From the NCBI RefSeq assembly GCF_030056795.1, contig NZ_JASHKQ010000001.1:1-64000 (forward strand): a stretch of 64,000 nt of DNA, written 5' to 3'. Under the pieces are notes generated by a model. It saw only the letters and a list, made by a program, of their open reading frames with translations. It was not told the DNA's origin and searched no databases. Source of the stretch: Rhodococcus sp. IEGM 1381 (lineage in GTDB: Bacteria > Actinomycetota > Actinomycetes > Mycobacteriales > Mycobacteriaceae). The translations under genes and the position numbers were made by a program. This document shows positions 1 to 64,000 of the stretch, piece by piece. Positions within the stretch are counted from its first letter, which is position 1. The number at the start of each line of letters is the position of its first letter.

Positions 1-96
1 ATTGCAAACATCCCTAATGATCAGGCACGTTGCAACCACCGCTCGAATCCGCCCGACCCCTGCTACGAAGTTCCGTTCACGTGCGGCGAAGCCGCT
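1..96. other. Left-edge non-coding stretch with one arm of a dispersed repeat
   Basis: No gene is supported here; it is the region downstream of recR. Positions 62-80 read GCTACGAAGTTCCGTTCAC. This matches, with one mismatch, the right arm of the terminator-like palindrome at 33758-33797. No complementary left arm is visible here, so it looks like a half copy of that repeat. Confidence 0.4.
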
Positions 97-705
97 CTAC
101 ATACGTCGCCGACCGGTCAGGGCACGCCCCAGCGTGAGTTCGTCGGCGAACTCGAGGTCTCCGCCCATCGGTAGGCCCGAGGCCAGACGGGTGATGGCGA
201 GGCCGGGAAAGTCTCGCATCATGCGGACCAGATAGGTGGCGGTTGCTTCGCCCTCGGTGTTGGGGTCGGTGGCGATGATGACCTCGGTGACGTCGACACC
301 ATCGTCCTGAGTTCCCACGCGGGTCAACAACTCTCGGATGCGGAGCTGATCGGGGCCCACTCCGTTGAGTGGGTCGAGCGCTCCGCCGAGCACGTGGTAG
401 CGACCCTTGAATTCTCGCGTACGTTCCACGGCCTGAACATCTTTGGGTTCTTCGACGACGCAGATCATCGATCTGTCTCGACGCGAATCCGCGCAGATTC
501 GGCACAGTTCCTTGTCCGAGACCGTGCCGCAGACGATGCAGAACTGCACGCCGTCACGGATACGCTGCAGCGCGCGCATGAGCCGATCCACCTCGGGAGG
601 TTCGACGCCCAAGAGGTGAAAAGCTATGCGCTGAGCGCTCTTCGGACCGACCCCGGGAAACTTGCCGAGTTCGTCGATCAGATCCTGTACCGGACCTTCG
701 TACAC
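97..705 (-). CDS. recR: Recombination mediator protein RecR
   Basis: RecR acts with RecO (and RecF) to load RecA on gapped DNA during recombinational repair. The 202-residue length is typical. The N-terminus carries a helix-hairpin-helix (residues about 8-32, [17 protein letters not shown]). A four-cysteine zinc finger follows (C56, C59, C68, C71) and then a Toprim domain from about residue 79, with [15 protein letters not shown] near 145-160. It lies just downstream of ybaB on the same strand (9 nt gap). This ybaB-recR pairing is widespread in bacteria and implies co-transcription. In M. tuberculosis the same pair is Rv3716c-Rv3715c. Confidence 0.97.
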
Positions 706-714
706 TCTTCTGGC

Positions 715-1053
715 CTAGAAGCCGGGTAGTCCGAGCGAGCCGCCACCGAGACCACCGGCGAGGGGTCCGAGCTTTTCGCTCGCCACGTTCTGCGCCGCTT
801 TCGACGCATCAGCGATCGCACCGATCACCAGGTCCTGCAACGTTTCGATGTCGTCCGGGTCGACGACCTTGGGGTCGATGGTCAGTCCGACCACCTCACC
901 GGTCCCCTTGACGGTAGCGACGACGAGTCCACCGCCCGCCTGGCCGGTCACTTCGGTTTCCGCGATCTCGGCCTGGGCGGCCATCAGTTGCTGCTGCATC
1001 TGCTGGGCCTGCTGCAGGATCGATGCCATGTCGGGCTGCTCACCGGGTTGCAC
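715..1053 (-). CDS. ybaB: YbaB/EbfC family nucleoid-associated protein
   Basis: A small DNA-binding nucleoid-associated protein of the YbaB/EbfC family. The Gln-rich N-terminal helix ([21 protein letters not shown]) and the core motif [20 protein letters not shown] are family hallmarks. The C-terminus is Gly-rich ([13 protein letters not shown]). I chose the GTG at 1053 because a GAGAGGA ribosome site lies 7-8 nt upstream; the internal ATG at 1029 (MASILQQ) is the alternative. The protein is 112 residues. It is co-directional with recR and divergent from the TetR-like gene at 1187. Confidence 0.93.
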
Positions 1054-1104
1054 TGTGCCGTCCTCTCGCGTGGGTCGAAGCGAACAACAGCGTAGTCGCA
1101 CGGT

Positions 1105-1121
1105 GCTGAGCGACGCTCAGC
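1105..1121. promoter_or_regulatory. Candidate operator between ybaB and a TetR-like gene
   Basis: GCTGAGC-GAC-GCTCAGC is a perfect 7-bp inverted repeat with a 3-nt spacer. It sits in the 133-bp divergent region between ybaB and the regulator at 1187. Position and size suit a TetR-type autoregulatory operator, but this is inference; a hairpin in the ybaB leader is the alternative. Confidence 0.4.
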
Positions 1122-1186
1122 CGCACGACCCGATGCTGCGCCCCGCTGAGGATCCGTCAGTTCTGACCACCCGTAGCCTGTGGGGC

Positions 1187-1837
1187 ATGACGCTGCCTGC
1201 GATTCCCTCCCCTCGCAAGCGTCGGGTAACTCCCGAGACCATGGCCGGGGCGGGCATTGCGCTGACTCTGCCCAAGGTGACGGTGAAGTCGGTGGCCGAG
1301 AGCCTGGGCGTCTCGATCGTCGCGATCTACAACAACATCGACGATCTATGTGCGCTCAAAGCCCTGGTGGCGGAGGAGATTCTGCGGCGGTGGTCGCCGC
1401 CGCTTCCCGGTGACGACGAACCGATGGACGACGCTCTGCTGACACTCGCCTCCGCGATGCGCGAGCTGGTTCACTCCAACCCGGGCATCGCGGAGTATCT
1501 GATCGGTCTGACTCCCAGTTCCATCGACGCGATTCGGATGGCCGACGTCGTGCAGACGCGCTACCGACGGCGCTACGACCTCACCCCCAAGCAGGCGACG
1601 TGGGCCGTCATCACCGTCGTCGAGCACGCGATTGCATTGGCAGAGATCGTCTACAACGATGCCCGACGCGATCGTGAGTACGACGACGCGATCGCCGCCC
1701 GCACCGACCTCGACACCCTGCCCGGGGCCTACGACACAATCGACCGCGGACCCGACGGGATGTTTCTGTGGTCGATGCGCACGGTGGTGGTCGGAACCCT
1801 GACGTTGATCGCAGCCCCGGATTTCGAGCAGGCTTAG
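1187..1837 (+). CDS. TetR/AcrR-like transcriptional regulator
   Basis: A 216-residue protein with a TetR-like helix-turn-helix near the N-terminus (VTVKSVAESLGVSIVAIYNNIDDL, residues about 28-51). A helical ligand-binding domain follows. The start at ATG 1187 places the HTH at a normal distance from the N-terminus; upstream in-frame codons run into ybaB antisense and are rejected. It occupies the slot held by the amidase gene Rv3717 in the M. tuberculosis locus, so it is probably a lineage-specific replacement. The target is unknown. A palindrome at 1105-1121 just upstream suggests autoregulation. Confidence 0.8.
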   Translation: MTLPAIPSPRKRRVTPETMAGAGIALTLPKVTVKSVAESLGVSIVAIYNNIDDLCALKALVAEEILRRWSPPLPGDDEPMDDALLTLASAMRELVHSNPGIAEYLIGLTPSSIDAIRMADVVQTRYRRRYDLTPKQATWAVITVVEHAIALAEIVYNDARRDREYDDAIAARTDLDTLPGAYDTIDRGPDGMFLWSMRTVVVGTLTLIAAPDFEQA

Positions 1838-1867
1838 GGCAGGAGTGGAGCCTGCGGAACGACCCAA

Positions 1868-2302
1868 CTAGATCAACTCGCGACGCAGGTTTTCCAGCGT
1901 CGCGGCCTGGATCTTCTTCAGGCCGAGCGGCGCGAAGGTCTTCTCGAAGAACCCGCCGATTCCGCCCGCGCCCTTCCATTCCGTCGTCGTGGTGACCGCG
2001 GTACCGCCGCCGTCCGGGGCTACCGACCAGGTGGTGACCATGGTGGAGTTGGCGTCCCGTTCGGTGATGGTCGATCCGGCGACCGAGACCGTCGCGGCGA
2101 CGTTGCGCACTCGCTTCTCGGTGGCCTGCAGGGTCCACTTCGCCACCGTTCCGTCTCCCTGACCACCCTGGACCACCTCGTAGTCACGGTATTGCTGGGG
2201 CAGGATGCGGGGGCGCACCGTCTCGTAGTCGGCGAGGGCGGCAAGCACCCGATCCGGTGTGGTTGCAATGGAGACGGAACTGGATGCACTGACCTGAGCC
2301 AC
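1868..2302 (-). CDS. SRPBCC (START-like) family protein
   Basis: A 144-residue single-domain protein of the SRPBCC/polyketide-cyclase-like fold, which forms a hydrophobic ligand pocket. The family pattern is visible: an N-terminal strand VSASSSVSIATTPDRVLAALADYE, the central KWTLQATEKRV, and the C-terminal helix GGFFEKTFAPLGLKKIQAATLENLRREL. The probable mycobacterial counterpart is Rv3718c, which has the same position and strand between recR-ybaB and the FAD/methyltransferase pair. The ligand is unknown. The start at 2302 is preceded by a GGAGAA-type ribosome site (AAGGAGAACG). Confidence 0.85.
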   Translation of the reverse strand: MAQVSASSSVSIATTPDRVLAALADYETVRPRILPQQYRDYEVVQGGQGDGTVAKWTLQATEKRVRNVAATVSVAGSTITERDANSTMVTTWSVAPDGGGTAVTTTTEWKGAGGIGGFFEKTFAPLGLKKIQAATLENLRRELI

Positions 2303-2559
2303 GGAACGTTCTCCTTCGATAGCGAACGGGATGTGTAGTCATCCTGCCTCGCCGAGCGGTCACGTCCGGCATCGCGTCGAACAGCATGTGGCGTGCCTCA
2401 CAAAGAAAATTCACGCCGGGCAAAACACATGCATGATGCAACCATTTTGTCTGAATTATGACGATTCATCGCCCTGTTTCGGCAACAGTTGCGTGAAGTT
2501 TCACTGCTCGGACGGCAACGCCGGTGGATACCAGGCGGTACGAGATATAGCGTCTATAC

Positions 2560-4005
2560 GTGGCTTCAGTAGATGCTCTTCTCGGACGACGGCCAGAACC
2601 GAGGGAGAGCGGTTACGCAGCGCACCGGTCGGGTGTCGAGCAGTTGCTTCGCAGCTATCGAGCGATCCCCGCCGATGCGACGGTGCGTCTGGCGAAGAAG
2701 ACGTCCAACCTGTTTCGGGCCAGGACGACATCGAACACCCTAGGACTCGACGTGTCCGGCCTGGGCAAAGTCATCACCGTCGATCCCGCCGCAGGCACCG
2801 CCGACGTCGCGGGCATGTGCACCTACGAGGATCTCGTCGACGCGACGCTTCCCTACGGTCTCGCCCCCCTCGTCGTCCCGCAGCTCAAAACGATCACCCT
2901 CGGCGGAGCCGTCACCGGCCTCGGCATCGAGTCGACGTCGTTTCGCAGCGGACTCCCGCACGAGTCGGTCCTCGAGATCGACGTCCTCACCGGCAGCGGC
3001 GAGATCGTCACCGCAACGCCCGAGGGCGAACACGCGGATCTCTACTGGGGCTTCCCCAATTCCTACGGGACCCTCGGCTACTCGACTCGGCTGAAGATCC
3101 AGCTCCAGCCCGTGCTGCCGTATGTCGCGTTGCGCCACTTACGATTCCACGACCTTCAGACCCTTCAGTCCACGATGGACACCATCGTCACCCACCGCGA
3201 ATACGACGGCATCGAGGTCCAATACCTCGACGGCGTGGTCTTCAGCGCCGACGAAAGTTACCTCACGCTCGGCCTTCAGACCGACCAACCCGGTCCGGTC
3301 AGCGATTACACCGGTGCGGACATCTTCTACCGCTCGATCCAGCACGATTCGGACACACCGAAGATCGACCGGCTGACCATTCACGACTACCTGTGGCGCT
3401 GGGACACCGACTGGTTCTGGTGCTCTCGCGCATTCGGAACACAGAACCCGACGATTCGACGCTTCTGGCCGCGCAAGTATCGCCGCAGCAGCTTCTACTG
3501 GAAGCTGATCGGCCTCGACCGTAAGTACGACATCGCTGATCGACTCGAGAAGCGCAAGGGAAATCCGCCACGCGAACGCGTCGTGCAGGATGTCGAAGTT
3601 CCGATCGAACACACCGCAGGCTTCGTGGCATGGTTCCTCGACAACATCCCCATCGAGCCATTGTGGTTGTGCCCGTTGCGTCTTCGCGAGCCAGCGGCAC
3701 CCGGGGCAAATCCGGCACGGCCGTGGCCGCTGTACCCGCTCGAGCCCAAGCGCACGTACGTCAACATCGGCTTCTGGTCGTCGGTACCGATCGTCGCCGG
3801 CGAACCCGAGGGTGCCGCGAACCGCGCCATCGAGAAGAAAGTCACCGACTTCGACGGGCATAAATCGCTGTACTCGGACGCTTACTACACCGAGGATGAA
3901 TTCGCCGTACTGTACGGCGGCGACAGATACATCGAGCTGAAAAAGAAATATGATCCCGAAACCCGATTGTTGGATTTGTACTCGAAGGCGGTGCAACGCA
4001 AATGA
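2560..4005 (+). CDS. tmsA: FAD-binding oxidoreductase of 10-methyl fatty acid synthesis (TmsA/BfaA-like)
   Basis: A 481-residue FAD-linked oxidase-type flavoprotein. The FAD_binding_4 domain spans about residues 40-200, with VPQLKTITLGGAVTGLGIESTS (107-128) as the flavin-binding signature. A C-terminal substrate cap follows. The next gene is a fatty-acyl methyltransferase overlapping by 4 nt (ATGA), so the two are co-translated. In mycobacteria such pairs convert oleoyl chains to 10-methylstearate (tuberculostearic acid). The methyltransferase adds a methylene group and the flavoprotein reduces it. The start is a GTG at 2560. The 257-bp region upstream (2303-2559) is non-coding and should hold the promoter. 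The assignment rests on family and context. Confidence 0.85.
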   Translation: MASVDALLGRRPEPRESGYAAHRSGVEQLLRSYRAIPADATVRLAKKTSNLFRARTTSNTLGLDVSGLGKVITVDPAAGTADVAGMCTYEDLVDATLPYGLAPLVVPQLKTITLGGAVTGLGIESTSFRSGLPHESVLEIDVLTGSGEIVTATPEGEHADLYWGFPNSYGTLGYSTRLKIQLQPVLPYVALRHLRFHDLQTLQSTMDTIVTHREYDGIEVQYLDGVVFSADESYLTLGLQTDQPGPVSDYTGADIFYRSIQHDSDTPKIDRLTIHDYLWRWDTDWFWCSRAFGTQNPTIRRFWPRKYRRSSFYWKLIGLDRKYDIADRLEKRKGNPPRERVVQDVEVPIEHTAGFVAWFLDNIPIEPLWLCPLRLREPAAPGANPARPWPLYPLEPKRTYVNIGFWSSVPIVAGEPEGAANRAIEKKVTDFDGHKSLYSDAYYTEDEFAVLYGGDRYIELKKKYDPETRLLDLYSKAVQRK

Positions 4006-5318
4006 CGACGTTCAAGGACTCGAGTAGTCGAACGGTGAACAGCAGCCAGAAGCTCAAGATCTCGGAGATTCTGGAACTGATCTCCGACGGCAACATCCCA
4101 CTGCGTTTCACCGCATACGACGGCAGTACCGCCGGACCCGAGGACGCAAAGATCGGCCTCAATCTCAAGAGCCAACGCGGAACCACTTATCTCGCAACCG
4201 CTCCCGGCGATCTCGGCATAGCGCGCGCCTACGTCTCGGGTGACCTCGAAGCCACCGGCGTCCATCCGGGCGACCCGTACGAGTTGATCGCGCTGATGGG
4301 CGACGAGATGCACTTCCGTCGACCTTCGGCGATGACGCTGACATCGATCGCCCGTTCGCTGGGATGGGATGTGTTGCGGCCCATCGCTCCCCCGCCCCAG
4401 GAAGCGATTCCGCGGTGGCGTCGCATCGCAGAAGGTCTGCGCCACTCCAAGACTCGCGATGCAGAAGCGATCCACCACCACTACGACGTGTCCAACGCCT
4501 TCTACGAGATGGTGCTCGGACCCTCGATGACGTACACGTGTGCGGCGTTCGAGGCCGTCGATCAGTCCCTGGAAGGTGCGCAGGAGAACAAGTATCGGCT
4601 GGTGTTCGACAAGCTCGGCCTGAGGCCGGGCGATCGTCTGCTCGACATCGGCTGCGGCTGGGGTTCCATGGTGCGCTACGCAGCCCGCCGCGGCGTCCAG
4701 GTGATCGGCGTGACGCTCTCCCAGGAGCAGGCCGCGTGGGCACAGAAGGCCATCGCCGAGGAGGGCCTCTCCGACCTCGCCGAGGTGCGCTTCTCCGATT
4801 ACCGCGACGTACCCGAGACCAACTTCGACGCCATCTCGTCGATCGGGCTGACCGAGCACATCGGGGTGCACAACTACCCGTCGTACTTCTCGTTCATCCA
4901 GTCCAAGCTGAGGGACGGCGGTCGACTGCTCAACCACTCGATCACCCGGCCCGACAATCGCTCTCACGCCAAAGCGGGCAGCTTCATCGACCGCTATGTC
5001 TTCCCCGACGGGGAGCTCACCGGCTCCGGACGCATCATCACCGAAATCCAGGACGTCGGCCTCGAGGTCCGCCACGAGGAGAACCTGCGCGAGCACTACG
5101 CGCTGACCCTCGCCGGATGGTGCCAGAATCTCGTCGACAACTGGGACGCGTGTGTCGCCGAAGCCGGCGAGGGAACAGCCCGCGTGTGGGGCCTGTACAT
5201 GGCCGGTTCCCGCTTGGGATTCGAGCGCAATGTGGTTCAGCTGCACCAGGTTCTGGCCGTCAAGCTCGGACCGAAGGGACAGGCGAACGTGCCACTGCGG
5301 CCTTGGTGGAACGGCTGA
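4002..5318 (+). CDS. tmsB: Cyclopropane-fatty-acid-synthase-like fatty acyl methyltransferase (TmsB/BfaB-like)
   Basis: A 438-residue SAM-dependent enzyme of the CFA/mycolic acid cyclopropane synthase superfamily. The CFA signature HHHYDVSNAFYEMVLGPSMTY lies at about 158-178. The SAM-binding motif I LLDIGCGWG is at 213-221, and the GLTEHIGVHNYPSYF active-site segment is further downstream. The N-terminal about 130 residues form the usual CFA substrate domain. It overlaps the flavoprotein gene by 4 nt, which supports production of 10-methylene then 10-methyl branched membrane lipids rather than cyclopropanes. The probable M. tuberculosis counterpart is Rv3720. It converges on the hydrolase at 5328 with only 9 nt between stops. 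Confidence 0.88.
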   Translation: MTTFKDSSSRTVNSSQKLKISEILELISDGNIPLRFTAYDGSTAGPEDAKIGLNLKSQRGTTYLATAPGDLGIARAYVSGDLEATGVHPGDPYELIALMGDEMHFRRPSAMTLTSIARSLGWDVLRPIAPPPQEAIPRWRRIAEGLRHSKTRDAEAIHHHYDVSNAFYEMVLGPSMTYTCAAFEAVDQSLEGAQENKYRLVFDKLGLRPGDRLLDIGCGWGSMVRYAARRGVQVIGVTLSQEQAAWAQKAIAEEGLSDLAEVRFSDYRDVPETNFDAISSIGLTEHIGVHNYPSYFSFIQSKLRDGGRLLNHSITRPDNRSHAKAGSFIDRYVFPDGELTGSGRIITEIQDVGLEVRHEENLREHYALTLAGWCQNLVDNWDACVAEAGEGTARVWGLYMAGSRLGFERNVVQLHQVLAVKLGPKGQANVPLRPWWNG

Positions 5319-5327
5319 CCGATGTGA

Positions 5328-6110
5328 CTATCGGCCCGTCGCGCGCAGAATGACTCGAGCCGTCTCGACGGGCTGATCCCAGTGCGGAAAGTGTCCGCAC
5401 TTGTCGAACCAGTGCAGGGTGGCGTCGGGGAATCGCTCCAACGCCACCTTTGCCTGGCTGGGCGTCGTCACCTTGTCCTGACGACCCCAACCGATGAGTA
5501 GCGACCCTTGCAACGACCCCTTCGGTGCACCGAGTTGCTTCGGCCCGTGGATCAAGGCCTTGCGTGCGGCGTCCAGTGACGGTGAAGTCTTGGCCGAGAA
5601 GCCCTTCAGCTCCCGTTCGACCAATCCACTCGGCAGTTTCCACGGCGCAGCCGAGAACTGCGCCAGCGCAGCCGTTCTCGTCACCGGATTGCCGGCCAGG
5701 AAGGGAACGAGCGGCTGCACGTTCTTCATCAGGGCCAGCGACGCGGTGATCGTGGCCCCGAAGATCTTCACCTGACGGTCGTTCCAGAACCCGCCGGGAT
5801 CGAGTGCCACCATCGAGCCTCGGTGACCACGGCGGCCGAGCTCGACGACCATGCGTGCGCCCATCGAGCTGCCGACGAGATCGGCGTCGGACAGTCCCTC
5901 GTTGTCGAGGTACGTACGCAGCGCGTCCCTCAGGGTCGCGATCGAGACCTCGGGCAGCGGCGGAGTCTGCCCGAATCCGGGCAGGTCCAGGGCGATGACC
6001 TCTCGGTACGCGGCGAGAGCGGGGACGATCGGGTCCCAGTTACGATGCGAGGATCCGAGCCCGTGCACGAGGACAAGCGGCTTACCGCGTCCGGTTCTGA
6101 CGTTGTACAT
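5328..6110 (-). CDS. Alpha/beta-fold hydrolase
   Basis: A 260-residue alpha/beta hydrolase. The oxyanion-hole segment VLVHGLGSS is at 13-21, the nucleophile elbow GSSMGA has Ser82, and the acid is probably Asp212 (GRQDKVTTP). The catalytic His240 sits in CGHFPHWDQP. It has no signal peptide, so it is probably cytoplasmic. The closest-looking families are esterases and C-C hydrolases, and the substrate cannot be told. It is followed on the same strand by nothing related. Upstream, the MpaB-like gene ends 29 nt away on the same strand, so the two may be co-transcribed. Confidence 0.85.
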   Translation of the reverse strand: MYNVRTGRGKPLVLVHGLGSSHRNWDPIVPALAAYREVIALDLPGFGQTPPLPEVSIATLRDALRTYLDNEGLSDADLVGSSMGARMVVELGRRGHRGSMVALDPGGFWNDRQVKIFGATITASLALMKNVQPLVPFLAGNPVTRTAALAQFSAAPWKLPSGLVERELKGFSAKTSPSLDAARKALIHGPKQLGAPKGSLQGSLLIGWGRQDKVTTPSQAKVALERFPDATLHWFDKCGHFPHWDQPVETARVILRATGR

Positions 6111-6139
6111 ACCCCGGCATGTACCCCGAGCCCGTCGAA

Positions 6140-7072
6140 CTACACCTTCGGGCTGTAGTGCGTCGGATTCGAGCGACGCGCGACAGGTGGGAGATTACGA
6201 GCCGGCGTGTGCACCAGCGGTGATGTCGCCGAAGTTCGGCCGAGAGCGCGATCCCACCCGGCCCGGCCACGCGGGTGCAGTCGACGACGCGGAGGCACCA
6301 GCCCGAACGCCAGGTTCACCGCCCTCCCGAACAGCGCGAACCGCTGATCGTCCCGCGCAGACCAGCGAAAGCCGATGAGTTCGCGCACCGGCTCGTCGTA
6401 GAGCCCGACGGTGATCCAGACCATCAACGCGGCCACCGGACGCCGCAGCACCACCCAGACTCGATCCGGCAGCCAGGCCGCGTACGGCGGTGGTCCCAGT
6501 TTCGACAGATCCAGTACCCCGCGGGCGGCCATGTTGTCTTCCAACACGTGTGTGCACATGTGCTTCCAGTACTTCTCAAACTCGGGCCAGGTCGCGGGCA
6601 CCGGACGCATGCTCATGCCGTAGAGGCGATACCACTGCACGTGCTCGTCGAACAGTTGCACTTTCTGTTCCTCGGTCAGCCCGCCCATGAAGTGGTCGGC
6701 GGTGAGCACCGTGCCCATGAAGAAGGTGGCGTGCGCCCAGTAGAACGTGTCGGGATCGAGGGCGTGGTACTTGCGGCCCTTGGCGTCGATTCCCTTGATG
6801 TTCGTGTGATATCCGCGGACCTGTCGCGCGGTCTCCTCGGCCCGATCGCCGTCGAACACCACCCCGCCGATGGGATACAGCGATCGGTACAGGCGCTGCC
6901 AGCGCTCGTCGAAGAACGTCGAATGCTGCTCCACACCGGCACCGAGGCCGGGGTGCATGTTCTGCATCGATCCTGCCCAGACGCCCTGCAACATCCCTCG
7001 CCAGTCGCCGAAGTACTTCCAGGTGAGCGAATCAGGACCGAGCGGGACCGGACGATCACTCTGACTACGCAT
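6140..7072 (-). CDS. Oxygenase MpaB family protein (DUF2236), TetR-controlled
   Basis: A 310-residue protein of the DUF2236/MpaB family, which includes the latex-clearing b-type-heme oxygenase Lcp and the mycophenolic acid enzyme MpaB. Family-like segments include YPIGGVVFDGD, FYWAHATFFMGTVLTADHFMG (histidine near 109) and YRLYGMSMRPVPATWPEFEKYW. The start codon (ATG at 7072) lies inside the left arm of a perfect 18-bp palindrome shared with the divergent TetR gene, so expression is almost surely repressed by that TetR. The C-terminal 40 residues are Arg/Pro-rich and poorly constrained. The substrate is unknown. Confidence 0.83.
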   Translation of the reverse strand: MRSQSDRPVPLGPDSLTWKYFGDWRGMLQGVWAGSMQNMHPGLGAGVEQHSTFFDERWQRLYRSLYPIGGVVFDGDRAEETARQVRGYHTNIKGIDAKGRKYHALDPDTFYWAHATFFMGTVLTADHFMGGLTEEQKVQLFDEHVQWYRLYGMSMRPVPATWPEFEKYWKHMCTHVLEDNMAARGVLDLSKLGPPPYAAWLPDRVWVVLRRPVAALMVWITVGLYDEPVRELIGFRWSARDDQRFALFGRAVNLAFGLVPPRRRLHPRGRAGWDRALGRTSATSPLVHTPARNLPPVARRSNPTHYSPKV

Positions 7073-7106
7073 GTTGTCAGACTAGGGTTGACAACATGCG
7101 TAGTCA
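7062..7106. promoter_or_regulatory. Perfect 18-bp inverted repeat spanning both start codons (TetR operator)
   Basis: TGACTACGCATGTTGTCA (7062-7079) is repeated exactly in inverted orientation at 7089-7106, with a 9-nt spacer. The two divergent start codons, 7072 on the minus strand and 7096 on the plus strand, lie within the arms. Both proteins therefore begin Met-Arg-Ser-Gln. The architecture fits a TetR operator blocking two face-to-face promoters. It also means either leaderless mRNAs or promoters inside the opposing gene. Confidence 0.8.
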
Positions 7107-7668
7107 ACAGTTGGAGGAGCGTAGATCCAAGCGGTACGACGCATTGCTCGCCGCGGGGGTCGAGCTTCTCGGCTCGCCGGACGGTCCGGCGGTCAACGTG
7201 CGCGCCGTCTGCCGAACCGCCGGACTGACCGAGCGATACTTCTACGAGAGCTTCACCGACCGGGACACCTTCGTCCGGGCGGTGTACGCGTGGGTGGGAT
7301 CGCGAGCGCAGACCGCTTTGCTCGACGCCGTCACGGCGGCGGCCACCCCCGAGGACACCATCGCCGCGCCGGTCCGAGCATTTGTCGAACTCATCATCGA
7401 CGAACCGCGAACGGGGCGGGTGCTGCTGATCGCGCCGTTGTCGGAACCGGCGCTGAGCCGACGCGGTCTCGATCTGCTGCCCGGTTTCGTCGAGTTGGTG
7501 CAGTCGCAACTTCCCGACACCGAAGACCGACAGCTGATCGCCGTGGGAACCGTCGGGGCCCTGACCGCCCTGTTCATCGGCTACCTCGACGGCACCGTCA
7601 CCGTCACCCGCGAAGCCCTCGTGGCGCACTGCATTCGGCTGATTTCCGATGCCTCCGTGCGAGGATGA
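7096..7668 (+). CDS. TetR/AcrR family repressor of the adjacent MpaB gene
   Basis: A 190-residue TetR-type regulator. The DNA-binding domain occupies residues 7-55, with the helix-turn-helix VRAVCRTAGLTERYFYESFTDRD, and the C-terminal domain is helical. It is divergent from the MpaB-family gene with only 23 nt between start codons. A perfect 18-bp inverted repeat covers both starts (7062-7106), so it should repress both itself and the oxygenase. No ribosome binding site fits upstream of ATG 7096 other than palindrome sequence, which suggests leaderless translation. The inducer is unknown. Confidence 0.87.
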   Translation: MRSQQLEERRSKRYDALLAAGVELLGSPDGPAVNVRAVCRTAGLTERYFYESFTDRDTFVRAVYAWVGSRAQTALLDAVTAAATPEDTIAAPVRAFVELIIDEPRTGRVLLIAPLSEPALSRRGLDLLPGFVELVQSQLPDTEDRQLIAVGTVGALTALFIGYLDGTVTVTREALVAHCIRLISDASVRG

Positions 7669-7696
7669 CACCACCTCTAACCGAAGGAGCTCTTTC

Positions 7697-7957
7697 ATGT
7701 CCGATCTCGACCAGTCGTTCGCCGATGCGCAGGTAGACGTCAAGAAGCTCACGTCCAAGCCGAGCAACGACGATCTGCTGAGCCTGTACTCGCTCTACAA
7801 GCAGGGTTCGATCGGTGATGCGTCGGGTAAACGGCCCGGACGACTGGACATGGTGAACCGCGCGAAGTTCGATGCCTGGGCGAAGCTCGAAGGTACGAGC
7901 CAGGATTCGGCCAAGCAGCAGTACGTGGATCTGGTGACCAAGCTCCTCGCCGGCTGA
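7697..7957 (+). CDS. Acyl-CoA-binding protein (ACBP family)
   Basis: An 86-residue four-helix protein matching the acyl-CoA-binding protein fold. The hallmarks LLSLYSLYKQGSIGDASGKRPGRLDMVNRAKFDAWAKLEGTS fill residues about 26-68, including the Tyr and Lys residues that contact the CoA moiety. It would bind and buffer long-chain acyl-CoA esters in the cytosol. The start at ATG 7697 has a strong GAAGGAG site 7 nt upstream; the longer in-frame extension to 7649 is rejected. It lies 28 nt after the TetR gene and may be co-transcribed with it. Confidence 0.9.
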   Translation: MSDLDQSFADAQVDVKKLTSKPSNDDLLSLYSLYKQGSIGDASGKRPGRLDMVNRAKFDAWAKLEGTSQDSAKQQYVDLVTKLLAG

Positions 7958-8005
7958 GCCTACGGCTATGGTCGAGTGCGGGGGTAACGCAACGAAGGGA
8001 CCCGC

Positions 8006-10372
8006 ATGAGACGCACCGACAGCGACGTCGACGAGGCCGAGCTCGACATCGAGAAGCCGAAGACCCACGCGGCAGGGCCCGTCGCCGTCGCAGTGTCGAT
8101 GAAGCGTGCGCTCGGGCACATGGGCCCCAAGCGCACCGCTCAGACGCTGCTCAAGCTCAACCAGGCCGAGGGTTTCGACTGCATGAGCTGCGCGTGGCCC
8201 GATCCCGATCCGGGCCATCGCCACGCGGCGGAATTCTGCGAGAACGGTGCGAAGGCCGTTTCCGAGGAAGCGACGACAACGCGGGCGACCCCGGAGTTCT
8301 TTGCGCAGTACAGCATTGCCGAGCTGGACTCCCACACCGAGCATTGGCTCGGCCAGCAAGGCCGGATCACGCACCCGATGATCAAGCTGCCCGGCGGCAG
8401 CCATTACGAGCCCATCGAATGGGACGACGCGTTCCGTTTGATCGGTGACGAGTTGAAGAGCCTGGCCAGTCCGGACGAGGCCATCTTCTACACCTCGGGT
8501 CGCGCCTCCAACGAGTCCGCGTTCACGTACCAGTTGTTCGCTCGGTCGTTCGGCACCAACAACATGCCCGACTGCTCCAACATGTGTCACGAGTCGACGT
8601 CCATCGCTCTGCAGGAATCCATCGGCATCGGCAAGGCCAGCGTCACGCTCGACGACGTCCACACTGCCGAACTGATCATCCTGGCCGGCCAGAATCCCGG
8701 CACCAATCACCCGCGCATGCTCTCGGCCCTCGAGATGGCCAAGCAGAACGGCGCAAAGATTCTGTCCATCAACCCACTTCGCGAAGCCGGTCTGCTCAAC
8801 TTCAAGAACCCACAGACCCCGCGCGGCATGATCGGACCGGGAACGGATCTGTCGGATCTGCACCTGCCGATCAAAATCAACGGCGACCTCGCTCTCTTCC
8901 AGGCCATCGGCTCGCTGCTGGTGAAGTGGGATGCACTAGATCACGAGTTCCTCGACCAGTACACCGTCGGCTTCGACGCGTGGAAGGCGCACGTCGCGGA
9001 GGTCGACTGGAATCTCGTCACCGAGGTCACCGGACTGACGGTCGCTCAGATCACCGAGGCCGCCGAGATGCTGCGCGACTCCAAGGCCACCGTCTTCTGC
9101 TGGGCCATGGGCTTGACGCAGCACCGCAATGCCGTCGCGACAATCAAGGAAGTCACCAATCTCGCGCTCGCACAAGGCAACATCGGCAGGGCCGGCGCCG
9201 GCCTGCTGCCCGTGCGTGGCCACTCGAACGTGCAGGGCGACCGGACGATGGGCATCTGGGAGCGCCCGCCGGTGGCCTTCCTCGACGCCATGGCCGCGGA
9301 ATTCGATTTCGAGCCGCCGCGCGAGAACGGCCTGGACACCGTCGATTCCATTCGGGCCATGCGCGACGGCAAAGCGCATTTCTTCCTCGGACTCGGCGGC
9401 AACTTCGTCCAGGCGACGCCGGACAGCGACGTGACGTTCCAGGCGCTGCGCAACATGCGGATGACGGTGCAGATCTCCACGAAGATCAACCGATCCCATC
9501 TCGTCTGCGGCGAGACGTCCCTGATTCTGCCGACCCTGGGACGCACCGAAAAAGACGTGCAAGCCAGTGGTGAGCAATGGATCTCGGTCGAGGATTCCAC
9601 CTGCTCGGTGCACTCTTCTCGCGGGCCGCTCGAGCCGGCCAGCGAGTTCCTTCGTTCCGAGGTCGCGATCGTCAGCGGCATCGCCGAGGCGACACTCGGA
9701 GACCGATACGGGCTCGATTGGAAGGGTTTCCGCGACGACTACCGCAACATCCGCAAGCACATCTCTCGCGTCGTCGCCGGATGCGAGGGCTACGAGGTCA
9801 ATGTTCGACGCCCCGGCGGCTTCGTCCTTCCGCACCCGCCGCGCGATAGCCGGACGTTCGAAACCAAGAGCGGCCGAGGCGAGTTCGCCGTCTCACCGAT
9901 CGACGTGCTGCACGTTCCAACGGGCCATCTGATTCTGCAGACGCTGCGCAGCCACGATCAGTTCAACACCACCATCTACGGCCTCAGCGATCGGTACCGC
10001 GGTATCGAGAACGGCCGACGCGTCATTTTCGTTCACCGAGAAGACATTTCGGCGCTCGGCTACCGCAACGGCGACATGGTCGACCTCGTCACCAAGTGGG
10101 ACGACGACGACGTGGAACGATGCGCACCGTCGTTCCGCATCGTCGAGTACGACACCCCGCGCGGGTCGGCCGCCGCGTACTACCCCGAGACCAATCCGCT
10201 GATCCCGCTGGATTCGACTGCGCTGCACAGCAACACCCCCACTTCGAAGTCGGTGATCATCTCGATGGTTCCGGCAGGAACGGGTATGCAGGGCACGGCG
10301 AACGGTCATCAGGACAACGAGGGATCGGACGAGGGCCACAAGTCGCACCCGCAGCCGCATCACCTGAGCTGA
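8006..10372 (+). CDS. FdhF/YdeP-family molybdopterin oxidoreductase
   Basis: A 788-residue enzyme of the molybdopterin (bis-MGD) oxidoreductase superfamily, closest in architecture to the FdhF/YdeP-type proteins. The cysteines FDCMSCAWPDP (about residues 57-67) and the later FCENG mark the N-terminal iron-sulfur region. LPGGSHYEPIEWDDAF, TSGRASNESAF, CHESTSIALQESIG and GQNPGTNHPRML are Mo-cofactor and substrate-domain motifs. GNIGRAGAGLLPVRGHSNVQGDRTMGIW is a strong signature of this subfamily. The C-terminal molydop-binding domain is complete. No partner subunit or accessory gene (fdhD, mobA) is adjacent, so it is probably a soluble enzyme. Its physiological substrate is uncertain; homologues are linked to acid or redox stress. 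Confidence 0.85.
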   Translation: MRRTDSDVDEAELDIEKPKTHAAGPVAVAVSMKRALGHMGPKRTAQTLLKLNQAEGFDCMSCAWPDPDPGHRHAAEFCENGAKAVSEEATTTRATPEFFAQYSIAELDSHTEHWLGQQGRITHPMIKLPGGSHYEPIEWDDAFRLIGDELKSLASPDEAIFYTSGRASNESAFTYQLFARSFGTNNMPDCSNMCHESTSIALQESIGIGKASVTLDDVHTAELIILAGQNPGTNHPRMLSALEMAKQNGAKILSINPLREAGLLNFKNPQTPRGMIGPGTDLSDLHLPIKINGDLALFQAIGSLLVKWDALDHEFLDQYTVGFDAWKAHVAEVDWNLVTEVTGLTVAQITEAAEMLRDSKATVFCWAMGLTQHRNAVATIKEVTNLALAQGNIGRAGAGLLPVRGHSNVQGDRTMGIWERPPVAFLDAMAAEFDFEPPRENGLDTVDSIRAMRDGKAHFFLGLGGNFVQATPDSDVTFQALRNMRMTVQISTKINRSHLVCGETSLILPTLGRTEKDVQASGEQWISVEDSTCSVHSSRGPLEPASEFLRSEVAIVSGIAEATLGDRYGLDWKGFRDDYRNIRKHISRVVAGCEGYEVNVRRPGGFVLPHPPRDSRTFETKSGRGEFAVSPIDVLHVPTGHLILQTLRSHDQFNTTIYGLSDRYRGIENGRRVIFVHREDISALGYRNGDMVDLVTKWDDDDVERCAPSFRIVEYDTPRGSAAAYYPETNPLIPLDSTALHSNTPTSKSVIISMVPAGTGMQGTANGHQDNEGSDEGHKSHPQPHHLS

Positions 10373-10376
10373 CGGG

Positions 10377-10418
10377 TTCCGGAAGTGGGTCGTTCTAGCG
10401 AATGTCCCACTTCCGGAA
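10377..10418. terminator. Bidirectional terminator-like hairpin between convergent genes
   Basis: A perfect 13-bp inverted repeat, TTCCGGAAGTGGG (10377-10389) and CCCACTTCCGGAA (10406-10418), with a 16-nt loop. It lies between the fdhF-like stop and the convergent gntR; the gntR stop codon is in the loop. There is no clear U-tract, which is usual for actinobacterial hairpin terminators. Confidence 0.65.
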
Positions 10419-11051
10419 TTGACGGCGCATCACGTCGCTCGCCGCCTCGGCGTCGCGTCGCACGAAAGCCGCAATCAATTCTTCATGACTTCGCACCGCG
10501 TCCGCACCCCAGTTTTCGTTGGTTGCGTACAGCCGCGGCGTGTACCTGACTGCGCCGAGCAGGAACCACGCCAGTTTCATTCCGCCTGCGACCTTGTTGA
10601 CGCATTTGTGGAACTCGAACTCGTAGTACTCCACCGATTCGGTATCGGCACCGGCGACGGCGTTGCGTAGACCTTCGTTGAGCGCGGTCAGTAATTCCAG
10701 GTGCTCGCTGGTGATGACGCTCGCCGCACGGCCGGCGAGTGTGCCCGCGATGGTGCCCTGCAGCCAAAAGATGTCGTCGACGTCCTGCGGCGACAATTCG
10801 TTCACTCGGTAGCCGCGGTGCGGCACCTGTTCCACCAGTCCCTCACCGCGCAATGCGACGAGCGCCTCCCGGACGGGAGTAGCGCTGACACCGAGCTCGG
10901 CCGCCGCCTCGTCGATCCGCACGAAGGAGCCGGGTTGCAGCACTCCCGTGACGATCTGTTGGCGAATGCTCCCGGCCACATCCTCGGACAACTGCGGCCG
11001 ACGCGGAATCGAACGCTTCGACGACGCAGTGCGGTTGAGATCGAGGCTCAT
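10395..11051 (-). CDS. GntR family (FadR/FCD subfamily) regulator 1
   Basis: A 218-residue regulator. The N-terminal winged helix (about 17-85) contains LSEDVAGSIRQQIVTGVLQPGSFVRIDEAAAELGVSATPVREALVALRGEGLVEQVPHRGYRV, a classic GntR signature. The C-terminal FCD domain (about 90-215) includes the metal/ligand-site histidines of FEFHKCVNK and RSHEEL. I chose ATG 11051 because of an AGGAGCG site upstream. It diverges from the aldehyde dehydrogenase-MpaB operon and probably controls it through the palindrome at 11136-11156. It is a close paralogue of the regulator at 17082-17738. Confidence 0.9.
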   Translation of the reverse strand: MSLDLNRTASSKRSIPRRPQLSEDVAGSIRQQIVTGVLQPGSFVRIDEAAAELGVSATPVREALVALRGEGLVEQVPHRGYRVNELSPQDVDDIFWLQGTIAGTLAGRAASVITSEHLELLTALNEGLRNAVAGADTESVEYYEFEFHKCVNKVAGGMKLAWFLLGAVRYTPRLYATNENWGADAVRSHEELIAAFVRRDAEAASDVMRRQFRKWDIR

Positions 11052-11135
11052 GAATTCGCTCCTGCTCCTGAGCGGCCGGGCGGCGGGGGTTGTAGCAACC
11101 GAGGGTGACGCATAGTGTGGCCTGGACAACATTGA

Positions 11136-11156
11136 ATCACATCAAATATATGTGAT
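11136..11156. promoter_or_regulatory. Candidate GntR operator in the divergent gntR/aldehyde dehydrogenase promoter
   Basis: ATCACAT-CAAATAT-ATGTGAT is a perfect 7-bp inverted repeat in an AT-rich island of an otherwise GC-rich sequence. It sits 25 bp before the GTG of the aldehyde dehydrogenase. FCD-type GntR proteins bind short palindromes of this size near their own promoters, so the site is a good candidate for regulator 1. Confidence 0.55.
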
Positions 11157-11180
11157 GCGATCTGCTGGAGGACTGAAGCC

Positions 11181-12677
11181 GTGACGGACCAGATCGAACG
11201 AACGACCGTAAGCACCTTCGAAAGCCTCGACCCCCGAACAGGTGTCGCCCTCGCGACGTATCCGATTGCAGACGCCACCGAGGTCGAGGCAGTCGTCGCG
11301 CGCGCCCGGTCGGCCGCGCGCTGGTGGGACACTCAGGGCTTCGCCGGACGCAAGCGCTGGCTTTTGGAATTCAAGTCCGCCATCGCCCGCGACGCCGCGA
11401 GCCTCGCTGCCGTCATCGCCGCCGAAACGGGCAAGCCCGACGAGGACTCGTTGCTCGAGGTCATGTTGGGCGTCGAACACATCGATTGGGCGGCGCGCAA
11501 TGCCGAGAAGACACTTCGGCAGCGCAAGGTCGGATCGGGCCTGCTCGCGGTCAACCAAAAGGCGTACGTGGGCTACCGCCCGTTCGGCGTCGTCGGGGTC
11601 ATCGGACCGTGGAACTATCCGCTCTACACCCCGATGGGTTCGATCGCGTATGCACTCGCCGCCGGCAACACCGTCGTGTTCAAGCCCAGCGAACTCACTC
11701 CCGGCGTCGGAGTGTGGTTGGCCGAGAAGTGGGCTTCCCTTGCCGCTGCGCACCCCGTTTTCCAGACCGTGACCGGCGACGGTTCCACCGGCACCGCCCT
11801 GGTCGAATCCGGCGTCGACAAGATTGCGTTCACCGGATCCACCGCCACCGCCAAGAAGGTCATGGCCACGTGCGCGAAGTCGTTGACACCCCTGATCGCC
11901 GAATGCGGTGGCAAGGACGCGATGCTCATCGACTCGGACGCCGACATCGCTGCCGCGGTGGAATTCGCGACGTTCGGAGCCATGGGCAATGCGGGCCAGA
12001 CCTGTGCGGGCGTCGAGCGCATCTACGTCGCGGCCCCGGTGTACGACCGGTTCGTCGCCGAATTCACCACCGCCGTCCGGGCATTGAAGCCCGGCGGAAC
12101 GAAGACGTCGTCCTACGGTCCGATGACGCTGGGCAAGCAGAGCGAGATCGTGCGAGGCCAGATCGAGGACGCGTTGGCCAGGGGCGGCAAAGCCGTTGTC
12201 GGCGGACTCGAGTCGCTGCACGGGCCGTACATCGACCCGGTGATCCTGACCGATGTGCCCGAGGATTCGACTGCGATCACCGAGGAAACCTTCGGCCCGA
12301 CCGTCGTGGTCAACAGGGTGCGCGATCTCGACGAGGCCATCGAGCGCGCCAATGCGTCGAAGTACGGACTGGGCACGTCGGTGTTCACCCAGGACGAGGC
12401 AGTGGGTCGACGCGCCGCCGAGAAGCTCGATTGCGGTGTCGTGACGGTCAATTCGGTTCTCGGGTTCGCCGGGGTTCCGGCGCTGCCGTTCGGCGGCACG
12501 GGCGATTCGGGATTCGGCCGAATCCATGGGGCCGACGGTCTGCGAGAGTTCAGCACCGTCAAGTCGATGACGGTGCAGAGCTTTGCAGCTCCGGTGAACC
12601 TATTGACGATGAAGCGCAAGGCACGAAACATGAAGCTCTCCGTTCTGGCACTGAAGCTTCGGCACGGACGGGGCTGA
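11181..12677 (+). CDS. NAD(P)-dependent aldehyde dehydrogenase
   Basis: A 498-residue member of the aldehyde dehydrogenase superfamily, which oxidises aldehydes to acids with NAD(P). Visible motifs are the cofactor-binding GVIGPWNYPLYTPM (139-152) and FTGSTATAKKV (217-227). The general base is Glu241 in AECGGKDAML and the nucleophile is Cys275 in NAGQTCAG. LPFGGTGDSGFGR lies near the C-terminus. The Pro-Trp-Asn segment resembles succinate-semialdehyde and fatty-aldehyde types. GTG 11181 has GGAGGA 8 nt upstream. The MpaB-like gene begins 3 nt after its stop, so both form one operon, probably under GntR regulator 1. The substrate is unknown. Confidence 0.92.
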   Translation: MTDQIERTTVSTFESLDPRTGVALATYPIADATEVEAVVARARSAARWWDTQGFAGRKRWLLEFKSAIARDAASLAAVIAAETGKPDEDSLLEVMLGVEHIDWAARNAEKTLRQRKVGSGLLAVNQKAYVGYRPFGVVGVIGPWNYPLYTPMGSIAYALAAGNTVVFKPSELTPGVGVWLAEKWASLAAAHPVFQTVTGDGSTGTALVESGVDKIAFTGSTATAKKVMATCAKSLTPLIAECGGKDAMLIDSDADIAAAVEFATFGAMGNAGQTCAGVERIYVAAPVYDRFVAEFTTAVRALKPGGTKTSSYGPMTLGKQSEIVRGQIEDALARGGKAVVGGLESLHGPYIDPVILTDVPEDSTAITEETFGPTVVVNRVRDLDEAIERANASKYGLGTSVFTQDEAVGRRAAEKLDCGVVTVNSVLGFAGVPALPFGGTGDSGFGRIHGADGLREFSTVKSMTVQSFAAPVNLLTMKRKARNMKLSVLALKLRHGRG

Positions 12678-12680
12678 CCC

Positions 12681-13595
12681 ATGGAGATCACGCCGAAGCG
12701 GGGGCGCTTCGGCTGGCTCGCCCGCATCGAGGAACTCGACCCGGTGCGGGATTGCCAGACGATTCACCGCATCACCGCCGGGTACGAGTTCCCGTGGGAC
12801 TACCAGCGCGCACTCGAATTCGCGTTGTTCCGTACCTATTGTGTGCCGACGATTTCCGCGTTGCTCGCCGAGACGGGTGAGTTCGAGAAGCGTCCACAGA
12901 AGCGGTACGACGACACCGCATTGCTGATGGCCGAGATGCTCGAGCACGGGTACGACTCCGAGCGGGGCCGCGAATCGCTTCGGGTGGTCAATCGGATGCA
13001 CGCGCAGTACGACATCTCCAACGACGACATGCTGTATGTGCTGACGACGTTCATCTACGAGCCGATCGAGTGGATCGACACCTACGGCTGGCGTCGCCTG
13101 CATCCCAAGGAGCGGCTCGCGACCTTCCATTTCTACAGCGAAGTGGGTAAACGCATGGGAATCAAGGACATTCCCGAGTCGTACACCGAGTTCGCACAGT
13201 TCAAGCTCGATTACGAGGAACGCACGTTCCGGTTCAGCGAGGACAATCGACGCATCGGCACCTACACCCTCGATCTCTATTGCTCGTGGTTTCCCGCCGC
13301 ACTCACGCCCGCGGTGAAGCAGGGAGTGTTCGCGCTGCTGGACGACCGGATGGCCCATGCTTTCGGATTCCCGGCGGGTTCGACGACCGTTGAACGAGTC
13401 GCCGTGCGGGCTCTGCGTGCCAGGGCCCGGGTAGAGCGGTTCTTCCCCAAGCGGACTCGGTCGCGGGTCACCGCCGATGCGACCAACAAGACTTATCCGG
13501 GATACCCCGTCGGCTATCAGCCGAGCGATCTGGGCACCCTGGCCTCACCTCGAGTTCGCAGTTGTGCGGGAAGAGCGCCGGCAATCTCGGTGTAA
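12681..13595 (+). CDS. Second DUF2236/MpaB-like protein, in an operon with aldehyde dehydrogenase
   Basis: A 304-residue protein with the DUF2236-type pattern: MLYVLTTFIYEPIEWIDTYGWRRLHPKERLATFHFYSEVGKRMGI and YTEFAQFKLDYEERTF in the middle of the chain. It is only distantly similar to the MpaB-like protein at 6140-7072. The start codon lies 3 nt after the aldehyde dehydrogenase stop, so the products probably act in sequence (an oxygenase producing an aldehyde, then its oxidation). That is an inference from gene order. The last 20 or so codons run into a palindrome (13551-13606) and look unconstrained, so the stop may have drifted. Confidence 0.75.
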   Translation: MEITPKRGRFGWLARIEELDPVRDCQTIHRITAGYEFPWDYQRALEFALFRTYCVPTISALLAETGEFEKRPQKRYDDTALLMAEMLEHGYDSERGRESLRVVNRMHAQYDISNDDMLYVLTTFIYEPIEWIDTYGWRRLHPKERLATFHFYSEVGKRMGIKDIPESYTEFAQFKLDYEERTFRFSEDNRRIGTYTLDLYCSWFPAALTPAVKQGVFALLDDRMAHAFGFPAGSTTVERVAVRALRARARVERFFPKRTRSRVTADATNKTYPGYPVGYQPSDLGTLASPRVRSCAGRAPAISV

Positions 13596-13606
13596 CTGCG
13601 AACTCG
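13551..13606. terminator. Hairpin at the convergent end of the MpaB-like and secreted hydrolase genes
   Basis: CGAGTTCGCAGTT (13551-13563) and AACTGCGAACTCG (13594-13606) form a perfect 13-bp inverted repeat with a 30-nt loop. It includes the stop codon of the plus-strand gene and ends 5 nt before the stop of the minus-strand hydrolase. It most likely serves as a shared terminator. The long loop makes it weaker than the hairpins at 33758 and 35421. Confidence 0.5.
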
Positions 13607-13611
13607 ACGAG

Positions 13612-14664
13612 TCAGAGTCCGTCCACCCACCTACCGAACGCATCGCGAAACTCCGACGAGAGCGGCAGCGGTGCAAGAGCGGTGTTCGGATCCGCGGGTA
13701 GCGGGCCGAGCTCGCCCAACATGTGCGAGCTGTTGGCGAAGTGCGCGAAGGCGAGGTCGGTGTGCCCCAAGGCCACTCGGACGTTCTCGACCTGGCCGCA
13801 GGAGACGTTGAGGTCCTTGTCCGAGCAGGTCAGGAACGAGGAGTACGAGTCCGGGAGTGCGGCAGCCAGATTCGCTGGGTCTGTCGCATCGGCTTCGCGC
13901 AGGAAGGTGGCGCTCTGCCGCAATCCCAGACCGTCGACGATCGGGTCGGGCTCGGCGGACAACGCCCGCCCCGCGCGAATATCGGCGACGGCCTGGGCGA
14001 AGCGATCCCGGGACGAGGAGGCCTGCTCCTCGGTGAACTGGCCCGTTGCCACGGCTTCGCCGATGTTGCGATCGATCTGAGCGGTCAGCAGGTCCAGGTA
14101 GCGGATCGATAACGGCTCGAGCAGGCCGACGTGGGCGAACGCCCCACTGTCGGCATCGGCCAGACGCAGTGCCGTCAGCGCACCCTCGCTGTGCCCGATC
14201 ACCGTCGTGCGATCCGCCCCGACACCCGTCCGGTGCTGCAGGAATGCCAGTGCGTCCGCAGCATTGTCGACCTGCGCGTCGAAACCGGGAGGGTTGTTGG
14301 GATCCACACCGGCCAGTCCGGTACTGCCGCTACCGAGCTTGTCGAATCGCAGGCTCGCAATGCCGCGTCGGGACAGCTCGTCGGCAACGTATGCGGTGGT
14401 GTTCAGCTGCAGATCACCCGAGTTTCCGTCGCGATCGGTCGGCCCACTGCCCGGCAGTACCAATGCGACGCCGCGGGTTTCGCCGACGGGCATGCGAAGG
14501 CTGCCGTAGAAGGTGATGCCACCGGACTCGAAGCTCACTTCGGAGTCGAGTGCGTCGTCCGGCGACCACGGGACGTTGATCGGAGCAGCGGCCGCGGTAC
14601 CCGCGCCGACGAGAAGGAGCATCGACGCGGCCAGTGCGGCGAGCAGTCGTCCGGTGTGCAGCAT
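13612..14664 (-). CDS. Secreted alpha/beta hydrolase
   Basis: A 350-residue protein with an N-terminal Sec signal peptide: a short basic end, then LLAALAASMLLLVGAGTAAAA, with likely cleavage after Ala-Ala-Ala near residue 27. The mature protein is an alpha/beta hydrolase. ALVLPGSGPTDRDGNSGDLQ supplies the oxyanion hole and GHSEGALTAL the nucleophile Ser. The final helix contains HMLGE and ends FGRWVDGL. It has the look of YqiA/DLH-like exported esterases. ATG 14664 was chosen because it begins the signal peptide directly. The substrate is unknown. Confidence 0.83.
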   Translation of the reverse strand: MLHTGRLLAALAASMLLLVGAGTAAAAPINVPWSPDDALDSEVSFESGGITFYGSLRMPVGETRGVALVLPGSGPTDRDGNSGDLQLNTTAYVADELSRRGIASLRFDKLGSGSTGLAGVDPNNPPGFDAQVDNAADALAFLQHRTGVGADRTTVIGHSEGALTALRLADADSGAFAHVGLLEPLSIRYLDLLTAQIDRNIGEAVATGQFTEEQASSSRDRFAQAVADIRAGRALSAEPDPIVDGLGLRQSATFLREADATDPANLAAALPDSYSSFLTCSDKDLNVSCGQVENVRVALGHTDLAFAHFANSSHMLGELGPLPADPNTALAPLPLSSEFRDAFGRWVDGL

Positions 14665-15031
14665 GCAGCCAGGGTAACAATCCGACCGCCCGTTCGGATA
14701 CTGCACGACCACCGATGCACGGTCGCCGATTGCGCAACGCGAGAGGCAAGGTTCTCGAGGTCTCCCTCAGGAAGTCTTACGCCCCGGCAACGGTCTGACG
14801 ACCCGATACGAGGCGTCGAACACCCGCTTTTGCGGGGTCCGGATGGGCCGAAGTGCTGGTCGGGGCACACCGCGAATCGGATAGGACGTAGCCTGGCTGG
14901 GAAGGTTCGGTGGCTCGACCGTGAATGACATCCGTGTTGTTCGGTTAGATTGGAAGAGCCACCAGGCACGATGCAAGAGGGTCGAGACCTGTCAACGAGC
15001 GACGGGTCACCACAATCGAGGAGAACAGGCC
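14665..15031. other. Intergenic region upstream of mIHF; holds a doubtful 54-codon minus-strand ORF
   Basis: This 367-bp stretch separates the secreted hydrolase from the mIHF-like gene. The right part should contain the mIHF promoter; TTAGATT at about 14944-14950 could be a -10 element. A minus-strand ORF at 14767-14931 encodes 54 residues (beginning MSFTVEPPNLPSQ, Pro/Arg-rich) with moderately GC-biased third positions but no convincing ribosome site. I leave it as doubtful. Confidence 0.3.
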
Positions 15032-15346
15032 ATGGCTTTACCAGTATTGACACCGGAACAGCGCACCGCGGCGCTGGCCAAGGCGGCCGAGGCACGCACT
15101 GCGCGGTCGAAGCTGCTCGCATCCGTCAAGTCCGGCGAACTCAGCGTCGCTGACGTTCTCGCCAAGGCGGAGAACGACGAGATCGTCAAGAAGACCAAGG
15201 TGTCCGCCCTGATCAAGGCCCTGCCGGGTGTTGGATCCGTGCGCGCCGCACAGCTGCTCGAGCAGCTGTCCATCGCCGATACCCGCCGTATCGGTGGCCT
15301 CGGTGCCAACCAGCGCGAAGCACTGCTGGCTGCCGTCGCATCCTGA
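15032..15346 (+). CDS. mihF: Integration host factor, actinobacterial type (mIHF family)
   Basis: A 104-residue basic protein of the mycobacterial IHF family, a nucleoid protein that bends DNA through an H2TH-like domain. The family start MALPxLTxEQRxAAL is present. So are KVSALIKALPGVGSVRAAQLLEQLSIADTRRIGGLGANQREALL (about 56-99) and the helix before it. ATG 15032 has an upstream GAGGAG site. The standard mihF gene sits beside gmk (guanylate kinase). Here the neighbours are a hydrolase and a KhtTU-like antiporter, so this is probably a second copy. Confidence 0.85.
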   Translation: MALPVLTPEQRTAALAKAAEARTARSKLLASVKSGELSVADVLAKAENDEIVKKTKVSALIKALPGVGSVRAAQLLEQLSIADTRRIGGLGANQREALLAAVAS

Positions 15347-15393
15347 TTCGCAACTTGCGATAACGCGTTACCTGCAGGGCTAGCATTTCGACC

Positions 15394-15876
15394 ATGAACG
15401 TCGAAGTGACCCTGCTGCCGGGAATCGGGGTGCGGAAAGATTTCGCCCTCGCTTCCGGGCGCCGCATAGGCGTCATCACCCGCAAGGACGGCGCGAACGA
15501 GTTGATCGTCTCGCGCAAGGACGACCCCGATGCGACGCAGGCATCGATCACGCTGAGCAATGAGGAAGCGGCGGCCCTGGGCAATCTGCTCGGGTCGCCG
15601 CAACTCATCGCTCAGCTCGGGGAAGAGCATCGCGACCTTCCCGGAATCAACACTCGCCAACTTCCCATTCGCGCGAATTCACGGTTCGTCAGCCGCACAC
15701 TCGGCGACACCACCATGCGCACCAAAACCGGGGTATCGGTCGTCGCTGTCATGCGCGCCGGCCAGGTACAGCCCTCCCCCACCCCAGACTTCACGCTGGC
15801 CGCTGGTGACCTGCTGGTCGCCGTCGGTACTGCGGAGGGACTGGACGCAGCAGCCAAGTTACTCGGCAATGCCTGA
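15394..15876 (+). CDS. Antiporter regulatory subunit with TrkA-C domain (KhtT-like)
   Basis: A 160-residue soluble protein. The N-terminal half (residues 1-70) contains LLPGIGVRKDFALASGRRIGVITRKDG and matches the KhtT-type N-domain. The C-terminal half (about 78-158) is a TrkA-C (RCK-C) domain: RANSRFVSRTLGDTTMRTKTGVSVVAVMRAG then DFTLAAGDLLVAVGTAEGLDAAAKLL. KhtT-type subunits gate a CPA2 cation/proton antiporter in response to pH or a nucleotide ligand. The antiporter gene begins 19 nt downstream, so the pair is an operon. Confidence 0.87.
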   Translation: MNVEVTLLPGIGVRKDFALASGRRIGVITRKDGANELIVSRKDDPDATQASITLSNEEAAALGNLLGSPQLIAQLGEEHRDLPGINTRQLPIRANSRFVSRTLGDTTMRTKTGVSVVAVMRAGQVQPSPTPDFTLAAGDLLVAVGTAEGLDAAAKLLGNA

Positions 15877-15895
15877 GATCAGTCGGGGCTGAGCA

Positions 15896-17068
15896 GTGGC
15901 CGAGAGCGCCCTTGCCCTCACCGAGCTGGGCGCAGTGTTCTTCGTTCTCGGACTTCTCGCTCGTCTTGCGGGGCGAATCGGTGTCTCCCCCATCCCGTTC
16001 TATCTGCTCGGCGGTCTCGCATTCGGCAACGGCGGCATAATTGACCTCGGCGGCATCGGCGAGTTCAGTGAGATCGCCAGCGAAATCGGCGTCATCCTGT
16101 TGCTGCTTCTGCTCGGACTCGAATATACCGCCGCCGAACTCGTCACCGGGCTCCGTCGATCCTGGATGGCCGGGCTGGTGGACATCGCACTGAACTTCGC
16201 CCCTGGTGCAGTGGTCGCGTTGCTCCTCGGCTGGGGCGGAGTCGGAGCGCTCGTGATGGGCGGCGTCACCTACATCTCGTCGTCGGGCATCATCGCCAAA
16301 GTGCTCACCGATCTGGGCCGACTCGGAAACCGCGAAACTCCCGTCGTGCTGTCCATCCTGGTGTTCGAGGACCTGGCGATGGCCATCTACCTGCCGATCC
16401 TCACCGCAGTACTGAGCGGAGTGAGCTTCCTCGGCGGTCTGGAAGCCCTCGGAATCTCACTGTTGGTCATCACCTTCGTGCTCGTGGTCGCGCTGCGCTA
16501 CGGCAGATTCGTCTCCGCCATCGTCGACAGTCCCGACCGCGAGGTCGTCCTGCTCAAAGTCCTCGGGTCGGCTCTGCTGGTCGCAGGCATCGCGTCGGAA
16601 CTGCAGGTCTCCGCAGCTGTCGGTGCATTCCTGCTCGGCATCGCGATCTCCGGGTCGACGGCCGACAACGCCACCCGCATTCTCGAACCACTCCGCGACC
16701 TGTTCGCGGCGATGTTCTTCGTGGTGTTCGGGCTCGGCACCGACCCGGCAACCATTCCACCGGTACTGGGCTGGGCGGTCGTGCTCGCGGTCACGACGAC
16801 AGCCACGAAGGTCGCGACCGGCTGGTGGGCGGCGGGGCGTCAGGGAATCGGGAGACCGGGCCGACTACGCGCGGGTGCGGCGCTGGTGGCGCGCGGAGAA
16901 TTCTCCATCGTCATCGCCGGGCTCGCCGTGGCCGCAGGCGCGGTGGAGGGTGAACTGGCGGCTCTGGCGACGGCGTACGTGCTGCTGATGGCCATCCTGG
17001 GACCGATCGCCGCCCGCGTGGTGGAACCGGTCGCGAAGGTCCTGCTTCGCACCAAGCCCGCGGTGTGA
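15896..17068 (+). CDS. CPA2-family cation/proton antiporter (KhtU/KefB-like)
   Basis: A 390-residue integral membrane protein with about 12 hydrophobic segments and the Na+/H+ exchanger (KefB-like) pattern. Visible motifs are LLGGLAFGNGGIIDLGGIGEFSEIASEIGVILLLLLLGLEYT early on, SILVFEDLAMAIYLPIL in the middle (acidic pair for ion binding), and FLLGIAISGSTADNA. It ends with the TM domain and has no TrkA-N domain, so regulation falls to the adjacent KhtT-like subunit. The start is a GTG at 15896. It probably exchanges K+ or Na+ for H+. Confidence 0.9.
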   Translation: MAESALALTELGAVFFVLGLLARLAGRIGVSPIPFYLLGGLAFGNGGIIDLGGIGEFSEIASEIGVILLLLLLGLEYTAAELVTGLRRSWMAGLVDIALNFAPGAVVALLLGWGGVGALVMGGVTYISSSGIIAKVLTDLGRLGNRETPVVLSILVFEDLAMAIYLPILTAVLSGVSFLGGLEALGISLLVITFVLVVALRYGRFVSAIVDSPDREVVLLKVLGSALLVAGIASELQVSAAVGAFLLGIAISGSTADNATRILEPLRDLFAAMFFVVFGLGTDPATIPPVLGWAVVLAVTTTATKVATGWWAAGRQGIGRPGRLRAGAALVARGEFSIVIAGLAVAAGAVEGELAALATAYVLLMAILGPIAARVVEPVAKVLLRTKPAV

Positions 17069-17081
17069 TTGGCTTTTCGAC

Positions 17082-17738
17082 ATGGCAGAGAAGCGGACGG
17101 CTCTGAGGCGACGGCCGCAGTTGTCCGAGGAGGTGGCCAGCCACGTCCGGCACCGAGTGATGTCCGGCGAAGTGAGCCCGGGAGACTTCATTCGACTCGA
17201 CGAGACCGCCGCCGAACTCGGGGTGAGCGTCACCCCGGTTCGCGAAGCCCTACTGACGTTGCGGGGTGAGGGCATAGTCGAACTGGTTCCGCATCGGGGG
17301 TACGTGGTGTCGCCGCTGACACCGAACGACATCGTCGACATCTTCTGGTTGCAGGGACGGATCGCCGTCGAACTGGTGCGCCGGGCGGCACCGAAGATCA
17401 CCGAGACCGAACTGGACCAGCTCGCGGAACTCACCGCAGCGCTGTCGACTGCCGTCGAGAACGGCCGGGCCGAGGACGTCGAGAACATCGAATTCGAGTT
17501 CCATCGTGTGCTGAACCGACTGGCCGACTCGGCCAAGCTGGCATGGTTTCTCAACAACGCCACCCGCTACACCCCCACCCGCCTGTACGCGACCGACCGC
17601 GAGTGGGGACGGGCAGCAGTGCGCAACCACGAGGAGCTCATCGAGGCTCTGGTTCGAAACGACATCGACGCCGCCTGCGAATTGATGAAGCAACAATTCA
17701 CAGACGGCGCCGAGAGGTTGATCGCGCATCGCGGGTGA
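17082..17738 (+). CDS. GntR family (FadR/FCD subfamily) regulator 2
   Basis: A 218-residue GntR regulator, equal in length to regulator 1 (10395-11051) and similar throughout. The winged helix contains PQLSEEVASHVRHRVMSGEVSPGDFIRLDETAAELGVSVTPVREALLTLRGEGIVELVPHRGYVVSPL. The FCD domain contains FEFHRVLNRLAD, KLAWFLNNATRYTPTRLYAT and RNHEEL. It begins 13 nt after the antiporter stop and may be read through from it, but no local operator is evident. Because it is a paralogue of regulator 1, it may share DNA targets. Convergent fadB lies just downstream. Confidence 0.9.
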   Translation: MAEKRTALRRRPQLSEEVASHVRHRVMSGEVSPGDFIRLDETAAELGVSVTPVREALLTLRGEGIVELVPHRGYVVSPLTPNDIVDIFWLQGRIAVELVRRAAPKITETELDQLAELTAALSTAVENGRAEDVENIEFEFHRVLNRLADSAKLAWFLNNATRYTPTRLYATDREWGRAAVRNHEELIEALVRNDIDAACELMKQQFTDGAERLIAHRG

Positions 17739-17747
17739 GCGCTACGC

Positions 17748-17795
17748 GCAGTGGTGTGATTAGGTGCCACCCACGGCGCTCAACCACACCACTGC
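17748..17795. terminator. Hairpin between convergent gntR and fadB
   Basis: GCAGTGGTGTG (17748-17758) and CACACCACTGC (17785-17795) form a perfect 11-bp inverted repeat with a 26-nt loop in the 64-bp gap between two convergent stop codons. It most simply acts as a bidirectional terminator. Confidence 0.6.
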
Positions 17796-17802
17796 CTTGG
17801 CA

Positions 17803-19938
17803 CTACCGCAGCGACGCGGGAACCTGGAAGCGATCGCCGTACTTCTTGGCCAATTCGTCTGCACGAGTGACGAATCCGGCCTGTCCACCCGGGTAGCCGA
17901 CGACGTACTGGTGCACGCCGCCCGTCCAAGCCGGGAAGCCGATGCCGAAGATCGAGCCGATGTTGGCGTCGGCGGTGGTGTTCAGGACACCCTCGTCGAA
18001 GCACTTCTGCGTCTCGATGGCCTCGATGAACAGCATGCGCTCCTTGAGGTCCTCGAACGGAATGTCCGCCGAACCCGACTTGAACGCGTCACGCAATCCG
18101 GGCCACAGGCCGGCGCGCTTGCCGTCGGAGTACTCGTAGAAGCCCGCGCCCTTGGCCTTCGACGGACGCTCGAACTCGTCGACCATCTTGTCGATGACCT
18201 CACCGGCCGGGTCCTCGGGCGGAGTTCCGCCTGCGGCCTTGACGGCATCGTAGGTTTCCTTGCGGATCTTCTGCATCAGGTTGAGCGTGAGCTCGTCCGA
18301 AAGCTGCAGTGGCGCAGCCGGGTAACCGGCCTGCAGACCGGCCTGCTCGATGGTCGACGGCTCGACGCCCTCGCCCAGCATCGCGATGGCCTCGTTGATG
18401 AACGTGCCGATGACGCGCGAGGTGAAGAAGCCGCGACTGTCGTTGACGACGATCGGGGTCTTCTTGATGATCTGCACCAGGTCGAATGCCTTGGCCAAGG
18501 CCGCATCCGACGTCTTCTCGCCGCGGATGATCTCCACCAGCGGCATCTTGTCGACGGGTGAGAAGAAGTGGATTCCGATGAAGTCTTCCTGACGCTTGAT
18601 GCCCTGAGCCAAGCTCGTGATGGGCAGCGTCGAGGTGTTGGATCCGAGGAGCGCCGTCGGATCGACGAGATCCTCGATCTCCTGGAACACCTTCTGCTTC
18701 AACTCTTCCGACTCGAAGACGGCCTCGATGACGAGGTCAGCGCCTTCGACGTCCTTGGCATCGGCCGTCGGATGGATGCGTGCGAGCAGCGCGTCCGACT
18801 TCTCCTGGGTGGTCTTGCCACGCGAAAGTGCCTTGGCCTCGATGGCCTCGGAGTACGCCTTGCCCTTTTGTGCCGATTCGAGGGCAACGTCCTTGAGCAC
18901 CACGTCGATTCCGGCCTTGGCGCACACGTAGGCAATGCCTGCACCCATCATGCCTGCGCCGAGGACCGCGACCTTGGTGAAGGTGGTCTTCTCGATGCCG
19001 TCGGGGCGAGACTTGCCGGCGTTGATGGCCTGCAGGTCGAAGAAGAACGCCTGAATCATGTTCTTGGACACCAGTCCGGTGACCAGTTCGGTGAAGTACC
19101 GCGACTCGATGGTGGACGCATTGTCGAAATCGACCTGTGCACCCTCGACGGCCGCGGCGAGAATGGCTCGCGGAGCCGGCATCGGTGCGCCCTTGATCTG
19201 CTTACGCAGGTTGGACGGGAACGCAGGCAGGATTTGAGCGAGCTTCGGATTCGACGGCGTACCGCCGGGAATCTTGTAGCCCTTGACGTCCCACGGTGCG
19301 ACGCCACCCTCGGGGTTGGCCTTGATCCACGCCTTGGCGGAGGGCACCAATTCCTCGATGCTGCCGACCAATTCGTGAATCAGACCGATCTCGAGGGCCT
19401 TGTCCGGACGGAACCGGGTGCCCTGCGCGAGGACGGACATGAAGGCGGTCTGGATGCCGAGCAGTCGCGTCACACGAGTGACACCGCCGCCACCGGGGAG
19501 CAGTCCGAGCGAAACCTCGGGCAGACCGATCTGCACACCGGAGACGTTCGCCGCGATGCGGTGATGCGTCGCCAGTGCGATTTCGAGTCCGCCGCCGAGC
19601 GCCGCACCGTTGATGGCGGACACGACCGGCTTGCCGAGCTTCTCGATGCGCCGCAGCTGTCCCTTGACTTCCTGGACCTCGTCGAACACCCGCTGAGCGT
19701 CCTCGGGCTGGGCGGAGATGAGGGTGTGCAGATCGCCGCCGGCGAAGAACGTCTTCTTGGCGGAAGTGATCACGACGCCGGTGATGGACTCGACCTCGGC
19801 TTCGAGGCGGTCGACGGTGGCACCCATCGAGTCCTTGTACAGCTGGTTCATCGTGTTGGCGCCCTGGTTGGGGTCGTCCATCGTCAGAACGACGATACCG
19901 TCGGCGTCCTGGTCCCACTGGATCATGTTGTCAGACAT
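17803..19938 (-). CDS. fadB: Fatty acid oxidation complex alpha subunit (enoyl-CoA hydratase/3-hydroxyacyl-CoA dehydrogenase)
   Basis: A 711-residue bifunctional beta-oxidation enzyme. The N-terminal crotonase domain (about 1-190) hydrates trans-2-enoyl-CoA; SAKKTFFAGGDLH and INGAALGGGLEIALATHHRIA form its oxyanion hole and active site. The NAD-binding Rossmann motif KVAVLGAGMMGAGIAY (about 325-340) starts the 3-hydroxyacyl-CoA dehydrogenase. The catalytic His is in GIHFFSPVDKMPLVEI, and two C-terminal HAD domains follow. The gene lies 9 nt after fadA, so they form the fadAB operon for long-chain fatty acids. Confidence 0.95.
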   Translation of the reverse strand: MSDNMIQWDQDADGIVVLTMDDPNQGANTMNQLYKDSMGATVDRLEAEVESITGVVITSAKKTFFAGGDLHTLISAQPEDAQRVFDEVQEVKGQLRRIEKLGKPVVSAINGAALGGGLEIALATHHRIAANVSGVQIGLPEVSLGLLPGGGGVTRVTRLLGIQTAFMSVLAQGTRFRPDKALEIGLIHELVGSIEELVPSAKAWIKANPEGGVAPWDVKGYKIPGGTPSNPKLAQILPAFPSNLRKQIKGAPMPAPRAILAAAVEGAQVDFDNASTIESRYFTELVTGLVSKNMIQAFFFDLQAINAGKSRPDGIEKTTFTKVAVLGAGMMGAGIAYVCAKAGIDVVLKDVALESAQKGKAYSEAIEAKALSRGKTTQEKSDALLARIHPTADAKDVEGADLVIEAVFESEELKQKVFQEIEDLVDPTALLGSNTSTLPITSLAQGIKRQEDFIGIHFFSPVDKMPLVEIIRGEKTSDAALAKAFDLVQIIKKTPIVVNDSRGFFTSRVIGTFINEAIAMLGEGVEPSTIEQAGLQAGYPAAPLQLSDELTLNLMQKIRKETYDAVKAAGGTPPEDPAGEVIDKMVDEFERPSKAKGAGFYEYSDGKRAGLWPGLRDAFKSGSADIPFEDLKERMLFIEAIETQKCFDEGVLNTTADANIGSIFGIGFPAWTGGVHQYVVGYPGGQAGFVTRADELAKKYGDRFQVPASLR

Positions 19939-19947
19939 CGTTATTCC

Positions 19948-21159
19948 TCAGACTCGCTCGATGATGGTTGCGACGCCCATGCCGCCGCCGATGCACAGGG
20001 TGATCAAGGCGTATCGGCCGCCGCGGCGCTCGAGCTCGTCGAGCACGGTGCCGGTGATCATCGCTCCGGTAGCGCCCAGCGGGTGGCCCATGGCGATGGC
20101 ACCGCCGTTGACGTTGAGCTTCTCGTTCGGGATCTTCAGATCCTTCTGGAAACGCAGCACGACGGAAGCGAACGCCTCGTTGAGCTCGAACAGATCGATG
20201 TCGTCGACGGTCAGGCCCGCGGTCGCGAGGGCCTTCTTCGACGCCGGGGTCGGCCCGGTCAGCATGATGGTCGTATCGGCACCACTGGTCGCGGTCGCGA
20301 CGACGCGTGCTCGCGGCACCATGTTCAGATCCTTGCCGGCCTGTTCGCTGCCGACGAGGACGAGAGCTGCGCCGTCGACGATGCCCGAGCTGTTACCGCC
20401 GGTGTGGACGTGCTCGATCTTCTCGATCCAGTGGTACTTCTGCAGCGCGACGTCGTCGAACCCGCCCATGGCCGCGATGCCGGTGAACGCCGGATTCAGC
20501 TTGCCGAGCGATTCGACGGTGCTGCCCGGACGCATGTGCTCGTCCTGATCGAGGATCAGCAGACCGTTCTGGTCGGTCACCGGAACGACGGACTTCGCGA
20601 AGTAGCCACCCGACCATGCTGCCGCGGCGCGCTCCTGAGACTGAGCGGCATACGCGTCGACGTCCTCGCGGCTGAAGCCCTCGATCGTCGCGATGAGGTC
20701 GGCACCGATGCCCTGCGGGGCGAAGTAGGTGTCGTAGTTGGTGGCGGGGTCCAAGGCCCACGCGCCGCCGTCACTGCCCATCGGTACACGCGACATCGAC
20801 TCGACGCCGCCGGCGACGACCAGTTCGTCCCAGCCCGAGCGAACCTTCTGCGCAGCAAGGTTCACTGCTTCGAGACCTGACGCGCAGAAGCGGTTGAGCT
20901 GGAAGCCGCCGACGGTGTCGGGCATCTTCGCAGCGAGCACTGCCGCGCGCGCGATATCGCCACCCTGATCCCCGACGGGTGAGACCACTCCGAGGATGAG
21001 ATCGGAGATTCGGTTCTCGTCCATGTCGGGGAAACGTCGACGGAGCTCGTCGATCAGGCCGGTCACCAGGGAAATCGGCTTCACCGAATGCAGGGAGCCG
21101 TTCTTTCCCTTGCCTCGGGGAGTCCTGATGGCCTCGTAAATGAATGCCTCTGTAGTCAC
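19948..21159 (-). CDS. fadA: Acetyl-CoA C-acyltransferase (3-ketoacyl-CoA thiolase)
   Basis: A 403-residue thiolase that cleaves 3-ketoacyl-CoA in the last beta-oxidation step and pairs with the adjacent fadB. The catalytic residues are visible: Cys92 in [13 protein letters not shown], the His of [18 protein letters not shown] (about 360) and the second Cys in LCIGGGMG. The start was placed at GTG 21159 (protein begins with [17 protein letters not shown]) because a GGAAGGAA site lies 7-8 nt upstream and homologues begin here. Codons further upstream are judged non-coding. Confidence 0.95.
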
Positions 21160-21393
21160 AGCGCGCAGTTCCTTCCAGATACTCGATCTTCTCGCGGTCG
21201 CCGTCGCGGCCGACCGCATCGGTGCGAGGCCATGGAAGACCTCAGCTCATGCCACATTAGGGCCGCGAGAAGATCCGGCGTAAGGACCGAAACGAGCGTT
21301 GTGCATGACCCGACGCTCCGGTTCAGGTTTGAAAGACCTGTACGTGGGACACTCCAAAAGACCAGATCTACCGAACGTGGAAGAAGACCGACC

Positions 21394-21630
21394 ATGGAAA
21401 CCGACAACGAATTGACCGTGGGTTCGCGCGTCAAGGTACACATTCACACCCCCGGCACCGACGAGAACGCCGGGCGGGACGCCTACGAAACGGGTGCCAT
21501 CGTCGAGGATTTCGGCGTACAGGCAGCCGACACCACATCGCGACAGTGGGCAGTGGCCAGGCGCTGGGCCGTGGCACTGGACAGCGGGCGACTGGTATTC
21601 GCCGACAACGACGAGCTCACAATCGGCTGA
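21394..21630 (+). CDS. Small conserved-looking hypothetical protein
   Basis: A 78-residue acidic protein with no family I recognise. It has a beta-rich look: LTVGSRVKVHIHTPGTDEN, YETGAIVEDFGVQ, then RQWAVARRWAVALDSGRLVFADNDELTIG. That suggests a small SH3-like or barrel fold. ATG 21394 is preceded by a weak GGAAGAAGA purine run. The gene is convergent with dnaX, whose stop begins 3 nt downstream, and divergent from fadA. The coding bias looks genuine; the function is unknown. Confidence 0.6.
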   Translation: METDNELTVGSRVKVHIHTPGTDENAGRDAYETGAIVEDFGVQAADTTSRQWAVARRWAVALDSGRLVFADNDELTIG

Positions 21631-21632
21631 CG

Positions 21633-24038
21633 TCAGATCTCTTTGAGCGGTACTGCTCCCAGTTCACTGACCAACAGTTCCATCGCCACCGTTTCCGGGT
21701 CACGGCGAATCGTCGGGTCCGCAGGCTCGGCCGCAGCCTTGAGCAGCTCTTCTTCGTCCTCCGGCGTCTCCGGTGGCGGTGGGCCTACCGGCTCCGGCTC
21801 GTCGGGATAATCCGGTGCCTCGGGTATCGGTATGTCGGCGTCGCCGGTCGATCCATCGCCCGCTGATCCGAAACCGTCCGACGTGGGACGGGAAGCCCCT
21901 GCCTGGCTCGGCCTCGAGAACTTCGGCAGCGACGCGGGTTTCGCTGCCGGATCATCTTTTTTTGCTGATGACTGTTCCGGTGGGGCCGCCGCCCCGACCA
22001 GACACACCACCGACCACTCCACCCCGAACACATCACGCAGGGCGTCGCGAATGACGTCGGCGTTGCGCGGTTCCTCGAGCCGTTTGGCCAGCGGTGCCGA
22101 ATCGTGGCCGAGTGTGATGGTGCCGTTCTCGACGGTGCGCACCGAAGCGCCGGAGAGCATCACCTCGACGGTCCTGCTCCGGTCTCGCACCTTGGTGCGC
22201 ACCTCGGACCACACCGCGCGCACCGCAGCCGCGTCGGGCTCGTTCGATGCAGCAGCAGGGGCCGCCGCAGGTTCCGGTTCCGACTCGAAGACGGCTTCCG
22301 GCTCGGGGCCGTAGTCGTCCTCCGGCTCCGGGGGAAAATCCTCGTGCGGCACGGAGGCAGCTGGACTGTCGTTCTGCTGCGCTGCAACGGAATCCGACGG
22401 CGTCGCCGAGGGCGCCGACTCCGGCTCCGCCGCAGGATTGGGTGTCGAATCAGGCTCGGGTGCTGCTGCCGGTTCGGGTGCTGCTGCCGGCTCGGGTTCC
22501 GCGACGGGCTCGGGGGTCGGAGCAGGCTCGGGTGTCGCGACAGGTTCCGGAGCGGGAGCGGCAGGCACCGGTTCCACAACGGGCTCGGGTGCCGCAACAG
22601 GGGTGGAGGTGGGAGCCGCCGGCGCCGGTGTCGGTGCCGACACGGGTGTCGGTGCCGAAACGGGTGTCGGTGCCGACACGGGTGTCGCTTCGGCAGCCGG
22701 AGGCCGTTGGGACGGTCGCTGGAACTTGCTCGCTGGGGCCGAACTCGGCGGGGTGACACTCGACGGTGCCGAGTTCGACTGCCCCGAAACGAACGCGGAC
22801 GGCTCCTCGGCGGCGTGCACCTGCGGTCGGGTCGGATCCGCAGCTGCCTGCGCGACGGCTGCCTGCTCCCCTGCCGGGAGGGTGACATCGAGTCGACGTT
22901 CCACACGTTCGAGTCGTTGCAGCACAGCCGATTCCGCGTCGGAGGCCGAGGGCAGCAGCATCCGGGCGCACATCACTTCGAGTAGCAGACGCGGCGCTGT
23001 GGCACCGCGCATCTCACCGAGGCCCGAGTGCACGATCTCGGCGTAGCGAGTGAGCGTCGCCGAGCCGAGCAGATCTGCCTCGTCACGGAGTCGTTCGAGG
23101 ACGTCGCCCGGCACGTCGACCAGCCCGCGCTCACCGGCGTCGGGCACGGCTTTCATCAGGATCAGATCTCGCATGCGATCGAGGAGGTCGATGGCGAAGC
23201 GACGTGGGTCGTGGCCCGCGTCCATCACCTTGTCGACGGTGCCGAACAGTGCGCCACCGTCTCCGGCGGCCAACGCGTCGACGGCCTCGTCGATGAGTGC
23301 AACATCGGTGACGCCGAGCAGCGAGAGTGCCCGCGGGTACGTGACGCCCTCGGGTCCGGCTCCGGCCAGCAGCTGATCCATGACGCTGAGCGAGTCACGG
23401 GGCGAGCCGCCGCCTGCGCGGATGACCAACGGATAGACCGCATCCTCGACCGGGACCTGTTCCTGGCCGCAGATCTTCTCCAGCAGAACGCGCATCGTCG
23501 ACGGCGCGAGCAGCCGGAAGGGGTAATGGTGGGTACGCGAGCGGATGGTGGGGAGCACCTTCTCGGGCTCGGTGGTCGCGAAGATGAAGACCAGATGCTC
23601 CGGCGGTTCCTCGACGACCTTGAGCAGCGCGTTGAAGCCCGCCGGGGTCACCATGTGCGCCTCGTCGATGATGAAGATGACGTAGCGCGATTCGGCCGGG
23701 GCGTACACGGCTTTGTCGCGCAGATCTCGGGCATCGTCGACGCCACCGTGGCTGGCGGCGTCCATCTCGACGACGTCGAAGTTGCCGGGGCCACCGGGTG
23801 CGAGTGCAACGCAGGAGTTGCACACTCCGCACGGCGTCGACGTCGGCCCTTCCGCGCAGTTCAGCGATCGGGCAAGAATGCGCGCCGAGGAGGTCTTGCC
23901 GCAGCCACGCGGGCCGGAGAAGAGGTAGGCGTGGTTGATTCTGTTGGAATCGAGCGCCACACTGATCGGCTCGGTGACGTGCTCCTGACCGACGACTTCG
24001 GCGAACGTCGCAGGACGGTACTTCCGGTAGAGGGCCAC
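21633..24038 (-). CDS. dnaX: DNA polymerase III subunits gamma/tau
   Basis: An 801-residue clamp-loader ATPase of the replicative polymerase. The Walker A motif GPRGCGKT is at 42-49. Zinc-binding cysteines are at C61, C70, C73 and C76, and Walker B IFIIDEAH is at 121-128. A long Pro/Ala/Glu-rich linker (about residues 415-610) contains near-perfect repeats and separates the ATPase part from the C-terminal tau-like domain. The start is GTG 24038, giving the usual N-terminus ALYRKYRPATFAEVVGQEHV. The orthologous position in M. tuberculosis is Rv3721c. Confidence 0.97.
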   Translation of the reverse strand: MALYRKYRPATFAEVVGQEHVTEPISVALDSNRINHAYLFSGPRGCGKTSSARILARSLNCAEGPTSTPCGVCNSCVALAPGGPGNFDVVEMDAASHGGVDDARDLRDKAVYAPAESRYVIFIIDEAHMVTPAGFNALLKVVEEPPEHLVFIFATTEPEKVLPTIRSRTHHYPFRLLAPSTMRVLLEKICGQEQVPVEDAVYPLVIRAGGGSPRDSLSVMDQLLAGAGPEGVTYPRALSLLGVTDVALIDEAVDALAAGDGGALFGTVDKVMDAGHDPRRFAIDLLDRMRDLILMKAVPDAGERGLVDVPGDVLERLRDEADLLGSATLTRYAEIVHSGLGEMRGATAPRLLLEVMCARMLLPSASDAESAVLQRLERVERRLDVTLPAGEQAAVAQAAADPTRPQVHAAEEPSAFVSGQSNSAPSSVTPPSSAPASKFQRPSQRPPAAEATPVSAPTPVSAPTPVSAPTPAPAAPTSTPVAAPEPVVEPVPAAPAPEPVATPEPAPTPEPVAEPEPAAAPEPAAAPEPDSTPNPAAEPESAPSATPSDSVAAQQNDSPAASVPHEDFPPEPEDDYGPEPEAVFESEPEPAAAPAAASNEPDAAAVRAVWSEVRTKVRDRSRTVEVMLSGASVRTVENGTITLGHDSAPLAKRLEEPRNADVIRDALRDVFGVEWSVVCLVGAAAPPEQSSAKKDDPAAKPASLPKFSRPSQAGASRPTSDGFGSAGDGSTGDADIPIPEAPDYPDEPEPVGPPPPETPEDEEELLKAAAEPADPTIRRDPETVAMELLVSELGAVPLKEI
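22453..22686. repeat. dnaX: Short direct repeats inside the dnaX linker
   Basis: Two 18-bp repeat families lie in the DNA for the DnaX linker. One is GGYTCGGGTGCTGCTGCC at 22453-22470 and 22471-22488. The other is GGTGCCGAMACGGGTGTC, in three tandem units at 22633-22650, 22651-22668 and 22669-22686. On the coding strand they give Pro-Glu-Pro-Ala and Pro-Val-Ser-Ala-Pro-Thr units. All are whole multiples of three bases, so length changes keep the frame. Confidence 0.8.
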
Positions 24039-24082
24039 GCCCGAAAGGGTACCGGCGACCACGGACACACTTGCATCGCGCG

Positions 24083-26476
24083 TCACCGTGGGCCGGTGGA
24101 GACCGCTCTGATGTTCATGATTGCGAAGCTCTCCCTGGTACCGGTGGAATCCGAGAGCGCGAAGAGCCAGTTGCCGTCCTGCAGGGCATCCGAGATCGCG
24201 TGCCGCACGATGGCACCCTTGGAGTTCTGGTAGTCGATGGAGACGCGTGTGCCACGAGCTGCGGCGTCGGTCAACACATCGAGCTCCCTCGGCAGCAATC
24301 GGCTGTGATGTTGCAGCGACGCTCGCACCCGGGCCTGGTCGACGCGGCCCGAGTCGCCGGTGCGCAACAGCCGTGCCAGCTCATGCGGATCGTGTCGATT
24401 CGGTGCAGAGTGGACGGCCTGATGCGTCGTCCGTTCGGTCGCCGCGCGCACCCGAGGTGCGCTGTCGAGTTCGAGCTTCCCGGTATCGGAGTGCCGCACC
24501 GGGAAGTATCCGTGCCTGCGAAGCACGGCGATCGTGTCGATCGGTGTCGCCGAACTGATCAGGACCGTAGGCGCGAGCCGATGGAACTCGAGCACCGCCA
24601 GGGCCTGGTCTTCCTCGATGGTGGTGAGCAGCACGACGTCCTCGGAGACGATGGCGCAGGGAATCCTGCGCACGGCGAGCGCGCCGAAAGTGCGCCAACA
24701 ATCCTTGATCGTGTACGCCAGCGCTTGGGGGACGTCGCCCGCAGCCATCCTGGTCAAGGCCTCGATCAGCTCGTCACCGGTGCCGCCGGTGTCGAAGAAG
24801 CTGCGGATGGTCGCCGGAGTGAACCGCCAGACCGACGCCACTTCCCTCGATTCCGGCTGTGCGGCCGCGCCTAGTATCGACGCCACCTCTGTGCTCGGTG
24901 GTCCGGTGACCACTGCCGTCGAATCGGGCAGCAACCGCACCGAGAACGGCACCCGGTCGGCCATGTCCTGCAGTTGCTCGGTCAGAGCCGAGGCGATCTG
25001 GCGGCGATCGCCGTCCCGGCCGGCGGGAAACTCCGTGAGGATGCTGCACAGATCGGTCGGTGCGCCGCCGGCCAGTACCCCGAGTCGAGTGGCCTCGGTC
25101 CAGAGCGCGCGCAGATGACCTGCCCCGGCACTCGTCGAGACGACAGGGATGTGCCAGTCGAGGTAGCAGGCGAATTCGTCCGGACCGGGCAGCACGGTCG
25201 TCTGGGCGTCGGGGCCAGCGTGTCGCAGAAGAGCCGACAGTGCCGTCGCGCGGAGGTCTGCCGCCGCAGGATCGTCGAGCATCTTCTTGAGCACCGGCAC
25301 GGTCTTCTGCGAGGCTCGCGGCACCCGGTGAGTGGGCGTGAACGGCGAACACCACCAGGCGGCCAGCAGCGCGGCCGCCTGCTCGGCTCGCACGCTGGTC
25401 GACCACGTTTCGTACGCCGAGGTCAATGCGATGCCGGTCTTCCCTCGTTCGGCGATCAATCCGGCCTCGCGCGCCAGCATCAGCATCAGCGCGGTGTCGT
25501 GCTCGTCGGCAAATCCCAGGCGCGTCGTCAGCGAACGAAGCTCTTTGGCGCTGACACCACCGGTCTTCATCATCGCCATGCCGTCGGTGTCGACGGCCGT
25601 CAGCAGCGCCTGCGTGTGCTCGCAGAGCTTTAGCAGCGCAATGGAACGCGTGCGCCGCATGTCGTCCTGCGAGAGCACGCTCGCAGCAAAACTAGGCGGA
25701 GCGAGTTCGATGGGCAGGCGCCACCCCTCCCCTCGCAGCGCGATGCTCACCTCCAGCGGCATCTCGACGCGATGCCCGTCCAGTCGATACAGCAGCCCCC
25801 GTTCGAAAGCGGCGGCACCTGCGGTCGGCGGCACATCGAAGATCAGCGACACCGGATGGCCATCTACGAAGCGAGACAACATCTCTCGCATCTCGACCGG
25901 GCCGTCGTCGTACAGGGCGCGGATTCGTTCCGGGGTCATTGCGGCTGCGACGGCGTCCGCGCGTGCACCCCGGTCGAGCGAAGGGTCGACGCCTTCTCGG
26001 GTCAGCACGGCAAACCGATCCTGTTCGACGGCGCAGCGCAGGAACAACTTTCGCTGCCGCAGAGCCAGTCCGAACGGATGCGAGAACACCCCGGACAGAT
26101 CGACGGGACGGTATTCGACGGTGTCCGAGCCCGGGGCGGTGTGGGGCCGAATCAGACCGTAGGACATCAGTTCGGCCAGCGCGGCCTCGATGTGCGGTGC
26201 CTGGTTCGCCGTCCCCTCGCCGGTCCAATGACCGACCTCGGCTCTACTGAGATCGCCCATGAGGGCGAACAATTCGAGCAGATCCAGTGCACCGCGGTCG
26301 AGCTTTCTAGGCAGGGCCGCCACCCGCCACGGCGAGCCGAGCAACTGCGCGAGCAATCCGAACGAGCGCGGCGGGGGGTCGGTTGCCACATCCGGTCGAC
26401 GGCGCAGCAGGCCGGTCAGCTCGTCGTCGTCGAGCGAGGCCAGCCACCCCTCGTACGTCCCGATACTCTCGGTCAT
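24083..26476 (-). CDS. Helicase-associated-domain protein (helicase C-terminal XPB-like family)
   Basis: A 797-residue protein of the actinobacterial family annotated as helicase-associated or XPB/Ssl2-like N-terminal domain protein; I recall Rv0862c as a mycobacterial example. There is no Walker A or B motif, so it is not itself a helicase. The N-terminus has a conserved SFGLLAQLLGSPWRVAALPRKLDRGALDLLELFALMG block. The C-terminal third contains LTTIEEDQALAVLEFHRLAPTVLISSATPIDTIAVLRRHGYFPV. ATG 26476 follows a GGGGGAAGAA site; longer starts are rejected. In many actinobacteria this gene pairs with the ercc3/XPB helicase gene, which is not in the window. Confidence 0.75.
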   Translation of the reverse strand: MTESIGTYEGWLASLDDDELTGLLRRRPDVATDPPPRSFGLLAQLLGSPWRVAALPRKLDRGALDLLELFALMGDLSRAEVGHWTGEGTANQAPHIEAALAELMSYGLIRPHTAPGSDTVEYRPVDLSGVFSHPFGLALRQRKLFLRCAVEQDRFAVLTREGVDPSLDRGARADAVAAAMTPERIRALYDDGPVEMREMLSRFVDGHPVSLIFDVPPTAGAAAFERGLLYRLDGHRVEMPLEVSIALRGEGWRLPIELAPPSFAASVLSQDDMRRTRSIALLKLCEHTQALLTAVDTDGMAMMKTGGVSAKELRSLTTRLGFADEHDTALMLMLAREAGLIAERGKTGIALTSAYETWSTSVRAEQAAALLAAWWCSPFTPTHRVPRASQKTVPVLKKMLDDPAAADLRATALSALLRHAGPDAQTTVLPGPDEFACYLDWHIPVVSTSAGAGHLRALWTEATRLGVLAGGAPTDLCSILTEFPAGRDGDRRQIASALTEQLQDMADRVPFSVRLLPDSTAVVTGPPSTEVASILGAAAQPESREVASVWRFTPATIRSFFDTGGTGDELIEALTRMAAGDVPQALAYTIKDCWRTFGALAVRRIPCAIVSEDVVLLTTIEEDQALAVLEFHRLAPTVLISSATPIDTIAVLRRHGYFPVRHSDTGKLELDSAPRVRAATERTTHQAVHSAPNRHDPHELARLLRTGDSGRVDQARVRASLQHHSRLLPRELDVLTDAAARGTRVSIDYQNSKGAIVRHAISDALQDGNWLFALSDSTGTRESFAIMNIRAVSTGPR

Positions 26477-26528
26477 TTCTTCCCCCCGGTGAAAGTTCTG
26501 CCGAAGGTACCGCCGGGCACCGACAGAC

Positions 26529-27104
26529 TTATTTGTTCTTGGCTGCTGCTTTCGCCGCCTTCTTGAACTCGCGCACCTCGAGCAGCGATTTCTCGTCCAC
26601 GACGTCGGCGATGGATCGACGCGCATCCTCGTCGCCGTAGGCGCCGGCAGCCTGTCGCCACCCGTCGGGTGTCACGCCCATCTGCTTGCCGAGCAGCGCG
26701 AGGAAGATGCGCGCCTTCTGATCGCCGTATCCGGGGAGCGCTTTGAGACGCTTCAGCACCTCGGCACCGTCGGGGTTCTCGCGGGTCCAGATCTCCTGCG
26801 GCTTCCCGTCGTAGTTCTCGACCAGAAACCCTGCGAGCCCCTGGATGCGCTTGGCCATCGAACCCGGGAACCGATGCACGGCCGGGGTCTGCGCACACAG
26901 TGCAGCGAATTCGTCCGGATCGGCGTCGGCAACGGTGTCGACTTTCAGATCACCGAGACGGTCGACGAGCTTCTTCGGGCCGGCGAACGCCGATTCCATC
27001 GGTACCTGCTGATCGAGCAACATGCCGATCAACAGCGCGAACGGATCCTCGGCGAGCAGTGCATCGGCCTCCGGATCGCCGACGAGGTGCAGAGTGCGAG
27101 ACAT
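26529..27104 (-). CDS. HhH-GPD-type base excision repair protein
   Basis: A 191-residue protein of the actinobacterial HhH-GPD base-excision-repair family. FALLIGMLLDQQVPMESAFAGPKKLVDRLG (about 20-50) and the helix-hairpin-helix LKALPGYGDQKARIFLALLGKQMGV (about 120-145) are the diagnostic segments. The C-terminus is Lys/Ala-rich (FKKAAKAAAKNK), perhaps for DNA contact. ATG 27104 gives an N-terminus SRTLHLVGDPEADALLAEDPF. It is co-directional with the helicase-associated gene, ending 52 nt before it, so the two may form a repair-related operon. Confidence 0.82.
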   Translation of the reverse strand: MSRTLHLVGDPEADALLAEDPFALLIGMLLDQQVPMESAFAGPKKLVDRLGDLKVDTVADADPDEFAALCAQTPAVHRFPGSMAKRIQGLAGFLVENYDGKPQEIWTRENPDGAEVLKRLKALPGYGDQKARIFLALLGKQMGVTPDGWRQAAGAYGDEDARRSIADVVDEKSLLEVREFKKAAKAAAKNK

Positions 27105-27260
27105 GGCCACGATCCTGCCATGCACCGGCAACTGCGGATGACGATCGGCCCCAGGGAGACGGTGCGTGGGACTATCGGTTCGGCCGTGAACGGATGGGCG
27201 GGTCAAAGGCCATCGAACACTGCGCTGGTACCGGTTCTTCGATGATGAAAGGCTCGGCTC

Positions 27261-27845
27261 ATGACTACGAACGAGATTTCGCAAAGCCAATTCGATTGGG
27301 CCGATGAGGATGACCGCTTCGACCTGGGCCTGTGTTTCACGCTCGTGCGCTCGACGGATCCCGAGGCTGTGCTCGCTCTGTTCGCGTCGGTGAATCCCAC
27401 GAAATCTCGGAAGCCGGCCGACATGGATGTCGACGACTGGTCCGATTCCCTCCCCGACAGTGACATGGCAAGACGCTATGCCGGCGTGGCGGGCGATTGG
27501 GTCTGGGTCCTCGAAGAGTTCACCATCTCGGGCTTACTGTCCCCTGTTCCGGAGAAATTGTCCGACGCATTCGGCACCAGCATCACCGTGCAGTGGGATG
27601 TGAATGCGCTCTCCACCTTCGTATATGCGGTCGACGGCGTGATCGAGCGGCAGTTCGAGCTCGGCCGCGAAGCCGACCCCACCGACCGATCTGCTCCCGA
27701 CGGATACCTCGACGAGGAGGACGGAATCGACTGGGAGCAATGGATGTCCGGTGGTCTCTGCCTGCAGGCGCGGCTTGCCGGAGTGGTAGCGCTGACAGCT
27801 GATCCGACCGATCCCGCCATCGTCGAAACATGCAGCGAAGGGTGA
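27261..27845 (+). CDS. DUF6461-like hypothetical protein
   Basis: A 194-residue acidic protein. It resembles the DUF6461-type proteins of actinobacteria in overall pattern: CFTLVRSTDPEAVLALF near the N-terminus, GDWVWVLEEFTISG in the middle, and YAVDGVIERQFELG with a later GIDWEQWMSGGLCLQARLAGV. It has no signal peptide or membrane segment. The family has no known function; members are often scattered near mobile or immunity loci. The start has a weak GAAAGG site. Assignment is by eye. Confidence 0.6.
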   Translation: MTTNEISQSQFDWADEDDRFDLGLCFTLVRSTDPEAVLALFASVNPTKSRKPADMDVDDWSDSLPDSDMARRYAGVAGDWVWVLEEFTISGLLSPVPEKLSDAFGTSITVQWDVNALSTFVYAVDGVIERQFELGREADPTDRSAPDGYLDEEDGIDWEQWMSGGLCLQARLAGVVALTADPTDPAIVETCSEG

Positions 27846-28038
27846 GCTGAACCGCGCACCAGAGGTCAGTCGGCTCTTCCTCGGGCAGCTCCACGGATTC
27901 GCACCCAGGAATATCGACGGGGTATTCGACAGGCTCACTGAGATAGCCCGATCCTGACTGCCCCATCGGTTGGTGGGTAAGTCCTGCGGCAACGACACCG
28001 TCGGTCCGCACACCACCACGCCGCACAGAGATTCGCAC
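27846..28038 (-). pseudogene. Possible small gene or gene remnant
   Basis: A minus-strand reading frame here looks protein-like (VRTDGVVAAGLTHQPMGQSG, then a Pro/Glu-rich stretch including EYPVDIPGCESVELPEEEPTD). It then runs without a stop into the antisense of the DUF6461 gene, where it turns Arg-rich. It is therefore either a truncated gene whose stop was lost or chance. I recognise no family. Confidence 0.25.
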
Positions 28039-28072
28039 GGCCGCAGCCTAATGCGGCTCCGACTCGACCCGA

Positions 28073-28876
28073 TCAGGTGATGGACACCAGTTGAGTGATG
28101 TCGTCGAAGGGCAACGGGCCGTCGACGACAGCTCCGACGACGGCGCTGTTGAGGATGATCGATCCGCCGTGGTTGTCCAGGAATGCGGTATCGGCGGCGT
28201 CCCGTCCGGTGGCGATACGGACCAAAGTCGATCGCGGCGCGAGGCAGGTCGCGTCCACCACTCGCCATTGGCCTTCGACGAATGCTTCTGCGACCGCGTG
28301 GAAGTCCATCGGATCGCAGCCCGGCGCGTACACCGCTACCAGGCGAGCGGGGACGTTGACCGCACGAAGCAAGGCCACCACGAGGTGGGTGTAATCGCGG
28401 CACACTCCGGCACCGGCGAGGAGAGTGTCCACCGCGCCGTCGATGGGGTCGCTGCTGCCCGGGACGTAGCTCAGCCGAGCCCCGACCCAGGACGAGACCT
28501 CGGCCAGCAACTTCTCAGACGGTGGGTAGGAGCCGAATTCGGTTGCTGCGAAGCCGAAGAACTTGTCCGCTTCGGCGTAGCGGCTCGGTCGCAGGTACAG
28601 CGAGAGATCGTAATCGGAAACCGGAGCGGGCTCGGTGTTGCCGTAGATGGTTGCCGAGTACGACGCCTCGAGCTTCCCGACTCCGGCGTACAGCTTGTGA
28701 ATGCGGGTTCCGTGGGCACCGCTGATCTCCTGCGCTTCGACCGGTTGACCGTCGAGTGTGAACGAGAGCGCTTCCCACACTTCGGTTCCTGGATGCGGTG
28801 CGATCGCGATCTGGAACTCGAGGGTGCTGGCCTCGGTCACGTCGACATCGAGGTACGCGGAGACATCACGTTTCAT
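28073..28876 (-). CDS. Transglutaminase-like (papain-fold) family protein
   Basis: A 267-residue protein. The N-terminal about 100 residues are a beta-rich transglutaminase N-domain. A transglutaminase/protease-like core follows with the full catalytic triad: Cys159 in GAGVCRDYTH, His193 in DFHAVAEAF and Asp208 in WRVVDATCL. There is no signal peptide, so it is probably cytoplasmic. In actinobacteria such proteins occur beside circularly permuted ATP-grasp and alpha-E genes, but those are absent here. It is separated by 37 nt from phoU and both are on the minus strand. Confidence 0.85.
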   Translation of the reverse strand: MKRDVSAYLDVDVTEASTLEFQIAIAPHPGTEVWEALSFTLDGQPVEAQEISGAHGTRIHKLYAGVGKLEASYSATIYGNTEPAPVSDYDLSLYLRPSRYAEADKFFGFAATEFGSYPPSEKLLAEVSSWVGARLSYVPGSSDPIDGAVDTLLAGAGVCRDYTHLVVALLRAVNVPARLVAVYAPGCDPMDFHAVAEAFVEGQWRVVDATCLAPRSTLVRIATGRDAADTAFLDNHGGSIILNSAVVGAVVDGPLPFDDITQLVSIT

Positions 28877-28913
28877 CGTGCCGATCCTGCCATCTCCGAG
28901 CCGTTCGCGCAGA

Positions 28914-29567
28914 TCATGACTCGTCCGTGAGACGTTCGCCCGTCACGAGGAATATGACCCTCTTGGCAACCTCGACCGTATGGTCGGAGTAGCGCTCGTA
29001 GAAACGACCGAGCAACGTGATGTCCACTGCGGCAGGCACGCCGTGCGGCCAGTCGGGTGCGGAGGTCAGCATGAACAGGCTGCGATGCAGTGCGTCCATT
29101 TCCTCATCCTGGATCCGCAGGTCGGCGGCGAGATCGGCGTCCCTGGTTTCGAGCACGCGTTGCGTCGTCTCGGCCTGCGCGACGGCAACTCGACCCATCT
29201 CTGCGAACACGCCCTCGACCTCCGGCGGCAGCACGTGCGCGGGATGGCGACGTCGGGCAAGTTCGGCGATGTGCACCGCGAGGCCGCCCATCCGCTGTAG
29301 ATCGGCGACGATGTTGATTCCCGAGACGACGCGTCGCAGATCATGCGCAACCGGTGCCTGCAGGGCCAGGAAGCCGAATGCTCCGTGCTCCCATTCGACG
29401 GCGAGGATGTCGATCTCTTCGCGGTATTCGATGGTCTGCTCGGCCAGGACGATGTCGGCCGTCAGCAGGGCCCGGGTGGCGTCGACCATTGCTTTCTCAG
29501 CAATTCTCGACATTTCGGACAGGTCCGACGCCAATGTATCGAGAGTCTCGGTATATACGTCCCGCAT
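28914..29567 (-). CDS. phoU: Phosphate signalling protein PhoU
   Basis: A 217-residue all-helical protein of the PhoU family, the negative regulator linking the Pst transporter to the phosphate two-component system. The tandem PhoU motifs are visible: [66 protein letters not shown], and [30 protein letters not shown] 29567 fits the usual N-terminus [19 protein letters not shown]. No pst or phoPR gene is adjacent, so it stands alone. Confidence 0.92.
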
Positions 29568-29672
29568 GAAATTTCCAACCCCTACCGCTGTTGCCCTCGA
29601 CGCGGGGCCCGTAGGAACTACCCCCAAGCGCATCCTTCTACACTCGCGCCGTTGTGTGGCAGCCTTCGGAAC

Positions 29673-30002
29673 ATGAACACTGTGAAGTCGGTCATGCTCT
29701 TCGGCGCCGCCGCCCTGTTCGAGATCGGCGGAGCATGGCTGGTGTGGCAGGGAATTCGCGAGCATCGGGGATGGCTGTGGGCCGGAGCCGGGGTGATCGC
29801 CCTCGGCGCCTACGGATTTGTCGCAACCTTGCAACCCGACGCCAACTTCGGCCGCATCCTCGCCGCGTACGGCGGTGTGTTCGTGGCGGGATCACTGCTT
29901 TGGGCGATGGTGCTCGACGGCTTTCGGCCCGATCGCTGGGACATCACCGGCGCGTCGATCGCATTGATCGGCGTCGCGGTGATCATGTACGGCCCGCGCT
30001 GA
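29673..30002 (+). CDS. YnfA family small membrane protein
   Basis: A 109-residue integral membrane protein with four hydrophobic segments. It matches the YnfA/SMR-related family: [81 protein letters not shown]. coli YnfA is a proposed small-multidrug-resistance-like transporter. ATG 29673 is supported by an upstream TTCGGAAC site. It is convergent with the lipase gene and divergent from phoU. Confidence 0.9.
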
Positions 30003-30027
30003 CTCGCGCGGACCGTACTTCAGCAGA

Positions 30028-31323
30028 TCAGCAGTTCGACGGTGCAGGCACTCCGTAGAACCGATCCTTGATCCAATTCTGCGCCTCGCCGAGACCCAAG
30101 ATGTCTGGAATCAAGTGTCCTGCACCGGATCCCGGCACGATTGCCGGAACCTGCGCGGAACTCAGCTGCACGGTGGCACCTGTGCCGCACCAGTCACCGG
30201 CCAGACCGACGGCCTGTCCGTGGGGAACGATGTCGTCGGACGTACCGGACTGAATCAGCACCGGAGCGTTCGGCGTACGCTCGCCGATCTTGTTCTTGGC
30301 CAGGATCTCTTGAGCGACGGGCAACCTGTCCAGCACCACCGACAGCGGCTCACCGGTCTTGGTGTACTCGTTGGTGCGGTGCAGCCCGACGTTCAGAATC
30401 GTTTCTCCGACACACTGATTCGCGACCAAATTCAGCATGGCCTTGCCAGCGTCGTTGATGTTCTCGTCGACGATCGGCCGCAGACCGGGGTCGGAGTTCA
30501 ACAGACCGTTGAGGGTGTAGCCGATCACGCCGGTCAGAATGGTGCCGTCGACCTGCTCGAGGGTCTGCTTCAAATCTGCCGGAGGCGCACCCGCGTAGGT
30601 GCCGACGAGGTTCATTTCGGGTGCGTAATCATCGGCGAGTTCCGCTGCGGCAGCGGCTGCGCCACCGCCCTGTGAGTAGCCGTAGGCAGCGACCGGACCG
30701 TCCCCGGAAATCTTGGTGCCCTGCAGTTTCTGGGCCGCGCGGGCCGCGTCGAGCACCGCGTGAGCTTCCGAGGCGCGGTTGACGTAGGTGTGGGCACCGG
30801 GCGTTCCGAGTCCCTCGTAGTCGGTGATGACAACGCCGTAACCCTGGGACAGCAGCGAATACGCCGCGAGCACCTCGTACTCGACCATGAATCCGAGCGG
30901 CGGGGTGTAGGTGATGAGGTTGTTGAGCATCTTCGAGGGCGCGCACTGATCACCCTGGCCCTGAGTTCCCGGAGCGAGCACCACCAGCGGACGCGGGCCC
31001 GGACCCGTCCATTCCGCGGCTGGATCGATGTAGGTACCGGTGACGGCATTGGCAGCGTCGTTGGAGTCGGTGCTGCGGTACATGATTCGAGTGGCGGCAC
31101 CGGGCAGCGGGCCGCCGATTCCGGGTACCGACAGAGCGAGATGCGAAGGCTCCGAACGGATGACGTCACCCGGCGAGCCTGCGGGCAGCGGGCTCGGTGG
31201 AACGTAGAAATCGGATTCGACCGTGGAACCCGTGGACGGAGCTGCCGATACCGCCGGTGCCGTCACCCCGATGAGTACTGCTGCTACCGCCACTGCCGAA
31301 CCGAACACGCGCGTACGACGCAC
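30028..31323 (-). CDS. Secreted lipase (LIP/PF03583-type)
   Basis: A 431-residue exported serine lipase of the actinobacterial/fungal LIP family. The signal peptide spans about residues 1-29 (RRTRVFGSAVAVAAVLIGVTAPAVSA). The mature part has DYEGLGTPGAHTYVNR, the nucleophile elbow GYSQGG (Ser217) and SGTSDDIVPHGQ (acid), with His in GSGAGHLIPD near the C-terminus. The last residue pair includes a Cys that may form a disulfide. GTG 31323 starts directly before the signal peptide; upstream codons are rejected. It would release fatty acids outside the cell and may be under the palindrome at 31346-31363. Confidence 0.88.
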   Translation of the reverse strand: MRRTRVFGSAVAVAAVLIGVTAPAVSAAPSTGSTVESDFYVPPSPLPAGSPGDVIRSEPSHLALSVPGIGGPLPGAATRIMYRSTDSNDAANAVTGTYIDPAAEWTGPGPRPLVVLAPGTQGQGDQCAPSKMLNNLITYTPPLGFMVEYEVLAAYSLLSQGYGVVITDYEGLGTPGAHTYVNRASEAHAVLDAARAAQKLQGTKISGDGPVAAYGYSQGGGAAAAAAELADDYAPEMNLVGTYAGAPPADLKQTLEQVDGTILTGVIGYTLNGLLNSDPGLRPIVDENINDAGKAMLNLVANQCVGETILNVGLHRTNEYTKTGEPLSVVLDRLPVAQEILAKNKIGERTPNAPVLIQSGTSDDIVPHGQAVGLAGDWCGTGATVQLSSAQVPAIVPGSGAGHLIPDILGLGEAQNWIKDRFYGVPAPSNC

Positions 31324-31345
31324 CTTGTGAGACCCCCAAAGTCGA

Positions 31346-31363
31346 TCACTTGTATTCAAGTGA
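31346..31363. promoter_or_regulatory. Palindrome upstream of the secreted lipase gene
   Basis: TCACTTG-TATT-CAAGTGA is a perfect 7-bp inverted repeat 23 bp before the lipase GTG and 84 bp after the TetR stop. It is in a position to be an operator or part of the lipase promoter. Which regulator binds is unknown. Confidence 0.45.
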
Positions 31364-31446
31364 GCACTACCCCGTGTAGCACTTATCGTGACGCACCCTA
31401 CGTGATCCGTCACACAACGCATAGGTCTACTTCGGATTCCTCACCA

Positions 31447-32118
31447 TCAGCGTCGACGACGATGCATCGCGGCTTTGGCCACGTCGACTTCTTCGGTGGT
31501 GAACGGGCGCCCCGGCAGTGTCGATCGAGGGACGCCGTCACCGCGAAGTCCGTCGAGCAACACGGTGAAGTAACGACGCCAGTTGGAGGCGTCGACGGCG
31601 GTCGAGAACTCGACACTTGCGCCGATCATGCCGAGCACCGGATAGAAGTCGTTGACGGCGACGTCGGGACGCAGCTGCCCGGACGCCAGCGCACGGTCGA
31701 CGATCTGCTCGAAGAACGGATCGATGCGCGAGCGAACCTGAGCAATCCCGCGGCAGCCCTCGTCCGAGCCGAGTACTACGTCGCCGAGACCGCGATCGGC
31801 GGACATCCCCTCGCACACCTCGGCCAGGAATTTCACCAGACCCTCCCATGGATCCTGAGCCTCCAGCGCCCGCTGGGCGGTCGCGAGCATGTCCTCGAGG
31901 CGTTGCTCGAAGACACCGTCGATCAACTCTTCCTTGCACGAGAAGCGGCGATAAACGGTGCCGACACCTACCTTGGCATGCACGGCGACGTCGTCGAGGG
32001 TGATGTCGATTCCGCGGGAGGCGAAGAGTTCGCGGGCCGCGTCGACGATGCGTCGTCGATTGCGTTCGGCATCCGCCCGGAGGGGCTTCGATGCCGCTGT
32101 GTCCGCTCTCACACTCAT
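31447..32118 (-). CDS. TetR/AcrR repressor of the adjacent MFS exporter
   Basis: A 223-residue TetR regulator. The HTH (about residues 30-62) reads IVDAARELFASRGIDITLDDVAVHAKVGVGTVYRRFSCKEELI, a textbook TetR signature. The C-terminal domain resembles the SbtR-like subfamily. It is divergent from the DHA2 exporter, with a 104-bp promoter region carrying two CGGAGG-N5-CCTCCG operators exactly 42 bp apart (32143 and 32185). This supports repression of both genes, relieved by a drug-like ligand. Confidence 0.92.
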   Translation of the reverse strand: MSVRADTAASKPLRADAERNRRRIVDAARELFASRGIDITLDDVAVHAKVGVGTVYRRFSCKEELIDGVFEQRLEDMLATAQRALEAQDPWEGLVKFLAEVCEGMSADRGLGDVVLGSDEGCRGIAQVRSRIDPFFEQIVDRALASGQLRPDVAVNDFYPVLGMIGASVEFSTAVDASNWRRYFTVLLDGLRGDGVPRSTLPGRPFTTEEVDVAKAAMHRRRR

Positions 32119-32138
32119 TCGATGTCCGTTTCACCCGA

Positions 32139-32163
32139 TAAGCGGAGGACATTCCTCCGCTTA
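32139..32163. promoter_or_regulatory. TetR operator 1 (long palindrome)
   Basis: TAAGCGGAGGA-CAT-TCCTCCGCTTA is a perfect 11-bp inverted repeat with core CGGAGG-N5-CCTCCG. It lies 21 bp upstream of the TetR start codon. Together with operator 2 it forms a repeated site on the same DNA face. Confidence 0.8.
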
Positions 32164-32184
32164 GCTGTTACCTTGGCCTACAAC

Positions 32185-32201
32185 CGGAGGGTACACCTCC
32201 G
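32185..32201. promoter_or_regulatory. TetR operator 2
   Basis: CGGAGG-GTACA-CCTCCG repeats the core of operator 1 and starts exactly 42 bp (four helical turns) after it. It lies 21 bp before the exporter start codon, so it should overlap the exporter promoter. Confidence 0.75.
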
Positions 32202-32222
32202 CATAGTCGAACCGAGGACACT

Positions 32223-33740
32223 ATGACCACCCTTTCATCGGAGAACGTGGGCGACGCCACGTCGACCACAACGCCGGTCGACGAACGTGCGCATCGGAAT
32301 CGTTGGCTGATTCTCGCGACGCTCGGACTGGCTCAGCTCATGGTCGTGCTCGACGCGACCATCGTGAACATTGCACTCCCCGCCGCCCAGCTCGACCTGG
32401 GCTTCGACAACGCCGACCGCTCCTGGGTCGTCACCGCGTACGCACTCGCGTTCGGCAGCCTGTTGCTGCTCGGAGGCCGCCTCAGCGACCTATTCGGACG
32501 ACGCAACACCTTCCTCATCGGACTCGTCGGCTTCGCGCTGATGTCGGCGGTGGGCGGCGCAGCCGTCAACTTCGGCATGCTCGTTGCTGCACGCGCCGGT
32601 CAAGGCCTGTTCGGTGCACTACTGGCCCCCGCGGCTCTGTCACTGTTGGCCACCACCTTCACCGACACCAAGGAACGTGCCAAGGCATTCGGCATCTTCG
32701 GTGCCATCGCCGGCGGCGGCGGCGCACTCGGCCTGCTGCTCGGCGGCATGCTCACCGAATGGGCCAACTGGCGCTGGAGCCTGTACGTCAACCTGATCTT
32801 CGCCGCGCTCGCATTCGTCGGCGGCTTCCTGTTCCTGGCCAAGCACAAGGTCGACGTCCGACCCAAGCTCGACATCCCCGGCACGATCGCCGTCTCGGCC
32901 GCGCTGTTCTCGATCGTCTACGGTTTCGCCCACGCGGAGTCCGACGGGTGGAGCAATCCCGTCACCCTCGGATTCCTCGCTGCAGGTGTCGTACTGCTCG
33001 CGGTGTTCGTGACCATCCAGATGCGCGTCGAGCACCCGCTGCTGCCGTTGCGGATCGTCTTGAACCGCACCCGTGCGGGATCGTTCCTCGCTGTCTTCGT
33101 CACCGGCGCAGGCATGTTCGCGGTGTTCCTGTTCCTGACGTACTACCTGCAGAACACGCTGAAGTACACACCGATCACCACCGGGTTCGCGTTCATGCCG
33201 ATGATCGCGTCGCTGATTCTCACGGCGACACTGTCCACGGCGTTGATCCTCCCCCGCTTCGGACCCCGCATCCTGATGACGACCGGCCTGATCGTGGCCT
33301 CCGTCGGAATGGGACTGCTGACGCAGATCGACATCGACAGCAGCTACGTCACGCACATCCTGCCCGGTCTGGTCATCATGGGCCTCGGACTCGGAGCCAC
33401 CATGGCACCGGCCATGCAGGGCGCGATTTCGGGAGTCGACGCGGACGACTCCGGCGTCGCGTCGGCCACGGTGAACACGATGCAGCAGGTGGGCGGCTCG
33501 ATCGGTACGGCGTTGCTGAGCACCGTGGCCGCCAATGCTGCCACCAGCTACGTCAGCTCCAACATCGCGACGGCGACCGATGCGGCTCTGCTGCAGGCCA
33601 ATGCCGAGATCGCCAGCTACACCACCACGTTCTGGTGGGCGTCGGGAATCTTCCTGCTCGGCGCAGTGCTGTCGGCCACGCTTCTGAAGAAGGGACCGTT
33701 GCCCTCGGCTCCCGAAGGTGCGGTTGTCGTCGGGCACTGA
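32223..33740 (+). CDS. MFS multidrug exporter, DHA2 (EmrB/QacA-type) family
   Basis: A 505-residue membrane protein with 14 predicted transmembrane segments, as in DHA2-family drug/proton antiporters. Motif A-like GGRLSDLFGRRNTF (about 88-101) and the TM1 pattern LAQLMVVLDATIVNIALPAAQLDLGF are diagnostic. It is divergent from a TetR repressor with two operators in between, which supports inducible drug efflux. It ends 17 nt before the 16-bp hairpin at 33758. Substrate range cannot be read from sequence. Confidence 0.93.
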   Translation: MTTLSSENVGDATSTTTPVDERAHRNRWLILATLGLAQLMVVLDATIVNIALPAAQLDLGFDNADRSWVVTAYALAFGSLLLLGGRLSDLFGRRNTFLIGLVGFALMSAVGGAAVNFGMLVAARAGQGLFGALLAPAALSLLATTFTDTKERAKAFGIFGAIAGGGGALGLLLGGMLTEWANWRWSLYVNLIFAALAFVGGFLFLAKHKVDVRPKLDIPGTIAVSAALFSIVYGFAHAESDGWSNPVTLGFLAAGVVLLAVFVTIQMRVEHPLLPLRIVLNRTRAGSFLAVFVTGAGMFAVFLFLTYYLQNTLKYTPITTGFAFMPMIASLILTATLSTALILPRFGPRILMTTGLIVASVGMGLLTQIDIDSSYVTHILPGLVIMGLGLGATMAPAMQGAISGVDADDSGVASATVNTMQQVGGSIGTALLSTVAANAATSYVSSNIATATDAALLQANAEIASYTTTFWWASGIFLLGAVLSATLLKKGPLPSAPEGAVVVGH

Positions 33741-33757
33741 GAGCGGCTGCGCCGCAG

Positions 33758-33797
33758 GTGAGCGGAACTTCGTGGCGGGCTACGAAGTTCCGCTCAC
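33758..33797. terminator. Bidirectional terminator hairpin between exporter and aminotransferase
   Basis: GTGAGCGGAACTTCGT (33758-33773) and ACGAAGTTCCGCTCAC (33782-33797) form a perfect 16-bp inverted repeat with an 8-nt loop between two convergent genes. The right arm also appears, with one mismatch, near the left edge of the window (62-80), so the palindrome is part of a dispersed repeat family. Confidence 0.8.
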
Positions 33798-33803
33798 AAG
33801 GGT

Positions 33804-35233
<1,430 letters not shown>

Positions 35234-35329
35234 CGTTAGGAAGTGTAGCCGTCCCGACGATGAGGTCGCATCAGGGCCCTTGTGCAGCCGTTTGGGAGAT
35301 AGCCGGGGTTACCCGGTATGCTTCCGAAC

Positions 35330-35417
35330 GGAGGATTCGCCTAGTGGCCTATGGCGCTCGCCTGGAACGCGGGTTGGGTTAACGCCCTCAGGGGTTCAAA
35401 TCCCCTATCCTCCGCCA
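35330..35417 (+). tRNA. tRNA-Ser (anticodon GGA)
   Basis: An 88-nt type II tRNA with a long variable arm. The acceptor stem GGAGGAT/ATCCTCC, the D-arm, an anticodon stem CTCGC/GCGGG around loop CTGGAAC, a variable hairpin, and T-arm AGGGG-TTCAAAT-CCCCT are all present. The anticodon is GGA (serine UCC/UCU). The 3' CCA is encoded (35415-35417). A strong hairpin terminator follows at 35421. Confidence 0.97.
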
Positions 35418-35420
35418 GAG

Positions 35421-35449
35421 AAGCCCCTGTGACTCGGTCACAGGGGCTT
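35421..35449 (+). terminator. Terminator after tRNA-Ser
   Basis: AAGCCCCTGTGAC-TCG-GTCACAGGGGCTT is a perfect 13-bp inverted repeat with a 3-nt loop, beginning 3 nt after the encoded CCA. The following CTTGCTGTTC is T-containing. It is a strong intrinsic terminator. Confidence 0.9.
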
Positions 35450-35521
35450 CTTGCTGTTCGAGGGTGTTGCCATTCGCCCGCTGGCCCGATCGCGTTTTCT
35501 TCAGCCGGTCCGCGCGCCCGC

Positions 35522-35650
35522 CCCGTTCGCGTCAATGGACCCTTGCACTGGTCAGACGTATGCAAAGGTCCATTCACTCGGCTGCCGGGTCTGCGTCAAT
35601 GGACCGTTGCACTGCCCAGACGTGTGCAGTGGACCATTGACGCGGACGGG
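35522..35650. repeat. Nested inverted-repeat element with two 47-nt hairpin copies
   Basis: Two tandem 47-nt near-palindromes lie at 35531-35577 and 35595-35641. Both start GTCAATGGACC and end in its near complement. The whole block is bounded by about 20-bp outer arms, CCCGTTCGCGTCAATGGACC (35522-35541) and its near inverse (35631-35650, 18 of 20 matching). It occupies the gap between the tRNA terminator and the SDR gene end, and no protein is supported. Confidence 0.75.
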
Positions 35651-35661
35651 CGGCACCGAAC

Positions 35662-36408
35662 CTAACGAGCCGACCAACCACCGTCCATCGTGTACGACGC
35701 TCCGGTGACCATGCCCGCGTTCTCGGAGGTCAACCACCCCACCAGTGAAGCGACTTCGGCGGGTTCGACGAGTCGCTTGATGGCGGCCTCGGTCAGCAGC
35801 ACCTTTTCGAGTACTTCGTCTTCGGGGATGCCGTGTGCGACGGCTTGGTCGGCGATCTGTTTTTCCACCAACGGCGTTCGTACGTATCCCGGGTTGACGC
35901 AGTTGCTCGTCACTCCGTGGGCGGCGCCTTCGAGGGCCGTCACTTTCGACAGTCCCTCGAGTGCATGCTTGGCGGTGACGTAGGCGACCTTGAACTCCGA
36001 CGCCCGCAGTCCGTGCACCGACGACAGGTTGATCACGCGACCGAAGCCGCGAGAGTACATGTGCGGCAATGCAGCTCGGATGAGCAGGAACGGGGCCTCG
36101 ACCATCAGCGTCTGGATTCTGCGGAACGCGCCGGGATCGAAGTCGACGATCGGTGCGACGGTTTGGATACCCGCATTGTTGACGAGGATGTCGACGTCCA
36201 CGCGAAGATCGTCCAGAGCGGTGGTGTCGAGCAGATCCACCGACCACACCTCACCGCCGATCTCCGACGCCAATTCCTTTGCGGCAACGTCGTTCACATC
36301 GGCGACGGTGACGCGTGCACCGCGGCCGGCGAGCTCGCGTGCACACGCGGCCCCGATGCCGGACGCTCCCCCGGTGATGAGGGCGGAGCGTCCGGTCAGG
36401 TCCGTCAC
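35662..36408 (-). CDS. Short-chain dehydrogenase, 3-hydroxybutyrate dehydrogenase-like
   Basis: A 248-residue classical SDR. The NAD-binding GGASGIG is at 13-19 and NNAG at 77-80. The catalytic Ser-Tyr-Lys is Ser130 (NLSS), Tyr143 and Lys147 (YVTAK). The motif NAGIQTVAPIVDFDPGAF and the C-terminal VTGASYTMDGGWSAR resemble 3-hydroxybutyrate dehydrogenases. The GTG start at 36408 overlaps the MHS transporter stop by 4 nt (GTGA), so the two are co-translated. The pair probably imports and oxidises a hydroxy acid such as 3-hydroxybutyrate, under the divergent LysR gene. Confidence 0.85.
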   Translation of the reverse strand: MTDLTGRSALITGGASGIGAACARELAGRGARVTVADVNDVAAKELASEIGGEVWSVDLLDTTALDDLRVDVDILVNNAGIQTVAPIVDFDPGAFRRIQTLMVEAPFLLIRAALPHMYSRGFGRVINLSSVHGLRASEFKVAYVTAKHALEGLSKVTALEGAAHGVTSNCVNPGYVRTPLVEKQIADQAVAHGIPEDEVLEKVLLTEAAIKRLVEPAEVASLVGWLTSENAGMVTGASYTMDGGWSAR

Positions 36409-37820
36409 CGCTGTGAATTCTGATCGAGCAGACCGACCTTCGCCAACTCGGCCTCGGTGGCCAGGTTCTTGGCGTCGGCGATGTCGATGCTTTCGAGCGC
36501 CAACCCCTTCGTCTCCCGAGCGACGACGACGGCAACCACGGTGATGGCGCAGGCCACGGCCAGGTACACCGCAATCGGGACGGACGAGCCGTAGATGTCG
36601 AGCAGCTTGACCGCGATGATCGGGGCCAGCGAACCGGCGACGATCGAGGTGACCTGGTAGCCAAGGGACACACCGGAGTACCGCATCCGCGTCGGGAACA
36701 TCTCGGCCATGATGGCCGGCTGAGTGGCGTACATGAAAGCGTGGAACACCAGGCCGATGATGATGGCGAGCAGGATCACCACGTTGTGGCCGCTGTTCAT
36801 CATCGGGAACGCGAAGAAGCCCCAGGTGGCCGCGGTGAGCGCACCGGCGAAGTACACCGGACGACGACCGATGCGGTCGGCGAGCCTGCCCACCAACGGA
36901 ATTGTGCAGAAGTGGATCGCGTGGGCGATCAGCATCCACCACAGGATCGTGGTGGTGTCGGTGCCCACCTCGACCTTGAGGTACGTGATGGAGAAGGTGA
37001 CGACGAGGTAGTACATGACGTTCTCACCGAAGCGCAGTCCCATCGCGGTGAAAACTCCACGCGGGTAACGCTTGACGACCTCGAAGACGCCATACGATGC
37101 GGCCTTGATGACCTCGGCCTGCTTGTGTGCCTCGAGGAAGATCGGGGCGTCGGAGACCTTGGTGCGGATGTAGTAGCCGACGAAAACGATGACGGCGGAG
37201 AGCCAGAACGCGACGCGCCAGCCCCAGCTGAGGAAGGCTTCGTCGGACAGGGTGGTCGTCAGGACCAGCAGCGCGACGGTGGCGAGCAGATTACCTGCGG
37301 GAACGCCGGCCTGTGGCCAGCTGGCCCAGAATCCGCGAGACTTGTTCGGGCTGTGTTCTGCCACAAGGAGAACCGCGCCTCCCCATTCGCCGCCGACGGC
37401 GAAGCCTTGAATGAAGCGCAGCGTCACCAGCAATGCCGGTGCCCAGTAGCCGATCGCCTCGAACGTCGGCAGGCAGCCCATGAGGAACGTGGCTCCGCCG
37501 ACGAGGACGAGGCTGAACTGCAGCAACTTCTTTCGGCCGTACTTGTCGCCGTAGTGGCCGAATACGATGCCGCCCAACGGCCGGGCGACGAAGCCGACGG
37601 CGTAGGTGACGAAGGCCGCGAGGATCGCGTCGAGCTCACTGGTTCCGGCAGCGAAGAAGATCTTGCTGAACACCAGCGTTGCGGCGGTGCCATAGAGGAA
37701 GAATTCGTACCACTCGACGATGGTGCCTGCCATCGATGCTCCGACGACCTTCTTCAGGCCTGCGGGCGTGGCGTCGGGATCCGGTTCGGGTCGTTCGGTC
37801 AGCGGCTGATCGACGCTCAT
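36405..37820 (-). CDS. MFS transporter, metabolite:H+ symporter (MHS) family
   Basis: A 471-residue transporter with 12 predicted TM segments. MHS-family marks are TIVEWYEFFLYGTAATLVFSKIFF in TM1, GGIVFGHYGDKYGRKK (motif A-like) and GEWGGAVLLVAEH. The family carries mono- and dicarboxylates, proline/betaine or shikimate. ATG 37820 has an AGGAGAAAAC site. The SDR gene overlaps its 3' end, which points to a hydroxy acid substrate. It is probably activated by the divergent LysR regulator. Confidence 0.9.
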   Translation of the reverse strand: MSVDQPLTERPEPDPDATPAGLKKVVGASMAGTIVEWYEFFLYGTAATLVFSKIFFAAGTSELDAILAAFVTYAVGFVARPLGGIVFGHYGDKYGRKKLLQFSLVLVGGATFLMGCLPTFEAIGYWAPALLVTLRFIQGFAVGGEWGGAVLLVAEHSPNKSRGFWASWPQAGVPAGNLLATVALLVLTTTLSDEAFLSWGWRVAFWLSAVIVFVGYYIRTKVSDAPIFLEAHKQAEVIKAASYGVFEVVKRYPRGVFTAMGLRFGENVMYYLVVTFSITYLKVEVGTDTTTILWWMLIAHAIHFCTIPLVGRLADRIGRRPVYFAGALTAATWGFFAFPMMNSGHNVVILLAIIIGLVFHAFMYATQPAIMAEMFPTRMRYSGVSLGYQVTSIVAGSLAPIIAVKLLDIYGSSVPIAVYLAVACAITVVAVVVARETKGLALESIDIADAKNLATEAELAKVGLLDQNSQR

Positions 37821-37959
37821 GTTTTCTCCTGTGTTGCTCGGCACTGCGTGCTCATATCTGTGACAGACCACACATGTAGCGGGGTTGCTCTGAGTATTGG
37901 TGCAGATCCATAACCACGCAAGAGCCATGAACGCAGGTGGGATCTGCAAAACTGCACAC

Positions 37960-38868
37960 ATGACACGCGGTGGTGCGAAGATCCCCAGTGCAGACGACCT
38001 GCTGGTGCTGCTCGCCGTCAGTCGGACCGGCCGCTACAGCTCCGCGGCCGACGACCTGGGCATCAACCACACGACCATTTCCCGACGCATCGCCGCACTC
38101 GAGGACACGCTCGGCGGCCGCGTCCTCACCCGTGGTGCCGGCGGCTGGGAGCTGACGCAACTGGGCCGCGGGGCGCTCGCCGCCGCCGAGGCCGTCGAGG
38201 ATGCGCTGCGCACCCTCGTCTCGACCGATGCAGGCGCGCTGGAAGGCGTCGTCCGCATTTCGGCGACCGACGGATTCAGTGCCTACATCGCCGCCCCGGC
38301 CGCGGCGCGGGTGCAGCGCGCTCATCCGCGGGTGTCCGTTGAGATCGTCGCGGTCACCAGACGCGCGTCGCAGCAACGATCGGGACTGGACATCGAGATC
38401 GTCGTCGGGCAACCGCAGGTGCATCGCGCGGAGGCCATCCGGCTCGGGGACTATCTACTCGGTCTCTACGCCTCCGAGGCATATCTGAAGGAACACGGAA
38501 CGCCGCAGGTGCCGGCCGACCTCTCTGCACACCCGTTCATCTATTTCATCGACTCGATGCTGCACGTCGACGATCTCGATCTGGCCCCCAACTTCACCCC
38601 CACGATGCGCGAATCGGTCACCTCCACCAACGTGTTCGTTCACGTCGAAGCAACCCGCGCATCGGCAGGAATCGGACTGCTGCCGTGCTTCATGGCCGAC
38701 CGTCACCCCGACCTCCAACGAATCCTGCCCGACGCGATCGCGGTGAAACTGACCTACTGGCTCGTCACCCGCACCGAAACACTGCGACGACCGGAGGTCT
38801 CAGCAGTGGTCGACGCGATCCGCGCGGTCGTCACCGAGCAGCGCTCGGCTCTGTTGGGAGAGAGCTGA
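37960..38868 (+). CDS. LysR family transcriptional regulator
   Basis: A 302-residue LysR-type regulator. The winged HTH (about 12-66) reads LLVLLAVSRTGRYSSAADDLGINHTTISRRIAALEDTLGGRVLTR, and a substrate-binding domain fills the rest. It is divergent from the MHS transporter-SDR operon (139 bp between starts) and is its likely regulator. ATG 37960 (MTRGGAKIPSADD) gives the usual short N-terminal tail; the ATG at 37927 is the alternative. Confidence 0.88.
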   Translation: MTRGGAKIPSADDLLVLLAVSRTGRYSSAADDLGINHTTISRRIAALEDTLGGRVLTRGAGGWELTQLGRGALAAAEAVEDALRTLVSTDAGALEGVVRISATDGFSAYIAAPAAARVQRAHPRVSVEIVAVTRRASQQRSGLDIEIVVGQPQVHRAEAIRLGDYLLGLYASEAYLKEHGTPQVPADLSAHPFIYFIDSMLHVDDLDLAPNFTPTMRESVTSTNVFVHVEATRASAGIGLLPCFMADRHPDLQRILPDAIAVKLTYWLVTRTETLRRPEVSAVVDAIRAVVTEQRSALLGES

Positions 38869-38910
38869 CTGAAGGCCGCGTCATATTTGTGTCATGACTG
38901 AATTCCCAGG

Positions 38911-38991
38911 CGTAAAGGATCCGTAAGGATCGTCTTCGGGCCAGTTTCGACGGCGTAAACATATCGGTGACCGGAGGCTTAATGGGCCTCC
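38911..38991 (+). promoter_or_regulatory. kdp promoter region with direct repeats and a hairpin
   Basis: CGTAAAGGATC (38911) and CGTAAGGATC (38922) form a direct repeat with an 11-bp step, and CGTAAACAT recurs at 38954. Tandem repeats at a one-turn step are typical of OmpR/KdpE-type response regulator sites. A hairpin GGAGGC-TTAATGG-GCCTCC follows at 38973-38991. It lies 55 bp before the first ORF of the kdp operon. KdpE binding is inferred, not shown. Confidence 0.5.
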
Positions 38992-39045
38992 GACCAGCGC
39001 TGACGATGCGTTGGACCGCACTATGTCGAAGAGGCTTGAACGTTC

Positions 39046-39159
39046 ATGGCTGATTTGGGTTATCTCCTCGTCACGGCCGCGGGATTCGGTGTTTGTGCAC
39101 TGATCCTGCGGGCGTTGGCGACCACTGCCACTACGAAGGCGAAGGCGAAGGCGAAATGA
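39046..39159 (+). CDS. 37-residue single-pass membrane protein encoded ahead of kdpF
   Basis: A short ORF (MADLGYLLVTAAGFGVCALI...) with one TM segment (about residues 5-23) and a basic Lys/Ala tail (TTKAKAKAKAK). It overlaps kdpF by 4 nt (ATGA at 39156), so it is translated with the operon. It has a GAAGAGG site 11 nt upstream. It is not KdpF, which follows separately. It may be an additional small subunit or regulatory peptide of the Kdp complex, but I recognise no family. Confidence 0.65.
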   Translation: MADLGYLLVTAAGFGVCALILRALATTATTKAKAKAK

Positions 39160-39254
39160 CGCTCGACGGAACCATCAACGTCGTACTCGTGGTGATCGCC
39201 GCCGCGGTGGTCATCTATCTGTTCGTCGCTCTGCTCGACCCGGAGAGGTTCTGA
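39156..39254 (+). CDS. kdpF: Potassium-transporting ATPase small subunit KdpF
   Basis: A 32-residue single-TM peptide (TLDGTINVVLVVIAAAVVIYLFVALLDPERF) in the standard place before kdpA. KdpF typically has about 29 residues and ends with a YLxxALLxPExF pattern, which is present here (YLFVALLDPERF). It stabilises the KdpABC complex. It overlaps the preceding small ORF by 4 nt and ends 4 nt before the kdpA ATG. Confidence 0.88.
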   Translation: MTLDGTINVVLVVIAAAVVIYLFVALLDPERF

Positions 39255-39258
39255 GAAC

Positions 39259-41031
39259 ATGACTGCAGCTCTGGCAGCATCGCTCCAGATCCTCGTGGTC
39301 GTCGTCGTTCTGGCGATCGCGTACGTACCCCTCGGTGACTACATGGCGAAAGTCTTTGCCACCGAACATGATGTCGACACAAGAACAGAGAGCCTCGGTG
39401 CCGCAGGGAGTACAGCCACCCTGCAGCGCACCCGCGGCGGCACGACCGTGTGGGCAGATCTTCGCGTCGAAAAGCTGATCTACCGCCTCTGCCGAATCGA
39501 CCCACGCTCCCAGCAGACCTGGGTCGGATACGCGCTCTCGCTACTCGGCTTCTCCGCTGCGAGCGTCCTCTTTCTCTATGTGCTGCAACGCGTTCAGGGT
39601 GTGCTCCCGCTGAACGGAGGACTGTCGGGAGTGAGCCCGTCGGTGGCGTTCAACACCGCGATCTCCTTCGTCTCCAACACCAACTGGCAGTCGTACACAC
39701 CCGAGACGACGATGTCGAACCTGACGCAGCCCTTGGGCTTGGCGGTGCAGAACTTCGTTTCTGCCGCAGTCGGACTCGCTGTCGCCATCGCCGTCGTACG
39801 AGGTTTCGTACGTGTGCGGACCGGCGGTGAGATCGGCAACTTCTGGGTCGACCTGGTCCGCGGAATCCTCCGTATCCTGCTACCACTGTCGTTCGTCATC
39901 GCACTGATTCTGCTGACGCAGGGCGTAATTCAATCCTTCAGCACAGGTTTCGCCTCGACGGGGCTCGACGGGTCGTCGGTCTCGAATGCATTGGCTCCTG
40001 TCGCATCGCAGGAAGCGATCAAGGAACTGGGCACCAACGGTGGCGGAATCCTCGGCGCCAACTCCGCGCACCCGTTCGAGAACCCGACCCCCCTGACCAA
40101 CGTCGTGCAGATCATCTCGATCCTGCTCATCCCGGTAGCCCTGACCCGCACGTTCGGCACCATGGTCGGTGACCGTCGTCAGGGCCTGACTCTGCTCGCG
40201 GTCATGACGGCCCTGTTCGCAGCGCTCCTCACGGTCACTGCCGTTGCAGAATCCGGTGCGCGCGGCGCCGCAGCGCAGGCAGCAGGTTCGATGATGGAGG
40301 GCAAGGAAGTTCGGTTCGGCATCCCCGGATCGAGCCTCTTCGCCGTCGCGACAACGGGAACTTCCACCGGCGCAGTCAATTCCGCGCACGACAGCATGTC
40401 CCCGCTCGGCGGAGGAGCCGTCCTGCTCAACATGCTCTTCGGCGAAATCGCTCCCGGTGGTGTCGGAACCGGTCTGTACGGACTGCTCGTGCTCGCGATC
40501 ATTGCGGTGTTCGTGGGTGGACTCCTCGTCGGCCGTACGCCCGAGTACCTCGGCAAGAAGATCGGGCAGCGCCAGATCACCCTCGCCGCACTGTCGGTAC
40601 TGGTGATGCCTGCCTTGGTTCTGATCGGCACCTCGATCACCGTGATCCTGTCCTCCACCACCGGCTTCCAGGGCAATTCGGGTGACCCGGGTACGCCAGG
40701 ATCGATACACGGATTCACCGAGGTCCTCTACGCCTACGCCTCCGCCTCGAACAACAACGGCAGCGCGTTCGGCGGGTTGACCGTCACCAGCGACTGGTTC
40801 CAGACCTCCCTGGGCATCGCGATGCTGCTCGGACGCTTCCTGCCGATCATCTTCGTACTGGCACTGGCCGGTTCGCTCGCCACCTCCAAGCGCACCGCTC
40901 CGAACCCGGGCACTCTTCCCACGACCGGACCGCTGTTCACCGGACTGGTACTCGGAACCGCCGTTCTCGTTGCGGCACTGACATTCTTCCCGGCCCTGGC
41001 TTTGGGCCCGATCGCAGAGGCACTGCAATGA
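39259..41031 (+). CDS. kdpA: Potassium-transporting ATPase KdpA
   Basis: A 590-residue membrane protein, the K+-selective pore subunit of the Kdp P-type ATPase. Selectivity-filter segments typical of the superfamily of K+ transporters are visible: [35 protein letters not shown] and [22 protein letters not shown]. KdpA moves K+ while KdpB hydrolyses ATP. The start codon follows kdpF by 4 nt and its 3' end overlaps kdpB by 4 nt (ATGA). Expression is expected at low K+ via KdpDE. Confidence 0.96.
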
Positions 41032-43124
41032 CCGTCACCTCATCCAGGCTCGTAGACGACGAAACCGACGTCGACGACTCCCCCACCCCGGTCCGATCCG
41101 GTTACTTCAGCCCCCGGCAGATGTGGACGTCCCTGCCGTCCGCGTTCGCCAAACTCGACCCACGGCATCTTGCCCGCAACCCGGTCATGTTCGTCGTGCT
41201 CATCGGCTCCGTCGTCACCACCGTGCTCGCGGTCCTCGATCCTTCGGTGTTCTCCTGGCTCGTAGCGGCGTGGCTGTGGTTCACGTTGCTGTTCGCCAAC
41301 CTTGCCGAGTCCGTGGCCGAGGGCCGTGGCAAGGCCCAGGCCGCGAGCCTGCGTGCGGTCAAGCGAGACACGGTCGCGCGCCGTCGGACATCGAACGGGA
41401 CGATCGAAGAGGTTCCCGGTACCGAATTGAAGGTCGGTGACGAGGTCGTCGTCTCCGCCGGCGAGATCATTCCGGGAGACGGCGATGTCATCGAAGGCAT
41501 TGCCAGCGTGGACGAGTCGGCCATCACCGGCGAATCTGCGCCGGTCGTCCGCGAATCGGGCGGTGACCGGTCAGCGGTGACCGGCGGCACCGGAGTGCTC
41601 TCCGACGAGATCGTCGTACGGATCACCGCCGCTCAGGGCGAGACCTTCGTCGACCGAATGATTGCCCTCGTCGAGGGTGCATCGCGCCAGAAGACCCCGA
41701 ACGAGATCGCGCTGAACATCCTGTTGGCTTCGCTGACGATCATCTTCATGCTGGCCGTCGTCGCGATCGGACCAATGGGGGCGTACGGCGGCGAGGAACA
41801 AGACCCGATCAAACTGATCGCGCTGCTGGTATGTCTGATTCCGACGACTATCGGAGCGTTGTTGTCCGCCATCGGAATTGCCGGTATGGACCGACTGGTT
41901 CAGCGAAACGTTCTGGCGATGTCGGGCCGCGCCGTCGAGGCAGCGGGCGACATCGACACGCTCTTGATGGACAAGACCGGCACGATCACATTCGGCAACC
42001 GTCGCGCCACCGGGCTTCATCCCGCACCCGGCACGACGGCAGGCGAACTCGCCGCAGCAGCACGGTTGTCCTCACTCGCCGACGGCACACCCGAAGGCCG
42101 CAGCATCGTCGATCTGTGCGGAGTCGAATACTCGTTGCCCCTGCACGCCACGGACACCGAAAAGACCGGCGAGTTCATCGCCTTCACCGCCCAAACCCGC
42201 ATGAGCGGAATCGATCTCGACGGCACCCAGGTCCGCAAGGGTGCCTCCGATTCGGTGCTGGCATGGGTCCGCGCCAACGGCGGTCCCTCGATCGCCCTGG
42301 AGATCGACGACATCTCGAACAGCATCGCCGAAATGGGCGGCACACCGCTGGTGGTCGCTACTACGCCCCAGGGCGGTCCCGCACGCGCACTGGGTGTCAT
42401 CGAACTCTCCGACGTCGTCAAACCCCACATCGCGGAGCGATTCGCTCAATTGCGAGCCATGGGAATCAGGACCGTCATGGTCACCGGCGATAACCCGCGG
42501 ACCGCGAAAGCCATTGCGGCCGAGGCAGGTGTCGACGACTTCCTCGCCGAGGCCACACCCGAGGACAAGCTTGCGTTGATCCGCAAGGAGCAGGAAGGCG
42601 GCCGACTGGTCGCGATGACGGGCGACGGCACCAACGACGCCCCCGCTCTGGCGCAGGCCGATGTCGGTGTCGCAATGAACACCGGTACGTCGGCCGCAAA
42701 AGAGGCCGGCAACATGGTGGATCTCGATTCCGATCCGACCAAGTTGATCGAGGTCGTCGAGATCGGCAAGCAGTTGTTGATCACCCGCGGAGCGTTGACG
42801 ACGTTCTCGCTCGCCAACGACCTCGCGAAGTACTTCGCGATTCTGCCGGCGATGTTCAGCGTCGTCTACCCACAACTCGACGGCCTCAACATCATGCGGC
42901 TCGCCACTCCCGAATCGGCGATCCTGTCCGCGGTCATCTTCAACGCTCTTGTGATCATCGGGCTGATTCCGCTGGCGCTCAAAGGTGTTCGCTACGTCCC
43001 GTCGAGCGCTTCGACACTGCTGCGCCGCAATCTGCTGCTCTACGGAGTGGGCGGCGTCATCACCCCGTTCATCGGGATCTGGCTCATCGACCTCGTCGTT
43101 CGTTTCATCCCAGGGATAGGCTGA
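41028..43124 (+). CDS. kdpB: Potassium-transporting P-type ATPase KdpB
   Basis: A 698-residue P-type ATPase subunit. The phosphorylation motif [11 protein letters not shown] has Asp315. The actuator loop is [10 protein letters not shown], the ATP-binding domain includes KGASDSVL, and the hinge segment is [27 protein letters not shown] segments flank these domains as in other KdpB proteins. It overlaps kdpA by 4 nt and kdpC follows 1 nt after its stop. Confidence 0.97.
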
Positions 43125-43125
43125 C

Positions 43126-43764
43126 ATGCGTTTCGTACAAAGATTTCTCGGTCAGATCGTGGCAGGACTGTCGGTGCTGCTCGCGCTCACGGTAATCCTC
43201 GGTATCGGGTATCCAGCGGCGGTATGGGCGGTGAGCCGCATCGGATCCAGCTCTGCCGAGGGGTCGCCGCTGCGTGACGCGAACGGGTGCGTCGTCGGTA
43301 GCAGTCTGATCGGGGTCGACCCGCAGGTCGAAGAGGGAGCGCCGGATCCGTTCTTCCACAACCGAGTTACCGGTTCCATCTCCGACGAGGATGCCTTTGC
43401 CGCGAGCGACCCGGCCGCGTCACTGCCGACCAACCAGGGCCCCAGTAGCGAAGCATTGGCGGCATTCATCGAGGAACGTCGTGCAGTCATCGCCGAGCGT
43501 GAAGGCGTCGACCCGGCCGCTGTGCCGGTGGACGCGGTCACCGGATCCGGCTCGGGTATCGATCCCGATATCAGCCCCGCCTACGCGGCGATTCAGATCC
43601 AACGCGTCGCGCAGGTCAACAACATGAGCGTCGACGCGGTGACGGCTCTGGTGGCCGAACACACCGACGGCAGGCAGCTCGGGTTCCTCGGCAACGAGAC
43701 AGTGAACGTGCCGGAGCTCAATGTTGCTCTGGGACTGACGGCACCTGGGTGCGGAACGAGCTGA
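43126..43764 (+). CDS. kdpC: Potassium-transporting ATPase subunit KdpC
   Basis: A 212-residue protein with one N-terminal TM helix (LGQIVAGLSVLLALTVILGIGYPA, about 7-30) and a periplasm-side domain. KdpC motifs are GSSLIGVDPQ, DPFFHNRVTGS, and GSGIDPDISPAYAAIQIQRVA with a C-terminal LNVALGL. KdpC holds KdpB against KdpA and raises ATP affinity. It is co-directional with kdpD, whose start is 32 nt beyond its stop. Confidence 0.95.
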   Translation: MRFVQRFLGQIVAGLSVLLALTVILGIGYPAAVWAVSRIGSSSAEGSPLRDANGCVVGSSLIGVDPQVEEGAPDPFFHNRVTGSISDEDAFAASDPAASLPTNQGPSSEALAAFIEERRAVIAEREGVDPAAVPVDAVTGSGSGIDPDISPAYAAIQIQRVAQVNNMSVDAVTALVAEHTDGRQLGFLGNETVNVPELNVALGLTAPGCGTS

Positions 43765-43796
43765 ACCTCGACGGTCCAGGGCAGCAGGTAGACGAC

Positions 43797-46343
43797 ATGG
43801 GAAAAAAGACCGGCAAGCGGGGGTCCGGCGGACTCGATCGCGGTGAACTGCGCATCTATCTCGGGGCCGCGCCGGGGGTAGGTAAGACCTTCGCGATGCT
43901 CGGTGAAGCGCACCGCAGGCAAGAACGTGGATGCGATGTGGTCGCGGGCGTGGTGGAAACCCACGGCCGCGCCCGCACCGCCGCGTTACTGGACGGCATC
44001 GAACTGGTTCCTCCGCGGATAGTCCACTACCGCGGATCGATCGCTCAGGAACTCGATGTCGCAGCGATCATCGAGCGCGACCCTTCGCTGGTGCTCGTCG
44101 ACGAACTCGCCCACACCAACACCCCGGGTAGCGCCCACGAGAAGCGCTGGCAGGACGTCGAGGAATTGCTGGCAGCGGGAATCGATGTGGTCTCGACCCT
44201 GAACGTGCAGCATCTGGAGAGTCTCAACGATGTCGTCGAGCAGATCACCGGTGTGCCGCAACGAGAAACCGTCCCCGATTCGGTGGTACGGGCAGCGGAA
44301 CAGATCGAATTGGTCGACGTGGCTCCAGAAGCGCTGCGCCGCAGACTCTCCCACGGAAACATCTATGCAGCCGAGAAGGTCGACGCAGCACTGAGCAACT
44401 ACTTCCGTCAAGGCAATCTGACTGCCCTGCGCGAACTGTCGTTGTTGTGGATTGCCGATCAGGTCGACGCTGCGTTGGCGAAATACCGCAGTACACATGA
44501 CATCACCGACACGTGGGAAGCACGTGAGCGTGTTGTCGTCTCGGTGACCGGCGGACCGGAGTCCGAGACCCTGTTGCGTCGCGCAAGCCGGATCGCCTCG
44601 CGGTCCAGCGCGGAACTGATGGTGCTGCACGTGATCCGCGGTGACGGCCTCACCGGCGTCTCGGCACCGCAGATGGGAAAAGTCCGCGTACTCGCAGCGA
44701 GTCTCGGCGCAAGTATGCACAGTGTCGTCGGTGACGATGTGCCGACCACACTGCTCGACTTCGCACGGGGGGCCAACGCAACCCAGCTCGTCATCGGAAC
44801 CTCGCGGCGGTCTCGTTGGGCGCGAATACTGGACGAGGGCATCGGCGCTGCGGTCATTCAGAACTCGGGCAAGATCGATGTGCACATGGTCACCCACAAC
44901 CAGGTCAGTCGAGGTTTTCGGCTCGGTCGGCTGATTCCGCCCAACCCGAAGCACCGACGAATTCTGTCCTGGGTTGGCGCCGTGGTCGTACCCGTTGTCT
45001 CGGCCCTGGCGATGCTGCTGGTGGATCCGTATCTCGATCTCGGCGGCGAGAGCGCTCTGTTCTTCATGGTCGTACTCGCCGTTGCGCTCCTGGGCGGCGT
45101 TGCGCCCGCGGCACTGTCGGCGTTGATCGCAGGATTGTTGCTCAATTACTTCTTCGCCGACCCGCGGTACAGCTTCACCATCGCCGAACCCGACAATTTC
45201 GTCACCACCGTGGTGCTGCTCATCATGGCAGTGGCAGTGGCATTTCTCGTCGACGCGGCCGCCCGACGCACCCGCGAAGCTCGGCGAGCGTCTCAGGAAG
45301 CCGAGCTCCTGACCCTGTTCGCCGGAACGGTGCTGCGCGGCGGCGACATTCGAACGCTGTTGGAGCGAGTCCGCGAGACGTACTCCCAACGCGCGGTCTC
45401 GATCATCAGAGGTGCTGGTGTGATCGTCGAATCTGTCGGTGATTCTCCACCGGCTGTGCCCGATGACGCCGACACCGCGATCGACACCCCCGACGGTTCC
45501 TTCACACTGCTCCTGTCCGGCACCAAGACCGGTGCGCACGATCGACGTGTGCTCAGCGCCGTAGCCAACCAAGCCAGGGGCCTGATCAGGCAGACCGAAC
45601 TCGCCCAGGAAGCCAGCGCCGCAGCAGGACTGAAGGAAGCCGACCGTCTTCGGCGGGCGCTGCTGTCTGCGGTCAGCCACGACCTGCGAACACCGCTCGC
45701 CGCGGTCAAGGCTGCGGCGTCGAGTCTGCGTGCGACCGATGTCGAGTTCTCCGCCGAGGACACCGCTGAGCTGTTGGCGACCATCGAGGAATCGACCGAC
45801 CAGCTGACGGGTCTGGTGGGCAACCTGCTCGATTCATCGCGATTAGCGGCGGGGGTCATTCAGCCGAGCCGGTCCATCGTGTACGTCGAGGACGCTGTGG
45901 ACGCAGCGCTCGTCGGAACGCACACTGGTCGCGAGCTCGTCATCGTCGATGTGGACGACGTCGCTGTCTCCGCCGACGCGGGTCTGCTCGAGCGCGTGCT
46001 GGCGAATCTGATCGACAATGGGCTGCGACACGCACCAGGATCGCCGGTGCGGGTCGGGGCCGCCTACATCGGCGACCGAGCGGTGATCACCGTTGCCGAC
46101 AGCGGCCCTGGGATCGCTCCCGGAAGCGAAGAGGCTGTGTTCGAGTCCTTCCAACGATCGGGCGACCGCGACAACTCCACGGGCGTCGGGCTCGGACTCT
46201 CCGTTGTGCGTGGGTTCGTCGAAGCCATGGGAGGCTCGGTGACGGTGTCCGATACCGCAGGCGGCGGGGTGACCATGACCGTCGAATTGGACCGAGCGGA
46301 ATCGACTGCCAGAGGCGACTTCTCCGAGCAGACCCATGGGTGA
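43797..46343 (+). CDS. kdpD: Sensor histidine kinase KdpD
   Basis: An 848-residue K+-sensing kinase. The N-terminal KdpD domain carries Walker A GAAPGVGKT and VDELAHTN. A UspA-like region follows (HVIRGDGLTG, FARGANATQLVIGTSRRSRW). Four TM segments lie around residues 395-500. A GAF-like part and the kinase core end the chain, with the H-box AVSHDLRTPLAAVKAAASSL and the N/G boxes NLIDNGLRHAPGSPV and GVGLGLSVVRGFV. ATG 43797 matches the usual RGELRIYLG position; a GTG at 43749 inside kdpC is the alternative. kdpE overlaps its 3' end by 8 nt. Confidence 0.95.
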   Translation: MGKKTGKRGSGGLDRGELRIYLGAAPGVGKTFAMLGEAHRRQERGCDVVAGVVETHGRARTAALLDGIELVPPRIVHYRGSIAQELDVAAIIERDPSLVLVDELAHTNTPGSAHEKRWQDVEELLAAGIDVVSTLNVQHLESLNDVVEQITGVPQRETVPDSVVRAAEQIELVDVAPEALRRRLSHGNIYAAEKVDAALSNYFRQGNLTALRELSLLWIADQVDAALAKYRSTHDITDTWEARERVVVSVTGGPESETLLRRASRIASRSSAELMVLHVIRGDGLTGVSAPQMGKVRVLAASLGASMHSVVGDDVPTTLLDFARGANATQLVIGTSRRSRWARILDEGIGAAVIQNSGKIDVHMVTHNQVSRGFRLGRLIPPNPKHRRILSWVGAVVVPVVSALAMLLVDPYLDLGGESALFFMVVLAVALLGGVAPAALSALIAGLLLNYFFADPRYSFTIAEPDNFVTTVVLLIMAVAVAFLVDAAARRTREARRASQEAELLTLFAGTVLRGGDIRTLLERVRETYSQRAVSIIRGAGVIVESVGDSPPAVPDDADTAIDTPDGSFTLLLSGTKTGAHDRRVLSAVANQARGLIRQTELAQEASAAAGLKEADRLRRALLSAVSHDLRTPLAAVKAAASSLRATDVEFSAEDTAELLATIEESTDQLTGLVGNLLDSSRLAAGVIQPSRSIVYVEDAVDAALVGTHTGRELVIVDVDDVAVSADAGLLERVLANLIDNGLRHAPGSPVRVGAAYIGDRAVITVADSGPGIAPGSEEAVFESFQRSGDRDNSTGVGLGLSVVRGFVEAMGGSVTVSDTAGGGVTMTVELDRAESTARGDFSEQTHG

Positions 46344-47034
46344 ATCCCGTTCCGCGATCAAGGTTCTGGTTGTCGACGACGAACCGCAGATCGTGCGCGC
46401 ACTGCGCATCAACCTCACCGCCCGCGGTTACAACGTCGTCACCGCGTCCACGGGTACGGGCGCGCTACGCGCCATTACGTCCGAGCACCCCGATGTCGTA
46501 ATCCTCGATCTCGGACTGCCCGATATCGGCGGCCTGGACGTGCTCGCCGGCTTGCGAGGATGGAGCGAGATTCCGGTGATCGTGCTGTCCGCGCGCACCG
46601 ACAGCGGCGACAAGATCGAAGCCCTCGACGCCGGTGCCGACGACTACATCACCAAACCGTTCGGGATCGACGAATTCCTGGCCCGGCTACGCGTCGCCGT
46701 TCGCAGACGAGCCATCAGGACGTCCCCCACGGACCCGCTGGTGACCACCTCGTCTTTCACCGTCGATCTGGCCTCCAAGAGGGTGACCAGGGACGGCGAG
46801 ATCGTGCATCTGACGCGTACCGAATGGGGAGTCCTCGAGATGCTGGCCCGCAATGCAGGCAAGCTGGTGGGGCAGAAAGAACTACTCAGAACGGTGTGGG
46901 GCCCAGGGCACGATCACGGCTCCAACTATCTGAGGATCTACATGTCTCAACTTCGACGCAAGCTCGAAGTCGACCCGGGCAAGCCTCGGCATCTCATCAC
47001 CGAGACCGGAATGGGGTATCGACTCGTGGAATGA
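46336..47034 (+). CDS. kdpE: Response regulator KdpE
   Basis: A 232-residue OmpR/PhoB-type regulator. The receiver domain has the phosphorylated Asp58 (VVILDLGLPD) and acidic pocket VVDDEPQ (12-18). The C-terminal winged helix includes LTRTEWGVLEMLARNAGKLV and RIYMSQLRRKLEVDPGKPRHLITETGMGYRL. It is activated by KdpD and should turn on kdpFABC from the region around 38911. Its end overlaps the convergent LysA-like gene by 38 nt. Confidence 0.96.
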   Translation: MGESRSAIKVLVVDDEPQIVRALRINLTARGYNVVTASTGTGALRAITSEHPDVVILDLGLPDIGGLDVLAGLRGWSEIPVIVLSARTDSGDKIEALDAGADDYITKPFGIDEFLARLRVAVRRRAIRTSPTDPLVTTSSFTVDLASKRVTRDGEIVHLTRTEWGVLEMLARNAGKLVGQKELLRTVWGPGHDHGSNYLRIYMSQLRRKLEVDPGKPRHLITETGMGYRLVE

Positions 47035-48217
47035 ACCGAACACGAGAAGGCATCTCGGGGAGCAGATCCAGATGGTGGGCTTGTCCGTCGGACAGTGTCA
47101 GGACGCTCGGGCAGTCGCCGGGACCGTCGGCGATCGCGAGTACATCACCGACCCGAACATCTGCCGGGAGCGACACTTCGGAGTCGATGACGCACCGGCG
47201 CAGAGGATCACTGCCGTCCGCGAGTACGAACAATTCCTCGACACCGAGGCTGTGGCGGTTGGCGATGACCGCCGCGGCCGGACCGGCCGGGGCGCAACCG
47301 GTTCCACCGTCGACTACCACGACGGCTCGTCGCGAATCCGTCCGGTCGATCGACCGGACACGGCACACCGTGACCATGGACGCGTCTGTGATCGACTCCC
47401 CGGTCTCGACGGCAAGCTGCGGACGCGGAAAGCGATGCCGAATGCAACCCTCGTCGACGGCGTCTTCGACGACGTCGGACAGGAGCGCAGTATCGAGTCC
47501 CGTCGGAGAATCGATCCGTAGATGCAGTCGATTACCGAGCACACCATGATCTCGGTAGGCCTGAGCCATCACCCCGAGCGACTCGACAATCCGTGCGAAC
47601 ACCCCGTCGAGAGTGGACGCGCTGCATTCGACACCGTCGAATATTGTTGCAGGGCAGTCGACAACCTGAGCGATGACATTCTCCGCGTATTCACGATTGC
47701 CATCGGTGCTTACCAGAGTCGACTGTGCGAGGGTTAAGGCACGGTCCGCATCCGAAATCCGGTGAAGACCTGCGGCGACGACGATTCGGCCCACTCGCTC
47801 ACCCGCCGGAAGTGACAGAAAGTGATCTGCAGCCTGCGCGCTCTGCGCACGGCCGACGATGTGGGAGGGATCGACACCGAGCTGCCGGGCGGACGACAAC
47901 CCTGCCATCGAGTCGACGACCAACGTCAAGTGCTGCTCCCCTATCCAGCGCGCGACAACCGGGGCCAGCACACTGCCTGGCCTGTAGAGCATTTCGGCTG
48001 TGAACGACTCGAGCGCGATGCGATTGCACCTACCGCGCAGGCTGGTTTCGTCGATCACGCACACCGGCGTCGAGTAACGATCGGCGATGTCGTCGAGGAA
48101 CATACCTGCCACCGTCACTCGACCGTGTCGATAGTGCGTCGTACTCGGCCACACGGCATGATCCAACCGCGGCGACAGAGCGCCTCTGAGCGACGGCAGA
48201 TAATCCAACAAAGTCAT
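46997..48217 (-). CDS. LysA-like (fold-III) protein lacking the PLP lysine, full length
   Basis: A 406-residue protein aligned by eye with diaminopimelate/ornithine-type decarboxylases. YSTPVCVIDETSLRGRC (48-64) matches the YGTPLxVIDxxxxRxRC start of LysA. LYRPGSVLAPVVARWI (77-92) takes the place of YAxKAxxxxAVARWI. EGCIRHRFPRPQLAVETGESI and VDGGTG match the C-terminal EPGR and VDGGM regions. The PLP-binding lysine position is Gly81, and the EPGR motif reads ETGE, so it cannot be a normal PLP decarboxylase. ATG 48217 has a GAGGAG site 9 nt upstream. It is divergent from a shorter relative at 48452 and convergent with kdpE. Function is unknown. Confidence 0.7.
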   Translation of the reverse strand: MTLLDYLPSLRGALSPRLDHAVWPSTTHYRHGRVTVAGMFLDDIADRYSTPVCVIDETSLRGRCNRIALESFTAEMLYRPGSVLAPVVARWIGEQHLTLVVDSMAGLSSARQLGVDPSHIVGRAQSAQAADHFLSLPAGERVGRIVVAAGLHRISDADRALTLAQSTLVSTDGNREYAENVIAQVVDCPATIFDGVECSASTLDGVFARIVESLGVMAQAYRDHGVLGNRLHLRIDSPTGLDTALLSDVVEDAVDEGCIRHRFPRPQLAVETGESITDASMVTVCRVRSIDRTDSRRAVVVVDGGTGCAPAGPAAAVIANRHSLGVEELFVLADGSDPLRRCVIDSEVSLPADVRVGDVLAIADGPGDCPSVLTLSDGQAHHLDLLPEMPSRVRFIPRVDTPFRSR

Positions 48218-48451
48218 CGAACACATCTCCTCGTCGATACCCGACCGAGTGCGGGCCTCCAGTCGATCATCGTCCCGAATCGAGGCGAACAACCCTGCCT
48301 TGACGGAAAATTGACGCTGCAGACGAGGACCTTGACGCCGCGGTAACAGATGCGCCTCGACCATCTGCACCCCGTAAGAATCTCCGTACGTCGCGTCAAA
48401 ACTCCGTCAACGAACCGCCCGAGTGGTTCACGCGGGCGTATATCTGAGTGC

Positions 48452-49153
48452 ATGACACTCTCGCTCGAAGCTCCCGATTACCTCGAAGTTCCCGATTACA
48501 CAGCACAACTGCACAATTCGATTCACCTCATGCGTCGGGTCATCCCAGGGGTCGGTTTCGGTGTCCGTGCGGCCGAGCTCGGCGACCAGGCTCTCGCAGC
48601 CTGGGTACGGAACTCCGGTGTCACCGTCCTCGCGCACGATGACGACGAGCTCGATCGTGTGCAGCTCAGCGGGATTCGACCGAACCAAATAGTGTTTCGA
48701 TGCGGAGCCAGCACCGACGGTATCCGCAGTGCCGTGCACCGCGGGGTGTTCCGCTTCGTCGTCGGTAAAGTGCCGCAGATCGCTCGATTGACAGAGTGCG
48801 CGCAACGAACGAAATATGTCTACCTCGACAGCGACGCGCCGGCAGCACTCTGCGATCACCGAGTGCAGGTGGTCGGCCGCCACAGCGACGTCAGCAACTC
48901 CGGCGACGCGGACGAGTGGGCCTCGGCGGCCGACAGACTGCTGCGCCGAGCATCCGAGTCCACGACGTGCGGATCGCCGGTGCACCGGATCATTCTGAGC
49001 GGAGGATCGACCGAGGAGTGGATGAACTGCTCCGCCCCGTACCTGACGTCCGTCGTGCGCGCTGTGGACGCTGCACTTCGTGAGGGGTGCACCCGATGGA
49101 ATCTGCCACGGCCTGCCGTCTCGGTGATACCGGCGCAGGCGGCGGCCCACTGA
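48452..49153 (+). CDS. Short LysA-like barrel protein with Arg in place of the PLP lysine
   Basis: A 233-residue protein that matches only the N-terminal TIM-barrel half of LysA/ODC-type enzymes. GFGVRAAELGDQALAAWVRNSGVTVLAHDDDELDRV (35-70) aligns with the YAVKAN...G...DVxSxGEL block, and IRPNQIVFRCGASTDGIRSAVHRGVFRFVV with the following region. The lysine is Arg39. Its ending, DAALREGCTRWNLPRPAVSVIPAQA, matches the EGCIRHRFPRPQLAVETGE of the divergent neighbour. The C-terminal beta domain is missing. The two genes share a 234-bp divergent promoter region. It could be a regulatory or pseudoenzyme partner; this is inference. Confidence 0.6.
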   Translation: MTLSLEAPDYLEVPDYTAQLHNSIHLMRRVIPGVGFGVRAAELGDQALAAWVRNSGVTVLAHDDDELDRVQLSGIRPNQIVFRCGASTDGIRSAVHRGVFRFVVGKVPQIARLTECAQRTKYVYLDSDAPAALCDHRVQVVGRHSDVSNSGDADEWASAADRLLRRASESTTCGSPVHRIILSGGSTEEWMNCSAPYLTSVVRAVDAALREGCTRWNLPRPAVSVIPAQAAAH

Positions 49154-49220
49154 CTCTCCGGGAGGTGGCGTATACCGTCGAGTGGACAGAACTTCCGTCC
49201 CGAGAAGGAGCGTCCACTCG

Positions 49221-49943
49221 ATGGCCGATATCGATTTCTATTTCGATCCGGTGTGCCCGTTCGCCTGGATGACCAGCAAGTGGGTCCGCAAGGTCCAAGC
49301 CCAGCGCGACTACACCGTCGACTGGCGGTTCATCTCGCTGCGCCTGCTCAATTCGCACATCGACTACGACGCGCACTTTCCACCCGAGTACGAGGCCGGC
49401 CACACCGCGGGTCTGCGACTGTTGCGGGCCGCTGCCGCTATTCGTCGTGAGCACGGGTCGGCCGCGATCGGGCCGCTGTACGAGGCCCTCGGAACGCGCA
49501 TCTTCGACACCGAGGTGGTGCCCGACGACGCTGCGAGCCACGGCTATCGCGGCACCGCGGAATTCCTCGGGCCGATCCTCGAAGAACTCGGGCTGCCCAC
49601 CCATCACACTGCAGCACTCGATGATTCGTCACTCGACGACGAGATCCGGGCCGAAACCGATCATGCACTGTCGCTGACCGGCAAGGACGTCGGCACACCT
49701 ATCATCGCCTTCGAGCCACCGGACGGCGTCGCGTTCTTCGGGCCGGTGATCAGCAGACTACCCAGCGACGAAGAGGCAGTAGAGCTGTGGGACAACGTGA
49801 TCGGTCTCGCTCGATTCTCCGGCTTCGCCGAGATGAAGCGCAGCCTGCGTGAGCTCCCCCAGCTGAAGGCGCTGGGCGTTCAGGAGGACGAGGCGGGCGT
49901 GCAACAGGACTGGCACGCAGGTAGCCGACGACAGAAGAAGTGA
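49221..49943 (+). CDS. DsbA-fold protein, Rv2466c-like, with altered active-site motif
   Basis: A 240-residue thioredoxin-fold (DsbA) protein. FYFDPVCPFAWMTSKWV (6-22), VGTPIIAFEPPDGVAFFGPVISRLP and the spacing of helices strongly resemble the mycothiol-dependent nitroreductase Rv2466c. Rv2466c has a CPWC motif; here it reads CPFA, so the second cysteine is absent and only Cys12 remains. That would favour a monothiol mechanism or loss of redox activity. GAAGGAG precedes ATG 49221. It is co-directional with nothing related; the DHFR-like gene downstream is convergent. Confidence 0.83.
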   Translation: MADIDFYFDPVCPFAWMTSKWVRKVQAQRDYTVDWRFISLRLLNSHIDYDAHFPPEYEAGHTAGLRLLRAAAAIRREHGSAAIGPLYEALGTRIFDTEVVPDDAASHGYRGTAEFLGPILEELGLPTHHTAALDDSSLDDEIRAETDHALSLTGKDVGTPIIAFEPPDGVAFFGPVISRLPSDEEAVELWDNVIGLARFSGFAEMKRSLRELPQLKALGVQEDEAGVQQDWHAGSRRQKK

Positions 49944-49956
49944 TGTGCCGGCCGGA

Positions 49957-50574
49957 TCAGCCGCCTCGCACGTCGTCCATGTTGCCAACGTCCGGGGTTC
50001 CGGCGTCGAGGCCGTAACGCAGGTAGACGGTGCCCTTCCCGCCGACGGCCGGTGGCACGAGCAGCGTCAGGTTACTGGGCACGGTGCCGTCGGCAAACAC
50101 TCTCTTCCCGACTCCGAGAACGATGGGATGCACCCATAGATCGAGTCGATCGAAGAGCTTCTCGCGCAACAGAGTCTGAACCAGATCGAGACTTCCGACG
50201 ACCTTGATGTTGTCGTGTCTGTCTCGGATCTCACGCATCGCATCCACCAGATTCGGTCCGAGTTGGGTCGAACCGTCCCACCGCAGATCGGGTGTGCCAC
50301 GCGAGGCCACGTATTTCGGGATCGTGTTGAACAACGTTGCAAACGAACCGTCTTGGTTCGGCCAGTACGCAGCGAAGATGTCGTAGGTGCGCCGTCCGAG
50401 CAGGAGCGCATCAGTGCCCTCGTATGCGGCGGCAACTTGCGCCCCGGAGACCTCGTCGAGCAGAGGAGCTTGCCAGCCACCGTAGGGAAAATTCTCGGGA
50501 TCTTCCTCGGGGCTTCCGGGTGATTGTGCGACGAGATCTAGGGTGGCGAACAGTTCCAACGTGATGAGGCCCAT
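49957..50574 (-). CDS. Dihydrofolate reductase family (RibD C-terminal domain) protein
   Basis: A 205-residue single-domain RibD-C/DHFR-like reductase. It opens MGLITLELFATLDLVAQSPGSPEEDPENFPYGGW. LLLGRRTYDIFAAYWP, IKVVGSLDLVQTLLREKLFDRLDLWVHPIVLGVGKRVF and the final GTVYLRYGL follow; all are hallmarks of the actinobacterial YyaP/YqjY-like clade. NADPH use is likely and the substrate is unknown. It is 44 nt downstream of the alpha/beta hydrolase on the same strand, so they may be co-transcribed. Confidence 0.87.
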   Translation of the reverse strand: MGLITLELFATLDLVAQSPGSPEEDPENFPYGGWQAPLLDEVSGAQVAAAYEGTDALLLGRRTYDIFAAYWPNQDGSFATLFNTIPKYVASRGTPDLRWDGSTQLGPNLVDAMREIRDRHDNIKVVGSLDLVQTLLREKLFDRLDLWVHPIVLGVGKRVFADGTVPSNLTLLVPPAVGGKGTVYLRYGLDAGTPDVGNMDDVRGG

Positions 50575-50618
50575 GATGTCTCCTGGTTCGGTGGGGTCTT
50601 CTTCGGGAAAAACCTTGT

Positions 50619-51485
50619 TCAGCCCAATACTTTTCGCAGAGTCTCAGCAAATTCTGTCGGCTTTCCGGTCTGACCGAATTCGCCGCCGAGGAAGCCCGAG
50701 TGGCCGCCGGGAAATACGATCGGCTCTGATCCGAGGAGCGCCGCAGTCGAATGCGCTGCGCGAGCTGCGATGTGACCGTCCTCGGAACCGCCGGATTCTT
50801 CCCCTACTCCGATCACCACGGTGGTGGGTGCTGCGCGCAACGCATCGACGTCCGGTGCGAAGTCGACGCCTCCCCCGCGCATGTTGGACATCAGGGCGTC
50901 GTCGCGGGTTCCGTCGTCCTCGGCTGGGAGGCCGAACTGCGCCGGGTCCGGTGCCGGGCGAGCGAAGAACGCGTCGTCGATAGGCCCTGCGTGCATCAGC
51001 AGTGACATGAACTCGGCCATCGCCGGGCCGCGGCCGTGAGCGTCGTACGTGGTCACCATGTTCGCGCACACTGACGCAATGTTCTCGCGGTCCGGCAAAG
51101 TGCCTCCGGCGGGTGGTTCGTGGGCAACCAACGTCCGAACATCGGACGGGTATCTGCTGACGAGTACCAGCGCATTGACCGCACCCCCGCTCGAGGCGAA
51201 CACATCGACAGGGCCATGACCGACGGCGGTGAGCACTGCATGCAGGTCGTCGGCATGTTCGCCGAAGGTGACCGCGGCGGTCGCGTCGTCTCGTCGACTA
51301 CGTCCGACATTTCTCGGGTCGTACGTGACGACCACGCGGTCGCGGAAGTGCGATGCCAACGTCCCGAACCCGCTCGCATCCATCGGTGAGCCGATGAGCA
51401 CCAAGGGCGTGACCCCGGGCTCGAGCTCGCCGATCACGTCGTAGGTCAGGGTCGCACCGGGCACGGAAACTGTCTCTGTCGTCAT
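50619..51485 (-). CDS. Alpha/beta hydrolase
   Basis: A 288-residue alpha/beta hydrolase with PLVLIGSPMDASGFGTLA (oxyanion region), the elbow ASSGGAVNAL (nucleophile Ser in FASSGG) and a C-terminal FPGGHSGFLGGEF with the catalytic His. The MTTETVSVPGATLTYDVIG start is typical of actinobacterial hydrolases of this clade. ATG 51485 is used; the extension to 51518 is rejected. It could be co-transcribed with the DHFR-like gene. The substrate is unknown. Confidence 0.85.
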   Translation of the reverse strand: MTTETVSVPGATLTYDVIGELEPGVTPLVLIGSPMDASGFGTLASHFRDRVVVTYDPRNVGRSRRDDATAAVTFGEHADDLHAVLTAVGHGPVDVFASSGGAVNALVLVSRYPSDVRTLVAHEPPAGGTLPDRENIASVCANMVTTYDAHGRGPAMAEFMSLLMHAGPIDDAFFARPAPDPAQFGLPAEDDGTRDDALMSNMRGGGVDFAPDVDALRAAPTTVVIGVGEESGGSEDGHIAARAAHSTAALLGSEPIVFPGGHSGFLGGEFGQTGKPTEFAETLRKVLG

Positions 51486-51531
51486 GCTCGTGTGACCTCG
51501 ATCCGAGCGAAAACTCACCGGACGGTGCCGC

Positions 51532-51969
51532 CTAGTCGTAGAGAACCGCAGTGCCCGTCTGTCTCAACTTCTCGAGACCGTCTCGGAAACGCTGCAGGTA
51601 TTCGGGCGAATGTCCGACCCAGTCGGTCGTCTCCTCGACGATGCGTACCGGTTCTGCGCTGCGATAGGAGCGCGTCGGGTTGCCGGGAAACTTCTTGTCC
51701 GTCACGTTCGGGTCGTCCTCCACACTGCCGGTCGGCTGCACGATGTAGACCCGCGGATTTCCCTCGCCGACGGCCATCTCCGCCGCGAGCACGGCACCGT
51801 CCAGCACCTTGGTCATGTAGATGTAGTTCGAGATGTGCTCGGGACGGTAATTCGAGCGATAGCCGGGGACCAAGAAGTCACCGGCCTCCAGATCGGCCTT
51901 GGTGCCATGAAAGTAGGAACCGGATTCGTGCACCCGAAATCGCTCCGGTGTATCGGCCATGTCTGCCAT
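51532..51969 (-). CDS. arr: NAD(+)-rifampin ADP-ribosyltransferase (Arr)
   Basis: A 145-residue Arr family enzyme, which transfers ADP-ribose from NAD+ to rifamycins. The sequence follows M. smegmatis Arr closely: ESGSYFHGTKADLEAGDFLVPGYRSNYRP, IYMTKVLDGAVLAAEMAVGEG, and RVYIVQPTGSVEDDPNVTDKKFPGNPTRSYRS. The catalytic residues reported for Arr (His19, Tyr49, Asp84) correspond to His21, Tyr51 and Asp86. ATG 51969 has GGAGTTTCT just upstream. A TetR gene lies 106 nt upstream on the same strand. It predicts natural rifamycin inactivation. Confidence 0.95.
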   Translation of the reverse strand: MADMADTPERFRVHESGSYFHGTKADLEAGDFLVPGYRSNYRPEHISNYIYMTKVLDGAVLAAEMAVGEGNPRVYIVQPTGSVEDDPNVTDKKFPGNPTRSYRSAEPVRIVEETTDWVGHSPEYLQRFRDGLEKLRQTGTAVLYD

Positions 51970-52075
51970 AGAAACTCCTCCGTGTCGGTAGCCGGAAGAG
52001 TGTGCATGCTCGACGGGGTCTTGCCGCAAGCCCCCACCCCGGCGATACACTGACGGTAAGCGGGCGAGCGCAGGA

Positions 52076-52666
52076 TCATGCGTTGCTGAACGCGCCGATC
52101 AGCGCGGTGGCCACCTCGTCGAGGTACGCCGAATCCACCTCGACTCCACGCACGGCAAAGCGCCAATAGACAGTTCCTGCAAGAAGATCGAGCGCCAGCT
52201 CGAGATTGAACCCGGCCGCCATCTCCCGGCGGTCGATCGCTCGCTCGAACACTCTGATCGCACGCTCACGTCGTGGAATTCCGATCAGCTCCATGTGCAA
52301 CTGTGCAAGCCTCGGAGTCCGTGCCGATTCTGCGACGAGATCAGGAAAAATCCGGGCGAATCTCGGATCCCCTATCCACTCCATCAGGTTGTCGAGCGTC
52401 GCGCGCAGGTCTCCGTACAGCGAGCCGGTGTCGGGAATCCGAGAAATGTCGACGCTGAACTCGGACAACACCGACACCACCATGTCAACTTTGGACGGCC
52501 AACGTCGGTACAGCGCACTCTTACCGACGCCCGCGCGCTTGGCGACGCCTTCCATCGACAGTCGCCCGAACCCGAGTTCGGCGAATTCATCGAGCACCGC
52601 TTCCGTGATCGCACGGGTCACATCCGGCTGAAACACCGCGGCACCCGTCGCCTTCCGTGGACTCAT
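52076..52666 (-). CDS. TetR/AcrR family regulator
   Basis: A 196-residue TetR regulator. The HTH (about 27-60) reads LDEFAELGFGRLSMEGVAKRAGVGKSALYRRWPSKVDMV, and the C-terminal region WIGDPRFARIFPDLVAESARTPRL resembles the TetR_C_33 type. It is divergent from the SnoaL-like/NmrA-like operon; a palindromic GGACGATACGG site lies between the two starts. The minus-strand arr gene lies downstream, so readthrough could link it to arr. The primary target is more likely the SnoaL-like operon. Confidence 0.9.
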   Translation of the reverse strand: MSPRKATGAAVFQPDVTRAITEAVLDEFAELGFGRLSMEGVAKRAGVGKSALYRRWPSKVDMVVSVLSEFSVDISRIPDTGSLYGDLRATLDNLMEWIGDPRFARIFPDLVAESARTPRLAQLHMELIGIPRRERAIRVFERAIDRREMAAGFNLELALDLLAGTVYWRFAVRGVEVDSAYLDEVATALIGAFSNA

Positions 52667-52684
52667 ACGACCAACTCTAACAAA

Positions 52685-52740
52685 TGGACGATACGGTACC
52701 GTCCAGTGTACCTTTGGATGAGACGCAACCGTATCGTCCA
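52685..52740. promoter_or_regulatory. Paired operator between tetR and the SnoaL-like operon
   Basis: TGGACGATACGGT (52685-52697) recurs as its exact reverse complement, ACCGTATCGTCCA, at 52728-52740. The first copy extends into a self-palindrome GGACG-N9-CGTCC (52686-52704). Both fall in the 87-bp region between the divergent genes, so the TetR product probably binds here. Confidence 0.65.
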
Positions 52741-52753
52741 CTGGAGGAGACCC

Positions 52754-53188
52754 ATGAAGCCCACCGACGTCGTCCACACTGCGTTGCAGCACTTGCGGGC
52801 GCACGACATGAGTGCGTTCGCCGACCTGTGGGCGGTCGACGGCGTCATCGTCTTTCCTTTTGCAGCAGCGGGATACCCGCGCCGCGTGGAAGGTCGCGCC
52901 GCAATTCACGAATACATGCGTGGATATCCCGAAATTCTCGACATACGGAACATCACGTCGCCGACGATCCATGAAACCGCCGACGCGGAGGTAGTCGTGG
53001 TCGAGTTCGAGGCTGCCGGCGTCGTTCCTGCGACAGGTAAGCCGTACGAACTCGCATACATCGCTGTCATCACCGTGCGCGACGGCGCAATCACCACGTA
53101 CAAGGACTATTGGAGTCCACTCGCCGCCGCGGAAGCCCTCGGTTCGGTCGACGACGTCACAGCGGCCTTCGCGGGTGACCGCGCATGA
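52754..53188 (+). CDS. SnoaL-like/NTF2-fold protein
   Basis: A 144-residue protein of the nuclear-transport-factor-2/SnoaL fold. DVVHTALQHLRAHDMSAFADLWAVDGVIVFPFAAAGYPRRVEGRAAIHEYM and the ending TVRDGAITTYKDYWSPLAAAEAL are typical of the family. Such proteins act as small-molecule isomerases, hydrolases or binding proteins. ATG 52754 has a strong GGAGGAG site. The NmrA-like gene overlaps its stop by 4 nt, so the two work together, under the divergent TetR. Confidence 0.87.
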   Translation: MKPTDVVHTALQHLRAHDMSAFADLWAVDGVIVFPFAAAGYPRRVEGRAAIHEYMRGYPEILDIRNITSPTIHETADAEVVVVEFEAAGVVPATGKPYELAYIAVITVRDGAITTYKDYWSPLAAAEALGSVDDVTAAFAGDRA

Positions 53189-54036
53189 GCGACGTCCTGG
53201 TTCTCGGCTCGACGGGAACGACCGGAAGCCGGGTTACTCAGCTTCTCCACGAACGAGGGGCGCAGTATCGAGCGGCGTCTCGTACACCCACGTCCGCAGA
53301 CCAGATCGAATTCGACTGGCTCGACCACGGTACCCATGCAGCTGCATTGGACGGCGTCCGAGCGGTCTATCTCGTTGCGCCTGTCGGTGTGGCCGATCCA
53401 CTACCTCTCGTTCGACAATTCCTGAAACAGGCTCTGCAACAGGGTGTTCGACGCGTCGTCGCGCTGAGTTCGTCCGCACTCGATCGTGGTGCGCCCGGAC
53501 TCGGCAAGATTCACGACGCGGTGGCGACCGATATACCCGAATGGGCAGTCCTTCGACCGAGCTGGTTCATGCAGAACTTCCGCGGCAGCAGCGCTCTCGC
53601 GGCAGGAGTCAGTGCGGGCGAGACCGTATCCGCAACCGGGGACGGGCGGATCGCCTTCGTCGATGCGGGCGACATCGCCGCCGTCGCCGTGCACGCACTG
53701 CTGGACGAGCAGTCGCACGACACCGACCACATCATCACTGGACCCGAGGCGCTCAGTTACTCCGACGCGGCGCGAATCATCGCCACCCACAGCGGAAAAC
53801 CTCTGCGCCACAAATCGATCTCCGTCGACGAGTTGGCACAGCTACACATCGACGGCGGCCTCCCTCCCGAGTACGCGCCGATCCTGGCGGCCCTGGATGC
53901 GGCCATCGCAACGGGCTCCGAGGATCGCGTCACCGACGTCGTCGCACGCATCACCGGGAGAGCCCCGCGTAGCTTCGAGCACTTCGTCGCCGAAACGTTC
54001 CCACCCTTCGGCCGCAGCCCGGGTCGTCGGCCATGA
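53185..54036 (+). CDS. NmrA-like NAD(P)-binding protein (atypical SDR)
   Basis: A 283-residue atypical short-chain dehydrogenase. The Rossmann motif VLVLGSTGTTGSRV (4-17) and a later RPSWFMQNF match the NmrA/ergot-alkaloid-type proteins, some of which are quinone or alcohol reductases and others redox sensors. The canonical YxxxK pair is not obvious, in line with the NmrA group. It overlaps the SnoaL-like gene by 4 nt (ATGA). A SnoaL-like/NmrA operon under TetR is a common actinobacterial arrangement; its substrate is unknown. Confidence 0.87.
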   Translation: MSDVLVLGSTGTTGSRVTQLLHERGAQYRAASRTPTSADQIEFDWLDHGTHAAALDGVRAVYLVAPVGVADPLPLVRQFLKQALQQGVRRVVALSSSALDRGAPGLGKIHDAVATDIPEWAVLRPSWFMQNFRGSSALAAGVSAGETVSATGDGRIAFVDAGDIAAVAVHALLDEQSHDTDHIITGPEALSYSDAARIIATHSGKPLRHKSISVDELAQLHIDGGLPPEYAPILAALDAAIATGSEDRVTDVVARITGRAPRSFEHFVAETFPPFGRSPGRRP

Positions 54037-54103
54037 GCACGGTCCGAGCTGTAGCGCAGCCTGCGTCAGCTACCCAGCTGAACGCAACGCAGGCGAGCGA
54101 CGT

Positions 54104-54754
54104 TCATGAATTAGGCTCTGCGGGGCGGTAGCCGACAGTCCCGACGCGAACCTGGATATGGCCGCCGCGGACAGCGCGAGTCGACAGATCCCGCAGCAGT
54201 GGAGCCATTGCCGTCCACGGATGAGCCTCGATATCCGCCCCTCCGAGTCGGCAGGCAAGCTTCGCCAACGGGGTCCACACCGCCGCCCGTCCGACGGGCC
54301 GCTGCATGTCGACGACGGCCACGACGCCGCCCGTTCGCGTAGCCGAGATCATCGCGTCGAGAGCCGCCTGCCACGGCGTCATCAGCGAGAGCGCGTAGGT
54401 ACTCAGGGCCGCATCGAACGGTGCGTGCTCGCCCAGATCCGCGAGAGTCAGCGTGGTGGCGTCGGCGGCGGCGAGGGTGACGTTGTCCCAGCCGGCCCGG
54501 TCAGCTCGCCGTCGGGCCTGTTCGAGCATCTGCGGGCTGGCGTCGATTCCGGTGATCGAGCCGGTGGGTCCGATCATCCGCTGCAGGCCGGCGAAGTTCA
54601 GGCCCGTGCCGCAGCCGAGGTCCAGAACATGGCTGCCCGCAGGCAGATTCAGTAGCTCGAACGCCGCCTCTCGACCGGCGCGATACACCGGCCATTCGAA
54701 GGAGATCACGTCGTACAGGCGCGCCGAGAGGGTGTACGGCGTCGGTCGTCTCAT
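54104..54754 (-). CDS. Class I SAM-dependent methyltransferase
   Basis: A 216-residue methyltransferase. Motif I is VLDLGCGTGLNFAGL (about 43-57). An acidic residue follows in ITGIDASPQML, motif II in AADATTL, and the PFDAALSTYALSLM region follows. The C-terminal domain and YDVISFEWPVYRAGREAAF opening suggest a UbiE/lipid-like methyltransferase. It is divergent from the MerA-like flavoprotein (35 bp between starts) and probably belongs to the same functional cluster. The substrate is unknown. Confidence 0.87.
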   Translation of the reverse strand: MRRPTPYTLSARLYDVISFEWPVYRAGREAAFELLNLPAGSHVLDLGCGTGLNFAGLQRMIGPTGSITGIDASPQMLEQARRRADRAGWDNVTLAAADATTLTLADLGEHAPFDAALSTYALSLMTPWQAALDAMISATRTGGVVAVVDMQRPVGRAAVWTPLAKLACRLGGADIEAHPWTAMAPLLRDLSTRAVRGGHIQVRVGTVGYRPAEPNS

Positions 54755-54789
54755 CTCGGTCTCTCCAAGGCGCGGGCATAGTGGGAGGT

Positions 54790-56253
54790 ATGGGAATTCG
54801 TCGTTCGTCTTCCAGTGTGCCCGACAACCGTGCCGACGTGGTCGTGGTGGGCGGCGGCACCGCAGGCATCGTGGCAGCGAAGACCGCGGCCAGCTTCGGC
54901 ATTCGCGTCGTGTTGATCGAGCGGGACCGCACCGGCGGCGACTGCCTGTGGACGGGATGCGTGCCGTCGAAAGCGCTGCTCGCGGCGGCTTCGGTGGCAC
55001 AGACGGTTCGATCCGCGTCCCGGTTCGGCATCGTCACCCAGCCACCGAGCGTGGATTTCGCGCTCGTGATGCAGCATGTACACAGTGCGATCGCCGAGAT
55101 CGCGCCGATCGATTCACCGGAGGCCCTGACCGAGGCCGGGGTCCATGTGATCCACGGCGACGCAGTCTTCTCCGGTCCGAACACCGTTTCCGTCGGTACG
55201 CGGACGCTCTGTTTCGGCCAGGCGATCGTGACCGCCGGAGCCCATCCGACGGTGCCGGCGATCGACGGCATCGAGCACGTGGACTACTTGACCAGCGACA
55301 CCGTGTGGGATCTGAAGGACTTGCCGCAGCGACTGCTGATCGTCGGTGCCGGGTCGGCGGGTTGTGAAATGGCGCAGGCATTTTCGCGTCTCGGGTCGGA
55401 TGTGACTCTGGTCGGGCGGTCGGCCACGATCCTGCCGCGCGAGGATGAAACGGCGACCTCGATTCTGACGCAGGCACTGACAGACGAGGGTGTGCGCGTC
55501 CTGACCTCCACCGCCGTCGTGCGCATCGAGGACGGCACGGCCGTGACCGACACGGGCGTAGACATCGCATTCGATCGGGTGCTCGTCGCCACCGGGCGGA
55601 CTCCGCGTACCGCGTCCCTCTGCTTGGACACGGCCGGTGTGGAATTGGACGACAACGTGTTCGTTCAAGTCGACGAGCATCTGCGGACCACCAATCCCCG
55701 CATCTGGGCGGCCGGAGATCTCACCGGACATCCGCAGTTCACGCACACCGCCGGTGTGCACGGCAGTCTGGCCGCGAGCAACGCGGCACTCGGTCTGAAC
55801 CGAAAGGTGAGTATGACGGGAACGCCACGGGTGACGTTCACCGATCCCGAGATCGCCTCGGCCGGAATCGATATGCGGACCGCGAGGGAGCGCGGTTTGC
55901 GGCTGCAGATGCTCGAGCACCATCACGTCGATCGTGCCGTCACCGAGGGGGCAACAAACGGATCGACGACGCTCGTGCTCGACGCCAAGCGGCGCATCGT
56001 CGGAGCCTGCGTGGTGGGACCGCGGGCCGGCGAGACGATCGGGGAGCTGATCATCGCCATCGAGCAGGGCCTGCGTACCCGAGATCTCGCCGGAGCCACG
56101 CATCCGTATCCGACGTACAACGACGGGCCATGGAACGCGGCGATAGCGGACGTGAAGTCGCAGTTGGGTTCTCCGGTGATTTCTCGAGCAACCGCCGCAC
56201 TGGCGAAGGTGCGCGGTGCGTGGATCAGGAGAGCGCGCGATACCCGGCGATGA
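54790..56253 (+). CDS. Pyridine nucleotide-disulfide oxidoreductase (MerA/Lpd-like)
   Basis: A 487-residue flavoprotein of the dihydrolipoamide dehydrogenase/mercuric reductase family. The FAD motif VVVVGGGTAGI (17-27) and the redox-active disulfide GGDCLWTGCVPSKA (C52, C57) are clear. The NAD(P) motif is IVGAGSAGCEMAQAF, and the C-terminal dimer motif reads HPYPTYNDG. It has no N-terminal metal-binding domain, so real mercuric reduction is doubtful; this type is often linked to TVP38/TMEM64 membrane proteins. The start is either ATG 54790 or GTG 54781. It converges with the CDP-alcohol phosphatidyltransferase, overlapping by 29 nt. Confidence 0.87.
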   Translation: MGIRRSSSSVPDNRADVVVVGGGTAGIVAAKTAASFGIRVVLIERDRTGGDCLWTGCVPSKALLAAASVAQTVRSASRFGIVTQPPSVDFALVMQHVHSAIAEIAPIDSPEALTEAGVHVIHGDAVFSGPNTVSVGTRTLCFGQAIVTAGAHPTVPAIDGIEHVDYLTSDTVWDLKDLPQRLLIVGAGSAGCEMAQAFSRLGSDVTLVGRSATILPREDETATSILTQALTDEGVRVLTSTAVVRIEDGTAVTDTGVDIAFDRVLVATGRTPRTASLCLDTAGVELDDNVFVQVDEHLRTTNPRIWAAGDLTGHPQFTHTAGVHGSLAASNAALGLNRKVSMTGTPRVTFTDPEIASAGIDMRTARERGLRLQMLEHHHVDRAVTEGATNGSTTLVLDAKRRIVGACVVGPRAGETIGELIIAIEQGLRTRDLAGATHPYPTYNDGPWNAAIADVKSQLGSPVISRATAALAKVRGAWIRRARDTRR

Positions 56254-56836
56254 TCCGTTGGGTGGAGCTCACCGCGACCACCGCCGCCCAGACCACCGCG
56301 ATCTGCCATGAGATACCGGGCAGCAGCAGCCACAGACTGTGTACTGCAATGGTTTCGGCTCCCTCGGCCAGTCCTCCGAGGAAGGACAGCGAGCGGCCGT
56401 CGTCGATGGTGCGGCCGTTGCGTTCGGCGATGGAGGAGAACGCCAGAAACGCGGTGCCGTTGATGTAGTACGCCAACAGCACCAGCAGAAACGGCCACCA
56501 CGGGGCGTCGTACGCGGCCGAGGCACCCACCGCGACGCCCACCACGGTGGTGCCGTACACCACGAAATCGGCGGTGATGTCGAAGAATCCGCCTGCCCCA
56601 GCGGTTGTCGACCGCCTGCGCGCCAGCGGCCCGTCCAGGCCGTCGGCGATGCGGGAGACGATCCACAACGCCAACGCGAGCAGCCAGAACTGCAGGCCGG
56701 CGGCCAGTGCGCTACCGAGGCCGAGCACCAGTCCAGCGGCGGTGATCCGGTCCGGGGTGATCGCGGGGCGGTCGAGGGCGCGAGCACAGCGATCGAGTGG
56801 AGCTTCGAGGTGGCGGCGCAGATAGCTGTCGATCAT
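56225..56836 (-). CDS. CDP-alcohol phosphatidyltransferase family protein (YnjF-like)
   Basis: A 203-residue integral membrane enzyme with five or six hydrophobic segments. The CDP-OH-P signature DG-x2-AR-x8-G-x3-D-x3-D is fully present in DGPLARRRSTTAGAGGFFDITAD (about 66-88). Such enzymes join a CDP-activated lipid to an alcohol head group. ATG 56836 overlaps the TVP38 gene stop by 4 nt, so both are co-translated. The head group is not deducible. In E. coli, ynjF of the same family sits in the ydjXYZ-ynjABCDEF neighbourhood. Confidence 0.88.
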   Translation of the reverse strand: MIDSYLRRHLEAPLDRCARALDRPAITPDRITAAGLVLGLGSALAAGLQFWLLALALWIVSRIADGLDGPLARRRSTTAGAGGFFDITADFVVYGTTVVGVAVGASAAYDAPWWPFLLVLLAYYINGTAFLAFSSIAERNGRTIDDGRSLSFLGGLAEGAETIAVHSLWLLLPGISWQIAVVWAAVVAVSSTQRIIAGYRALS

Positions 56837-57501
56837 TCGGCAGCTCCGGTCAATCCGAGACGTCGCGCCAACAGAGCCGAGCCGGCCGCGATCGCCAGGA
56901 CGGCGAGCAGTGCGATGGCGAAAGGCCACGACAGCGGAGACGTTCCGTACGCCCCGAGCGCGGTGTAGGCGACGGTCGCGGGCACGATGCCGATCATGGT
57001 GCCCACCACATAGTCACGTTGCCCCACGGCACTGACTCCGGCCGCGTAGTTGACCAAGGAGAACGGCAGCGGCACCAGACGCACGAGCAGTACCGACAGC
57101 AATCCGCGTCGTCCGAGCATGGCGTCGAGCCGGCGGAGCCTGTCCCATTCCGTTCGGGCCACCTGGCCGCGTCCCAGCGCCCGCGCTCCCCAATACCCGA
57201 GATAGGCCCCCATCGTGGCGGCGAACACCACGACGGTCGCGCCCACCGCCAATCCGAACAGCAGTCCCGACGCGATGGTCAACGTGCTGGCGGGGAACGG
57301 GGTGGCAGACAGGACGGCATAGAGCACGACGAACAGCGCGATGCCCCACGGCCCGGCCGACGCCACTCGGTCACGGATGAACGCCGGGTCGGGTAGGTCG
57401 ACGGTACCGAGCACGATCACCACAGCGATGACGACCACGGCAGCCGCGAGCAATTTCAGGGTGGTGCCTCGGCGACTACGCGTCGGGCGGTCCTGCGTCA
57501 C
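56833..57501 (-). CDS. TVP38/TMEM64 family membrane protein (YdjX/YdjZ-like)
   Basis: A 222-residue membrane protein with about six hydrophobic segments. The SNARE-associated/VTT domain is clear: FVVLYAVLSATPFPASTLTIASGLLFGLAVGATVVVFAATMGAYLGYWGARALGR and LVRLVPLPFSLVNYAAGVSAVGQRDYVVGTMIGIVPATVAYTALGAYG. Members of this superfamily (DedA/VTT) are proposed lipid scramblases or transporters. GTG 57501 has a GAGAGG site 8 nt upstream. The CDP-alcohol phosphatidyltransferase overlaps its 3' end by 4 nt. Confidence 0.9.
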   Translation of the reverse strand: MTQDRPTRSRRGTTLKLLAAAVVVIAVVIVLGTVDLPDPAFIRDRVASAGPWGIALFVVLYAVLSATPFPASTLTIASGLLFGLAVGATVVVFAATMGAYLGYWGARALGRGQVARTEWDRLRRLDAMLGRRGLLSVLLVRLVPLPFSLVNYAAGVSAVGQRDYVVGTMIGIVPATVAYTALGAYGTSPLSWPFAIALLAVLAIAAGSALLARRLGLTGAAE

Positions 57502-57659
57502 GGTGTGTGCCTCTCGTCCGGCGGTCAGGATCCATTGTGCACAAGTTCGTCCCCGAGTTCCCTGGGCGGGCGATCCGCACTCCGCCATTCGGCAGCAGCG
57601 CTTCGAGTGATGTGCAGTCGTCGGTCCCGTGGGGTGGGACAGCTCCTCGCAGCTCTCCG

Positions 57660-58130
57660 TTACATCTGGATGACCCAGATGTAGGCTCGAGCATTCGATT
57701 CTGGGACGGAAGTCGTTACGGCACTGAGAAACCCGTGTCCCGTCACCCGAGACGCGCAATACGTGAGAGCAGCCTGCGAATCCGGAAGGTATTCCGTCGG
57801 CGTCTGCTTGAATTCGTAGCTGTTTCTGGGCTCACACAACGTCAGCCCCGAAGCCCGTCGGAGCTCCTCGGCCCGTGCAGCCGAACTCGACTCGACTATC
57901 AAATACGCCGAAGAATCAGGAAACGAGCTGAACACCTCGGAGTACAAGATCGTGTCGTCATCTGTCAGGTCCAAACCGAGGTTCACTGCCATCGACGCAG
58001 CGGCCTGACGCTCCGACCGCTCGGATATCGAACGATAGAGCGGTGGAACGCAAAGCCCGAGAGCCACAACCACGACGACGACTGCCGCGAGGCTCCACAT
58101 CCGCCGCGGACGTCCACGAAGCCAGGTCAT
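57660..58130 (-). CDS. Hypothetical protein with N-terminal membrane anchor
   Basis: A 156-residue protein. A basic N-terminus and one hydrophobic helix (MWSLAAVVVVVVALGLCVPPLY, about 11-32) anchor it, and the rest should be outside the cytoplasm. Four cysteines (C27 in the helix; others at LTLCEP and LTYCASR) could give disulfides. No family was recognised. It lies 13 nt downstream of another unknown gene and 158 nt upstream of TVP38 on the same strand, so an operon is plausible. Confidence 0.55.
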   Translation of the reverse strand: MTWLRGRPRRMWSLAAVVVVVVALGLCVPPLYRSISERSERQAAASMAVNLGLDLTDDDTILYSEVFSSFPDSSAYLIVESSSAARAEELRRASGLTLCEPRNSYEFKQTPTEYLPDSQAALTYCASRVTGHGFLSAVTTSVPESNARAYIWVIQM

Positions 58131-58143
58131 AGCGATGATCCGA

Positions 58144-58803
58144 TCACGGGGGCCGGACGGGCACTGACCGCACGATGGGTTGTCGCCGTGACGGCCACGT
58201 TCCAGTGCGAAAAGTAGCCATCATCTGCTGCTCGACAGCGCTTCGGTGAGTTCGGTCGTCCTGCCAGAGGGTGAAGAGGTCGCCAGCGGACGAGATCGTG
58301 CGGATACCAGGAAGCGTGGGATCGTTCGACGGCTCGTTGATGGGCCAGTTCTTCAACCAATTGGCGGCAAGTACCGGGTGCAGCAATCCGTCCACCGTCC
58401 GCGAACTGACCACGCGTGTGAGGACGTTGATCGCCGCCTGCCAGCGGTTGATCGACGGCAATCCCAGCGGCAGGAGCATGTCCCAGCGGCCTTGTTCCCG
58501 GGACTCTCGCGTGACGGTGCCTGCGACGTCGATCATGTGCCGACCGACTCTGTCGTCGAGTTCTCGCTCCCACACGGCGCGTTCCCGCTCGATCGCACTA
58601 CGGAACACCTCCAACTCGACCAGTCCTGATCGGGGTCCGGCTTCTCCGAGCGGGTACGCACACAGGTCGATAAGCAGGTTGTCGCGCAGATCCCGCGCCA
58701 CCGACCGATGCGCCGGCCGGGACTGGAGCTGTTGGGCCTCCGCTACCGTGACCACACCCGCGAGCAGGAACCAATCGATCTCTCTGGGTTCTCTGAGCAT
58801 CAC
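58144..58803 (-). CDS. Hypothetical helical protein
   Basis: A 219-residue protein, mostly helical, with many charged residues (VARDLRDNLLIDLCAYPLGEAGP, FRSAIERERAVWERELDDRVGRHMIDVAG). The C-terminal 30 residues are Arg/Pro-rich. No known domain was found by eye. The start is set at ATG 58803. It opens away from the ABC importer (161 bp between the two starts), and the next gene follows after 13 nt. Function unknown. Confidence 0.55.
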   Translation of the reverse strand: MMLREPREIDWFLLAGVVTVAEAQQLQSRPAHRSVARDLRDNLLIDLCAYPLGEAGPRSGLVELEVFRSAIERERAVWERELDDRVGRHMIDVAGTVTRESREQGRWDMLLPLGLPSINRWQAAINVLTRVVSSRTVDGLLHPVLAANWLKNWPINEPSNDPTLPGIRTISSAGDLFTLWQDDRTHRSAVEQQMMATFRTGTWPSRRQPIVRSVPVRPP

Positions 58804-58963
58804 CGAAGCAGTCTCTCACCGAATCGGACAACGACCGGAAGCCCAACGCGAGGAACAACGCCATCCGCTCCGGGCTCCCGTCGTCGGCGGATGCCCTCTT
58901 CGACCGATTACGGTGGTGAACGCAGCGTCTTACGTCTGTTCCCGTGAACCAGGAGGCCGTCCG

Positions 58964-60202
58964 TTGAAGTTTCGCTCCTTACGGCGCGCAGTAACGATTG
59001 CGGCGAGCGCGGGGCTGCTGCTCACCTCCTGTGCTGCGCCGGATTCGGAAGCACCGATTGCCGAGGCGCAGTCCTGGAGCGAGATCCAACAGCAGGCGCA
59101 GGGGCAGACCGTCTCGCTGTGGATGTACGGCGGCGACGAGCAGGGCAATGCGTATGTCGACGACGTGCTCACACCTGCTGCCGCCGCGGAAGGCGTCACT
59201 CTGAGACGTGTGCCGGTCGAATCGACCACCGATGCCGTCAACCGCATCCTGTCCGAGCGACAGGCCGGGGTCACCGACGGCGAAGTGGACCTGGTGTGGG
59301 TCAACGGCGCGAACTTCGGCACCGGTAAGCAGGCCGGCGCGTGGCTGTGCGGCTGGACGCAGAATCTGCCGAACAGGGAATTGACCGATCCCGAGGATCC
59401 GCTGTTGCTCGACGACTTCGGCACCCCGGTCGAGAACTGCGAATCCCCCTGGTTCAAAGCACAATTCACGTTGGTCTACAACGCGGCGGCGATCCCGAAC
59501 CCGCCGACCACCTTCGAGGGCGTCCTCGACTGGGCGAAGGCAAACCCCGGCCGCTTCACCTACCCCGCTCCCCCGGACTTCACCGGCTCGGTGTTCGTGC
59601 GTGAGGCGTTGATCAATGCCTCCGGCGGCGTCGACGAGGTTCCCGCGCAGTTCGATCAGGACTCCTACGACCGACTCGCCCCGGCATTGTTCGATCAGTT
59701 GAACGAACTCGCCCCATCACTGTGGCGCGAGGGAACGACGTATCCGCAGTCTTCCTCCGAGCTCGACGCCCTCTACGCCGGCGGTCAGGTCGACATGACC
59801 ATGACGTACGGCCCCGCGACCCTCCCGAAACTCGTCGCCGACGGCACCTTCCGGCCGGAGACCCGCGTCCTGACTCTGGACGAGGGAACCGTCGGGAATG
59901 CGAGTTTCCTTGCCATTCCGTCGACGTCGGGGAAGTCGGCCGCGGCACAGGTGGTTGCCAATCTCGCGCTGTCGCCAGAGCAACAACTCGCGACGTCGAC
60001 GCCGGACGTGTGGGGTCAGTTCACCGTGCTCGATCTCGACAAGGTGCCTGCCGATGTTCGGGCGCGATTCGACGGTCTGGCACCGTCGGATGTCGTCCCC
60101 TCCTACGACGAGCTGTCGGCCAATGCTCACCCCGAGCTCTCGGCCGACTGGGTGTCGCCACTCGACGAGGGTTGGCGACGAAGCGTGCTCGCCGGGCAGT
60201 GA
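58964..60202 (+). CDS. ABC transporter substrate-binding lipoprotein (YnjB-like)
   Basis: A 412-residue extracytoplasmic solute-binding protein. The signal peptide ends in a lipobox LLTSCAAP (cysteine at about residue 23), so it is a lipoprotein. The mature chain follows the YnjB/thiamine- or iron-binding type: WMYGGDEQGNAYVDDVLTPAAAAEGVTLRRVPV, DLVWVNGANFGTGKQAGAWLCGW and VENCESPWFKAQFTLVYNAAAIP. The start is a TTG at 58964, chosen because a full AGGAGG site lies 7 nt upstream. The permease gene overlaps its stop (GTGA). The ligand is unknown. Confidence 0.85.
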   Translation: MKFRSLRRAVTIAASAGLLLTSCAAPDSEAPIAEAQSWSEIQQQAQGQTVSLWMYGGDEQGNAYVDDVLTPAAAAEGVTLRRVPVESTTDAVNRILSERQAGVTDGEVDLVWVNGANFGTGKQAGAWLCGWTQNLPNRELTDPEDPLLLDDFGTPVENCESPWFKAQFTLVYNAAAIPNPPTTFEGVLDWAKANPGRFTYPAPPDFTGSVFVREALINASGGVDEVPAQFDQDSYDRLAPALFDQLNELAPSLWREGTTYPQSSSELDALYAGGQVDMTMTYGPATLPKLVADGTFRPETRVLTLDEGTVGNASFLAIPSTSGKSAAAQVVANLALSPEQQLATSTPDVWGQFTVLDLDKVPADVRARFDGLAPSDVVPSYDELSANAHPELSADWVSPLDEGWRRSVLAGQ

Positions 60203-61038
60203 GCGCGTCCACGAAGAGCTTTCGCGGCACTGCGGCGGTGCTCCCCGCCGTCGTCTTGGTCGTTCTGGTCGTCGGCGGCGGTCTGGGAACCGTGGTGCTG
60301 CAGAGCCTGGGTCTGATGCCATTGGTCGGAACCCCCGAATTGTCGGTCGACGCATACTCCGCGCTGGGCGGTGACCTGTGGCGCTCGGTAATGCTGACAC
60401 TGTCGATTGCCATCGTCTCGACGGCGTTGGCCACGGTGATCGGGCTTGCCGCGGCGCTGACGGCCTTGTCTGGTGGACGCGCCGCGCTGGTCGCTGCAGG
60501 CTTGACGGTCACGGTGCCGCACCTGATCGGGGCCGCGGCGATGGCATTGCTATTGGCAGATTCAGGGATGCTGCCTCGTATTCTCGGCATGACCGACGGT
60601 GGCTGGCCGGAGTTGGTGGGTGGACGGTGGTGGATCGCCGTCGTCGCCGAATATGCCTGGAAGGAATCGGCTTTCGTGGCCGTCGTGGTGGCGGGAACAC
60701 TCGCCACCCGAGTAGCCGCTTTCGACGAGACGGCCGCCACCCTGGGCGCAGGCCGGTGGGCTCGGCTGCGACTGGTCACGCTGCCGTTGGCTCGGCCCGC
60801 GCTGATCGCCTCGGCGGCCATCGCGTTCGCCTACACCGTCGGATCGTACGAGGTGGCCCGCATTCTGGGTCGACCGTATCCGGAGCCGTTGTCGGTGATG
60901 GCAATTCGTCTGTTCACCTCGATCGATCTCGAGACGCGACCACAGGCAGCAGCTGCCGCGACGATCGCCACCGCTCTGACGGTGGTCGTGGCCGCGGCGG
61001 CACTGCACTATCTGCGCAGATCGGCAGCGTGGAAATGA
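60199..61038 (+). CDS. ABC transporter permease 1 (YnjC-like, N-half)
   Basis: A 279-residue permease with about six TM segments. The EAA-like loop is visible at TAATLGAGRWARLRLVTLPLARPALIASAAIAF, which docks to the ATPase. It starts at GTG 60199, overlapping the binding-protein stop by 4 nt, and its end overlaps permease 2 by 4 nt (ATGA). E. coli YnjC is one long permease; here it is split into two genes, as in other 2-permease Fe/thiamine-type importers. Confidence 0.87.
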   Translation: MSASTKSFRGTAAVLPAVVLVVLVVGGGLGTVVLQSLGLMPLVGTPELSVDAYSALGGDLWRSVMLTLSIAIVSTALATVIGLAAALTALSGGRAALVAAGLTVTVPHLIGAAAMALLLADSGMLPRILGMTDGGWPELVGGRWWIAVVAEYAWKESAFVAVVVAGTLATRVAAFDETAATLGAGRWARLRLVTLPLARPALIASAAIAFAYTVGSYEVARILGRPYPEPLSVMAIRLFTSIDLETRPQAAAAATIATALTVVVAAAALHYLRRSAAWK

Positions 61039-61823
61039 ACAAGGTGGAAGTGAACAAGGTCCTTCCTGCCGTCGGCAGGTCCGTTCTGGTCCTGTGGTTC
61101 CTACTGCCGCTGATTCCGGTTGTCTTGTGGGCCCTCAGCAATCGCTGGTCGTTTCCCGGTTCGGTTCCCCAGGAATGGGGATTCGACGGCGTCCGCAGCG
61201 CCCTCGACGCCGGGGGTGCCGATGCGTTCGTGCGATCGACCATACTCGCTCTCGCCGTCGCCGCCATCGCAACACCATTGGGCGCGTTGGCCGCTCGCGC
61301 ACTGGTGAACGGTACTGTGCGCTTCCCCGCTTTCGTAGCTGCGGTCCTCTTCGCTCCGCTGGCCCTGCCCCCGTTTGCCGTGGCCTTGGGGCTCGATGTC
61401 CTGGTGCTGCGCTCACGCATTCCGAGCACGGTGGCGGTGATCGCATTGCTGACCGTTGCGGCCATTCCATATACGACGTATCTGATGCGAGTGGCATTCG
61501 GCGCGTACGACATCGGCTACGAGCAAGAAGCGCGAACGCTCGGCGCGTCGAGTGCCATGGTTCTGCGGCGGATTCGCATTCCGCTGTTGGCTCCGGCGTT
61601 GGCGGGTGCGGCGTTGCTCGCGTTCCTCGTGGCGTGGAGCGACTATGTGATCACCCTGCTGATCGGTGGAGGCAGACTGGTCACCGTGCCCATTCTCGTC
61701 GCCTCGTTCGCTGCCGGGACCGGTAACGATTCGGTGGTGGCTGCATTGTCGGTCGCCGCCGTCGTACCGCCGTTGTTACTGGTGCTCATGCTGGCCCGGT
61801 TGCGTCGTAGGAGTGCCCGATGA
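61035..61823 (+). CDS. ABC transporter permease 2 (YnjC-like, C-half)
   Basis: A 262-residue permease, six TM segments, with the EAA loop EARTLGASSAMVLRRIRIPLLAPALAGAALLAF. The sequence DYVITLLIGGGRLVTVPILVASF is typical of the same family. ATG 61035 overlaps the previous stop; the ATPase ATG (61820) overlaps this gene by 4 nt. The tight coupling of all four genes indicates one importer. Confidence 0.87.
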   Translation: MNKVEVNKVLPAVGRSVLVLWFLLPLIPVVLWALSNRWSFPGSVPQEWGFDGVRSALDAGGADAFVRSTILALAVAAIATPLGALAARALVNGTVRFPAFVAAVLFAPLALPPFAVALGLDVLVLRSRIPSTVAVIALLTVAAIPYTTYLMRVAFGAYDIGYEQEARTLGASSAMVLRRIRIPLLAPALAGAALLAFLVAWSDYVITLLIGGGRLVTVPILVASFAAGTGNDSVVAALSVAAVVPPLLLVLMLARLRRRSAR

Positions 61824-62854
61824 GCGTCGAACTGTCCGTACACGGACTCACGAAAGTCCATGCCGGTCAATTGGTTGCGGCACTCGACTCACTGGGTCTC
61901 ACCGTGCCGCCGGGGTCGTGCACGGCGATTCTCGGGCCGTCGGGCTCGGGCAAGAGCACTGCACTGCGGCTCATTGCCGGCCTCGATTCACCCACCGCCG
62001 GCACGGTGCGCATCGACGGCCGCGAGGTGAACGGTGTTGCGGCCGAGAACCGCGGGGTCGGGATGGTGTTCCAGCGTCCGATGTTGTTCCCGCACATGTC
62101 GGTACTCGACAACATTGGCTTCGCCTACCGCGCTGCCGGGGAGAGTCGCAAGCGGTCGCGCGAACGTGCCCGGGAGTACCTCGACCTGGTCCATCTCGGT
62201 GACATCGGGGGCCGAGCAGTGTCCGAAGTGTCGGGCGGGCAGGCGCAACGCGTGGCGTTGGCGCGCTCGCTTGCTGGTTCCCCGCGAGTGTTGTTGCTGG
62301 ACGAGCCCTTCAGCGCCCTGGACCCGGTGTTGCGCACCGAGATGCACGATCTGGTGCGCGAATTGCGAGCCTCACTGGATCAGACTCTGCTGCTCGTCAC
62401 CCACGACCAGCAGGAAGCGGCGGTGCTGGCCGATTCGGTGGCGGTGCTCATCGACGGCCGATTAGAGCATCACTCCGATATCGCGACGGCGTACACGCGA
62501 CCGAGCACGCTGGCAGTGTCGCGACTGATGGGTGGGATGAACGAAATCGAGGGTCGGTGGGATGGGGTTGGGGTTCATCGCTCCGAGCTCGGGGAGCTGG
62601 AGGTCGAGGGGGTCACTGGAATTGCGGCGGGGCCAGCGGTGTTGCTGCTGCGACATGAGCTGATCAGTCTGAATGACAACGGGATTCGTGGGGTTGTGTC
62701 TGGTTTGCGGCCGACCGGATTTCGCAGCATCGCCGATGTCACCGTGGGATCGACAGTTCTGAAGGTGGAGCTGGCGGCGGGATCTGCGGTGCGGGTCGGG
62801 GACGCCGTGGGGTTTGAGATTCCGGATGGGGCGAGGTTTGTTGTCACGGGTTGA
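61820..62854 (+). CDS. ABC transporter ATP-binding protein (YnjD-like)
   Basis: A 344-residue ABC ATPase. Walker A GPSGSGKST is at 39-47, the Q-loop in MVFQRPMLFPHM, the signature VSGGQAQRVALARSL, Walker B VLLLDEPFSALDP and the H-loop in LLVTHDQQEA. A C-terminal TOBE-like domain (about 250-344, with VLLLRHELISL and IADVTVGSTVLKVELAAG) is added, as in thiamine, iron and polyamine importers. The gene closes the operon. Its 3' end and the following DNA are richer in A/T. Confidence 0.92.
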   Translation: MSVELSVHGLTKVHAGQLVAALDSLGLTVPPGSCTAILGPSGSGKSTALRLIAGLDSPTAGTVRIDGREVNGVAAENRGVGMVFQRPMLFPHMSVLDNIGFAYRAAGESRKRSRERAREYLDLVHLGDIGGRAVSEVSGGQAQRVALARSLAGSPRVLLLDEPFSALDPVLRTEMHDLVRELRASLDQTLLLVTHDQQEAAVLADSVAVLIDGRLEHHSDIATAYTRPSTLAVSRLMGGMNEIEGRWDGVGVHRSELGELEVEGVTGIAAGPAVLLLRHELISLNDNGIRGVVSGLRPTGFRSIADVTVGSTVLKVELAAGSAVRVGDAVGFEIPDGARFVVTG

Positions 62855-63635
62855 GGATGTGACTGTTCACAGTTCTCGCGCTCCGGGATCCGGCTGTAGT
62901 GCCCACATCACCCAACCTATTCAAACTGCAAATACCGCACCGTCAAGAGATCTTGACGCGAGTACTCGGTCGTCGACGCGGGTCTGGTTCGCGCCGCGAG
63001 GCCGTGAAGTCGATTGTTTGACGCTCAGGCGACGACCGTTCCACCGACCATGCCGGCGTCGCGTCGAACTTGAACCTTCTCACCAACGGTGCGCCCGGAT
63101 TTCGTGTCAAGTCGAGTATCAGTCATGAGGTATCGAAACAGATCACTCACCCACGCGAGGTGTGTAAAGGAACTGAGAGGAATCCGTTGCCTACGCGACA
63201 GATCCGCTGCGTAACACCGAACGTTCCGACGTGACTGGCAGATCGTTCGGGGCTTCCCACTGTCCTCCGGCGGGAGAGGAGCGCGATCGCGGCGCACAGC
63301 AGTATTGACCAGCTCAGGCCACGCCCCCCGCCCGCGTCGAGGCAGTCATGCACACCGTGGTGCTCTTCAGGCACCTCGCAGCAATCTCACCGCCGACCCG
63401 GCCCCTATTCTCCTCCACTAACTTCCGAGCCCCCCGTGGGACCCGGACCCGAACCGACACCATGTGGATTGGAGTCCAGCGTCGTGTGGATCCAGTTGTG
63501 TCACCTTGTGTCATCGAGTCCCAGCCTGGGACCACCGTGAATCCATCTGTTCGACGACGTACTGCGGTGGATGAACTATTTCGATACGCATTGAGCCCGA
63601 TCAAATCGCTCTTGATGGTGGGCAACCAGCACGCC
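62855..63635. other. Sparse intergenic region of about 0.8 kb
   Basis: No gene is convincing here. The reading frames in this stretch are short and unlike known families. GC falls toward 63500-64000. A segment at 63427-63447 on the minus strand reads TCCGGGTCCCACGGGGGGCTC, which resembles a tRNA T-loop plus acceptor 3' half, but no cloverleaf can be built around it. It may be a relic att site or chance. Confidence 0.4.
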
Positions 63636-64000
63636 CTATCGCATAGCCTCGTCCGTGACCCAATCAGCGATCAGCTGATTCGTTTTCGTGGTGAAGTGAA
63701 CGCTTCCCGCGAACACGTAGCTCTGGTCAGCGCCTGAAGACACGAGCGTGGTGGAATCGCAATAGTCTTGGTCAACCTCCCGGCATGCGTCTTCGTTCAC
63801 GCCGTGTTGGAAGCCATATCGGTCTTGATTATCGATAAGATTGTCGATGAACGCTCCGGTGTCCATCACCGACACACCCGTTAAGTTCTCCACCCGACTG
63901 GTGAGTTGCTTGTTGTAAGCATCGGTCAGAGTCCGAATATAAGTGCGAGCAGCTGCGGTCTTGAACCACGGTGCCTGATCGAGGTCGTACAGTTCGAATA
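63636..64000 (-). CDS. GDSL/SGNH-type esterase, C-terminal part (5' end outside the window)
   Basis: The C-terminal 121 codons of a gene that enters from beyond 64000. The frame is open from 63998 and begins FELYDLDQAPWFKTAA. YNKQLTSRVENLTGVSVMDTGAFIDNLIDN, a Cys-containing loop (EDACREVDQDYCD) and the ending YVFAGSVHFTTKTNQLIADWV match the last block of secreted or autotransporter-type GDSL esterases. In those enzymes the block is FxDxVHPT; here the Asp is Ser in AGSVHFTT, so one catalytic residue may be changed. The rest, including the GDSL Ser, is not visible. Confidence 0.65.
   Translation of the reverse strand, partial: FELYDLDQAPWFKTAAARTYIRTLTDAYNKQLTSRVENLTGVSVMDTGAFIDNLIDNQDRYGFQHGVNEDACREVDQDYCDSTTLVSSGADQSYVFAGSVHFTTKTNQLIADWVTDEAMR

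Follow-up and report, generated by a model that had tools for sequence, protein, structure and literature searches.

A Rhodococcus gene cluster related to the E. coli ydj-ynj neighbourhood, with a YnjBCD-type importer, a CDP-alcohol phosphotransferase, a VTT/DedA protein and a MerA-like flavoprotein

The ydj-ynj genes of E. coli and the Rhodococcus cluster

In E. coli K-12, the genes ydjX-ydjY-ydjZ-ynjA-ynjB-ynjC-ynjD-ynjE-ynjF lie together in a single neighbourhood, as a sequence-only reading of the DNA analysed here had stated for most of them. 'Little is known' about ynjC, according to a passage of one paper (PMC9184624), and an FNR regulon list includes ydjXYZ-ynjABCD together with ynjE, the latter as directly activated (part of PMC3688515). 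Our literature search found no paper treating the gene set as a system. More has been written about some of the families concerned. The bacterial DedA proteins of COG0398, which are related to human TMEM41B and VMP1, have been proposed to be phospholipid flippases or scramblases, and their fusions, where present, are mostly to PF07992/PF02852 (sections of PMC10127716 on this group); YdjX/YdjZ-like DedA/VTT proteins, likewise related to TMEM41B, are by inference part of COG0398 (passages of PMC7818093 and PMC10127716). Six-helix CDP-alcohol phosphotransferases take soluble acceptors, and the acceptor arginines of phosphatidylinositol-phosphate synthase are R153, within an RxxR motif, and R191 (passages of PMC4634129).

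The window, i.e. the whole 64,000-nt stretch of Rhodococcus sp. IEGM 1381 DNA that was analysed, carries the cluster described in Table 1. Every family named between 54104 and 62854 by the sequence-only reading was recovered in Pfam and NCBIfam searches. The binding protein-permease-permease-ATPase operon that it had described includes two PF00528 matches and one PF00005 match. Read directly at the junctions, 4-base overlaps join the binding protein to permease 1, permease 1 to permease 2, permease 2 to the ATPase and, on the other strand, the VTT gene to the CDP-alcohol phosphotransferase gene.

Table 1. Features of the cluster (positions in the window)
Feature	Position	Strand	Basis and remarks
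Class I SAM methyltransferase, 216 aa	54104..54754	-	Pfam PF13649
MerA-like FAD disulfide oxidoreductase, 490 aa	54781..56253	+	PF07992 + PF02852; 478 aa if the start is at 54817
YnjF-type class I CDP-alcohol phosphotransferase, 203 aa	56225..56836	-	PF01066; E. coli BLASTP; signature
VTT/DedA (TVP38/TMEM64) membrane protein	56833..57501	-	PF09335; GTG start predicted
Lineage-specific insert of ~1.3 kb with U1 and U2	57544..58898	.	Alignment breaks versus close relatives
U1, 156 aa, no function by family search	57660..58130	-	Within insert
U2, 219 aa, no function by family search	58144..58803	-	Within insert
YnjB-type solute-binding lipoprotein, 412 aa	58964..60202	+	NF008633; TTG start predicted
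ABC permease 1	60199..61038	+	PF00528; matches N-terminal half of YnjC; GTG start predicted
ABC permease 2	61035..61823	+	PF00528; matches C-terminal half of YnjC
ABC ATPase, YnjD-like	61820..62854	+	PF00005; E. coli BLASTP

When compared with E. coli by BLASTP, the CDP-alcohol phosphotransferase matched YnjF (33% identity, E 2e-29), the binding protein YnjB (38%, E 3e-74), the VTT protein both YdjX (27%, E 2e-17) and YdjZ (33%, E 2e-16), and the ATPase YnjD (33%, E 5e-23). The two permeases gave weak matches to separate halves of YnjC (E 4e-7 and E 1e-6), so that the one fused permease of E. coli corresponds to the two of the window. Both loci therefore hold homologues of YnjB, YnjC, YnjD and YnjF and of a VTT protein in a single neighbourhood. 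They differ, besides the fused or split permease, in that E. coli has two VTT proteins whereas the window adds a MerA-like flavoprotein and a methyltransferase. Neither of these is present at the E. coli locus, which has rhodanese, AhpD-like and 4Fe-4S genes where the flavoprotein is missing; conversely, ydjY, ynjA and ynjE had no significant match in the window cluster. We regard the cluster as the form taken in actinobacteria by a conserved module comprising a YnjBCD importer, a YnjF-type enzyme, a VTT/DedA protein and a MerA-like flavoprotein.

U1 and U2, earlier suggested to be possible lineage-specific parts of the system, do not belong to it. Alignments to nine close relatives stop at 57543-57545 and restart at 58884-58901, and the insert carrying both genes is absent from all 17 relatives examined; it is lineage-specific and lies outside the system. 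Neither gene matched a Pfam or NCBIfam family. A U1 profile found no further locus among those searched, and kin of U2 (60-69% identity) occupy unrelated sites in four genomes of the genus.

Family assignment of the proteins

The binding protein belongs to the family of model NF008633/PRK11622 (434 bits, cut-off 203), which we take to be that of YnjB. Its predicted model (pLDDT 94.5) is folded like the binding proteins for sugars, polyamines and similar ligands. The top structural matches were a mixture of aminoethylphosphonate (STM0429), polyamine, thiamine, iron, sugar, dinucleotide and glycerophosphocholine binders, so the structure points to no particular ligand; among the sequences of solved structures, the YnjB profile had a single weak match. 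The PhnSTUV, Pot, Thi and UgpB importers (for 2-aminoethylphosphonate, polyamines, thiamine and glycerophosphodiesters) share the binding-protein fold and the permease superfamily with the window system, but the window permeases and ATPase reach no equivalog cut-off.

The CDP-alcohol phosphotransferase is a class I member by its PF01066 score (37.9 bits, cut-off 22) and its complete signature D..DG..AR..G...D...D, which is also complete in 47 of 48 YnjF-type proteins with a relaxed pattern and in 32 of the 48 strictly. Its acceptor motif is EGAET where the inositol-phosphate enzymes have RxxR. Among YnjF-type proteins at large RxxR is replaced by GxxT (G in 50 and T in 49 of 52), which suggests that their acceptor is probably other than inositol phosphate; the second acceptor arginine is conserved in 48 of the 52. 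Phosphatidylinositol-phosphate and archaetidylinositol-phosphate synthases have the same donor/metal signature and are among the closest solved relatives of the YnjF type, but the window enzyme scores far under their family cut-offs (53 versus 180 and 29 versus 170). These scores and the G..T in place of RxxR, with the second arginine retained, rule out an inositol-phosphate transferase.

The VTT protein is a member of the VTT/DedA family (PF09335, 78.4 bits, cut-off 33.9). In a comparison with long branches it tended to group with YdjX/YdjZ, against five of six own-genome paralogue rows (two rows being one protein), and it sorted with VTT proteins linked to YnjB in other bacteria, not with most of the own-genome paralogues tested. 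It resembles the YdjX/YdjZ kind, for which fusion to PF07992 is known (PMC10127716, in part), in its PF09335 domain and in its match to these two proteins; it differs in that its gene is associated with those for a CDP-alcohol phosphotransferase and an importer.

The flavoprotein has the redox motif GGDCLWTGCVPSK and PYPT at the C-terminal active-site position. Its CxxxxC and PYxT tyrosine align with those of MerA, to which its closest solved structures belong. MerA is defined by a C-terminal vicinal cysteine pair; this pair is absent from the window protein and was present in only one of the 56 flavoproteins examined. The window protein, at 490 aa, also lacks an N-terminal extension and falls short of the MerA model TIGR02053 (364 bits, cut-off 454); the score and the missing cysteines rule out a mercuric reductase. 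Dihydrolipoyl dehydrogenases carry their catalytic histidine in an HxHPT motif. The window protein has HPYPT instead and misses the TIGR01350 cut-off (328 versus 409 bits), which excludes a lipoamide dehydrogenase; HxHPT was found in none of the 56 flavoproteins.

The methyltransferase adjoins the cluster in 17 of 17 genus relatives. It has two cysteines only and scores 54 bits against the best arsenite-methyltransferase model (NF008823, cut-off 263), a value that rules out ArsM. A radical SAM gene linked to the set is found in 10 of 37 genus genomes, every one among the 18 that have YnjB; across the phylum the link is less strict (5 of 246 genomes, two of them without YnjB). The linked protein reached no NCBIfam cut-off; its best matches, all weak, included those to TrsS (27 bits, cut-off 490) and to Tes, the tetraether lipid synthase (20 bits, cut-off 450).

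Co-occurrence across genomes and plasmids

The families had been expected to recur jointly in distant phyla, and they do. Of 37 genomes of the genus, 18 have genes for all three of binding protein, flavoprotein and YnjF-type enzyme, and the other 19 have none of them. Full sets around YnjB were found in at least five phyla (Actinomycetota, Chloroflexota, Spirochaetota, Bacillota and Pseudomonadota). Among 246 genomes of the phylum, YnjB was above cut-off in 22, a YnjF-type enzyme above 150 bits in 13 and both in 11 (Fisher P 1.3e-11, relatedness not corrected; the 150-bit threshold was set once the scores had been seen to drop from 158 to 119 bits). The VTT, flavoprotein and YnjF-type genes all lay within 9 kb of YnjB at 12 of 80 loci of the genome_contigs sample, against 1.1 expected if the three were independent, and at 5 of 20 phylum, 4 of 7 class and 17 of 17 genus loci. 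As a control, we took 40 random windows of 19.2 kb on ten contigs belonging to the genome analysed and to relatives within its phylum: one had a VTT gene, one a MerA-like gene and none a YnjF-type gene, and none had two or more of them. Co-occurrence at chance level, which would have spoken against a common system, was not observed. We reject a chance neighbourhood on this control, on the co-presence within the genus and on a search started from YnjF, in which YnjB was at most 6 kb away in 24 of 28 plasmid records.

Metabacillus has a single operon-like run, VTT-flavoprotein-YnjB-permeases-ATPase-YnjF, and plasmids of Klebsiella, Pseudoalteromonas and Catenovulum combine a VTT/flavoprotein fusion with YnjBCD and YnjF. 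This spread over at least five phyla and over plasmids of Klebsiella, Metabacillus and marine bacteria suggests a generally useful function. One Klebsiella plasmid with the set was typed as conjugative.

The association is not universal. At 54 of the 80 genome_contigs loci, some of them next to a nucleoside hydrolase gene or to sugar genes of the DhaK type, and at 10 of the 20 phylum loci, all three lipid-side genes are missing within 9 kb of YnjB. Of the 22 YnjB genomes in the phylum sample, 11 lacked a YnjF-type enzyme above 150 bits, one genome had a YnjF-type enzyme without YnjB, and four had the two on other contigs or far apart; on four Sinorhizobium plasmids the distance was 450-510 kb. 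Importer and lipid chemistry may thus be coupled only loosely and, with E. coli lacking the flavoprotein, the 'one system' has variants.

Possible functions of the gene set

The reading that we tentatively favour, at a little under an even chance, is a lipid head-group module: a polar sugar- or polyol-like solute would be imported, YnjF would join it to a phosphatidyl group and the VTT protein would move the lipid between leaflets. Going by the families, YnjB would capture the solute for uptake by the permeases and ATPase coupled to it; tailoring may fall to the methyltransferase, joined by the radical SAM enzyme in about half of the cluster-bearing genus genomes; and a hydroxyl group of the solute would displace CMP from CDP-diacylglycerol through YnjF. 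VTT proteins of the YdjX/YdjZ kind would serve as phospholipid scramblases, and the flavoprotein, fused to VTT in several bacteria, could provide NAD(P)H-driven reduction at the membrane, its target probably being the head group or a membrane-bound oxidant. Predicted import and lipid building would be a first testable function for the overlooked ydj-ynj gene set. The questions about ydj-ynj and about COG0398 DedA proteins would also merge, through a CDP-alcohol phosphotransferase with an unusual motif, into that of which lipid vanishes without ynjF. A bolder version, which we consider improbable, is a pan-bacterial pathway, E. coli included, to an undescribed phospholipid class, with an imported polyhydroxylated solute, a redox-active tailored head group, an EGxET CDP-alcohol phosphotransferase and a dedicated VTT scramblase. 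There, methyltransfer, radical SAM and disulfide-reductase chemistry would render the head group redox-active, and DedA proteins of the YdjX/YdjZ kind would gain a specific cargo.

Several neighbours would also fit a role in sulfur, selenium or oxidant handling in which no new lipid is made. YnjBCD would then bring in a sulfur, selenium or metalloid species for the flavoprotein and its partners (VTT, rhodanese, AhpD-like or SelD-like proteins) to detoxify or assimilate, and YnjF would only adjust the membrane. The MerA-aligned active site fits this, as do YnjE and YnjA at the E. coli locus, the FNR regulon listing (PMC3688515, in part), the (seleno)protein TrsS as the weak best match of the radical SAM protein, the rhodanese-like, TusA and YedE/FdhT-like (98 bits, cut-off 350) neighbours in Halanaerobacter, and an actinobacterial neighbour like TIGR03169 (N-terminal to SelD; 267 bits, cut-off 310) with kin on a Klebsiella plasmid. 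We nevertheless hold it to be doubtful, since 55 of the 56 flavoproteins lack the C-terminal cysteine pair, partners of the rhodanese, AhpD, TusA, YedE/FdhT and SelD types are all absent from the window cluster, and the YnjF-type gene is linked as tightly as the flavoprotein gene in the genus.

A pathway resembling that of arsenosugar phospholipids, from a methylated metalloid through SAM-derived sugar chemistry to lipid attachment by YnjF, was suggested by a Streptomyces full-set locus with a TIGR04283 glycosyltransferase (236 bits, cut-off 182), a second, presumably TIGR04282-like one, an MTAP-like phosphorylase, a radical SAM gene and an ArsM-like methyltransferase (196 bits, cut-off 263). 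The glycosyltransferase pair accompanies YnjB in four other loci but is limited to these five, the window methyltransferase is far from the arsenite-methyltransferase cut-off, and the arsenosugar radical SAM model was absent among the matches of the radical SAM protein to E 0.01; we regard the pathway as very unlikely. No more likely is an accidental position of a sugar- or nucleoside-type importer beside membrane genes with which it shares no function: the many YnjB importers without lipid-side genes, or beside sugar and nucleoside genes, are in its favour, but the co-presence within the genus is without exception, operon-like runs occur in several phyla and no random window reproduced the association.

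Gene layout and family identity

The segment 54104-62854 carries eight cluster genes and two unrelated genes (see the table). The sequence-only reading had assigned the cluster to the families of the E. coli ydj-ynj neighbourhood, and this assignment held: the importer's binding protein reaches 434 bits against the YnjB model (cut-off 203) and is 38% identical to E. coli YnjB, the CDP-alcohol phosphotransferase (YnjF-type enzyme) is 33% identical to YnjF over a full-length alignment, and the VTT (TVP38/TMEM64) protein and the ATPase align with YdjX and YdjZ and with YnjD, respectively. The nearest match to the binding protein (90% identity) is in Rhodococcus sp. NKCM2511. On a YnjF profile, 14 places in 13 of the 246 genomes of the phylum sample are above 150 bits and the next match is at 119; judged by score, the YnjF-type set is clearly apart from the other CDP-alcohol enzymes of these genomes.

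The same reading had proposed the two unknown genes as possible lineage-specific parts of the system, which was not borne out. Alignments with nine close relatives break at 57543-57545 and restart at 58884-58901, where the relatives carry a few tens of bases, and kin of the second gene occupy unrelated places in four genus genomes, one of them without YnjB. We therefore conclude that the two genes lie on an inserted segment, about 1.3 kb long, which separates the two divergent operons and is without counterpart in the nine aligned relatives. Profiles of both genes gave no match at the other loci examined, 17 genus relatives included.

Coordinates of the cluster genes (window positions) and of related genes at other loci
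Feature	Position	Strand	Remark
Methyltransferase	54104-54754	minus	divergent from flavoprotein
Flavoprotein (MerA-like)	54781-56253	plus	convergent with CDP-alcohol phosphotransferase, 29-base overlap
CDP-alcohol phosphotransferase	56225-56836	minus	start overlaps VTT gene end by four bases
VTT gene	56833 to about 57501	minus	
First unknown gene	57660-58130		
Second unknown gene	58144-58803		
Binding protein	58964-60202		importer, direction opposite to CDP/VTT genes
Permease	60199-61038		four-base overlap with binding-protein gene
Permease	61035-61823		four-base overlap with preceding permease
ATPase	61820-62854		four-base overlap with preceding permease
Radical SAM gene, window's genome	103283-104713		same contig (G000 C11), outside the window
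Radical SAM gene, locus L137	4852-6354		
ECF sigma factor, locus L137	13423-13986		beside cluster
ECF sigma factor, locus L014	12057-12581		beside cluster
Streptomyces sp. SM1 locus (L082)	952-14205		full YnjB/YnjF/VTT/flavoprotein set
Halanaerobacter jeridensis locus (L102)	3-16056		one run
TIGR03169-like flavoprotein, locus L106	16129-17235		
TIGR03169-like flavoprotein, locus L014	6818-7888		
YdjM-type (PF04307) membrane protein gene, locus L106	14834-15947		

Co-occurrence within and beyond the phylum

The binding protein was found in 18 of 37 genus genomes, and the YnjF-type enzyme and the flavoprotein in those same 18. In all 17 fetched relatives (the genus set, 17 loci), VTT, flavoprotein, YnjF-type and methyltransferase genes lie within 9 kb of it. 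It is sparse in the class, being above cut-off in 7 of 344 genomes (class set: 7 loci, 6 genomes). Among the 246 phylum genomes it was above cut-off in 22 and the YnjF-type enzyme was present in 13, with both in 11 (12 if the partial binding protein of genome G179 is counted); the Fisher P value of 1.3e-11 ignores relatedness and depends on a 150-bit line set post hoc. The two genes are far apart or on other contigs in four genomes (G026, G073, G105 and G155). The phylum set of 20 loci, one per genome from the 22, leaves out the window's own, G164 (split binding-protein gene) and a second YnjB place in G135.

A YnjB-alignment scan gave at least 599 stretches, at least 591 of them confirmed; the named set is the best 80 of these by similarity to a Metabacillus protein, so that its sampling is uneven. 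All three genes (VTT, flavoprotein and YnjF-type) stand within 9 kb of YnjB in 12 of these best 80 of at least 591; nine have two of them, five one and 54 none, and 1.1 full sets would be expected if the three were independent. The twelve comprise five Chloroflexota, two actinobacterial MAGs, Salinispora, two Streptomyces, Kineosporia and a Spirochaetia MAG. In the plasmid collection, Metabacillus shows the run VTT-flavoprotein-binding protein-permease-permease-ATPase-YnjF, and a Klebsiella plasmid a VTT/flavoprotein fusion. A plasmid search from YnjF matched 28 records, many of them near-copies and a few chromosomes filed as plasmids; YnjB lies within 6 kb in 24, and was not found within that distance in four Sinorhizobium records. 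The named loci and the plasmid runs support the view that the same families stand together in distant phyla.

Co-occurrence above chance, the point of the neighbourhood check proposed earlier, was also upheld. As a control for the window's own phylum alone, 40 stretches of 19.2 kb were drawn at random from ten contigs of the window's genome and of genomes related to it, all from that phylum, and scored with the same profiles (40-bit floor): one had VTT, one the flavoprotein, none the YnjF-type enzyme and none two or more. A YnjB tree was built on 118 rows, after removal of 13 of the 17 genus rows and of L120, which is short. A label for having one or more of the three genes nearby changes 19 times on it, against 38 when shuffled, with none of 500 shuffles as low; 16 of the 17 rows in the window's clade bear this label. 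On a VTT tree, which omits two of the seven other VTT places in the window's genome, the window protein clusters with YnjB-linked VTT proteins, apart from five of six own-genome paralog rows (one protein accounts for two of these paralog rows, and a further paralog is placed within the group on a long branch). The cluster is real, conserved, non-random and uncharacterised; its function we infer.

Active-site residues and a possible function

The donor/metal signature is kept in 47 of 48 YnjF-type sequences with a relaxed pattern and in 32 with a strict one (here, as in the flavoprotein set, eighteen rows, from the window and genus, are near-copies). In phosphatidylinositol-phosphate synthase, inositol phosphate is held by an RxxR motif together with a second arginine (PMC4634129). 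An alignment of 52 YnjF-type proteins shows glycine in place of the motif's first arginine in 50 and threonine in place of its second in 49; the other acceptor arginine is kept in 48. Because the signature is kept and RxxR replaced, the YnjF-type enzyme should be active with a different acceptor. The families are known; their combination with an altered acceptor site is a variant, now better defined.

Of the 56 strong flavoprotein matches, 49 show the strict CxxxxC pair, 39 have HxYPT and one has a C-terminal vicinal cysteine pair; none has HxHPT. MerA PYLT aligns with PYPT in the window's protein. Judged by score and by cysteines the protein is not a mercuric reductase, though it is MerA-like at the tyrosine.

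We propose that a polar solute would enter the cell through the importer, and that YnjF would transfer a phosphatidyl group onto it or a tailored form of it. Nucleoside hydrolases lie near YnjB-type importers at 9 of the best 80 of at least 591 named loci and 8 of 20 phylum loci (a few also with VTT), DhaK-type genes at 9 of the same 80, and the binding protein shares its fold with, among others, binders of sugars and glycerophosphodiesters; together these hint at sugar, polyol or nucleoside chemistry. At loci L036, L043, L065, L073, L074, L079 and others, the YnjB-type importer has a separate context in which genes for a DhaK-type kinase, an isomerase-like protein and a nucleoside hydrolase accompany it, hinting at sugars or polyols as substrates. 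COG0398 DedA proteins, to which YdjX and YdjZ would belong (judging from PMC10127716 and PMC7818093), have been proposed to flip or scramble phospholipids; some 90% of them consist of a single domain, and the commonest fusion partner is the cluster's flavoprotein type (PMC10127716). In E. coli, published studies place ydjXYZ-ynjABCD and ynjE in the FNR regulon (PMC3688515), describe a weak, perhaps indirect, BaeR-dependent induction of ynjAB (PMC2731931) and report that a ynjC mutation alters fitness under colistin (PMC9184624); these envelope and anaerobic-growth links fit the mechanism without deciding it. A search of an open-access literature library found no paper treating the gene set as a system.

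Additional genes in relatives

Linked to the cluster in Actinobacteria is a radical SAM gene with a CxxxCxxC motif, whose PF04055 match (E 7.5e-5) falls short of the Pfam cut-off. It lies at 8 of the 17 genus and 5 of the 7 class loci, as well as at loci L056, L057, L082, L097 and L120. In the genus it occurs in 10 of 18 genomes with YnjB versus none of 19 without, and in the phylum sample in 5 of 246, two of them without YnjB. Its protein reached no NCBIfam cut-off; the weak best matches, TrsS (27 bits, cut-off 490) and the tetraether lipid synthase Tes (20, cut-off 450), are at best a hint of lipid chemistry. In many Actinobacteria an ECF sigma factor gene stands next to the cluster: 8 of the 17 genus loci have it, as do 5 of the 7 class loci and L082, L094, L097 and L120. 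The Klebsiella plasmid has a weaker match (31%), and the window's genome has no close copy (best 36%).

Three marine Pseudoalteromonas and Catenovulum plasmids (L198, L199, L202) carry, in this order, a TonB-dependent receptor, FAD oxidoreductase, DUF547, YnjB, permease, ATPase, YnjF and a sterol-desaturase-like gene; on two of these plasmids the annotation has the oxidoreductase fused to VTT. The receptor, ahead of the run, and the added DUF547 and sterol-desaturase-like genes suggest that in Gram-negatives the substrate is bulky or scarce.

In Streptomyces sp. SM1 the neighbourhood is arsenosugar-like (TIGR04283, a second glycosyltransferase, MTAP-like phosphorylase, ArsM-like methyltransferase and the radical SAM gene). 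The Halanaerobacter jeridensis run joins rhodanese-like, TusA, YedE/FdhT-like, nucleoside hydrolase, Fe-S flavoprotein, VTT and YnjBCD genes with two glycosyltransferases and an APH/choline-kinase-like gene. A TIGR03169-like flavoprotein (N-terminal to SelD, below cut-off) lies near YnjB in an actinobacterium and is related to one on the Klebsiella plasmid, which may point to selenium. YdjM-type genes recur by YnjB in Chloroflexota and Actinomycetota (6 of the best 80 of at least 591 named loci, 7 of 20 phylum loci).
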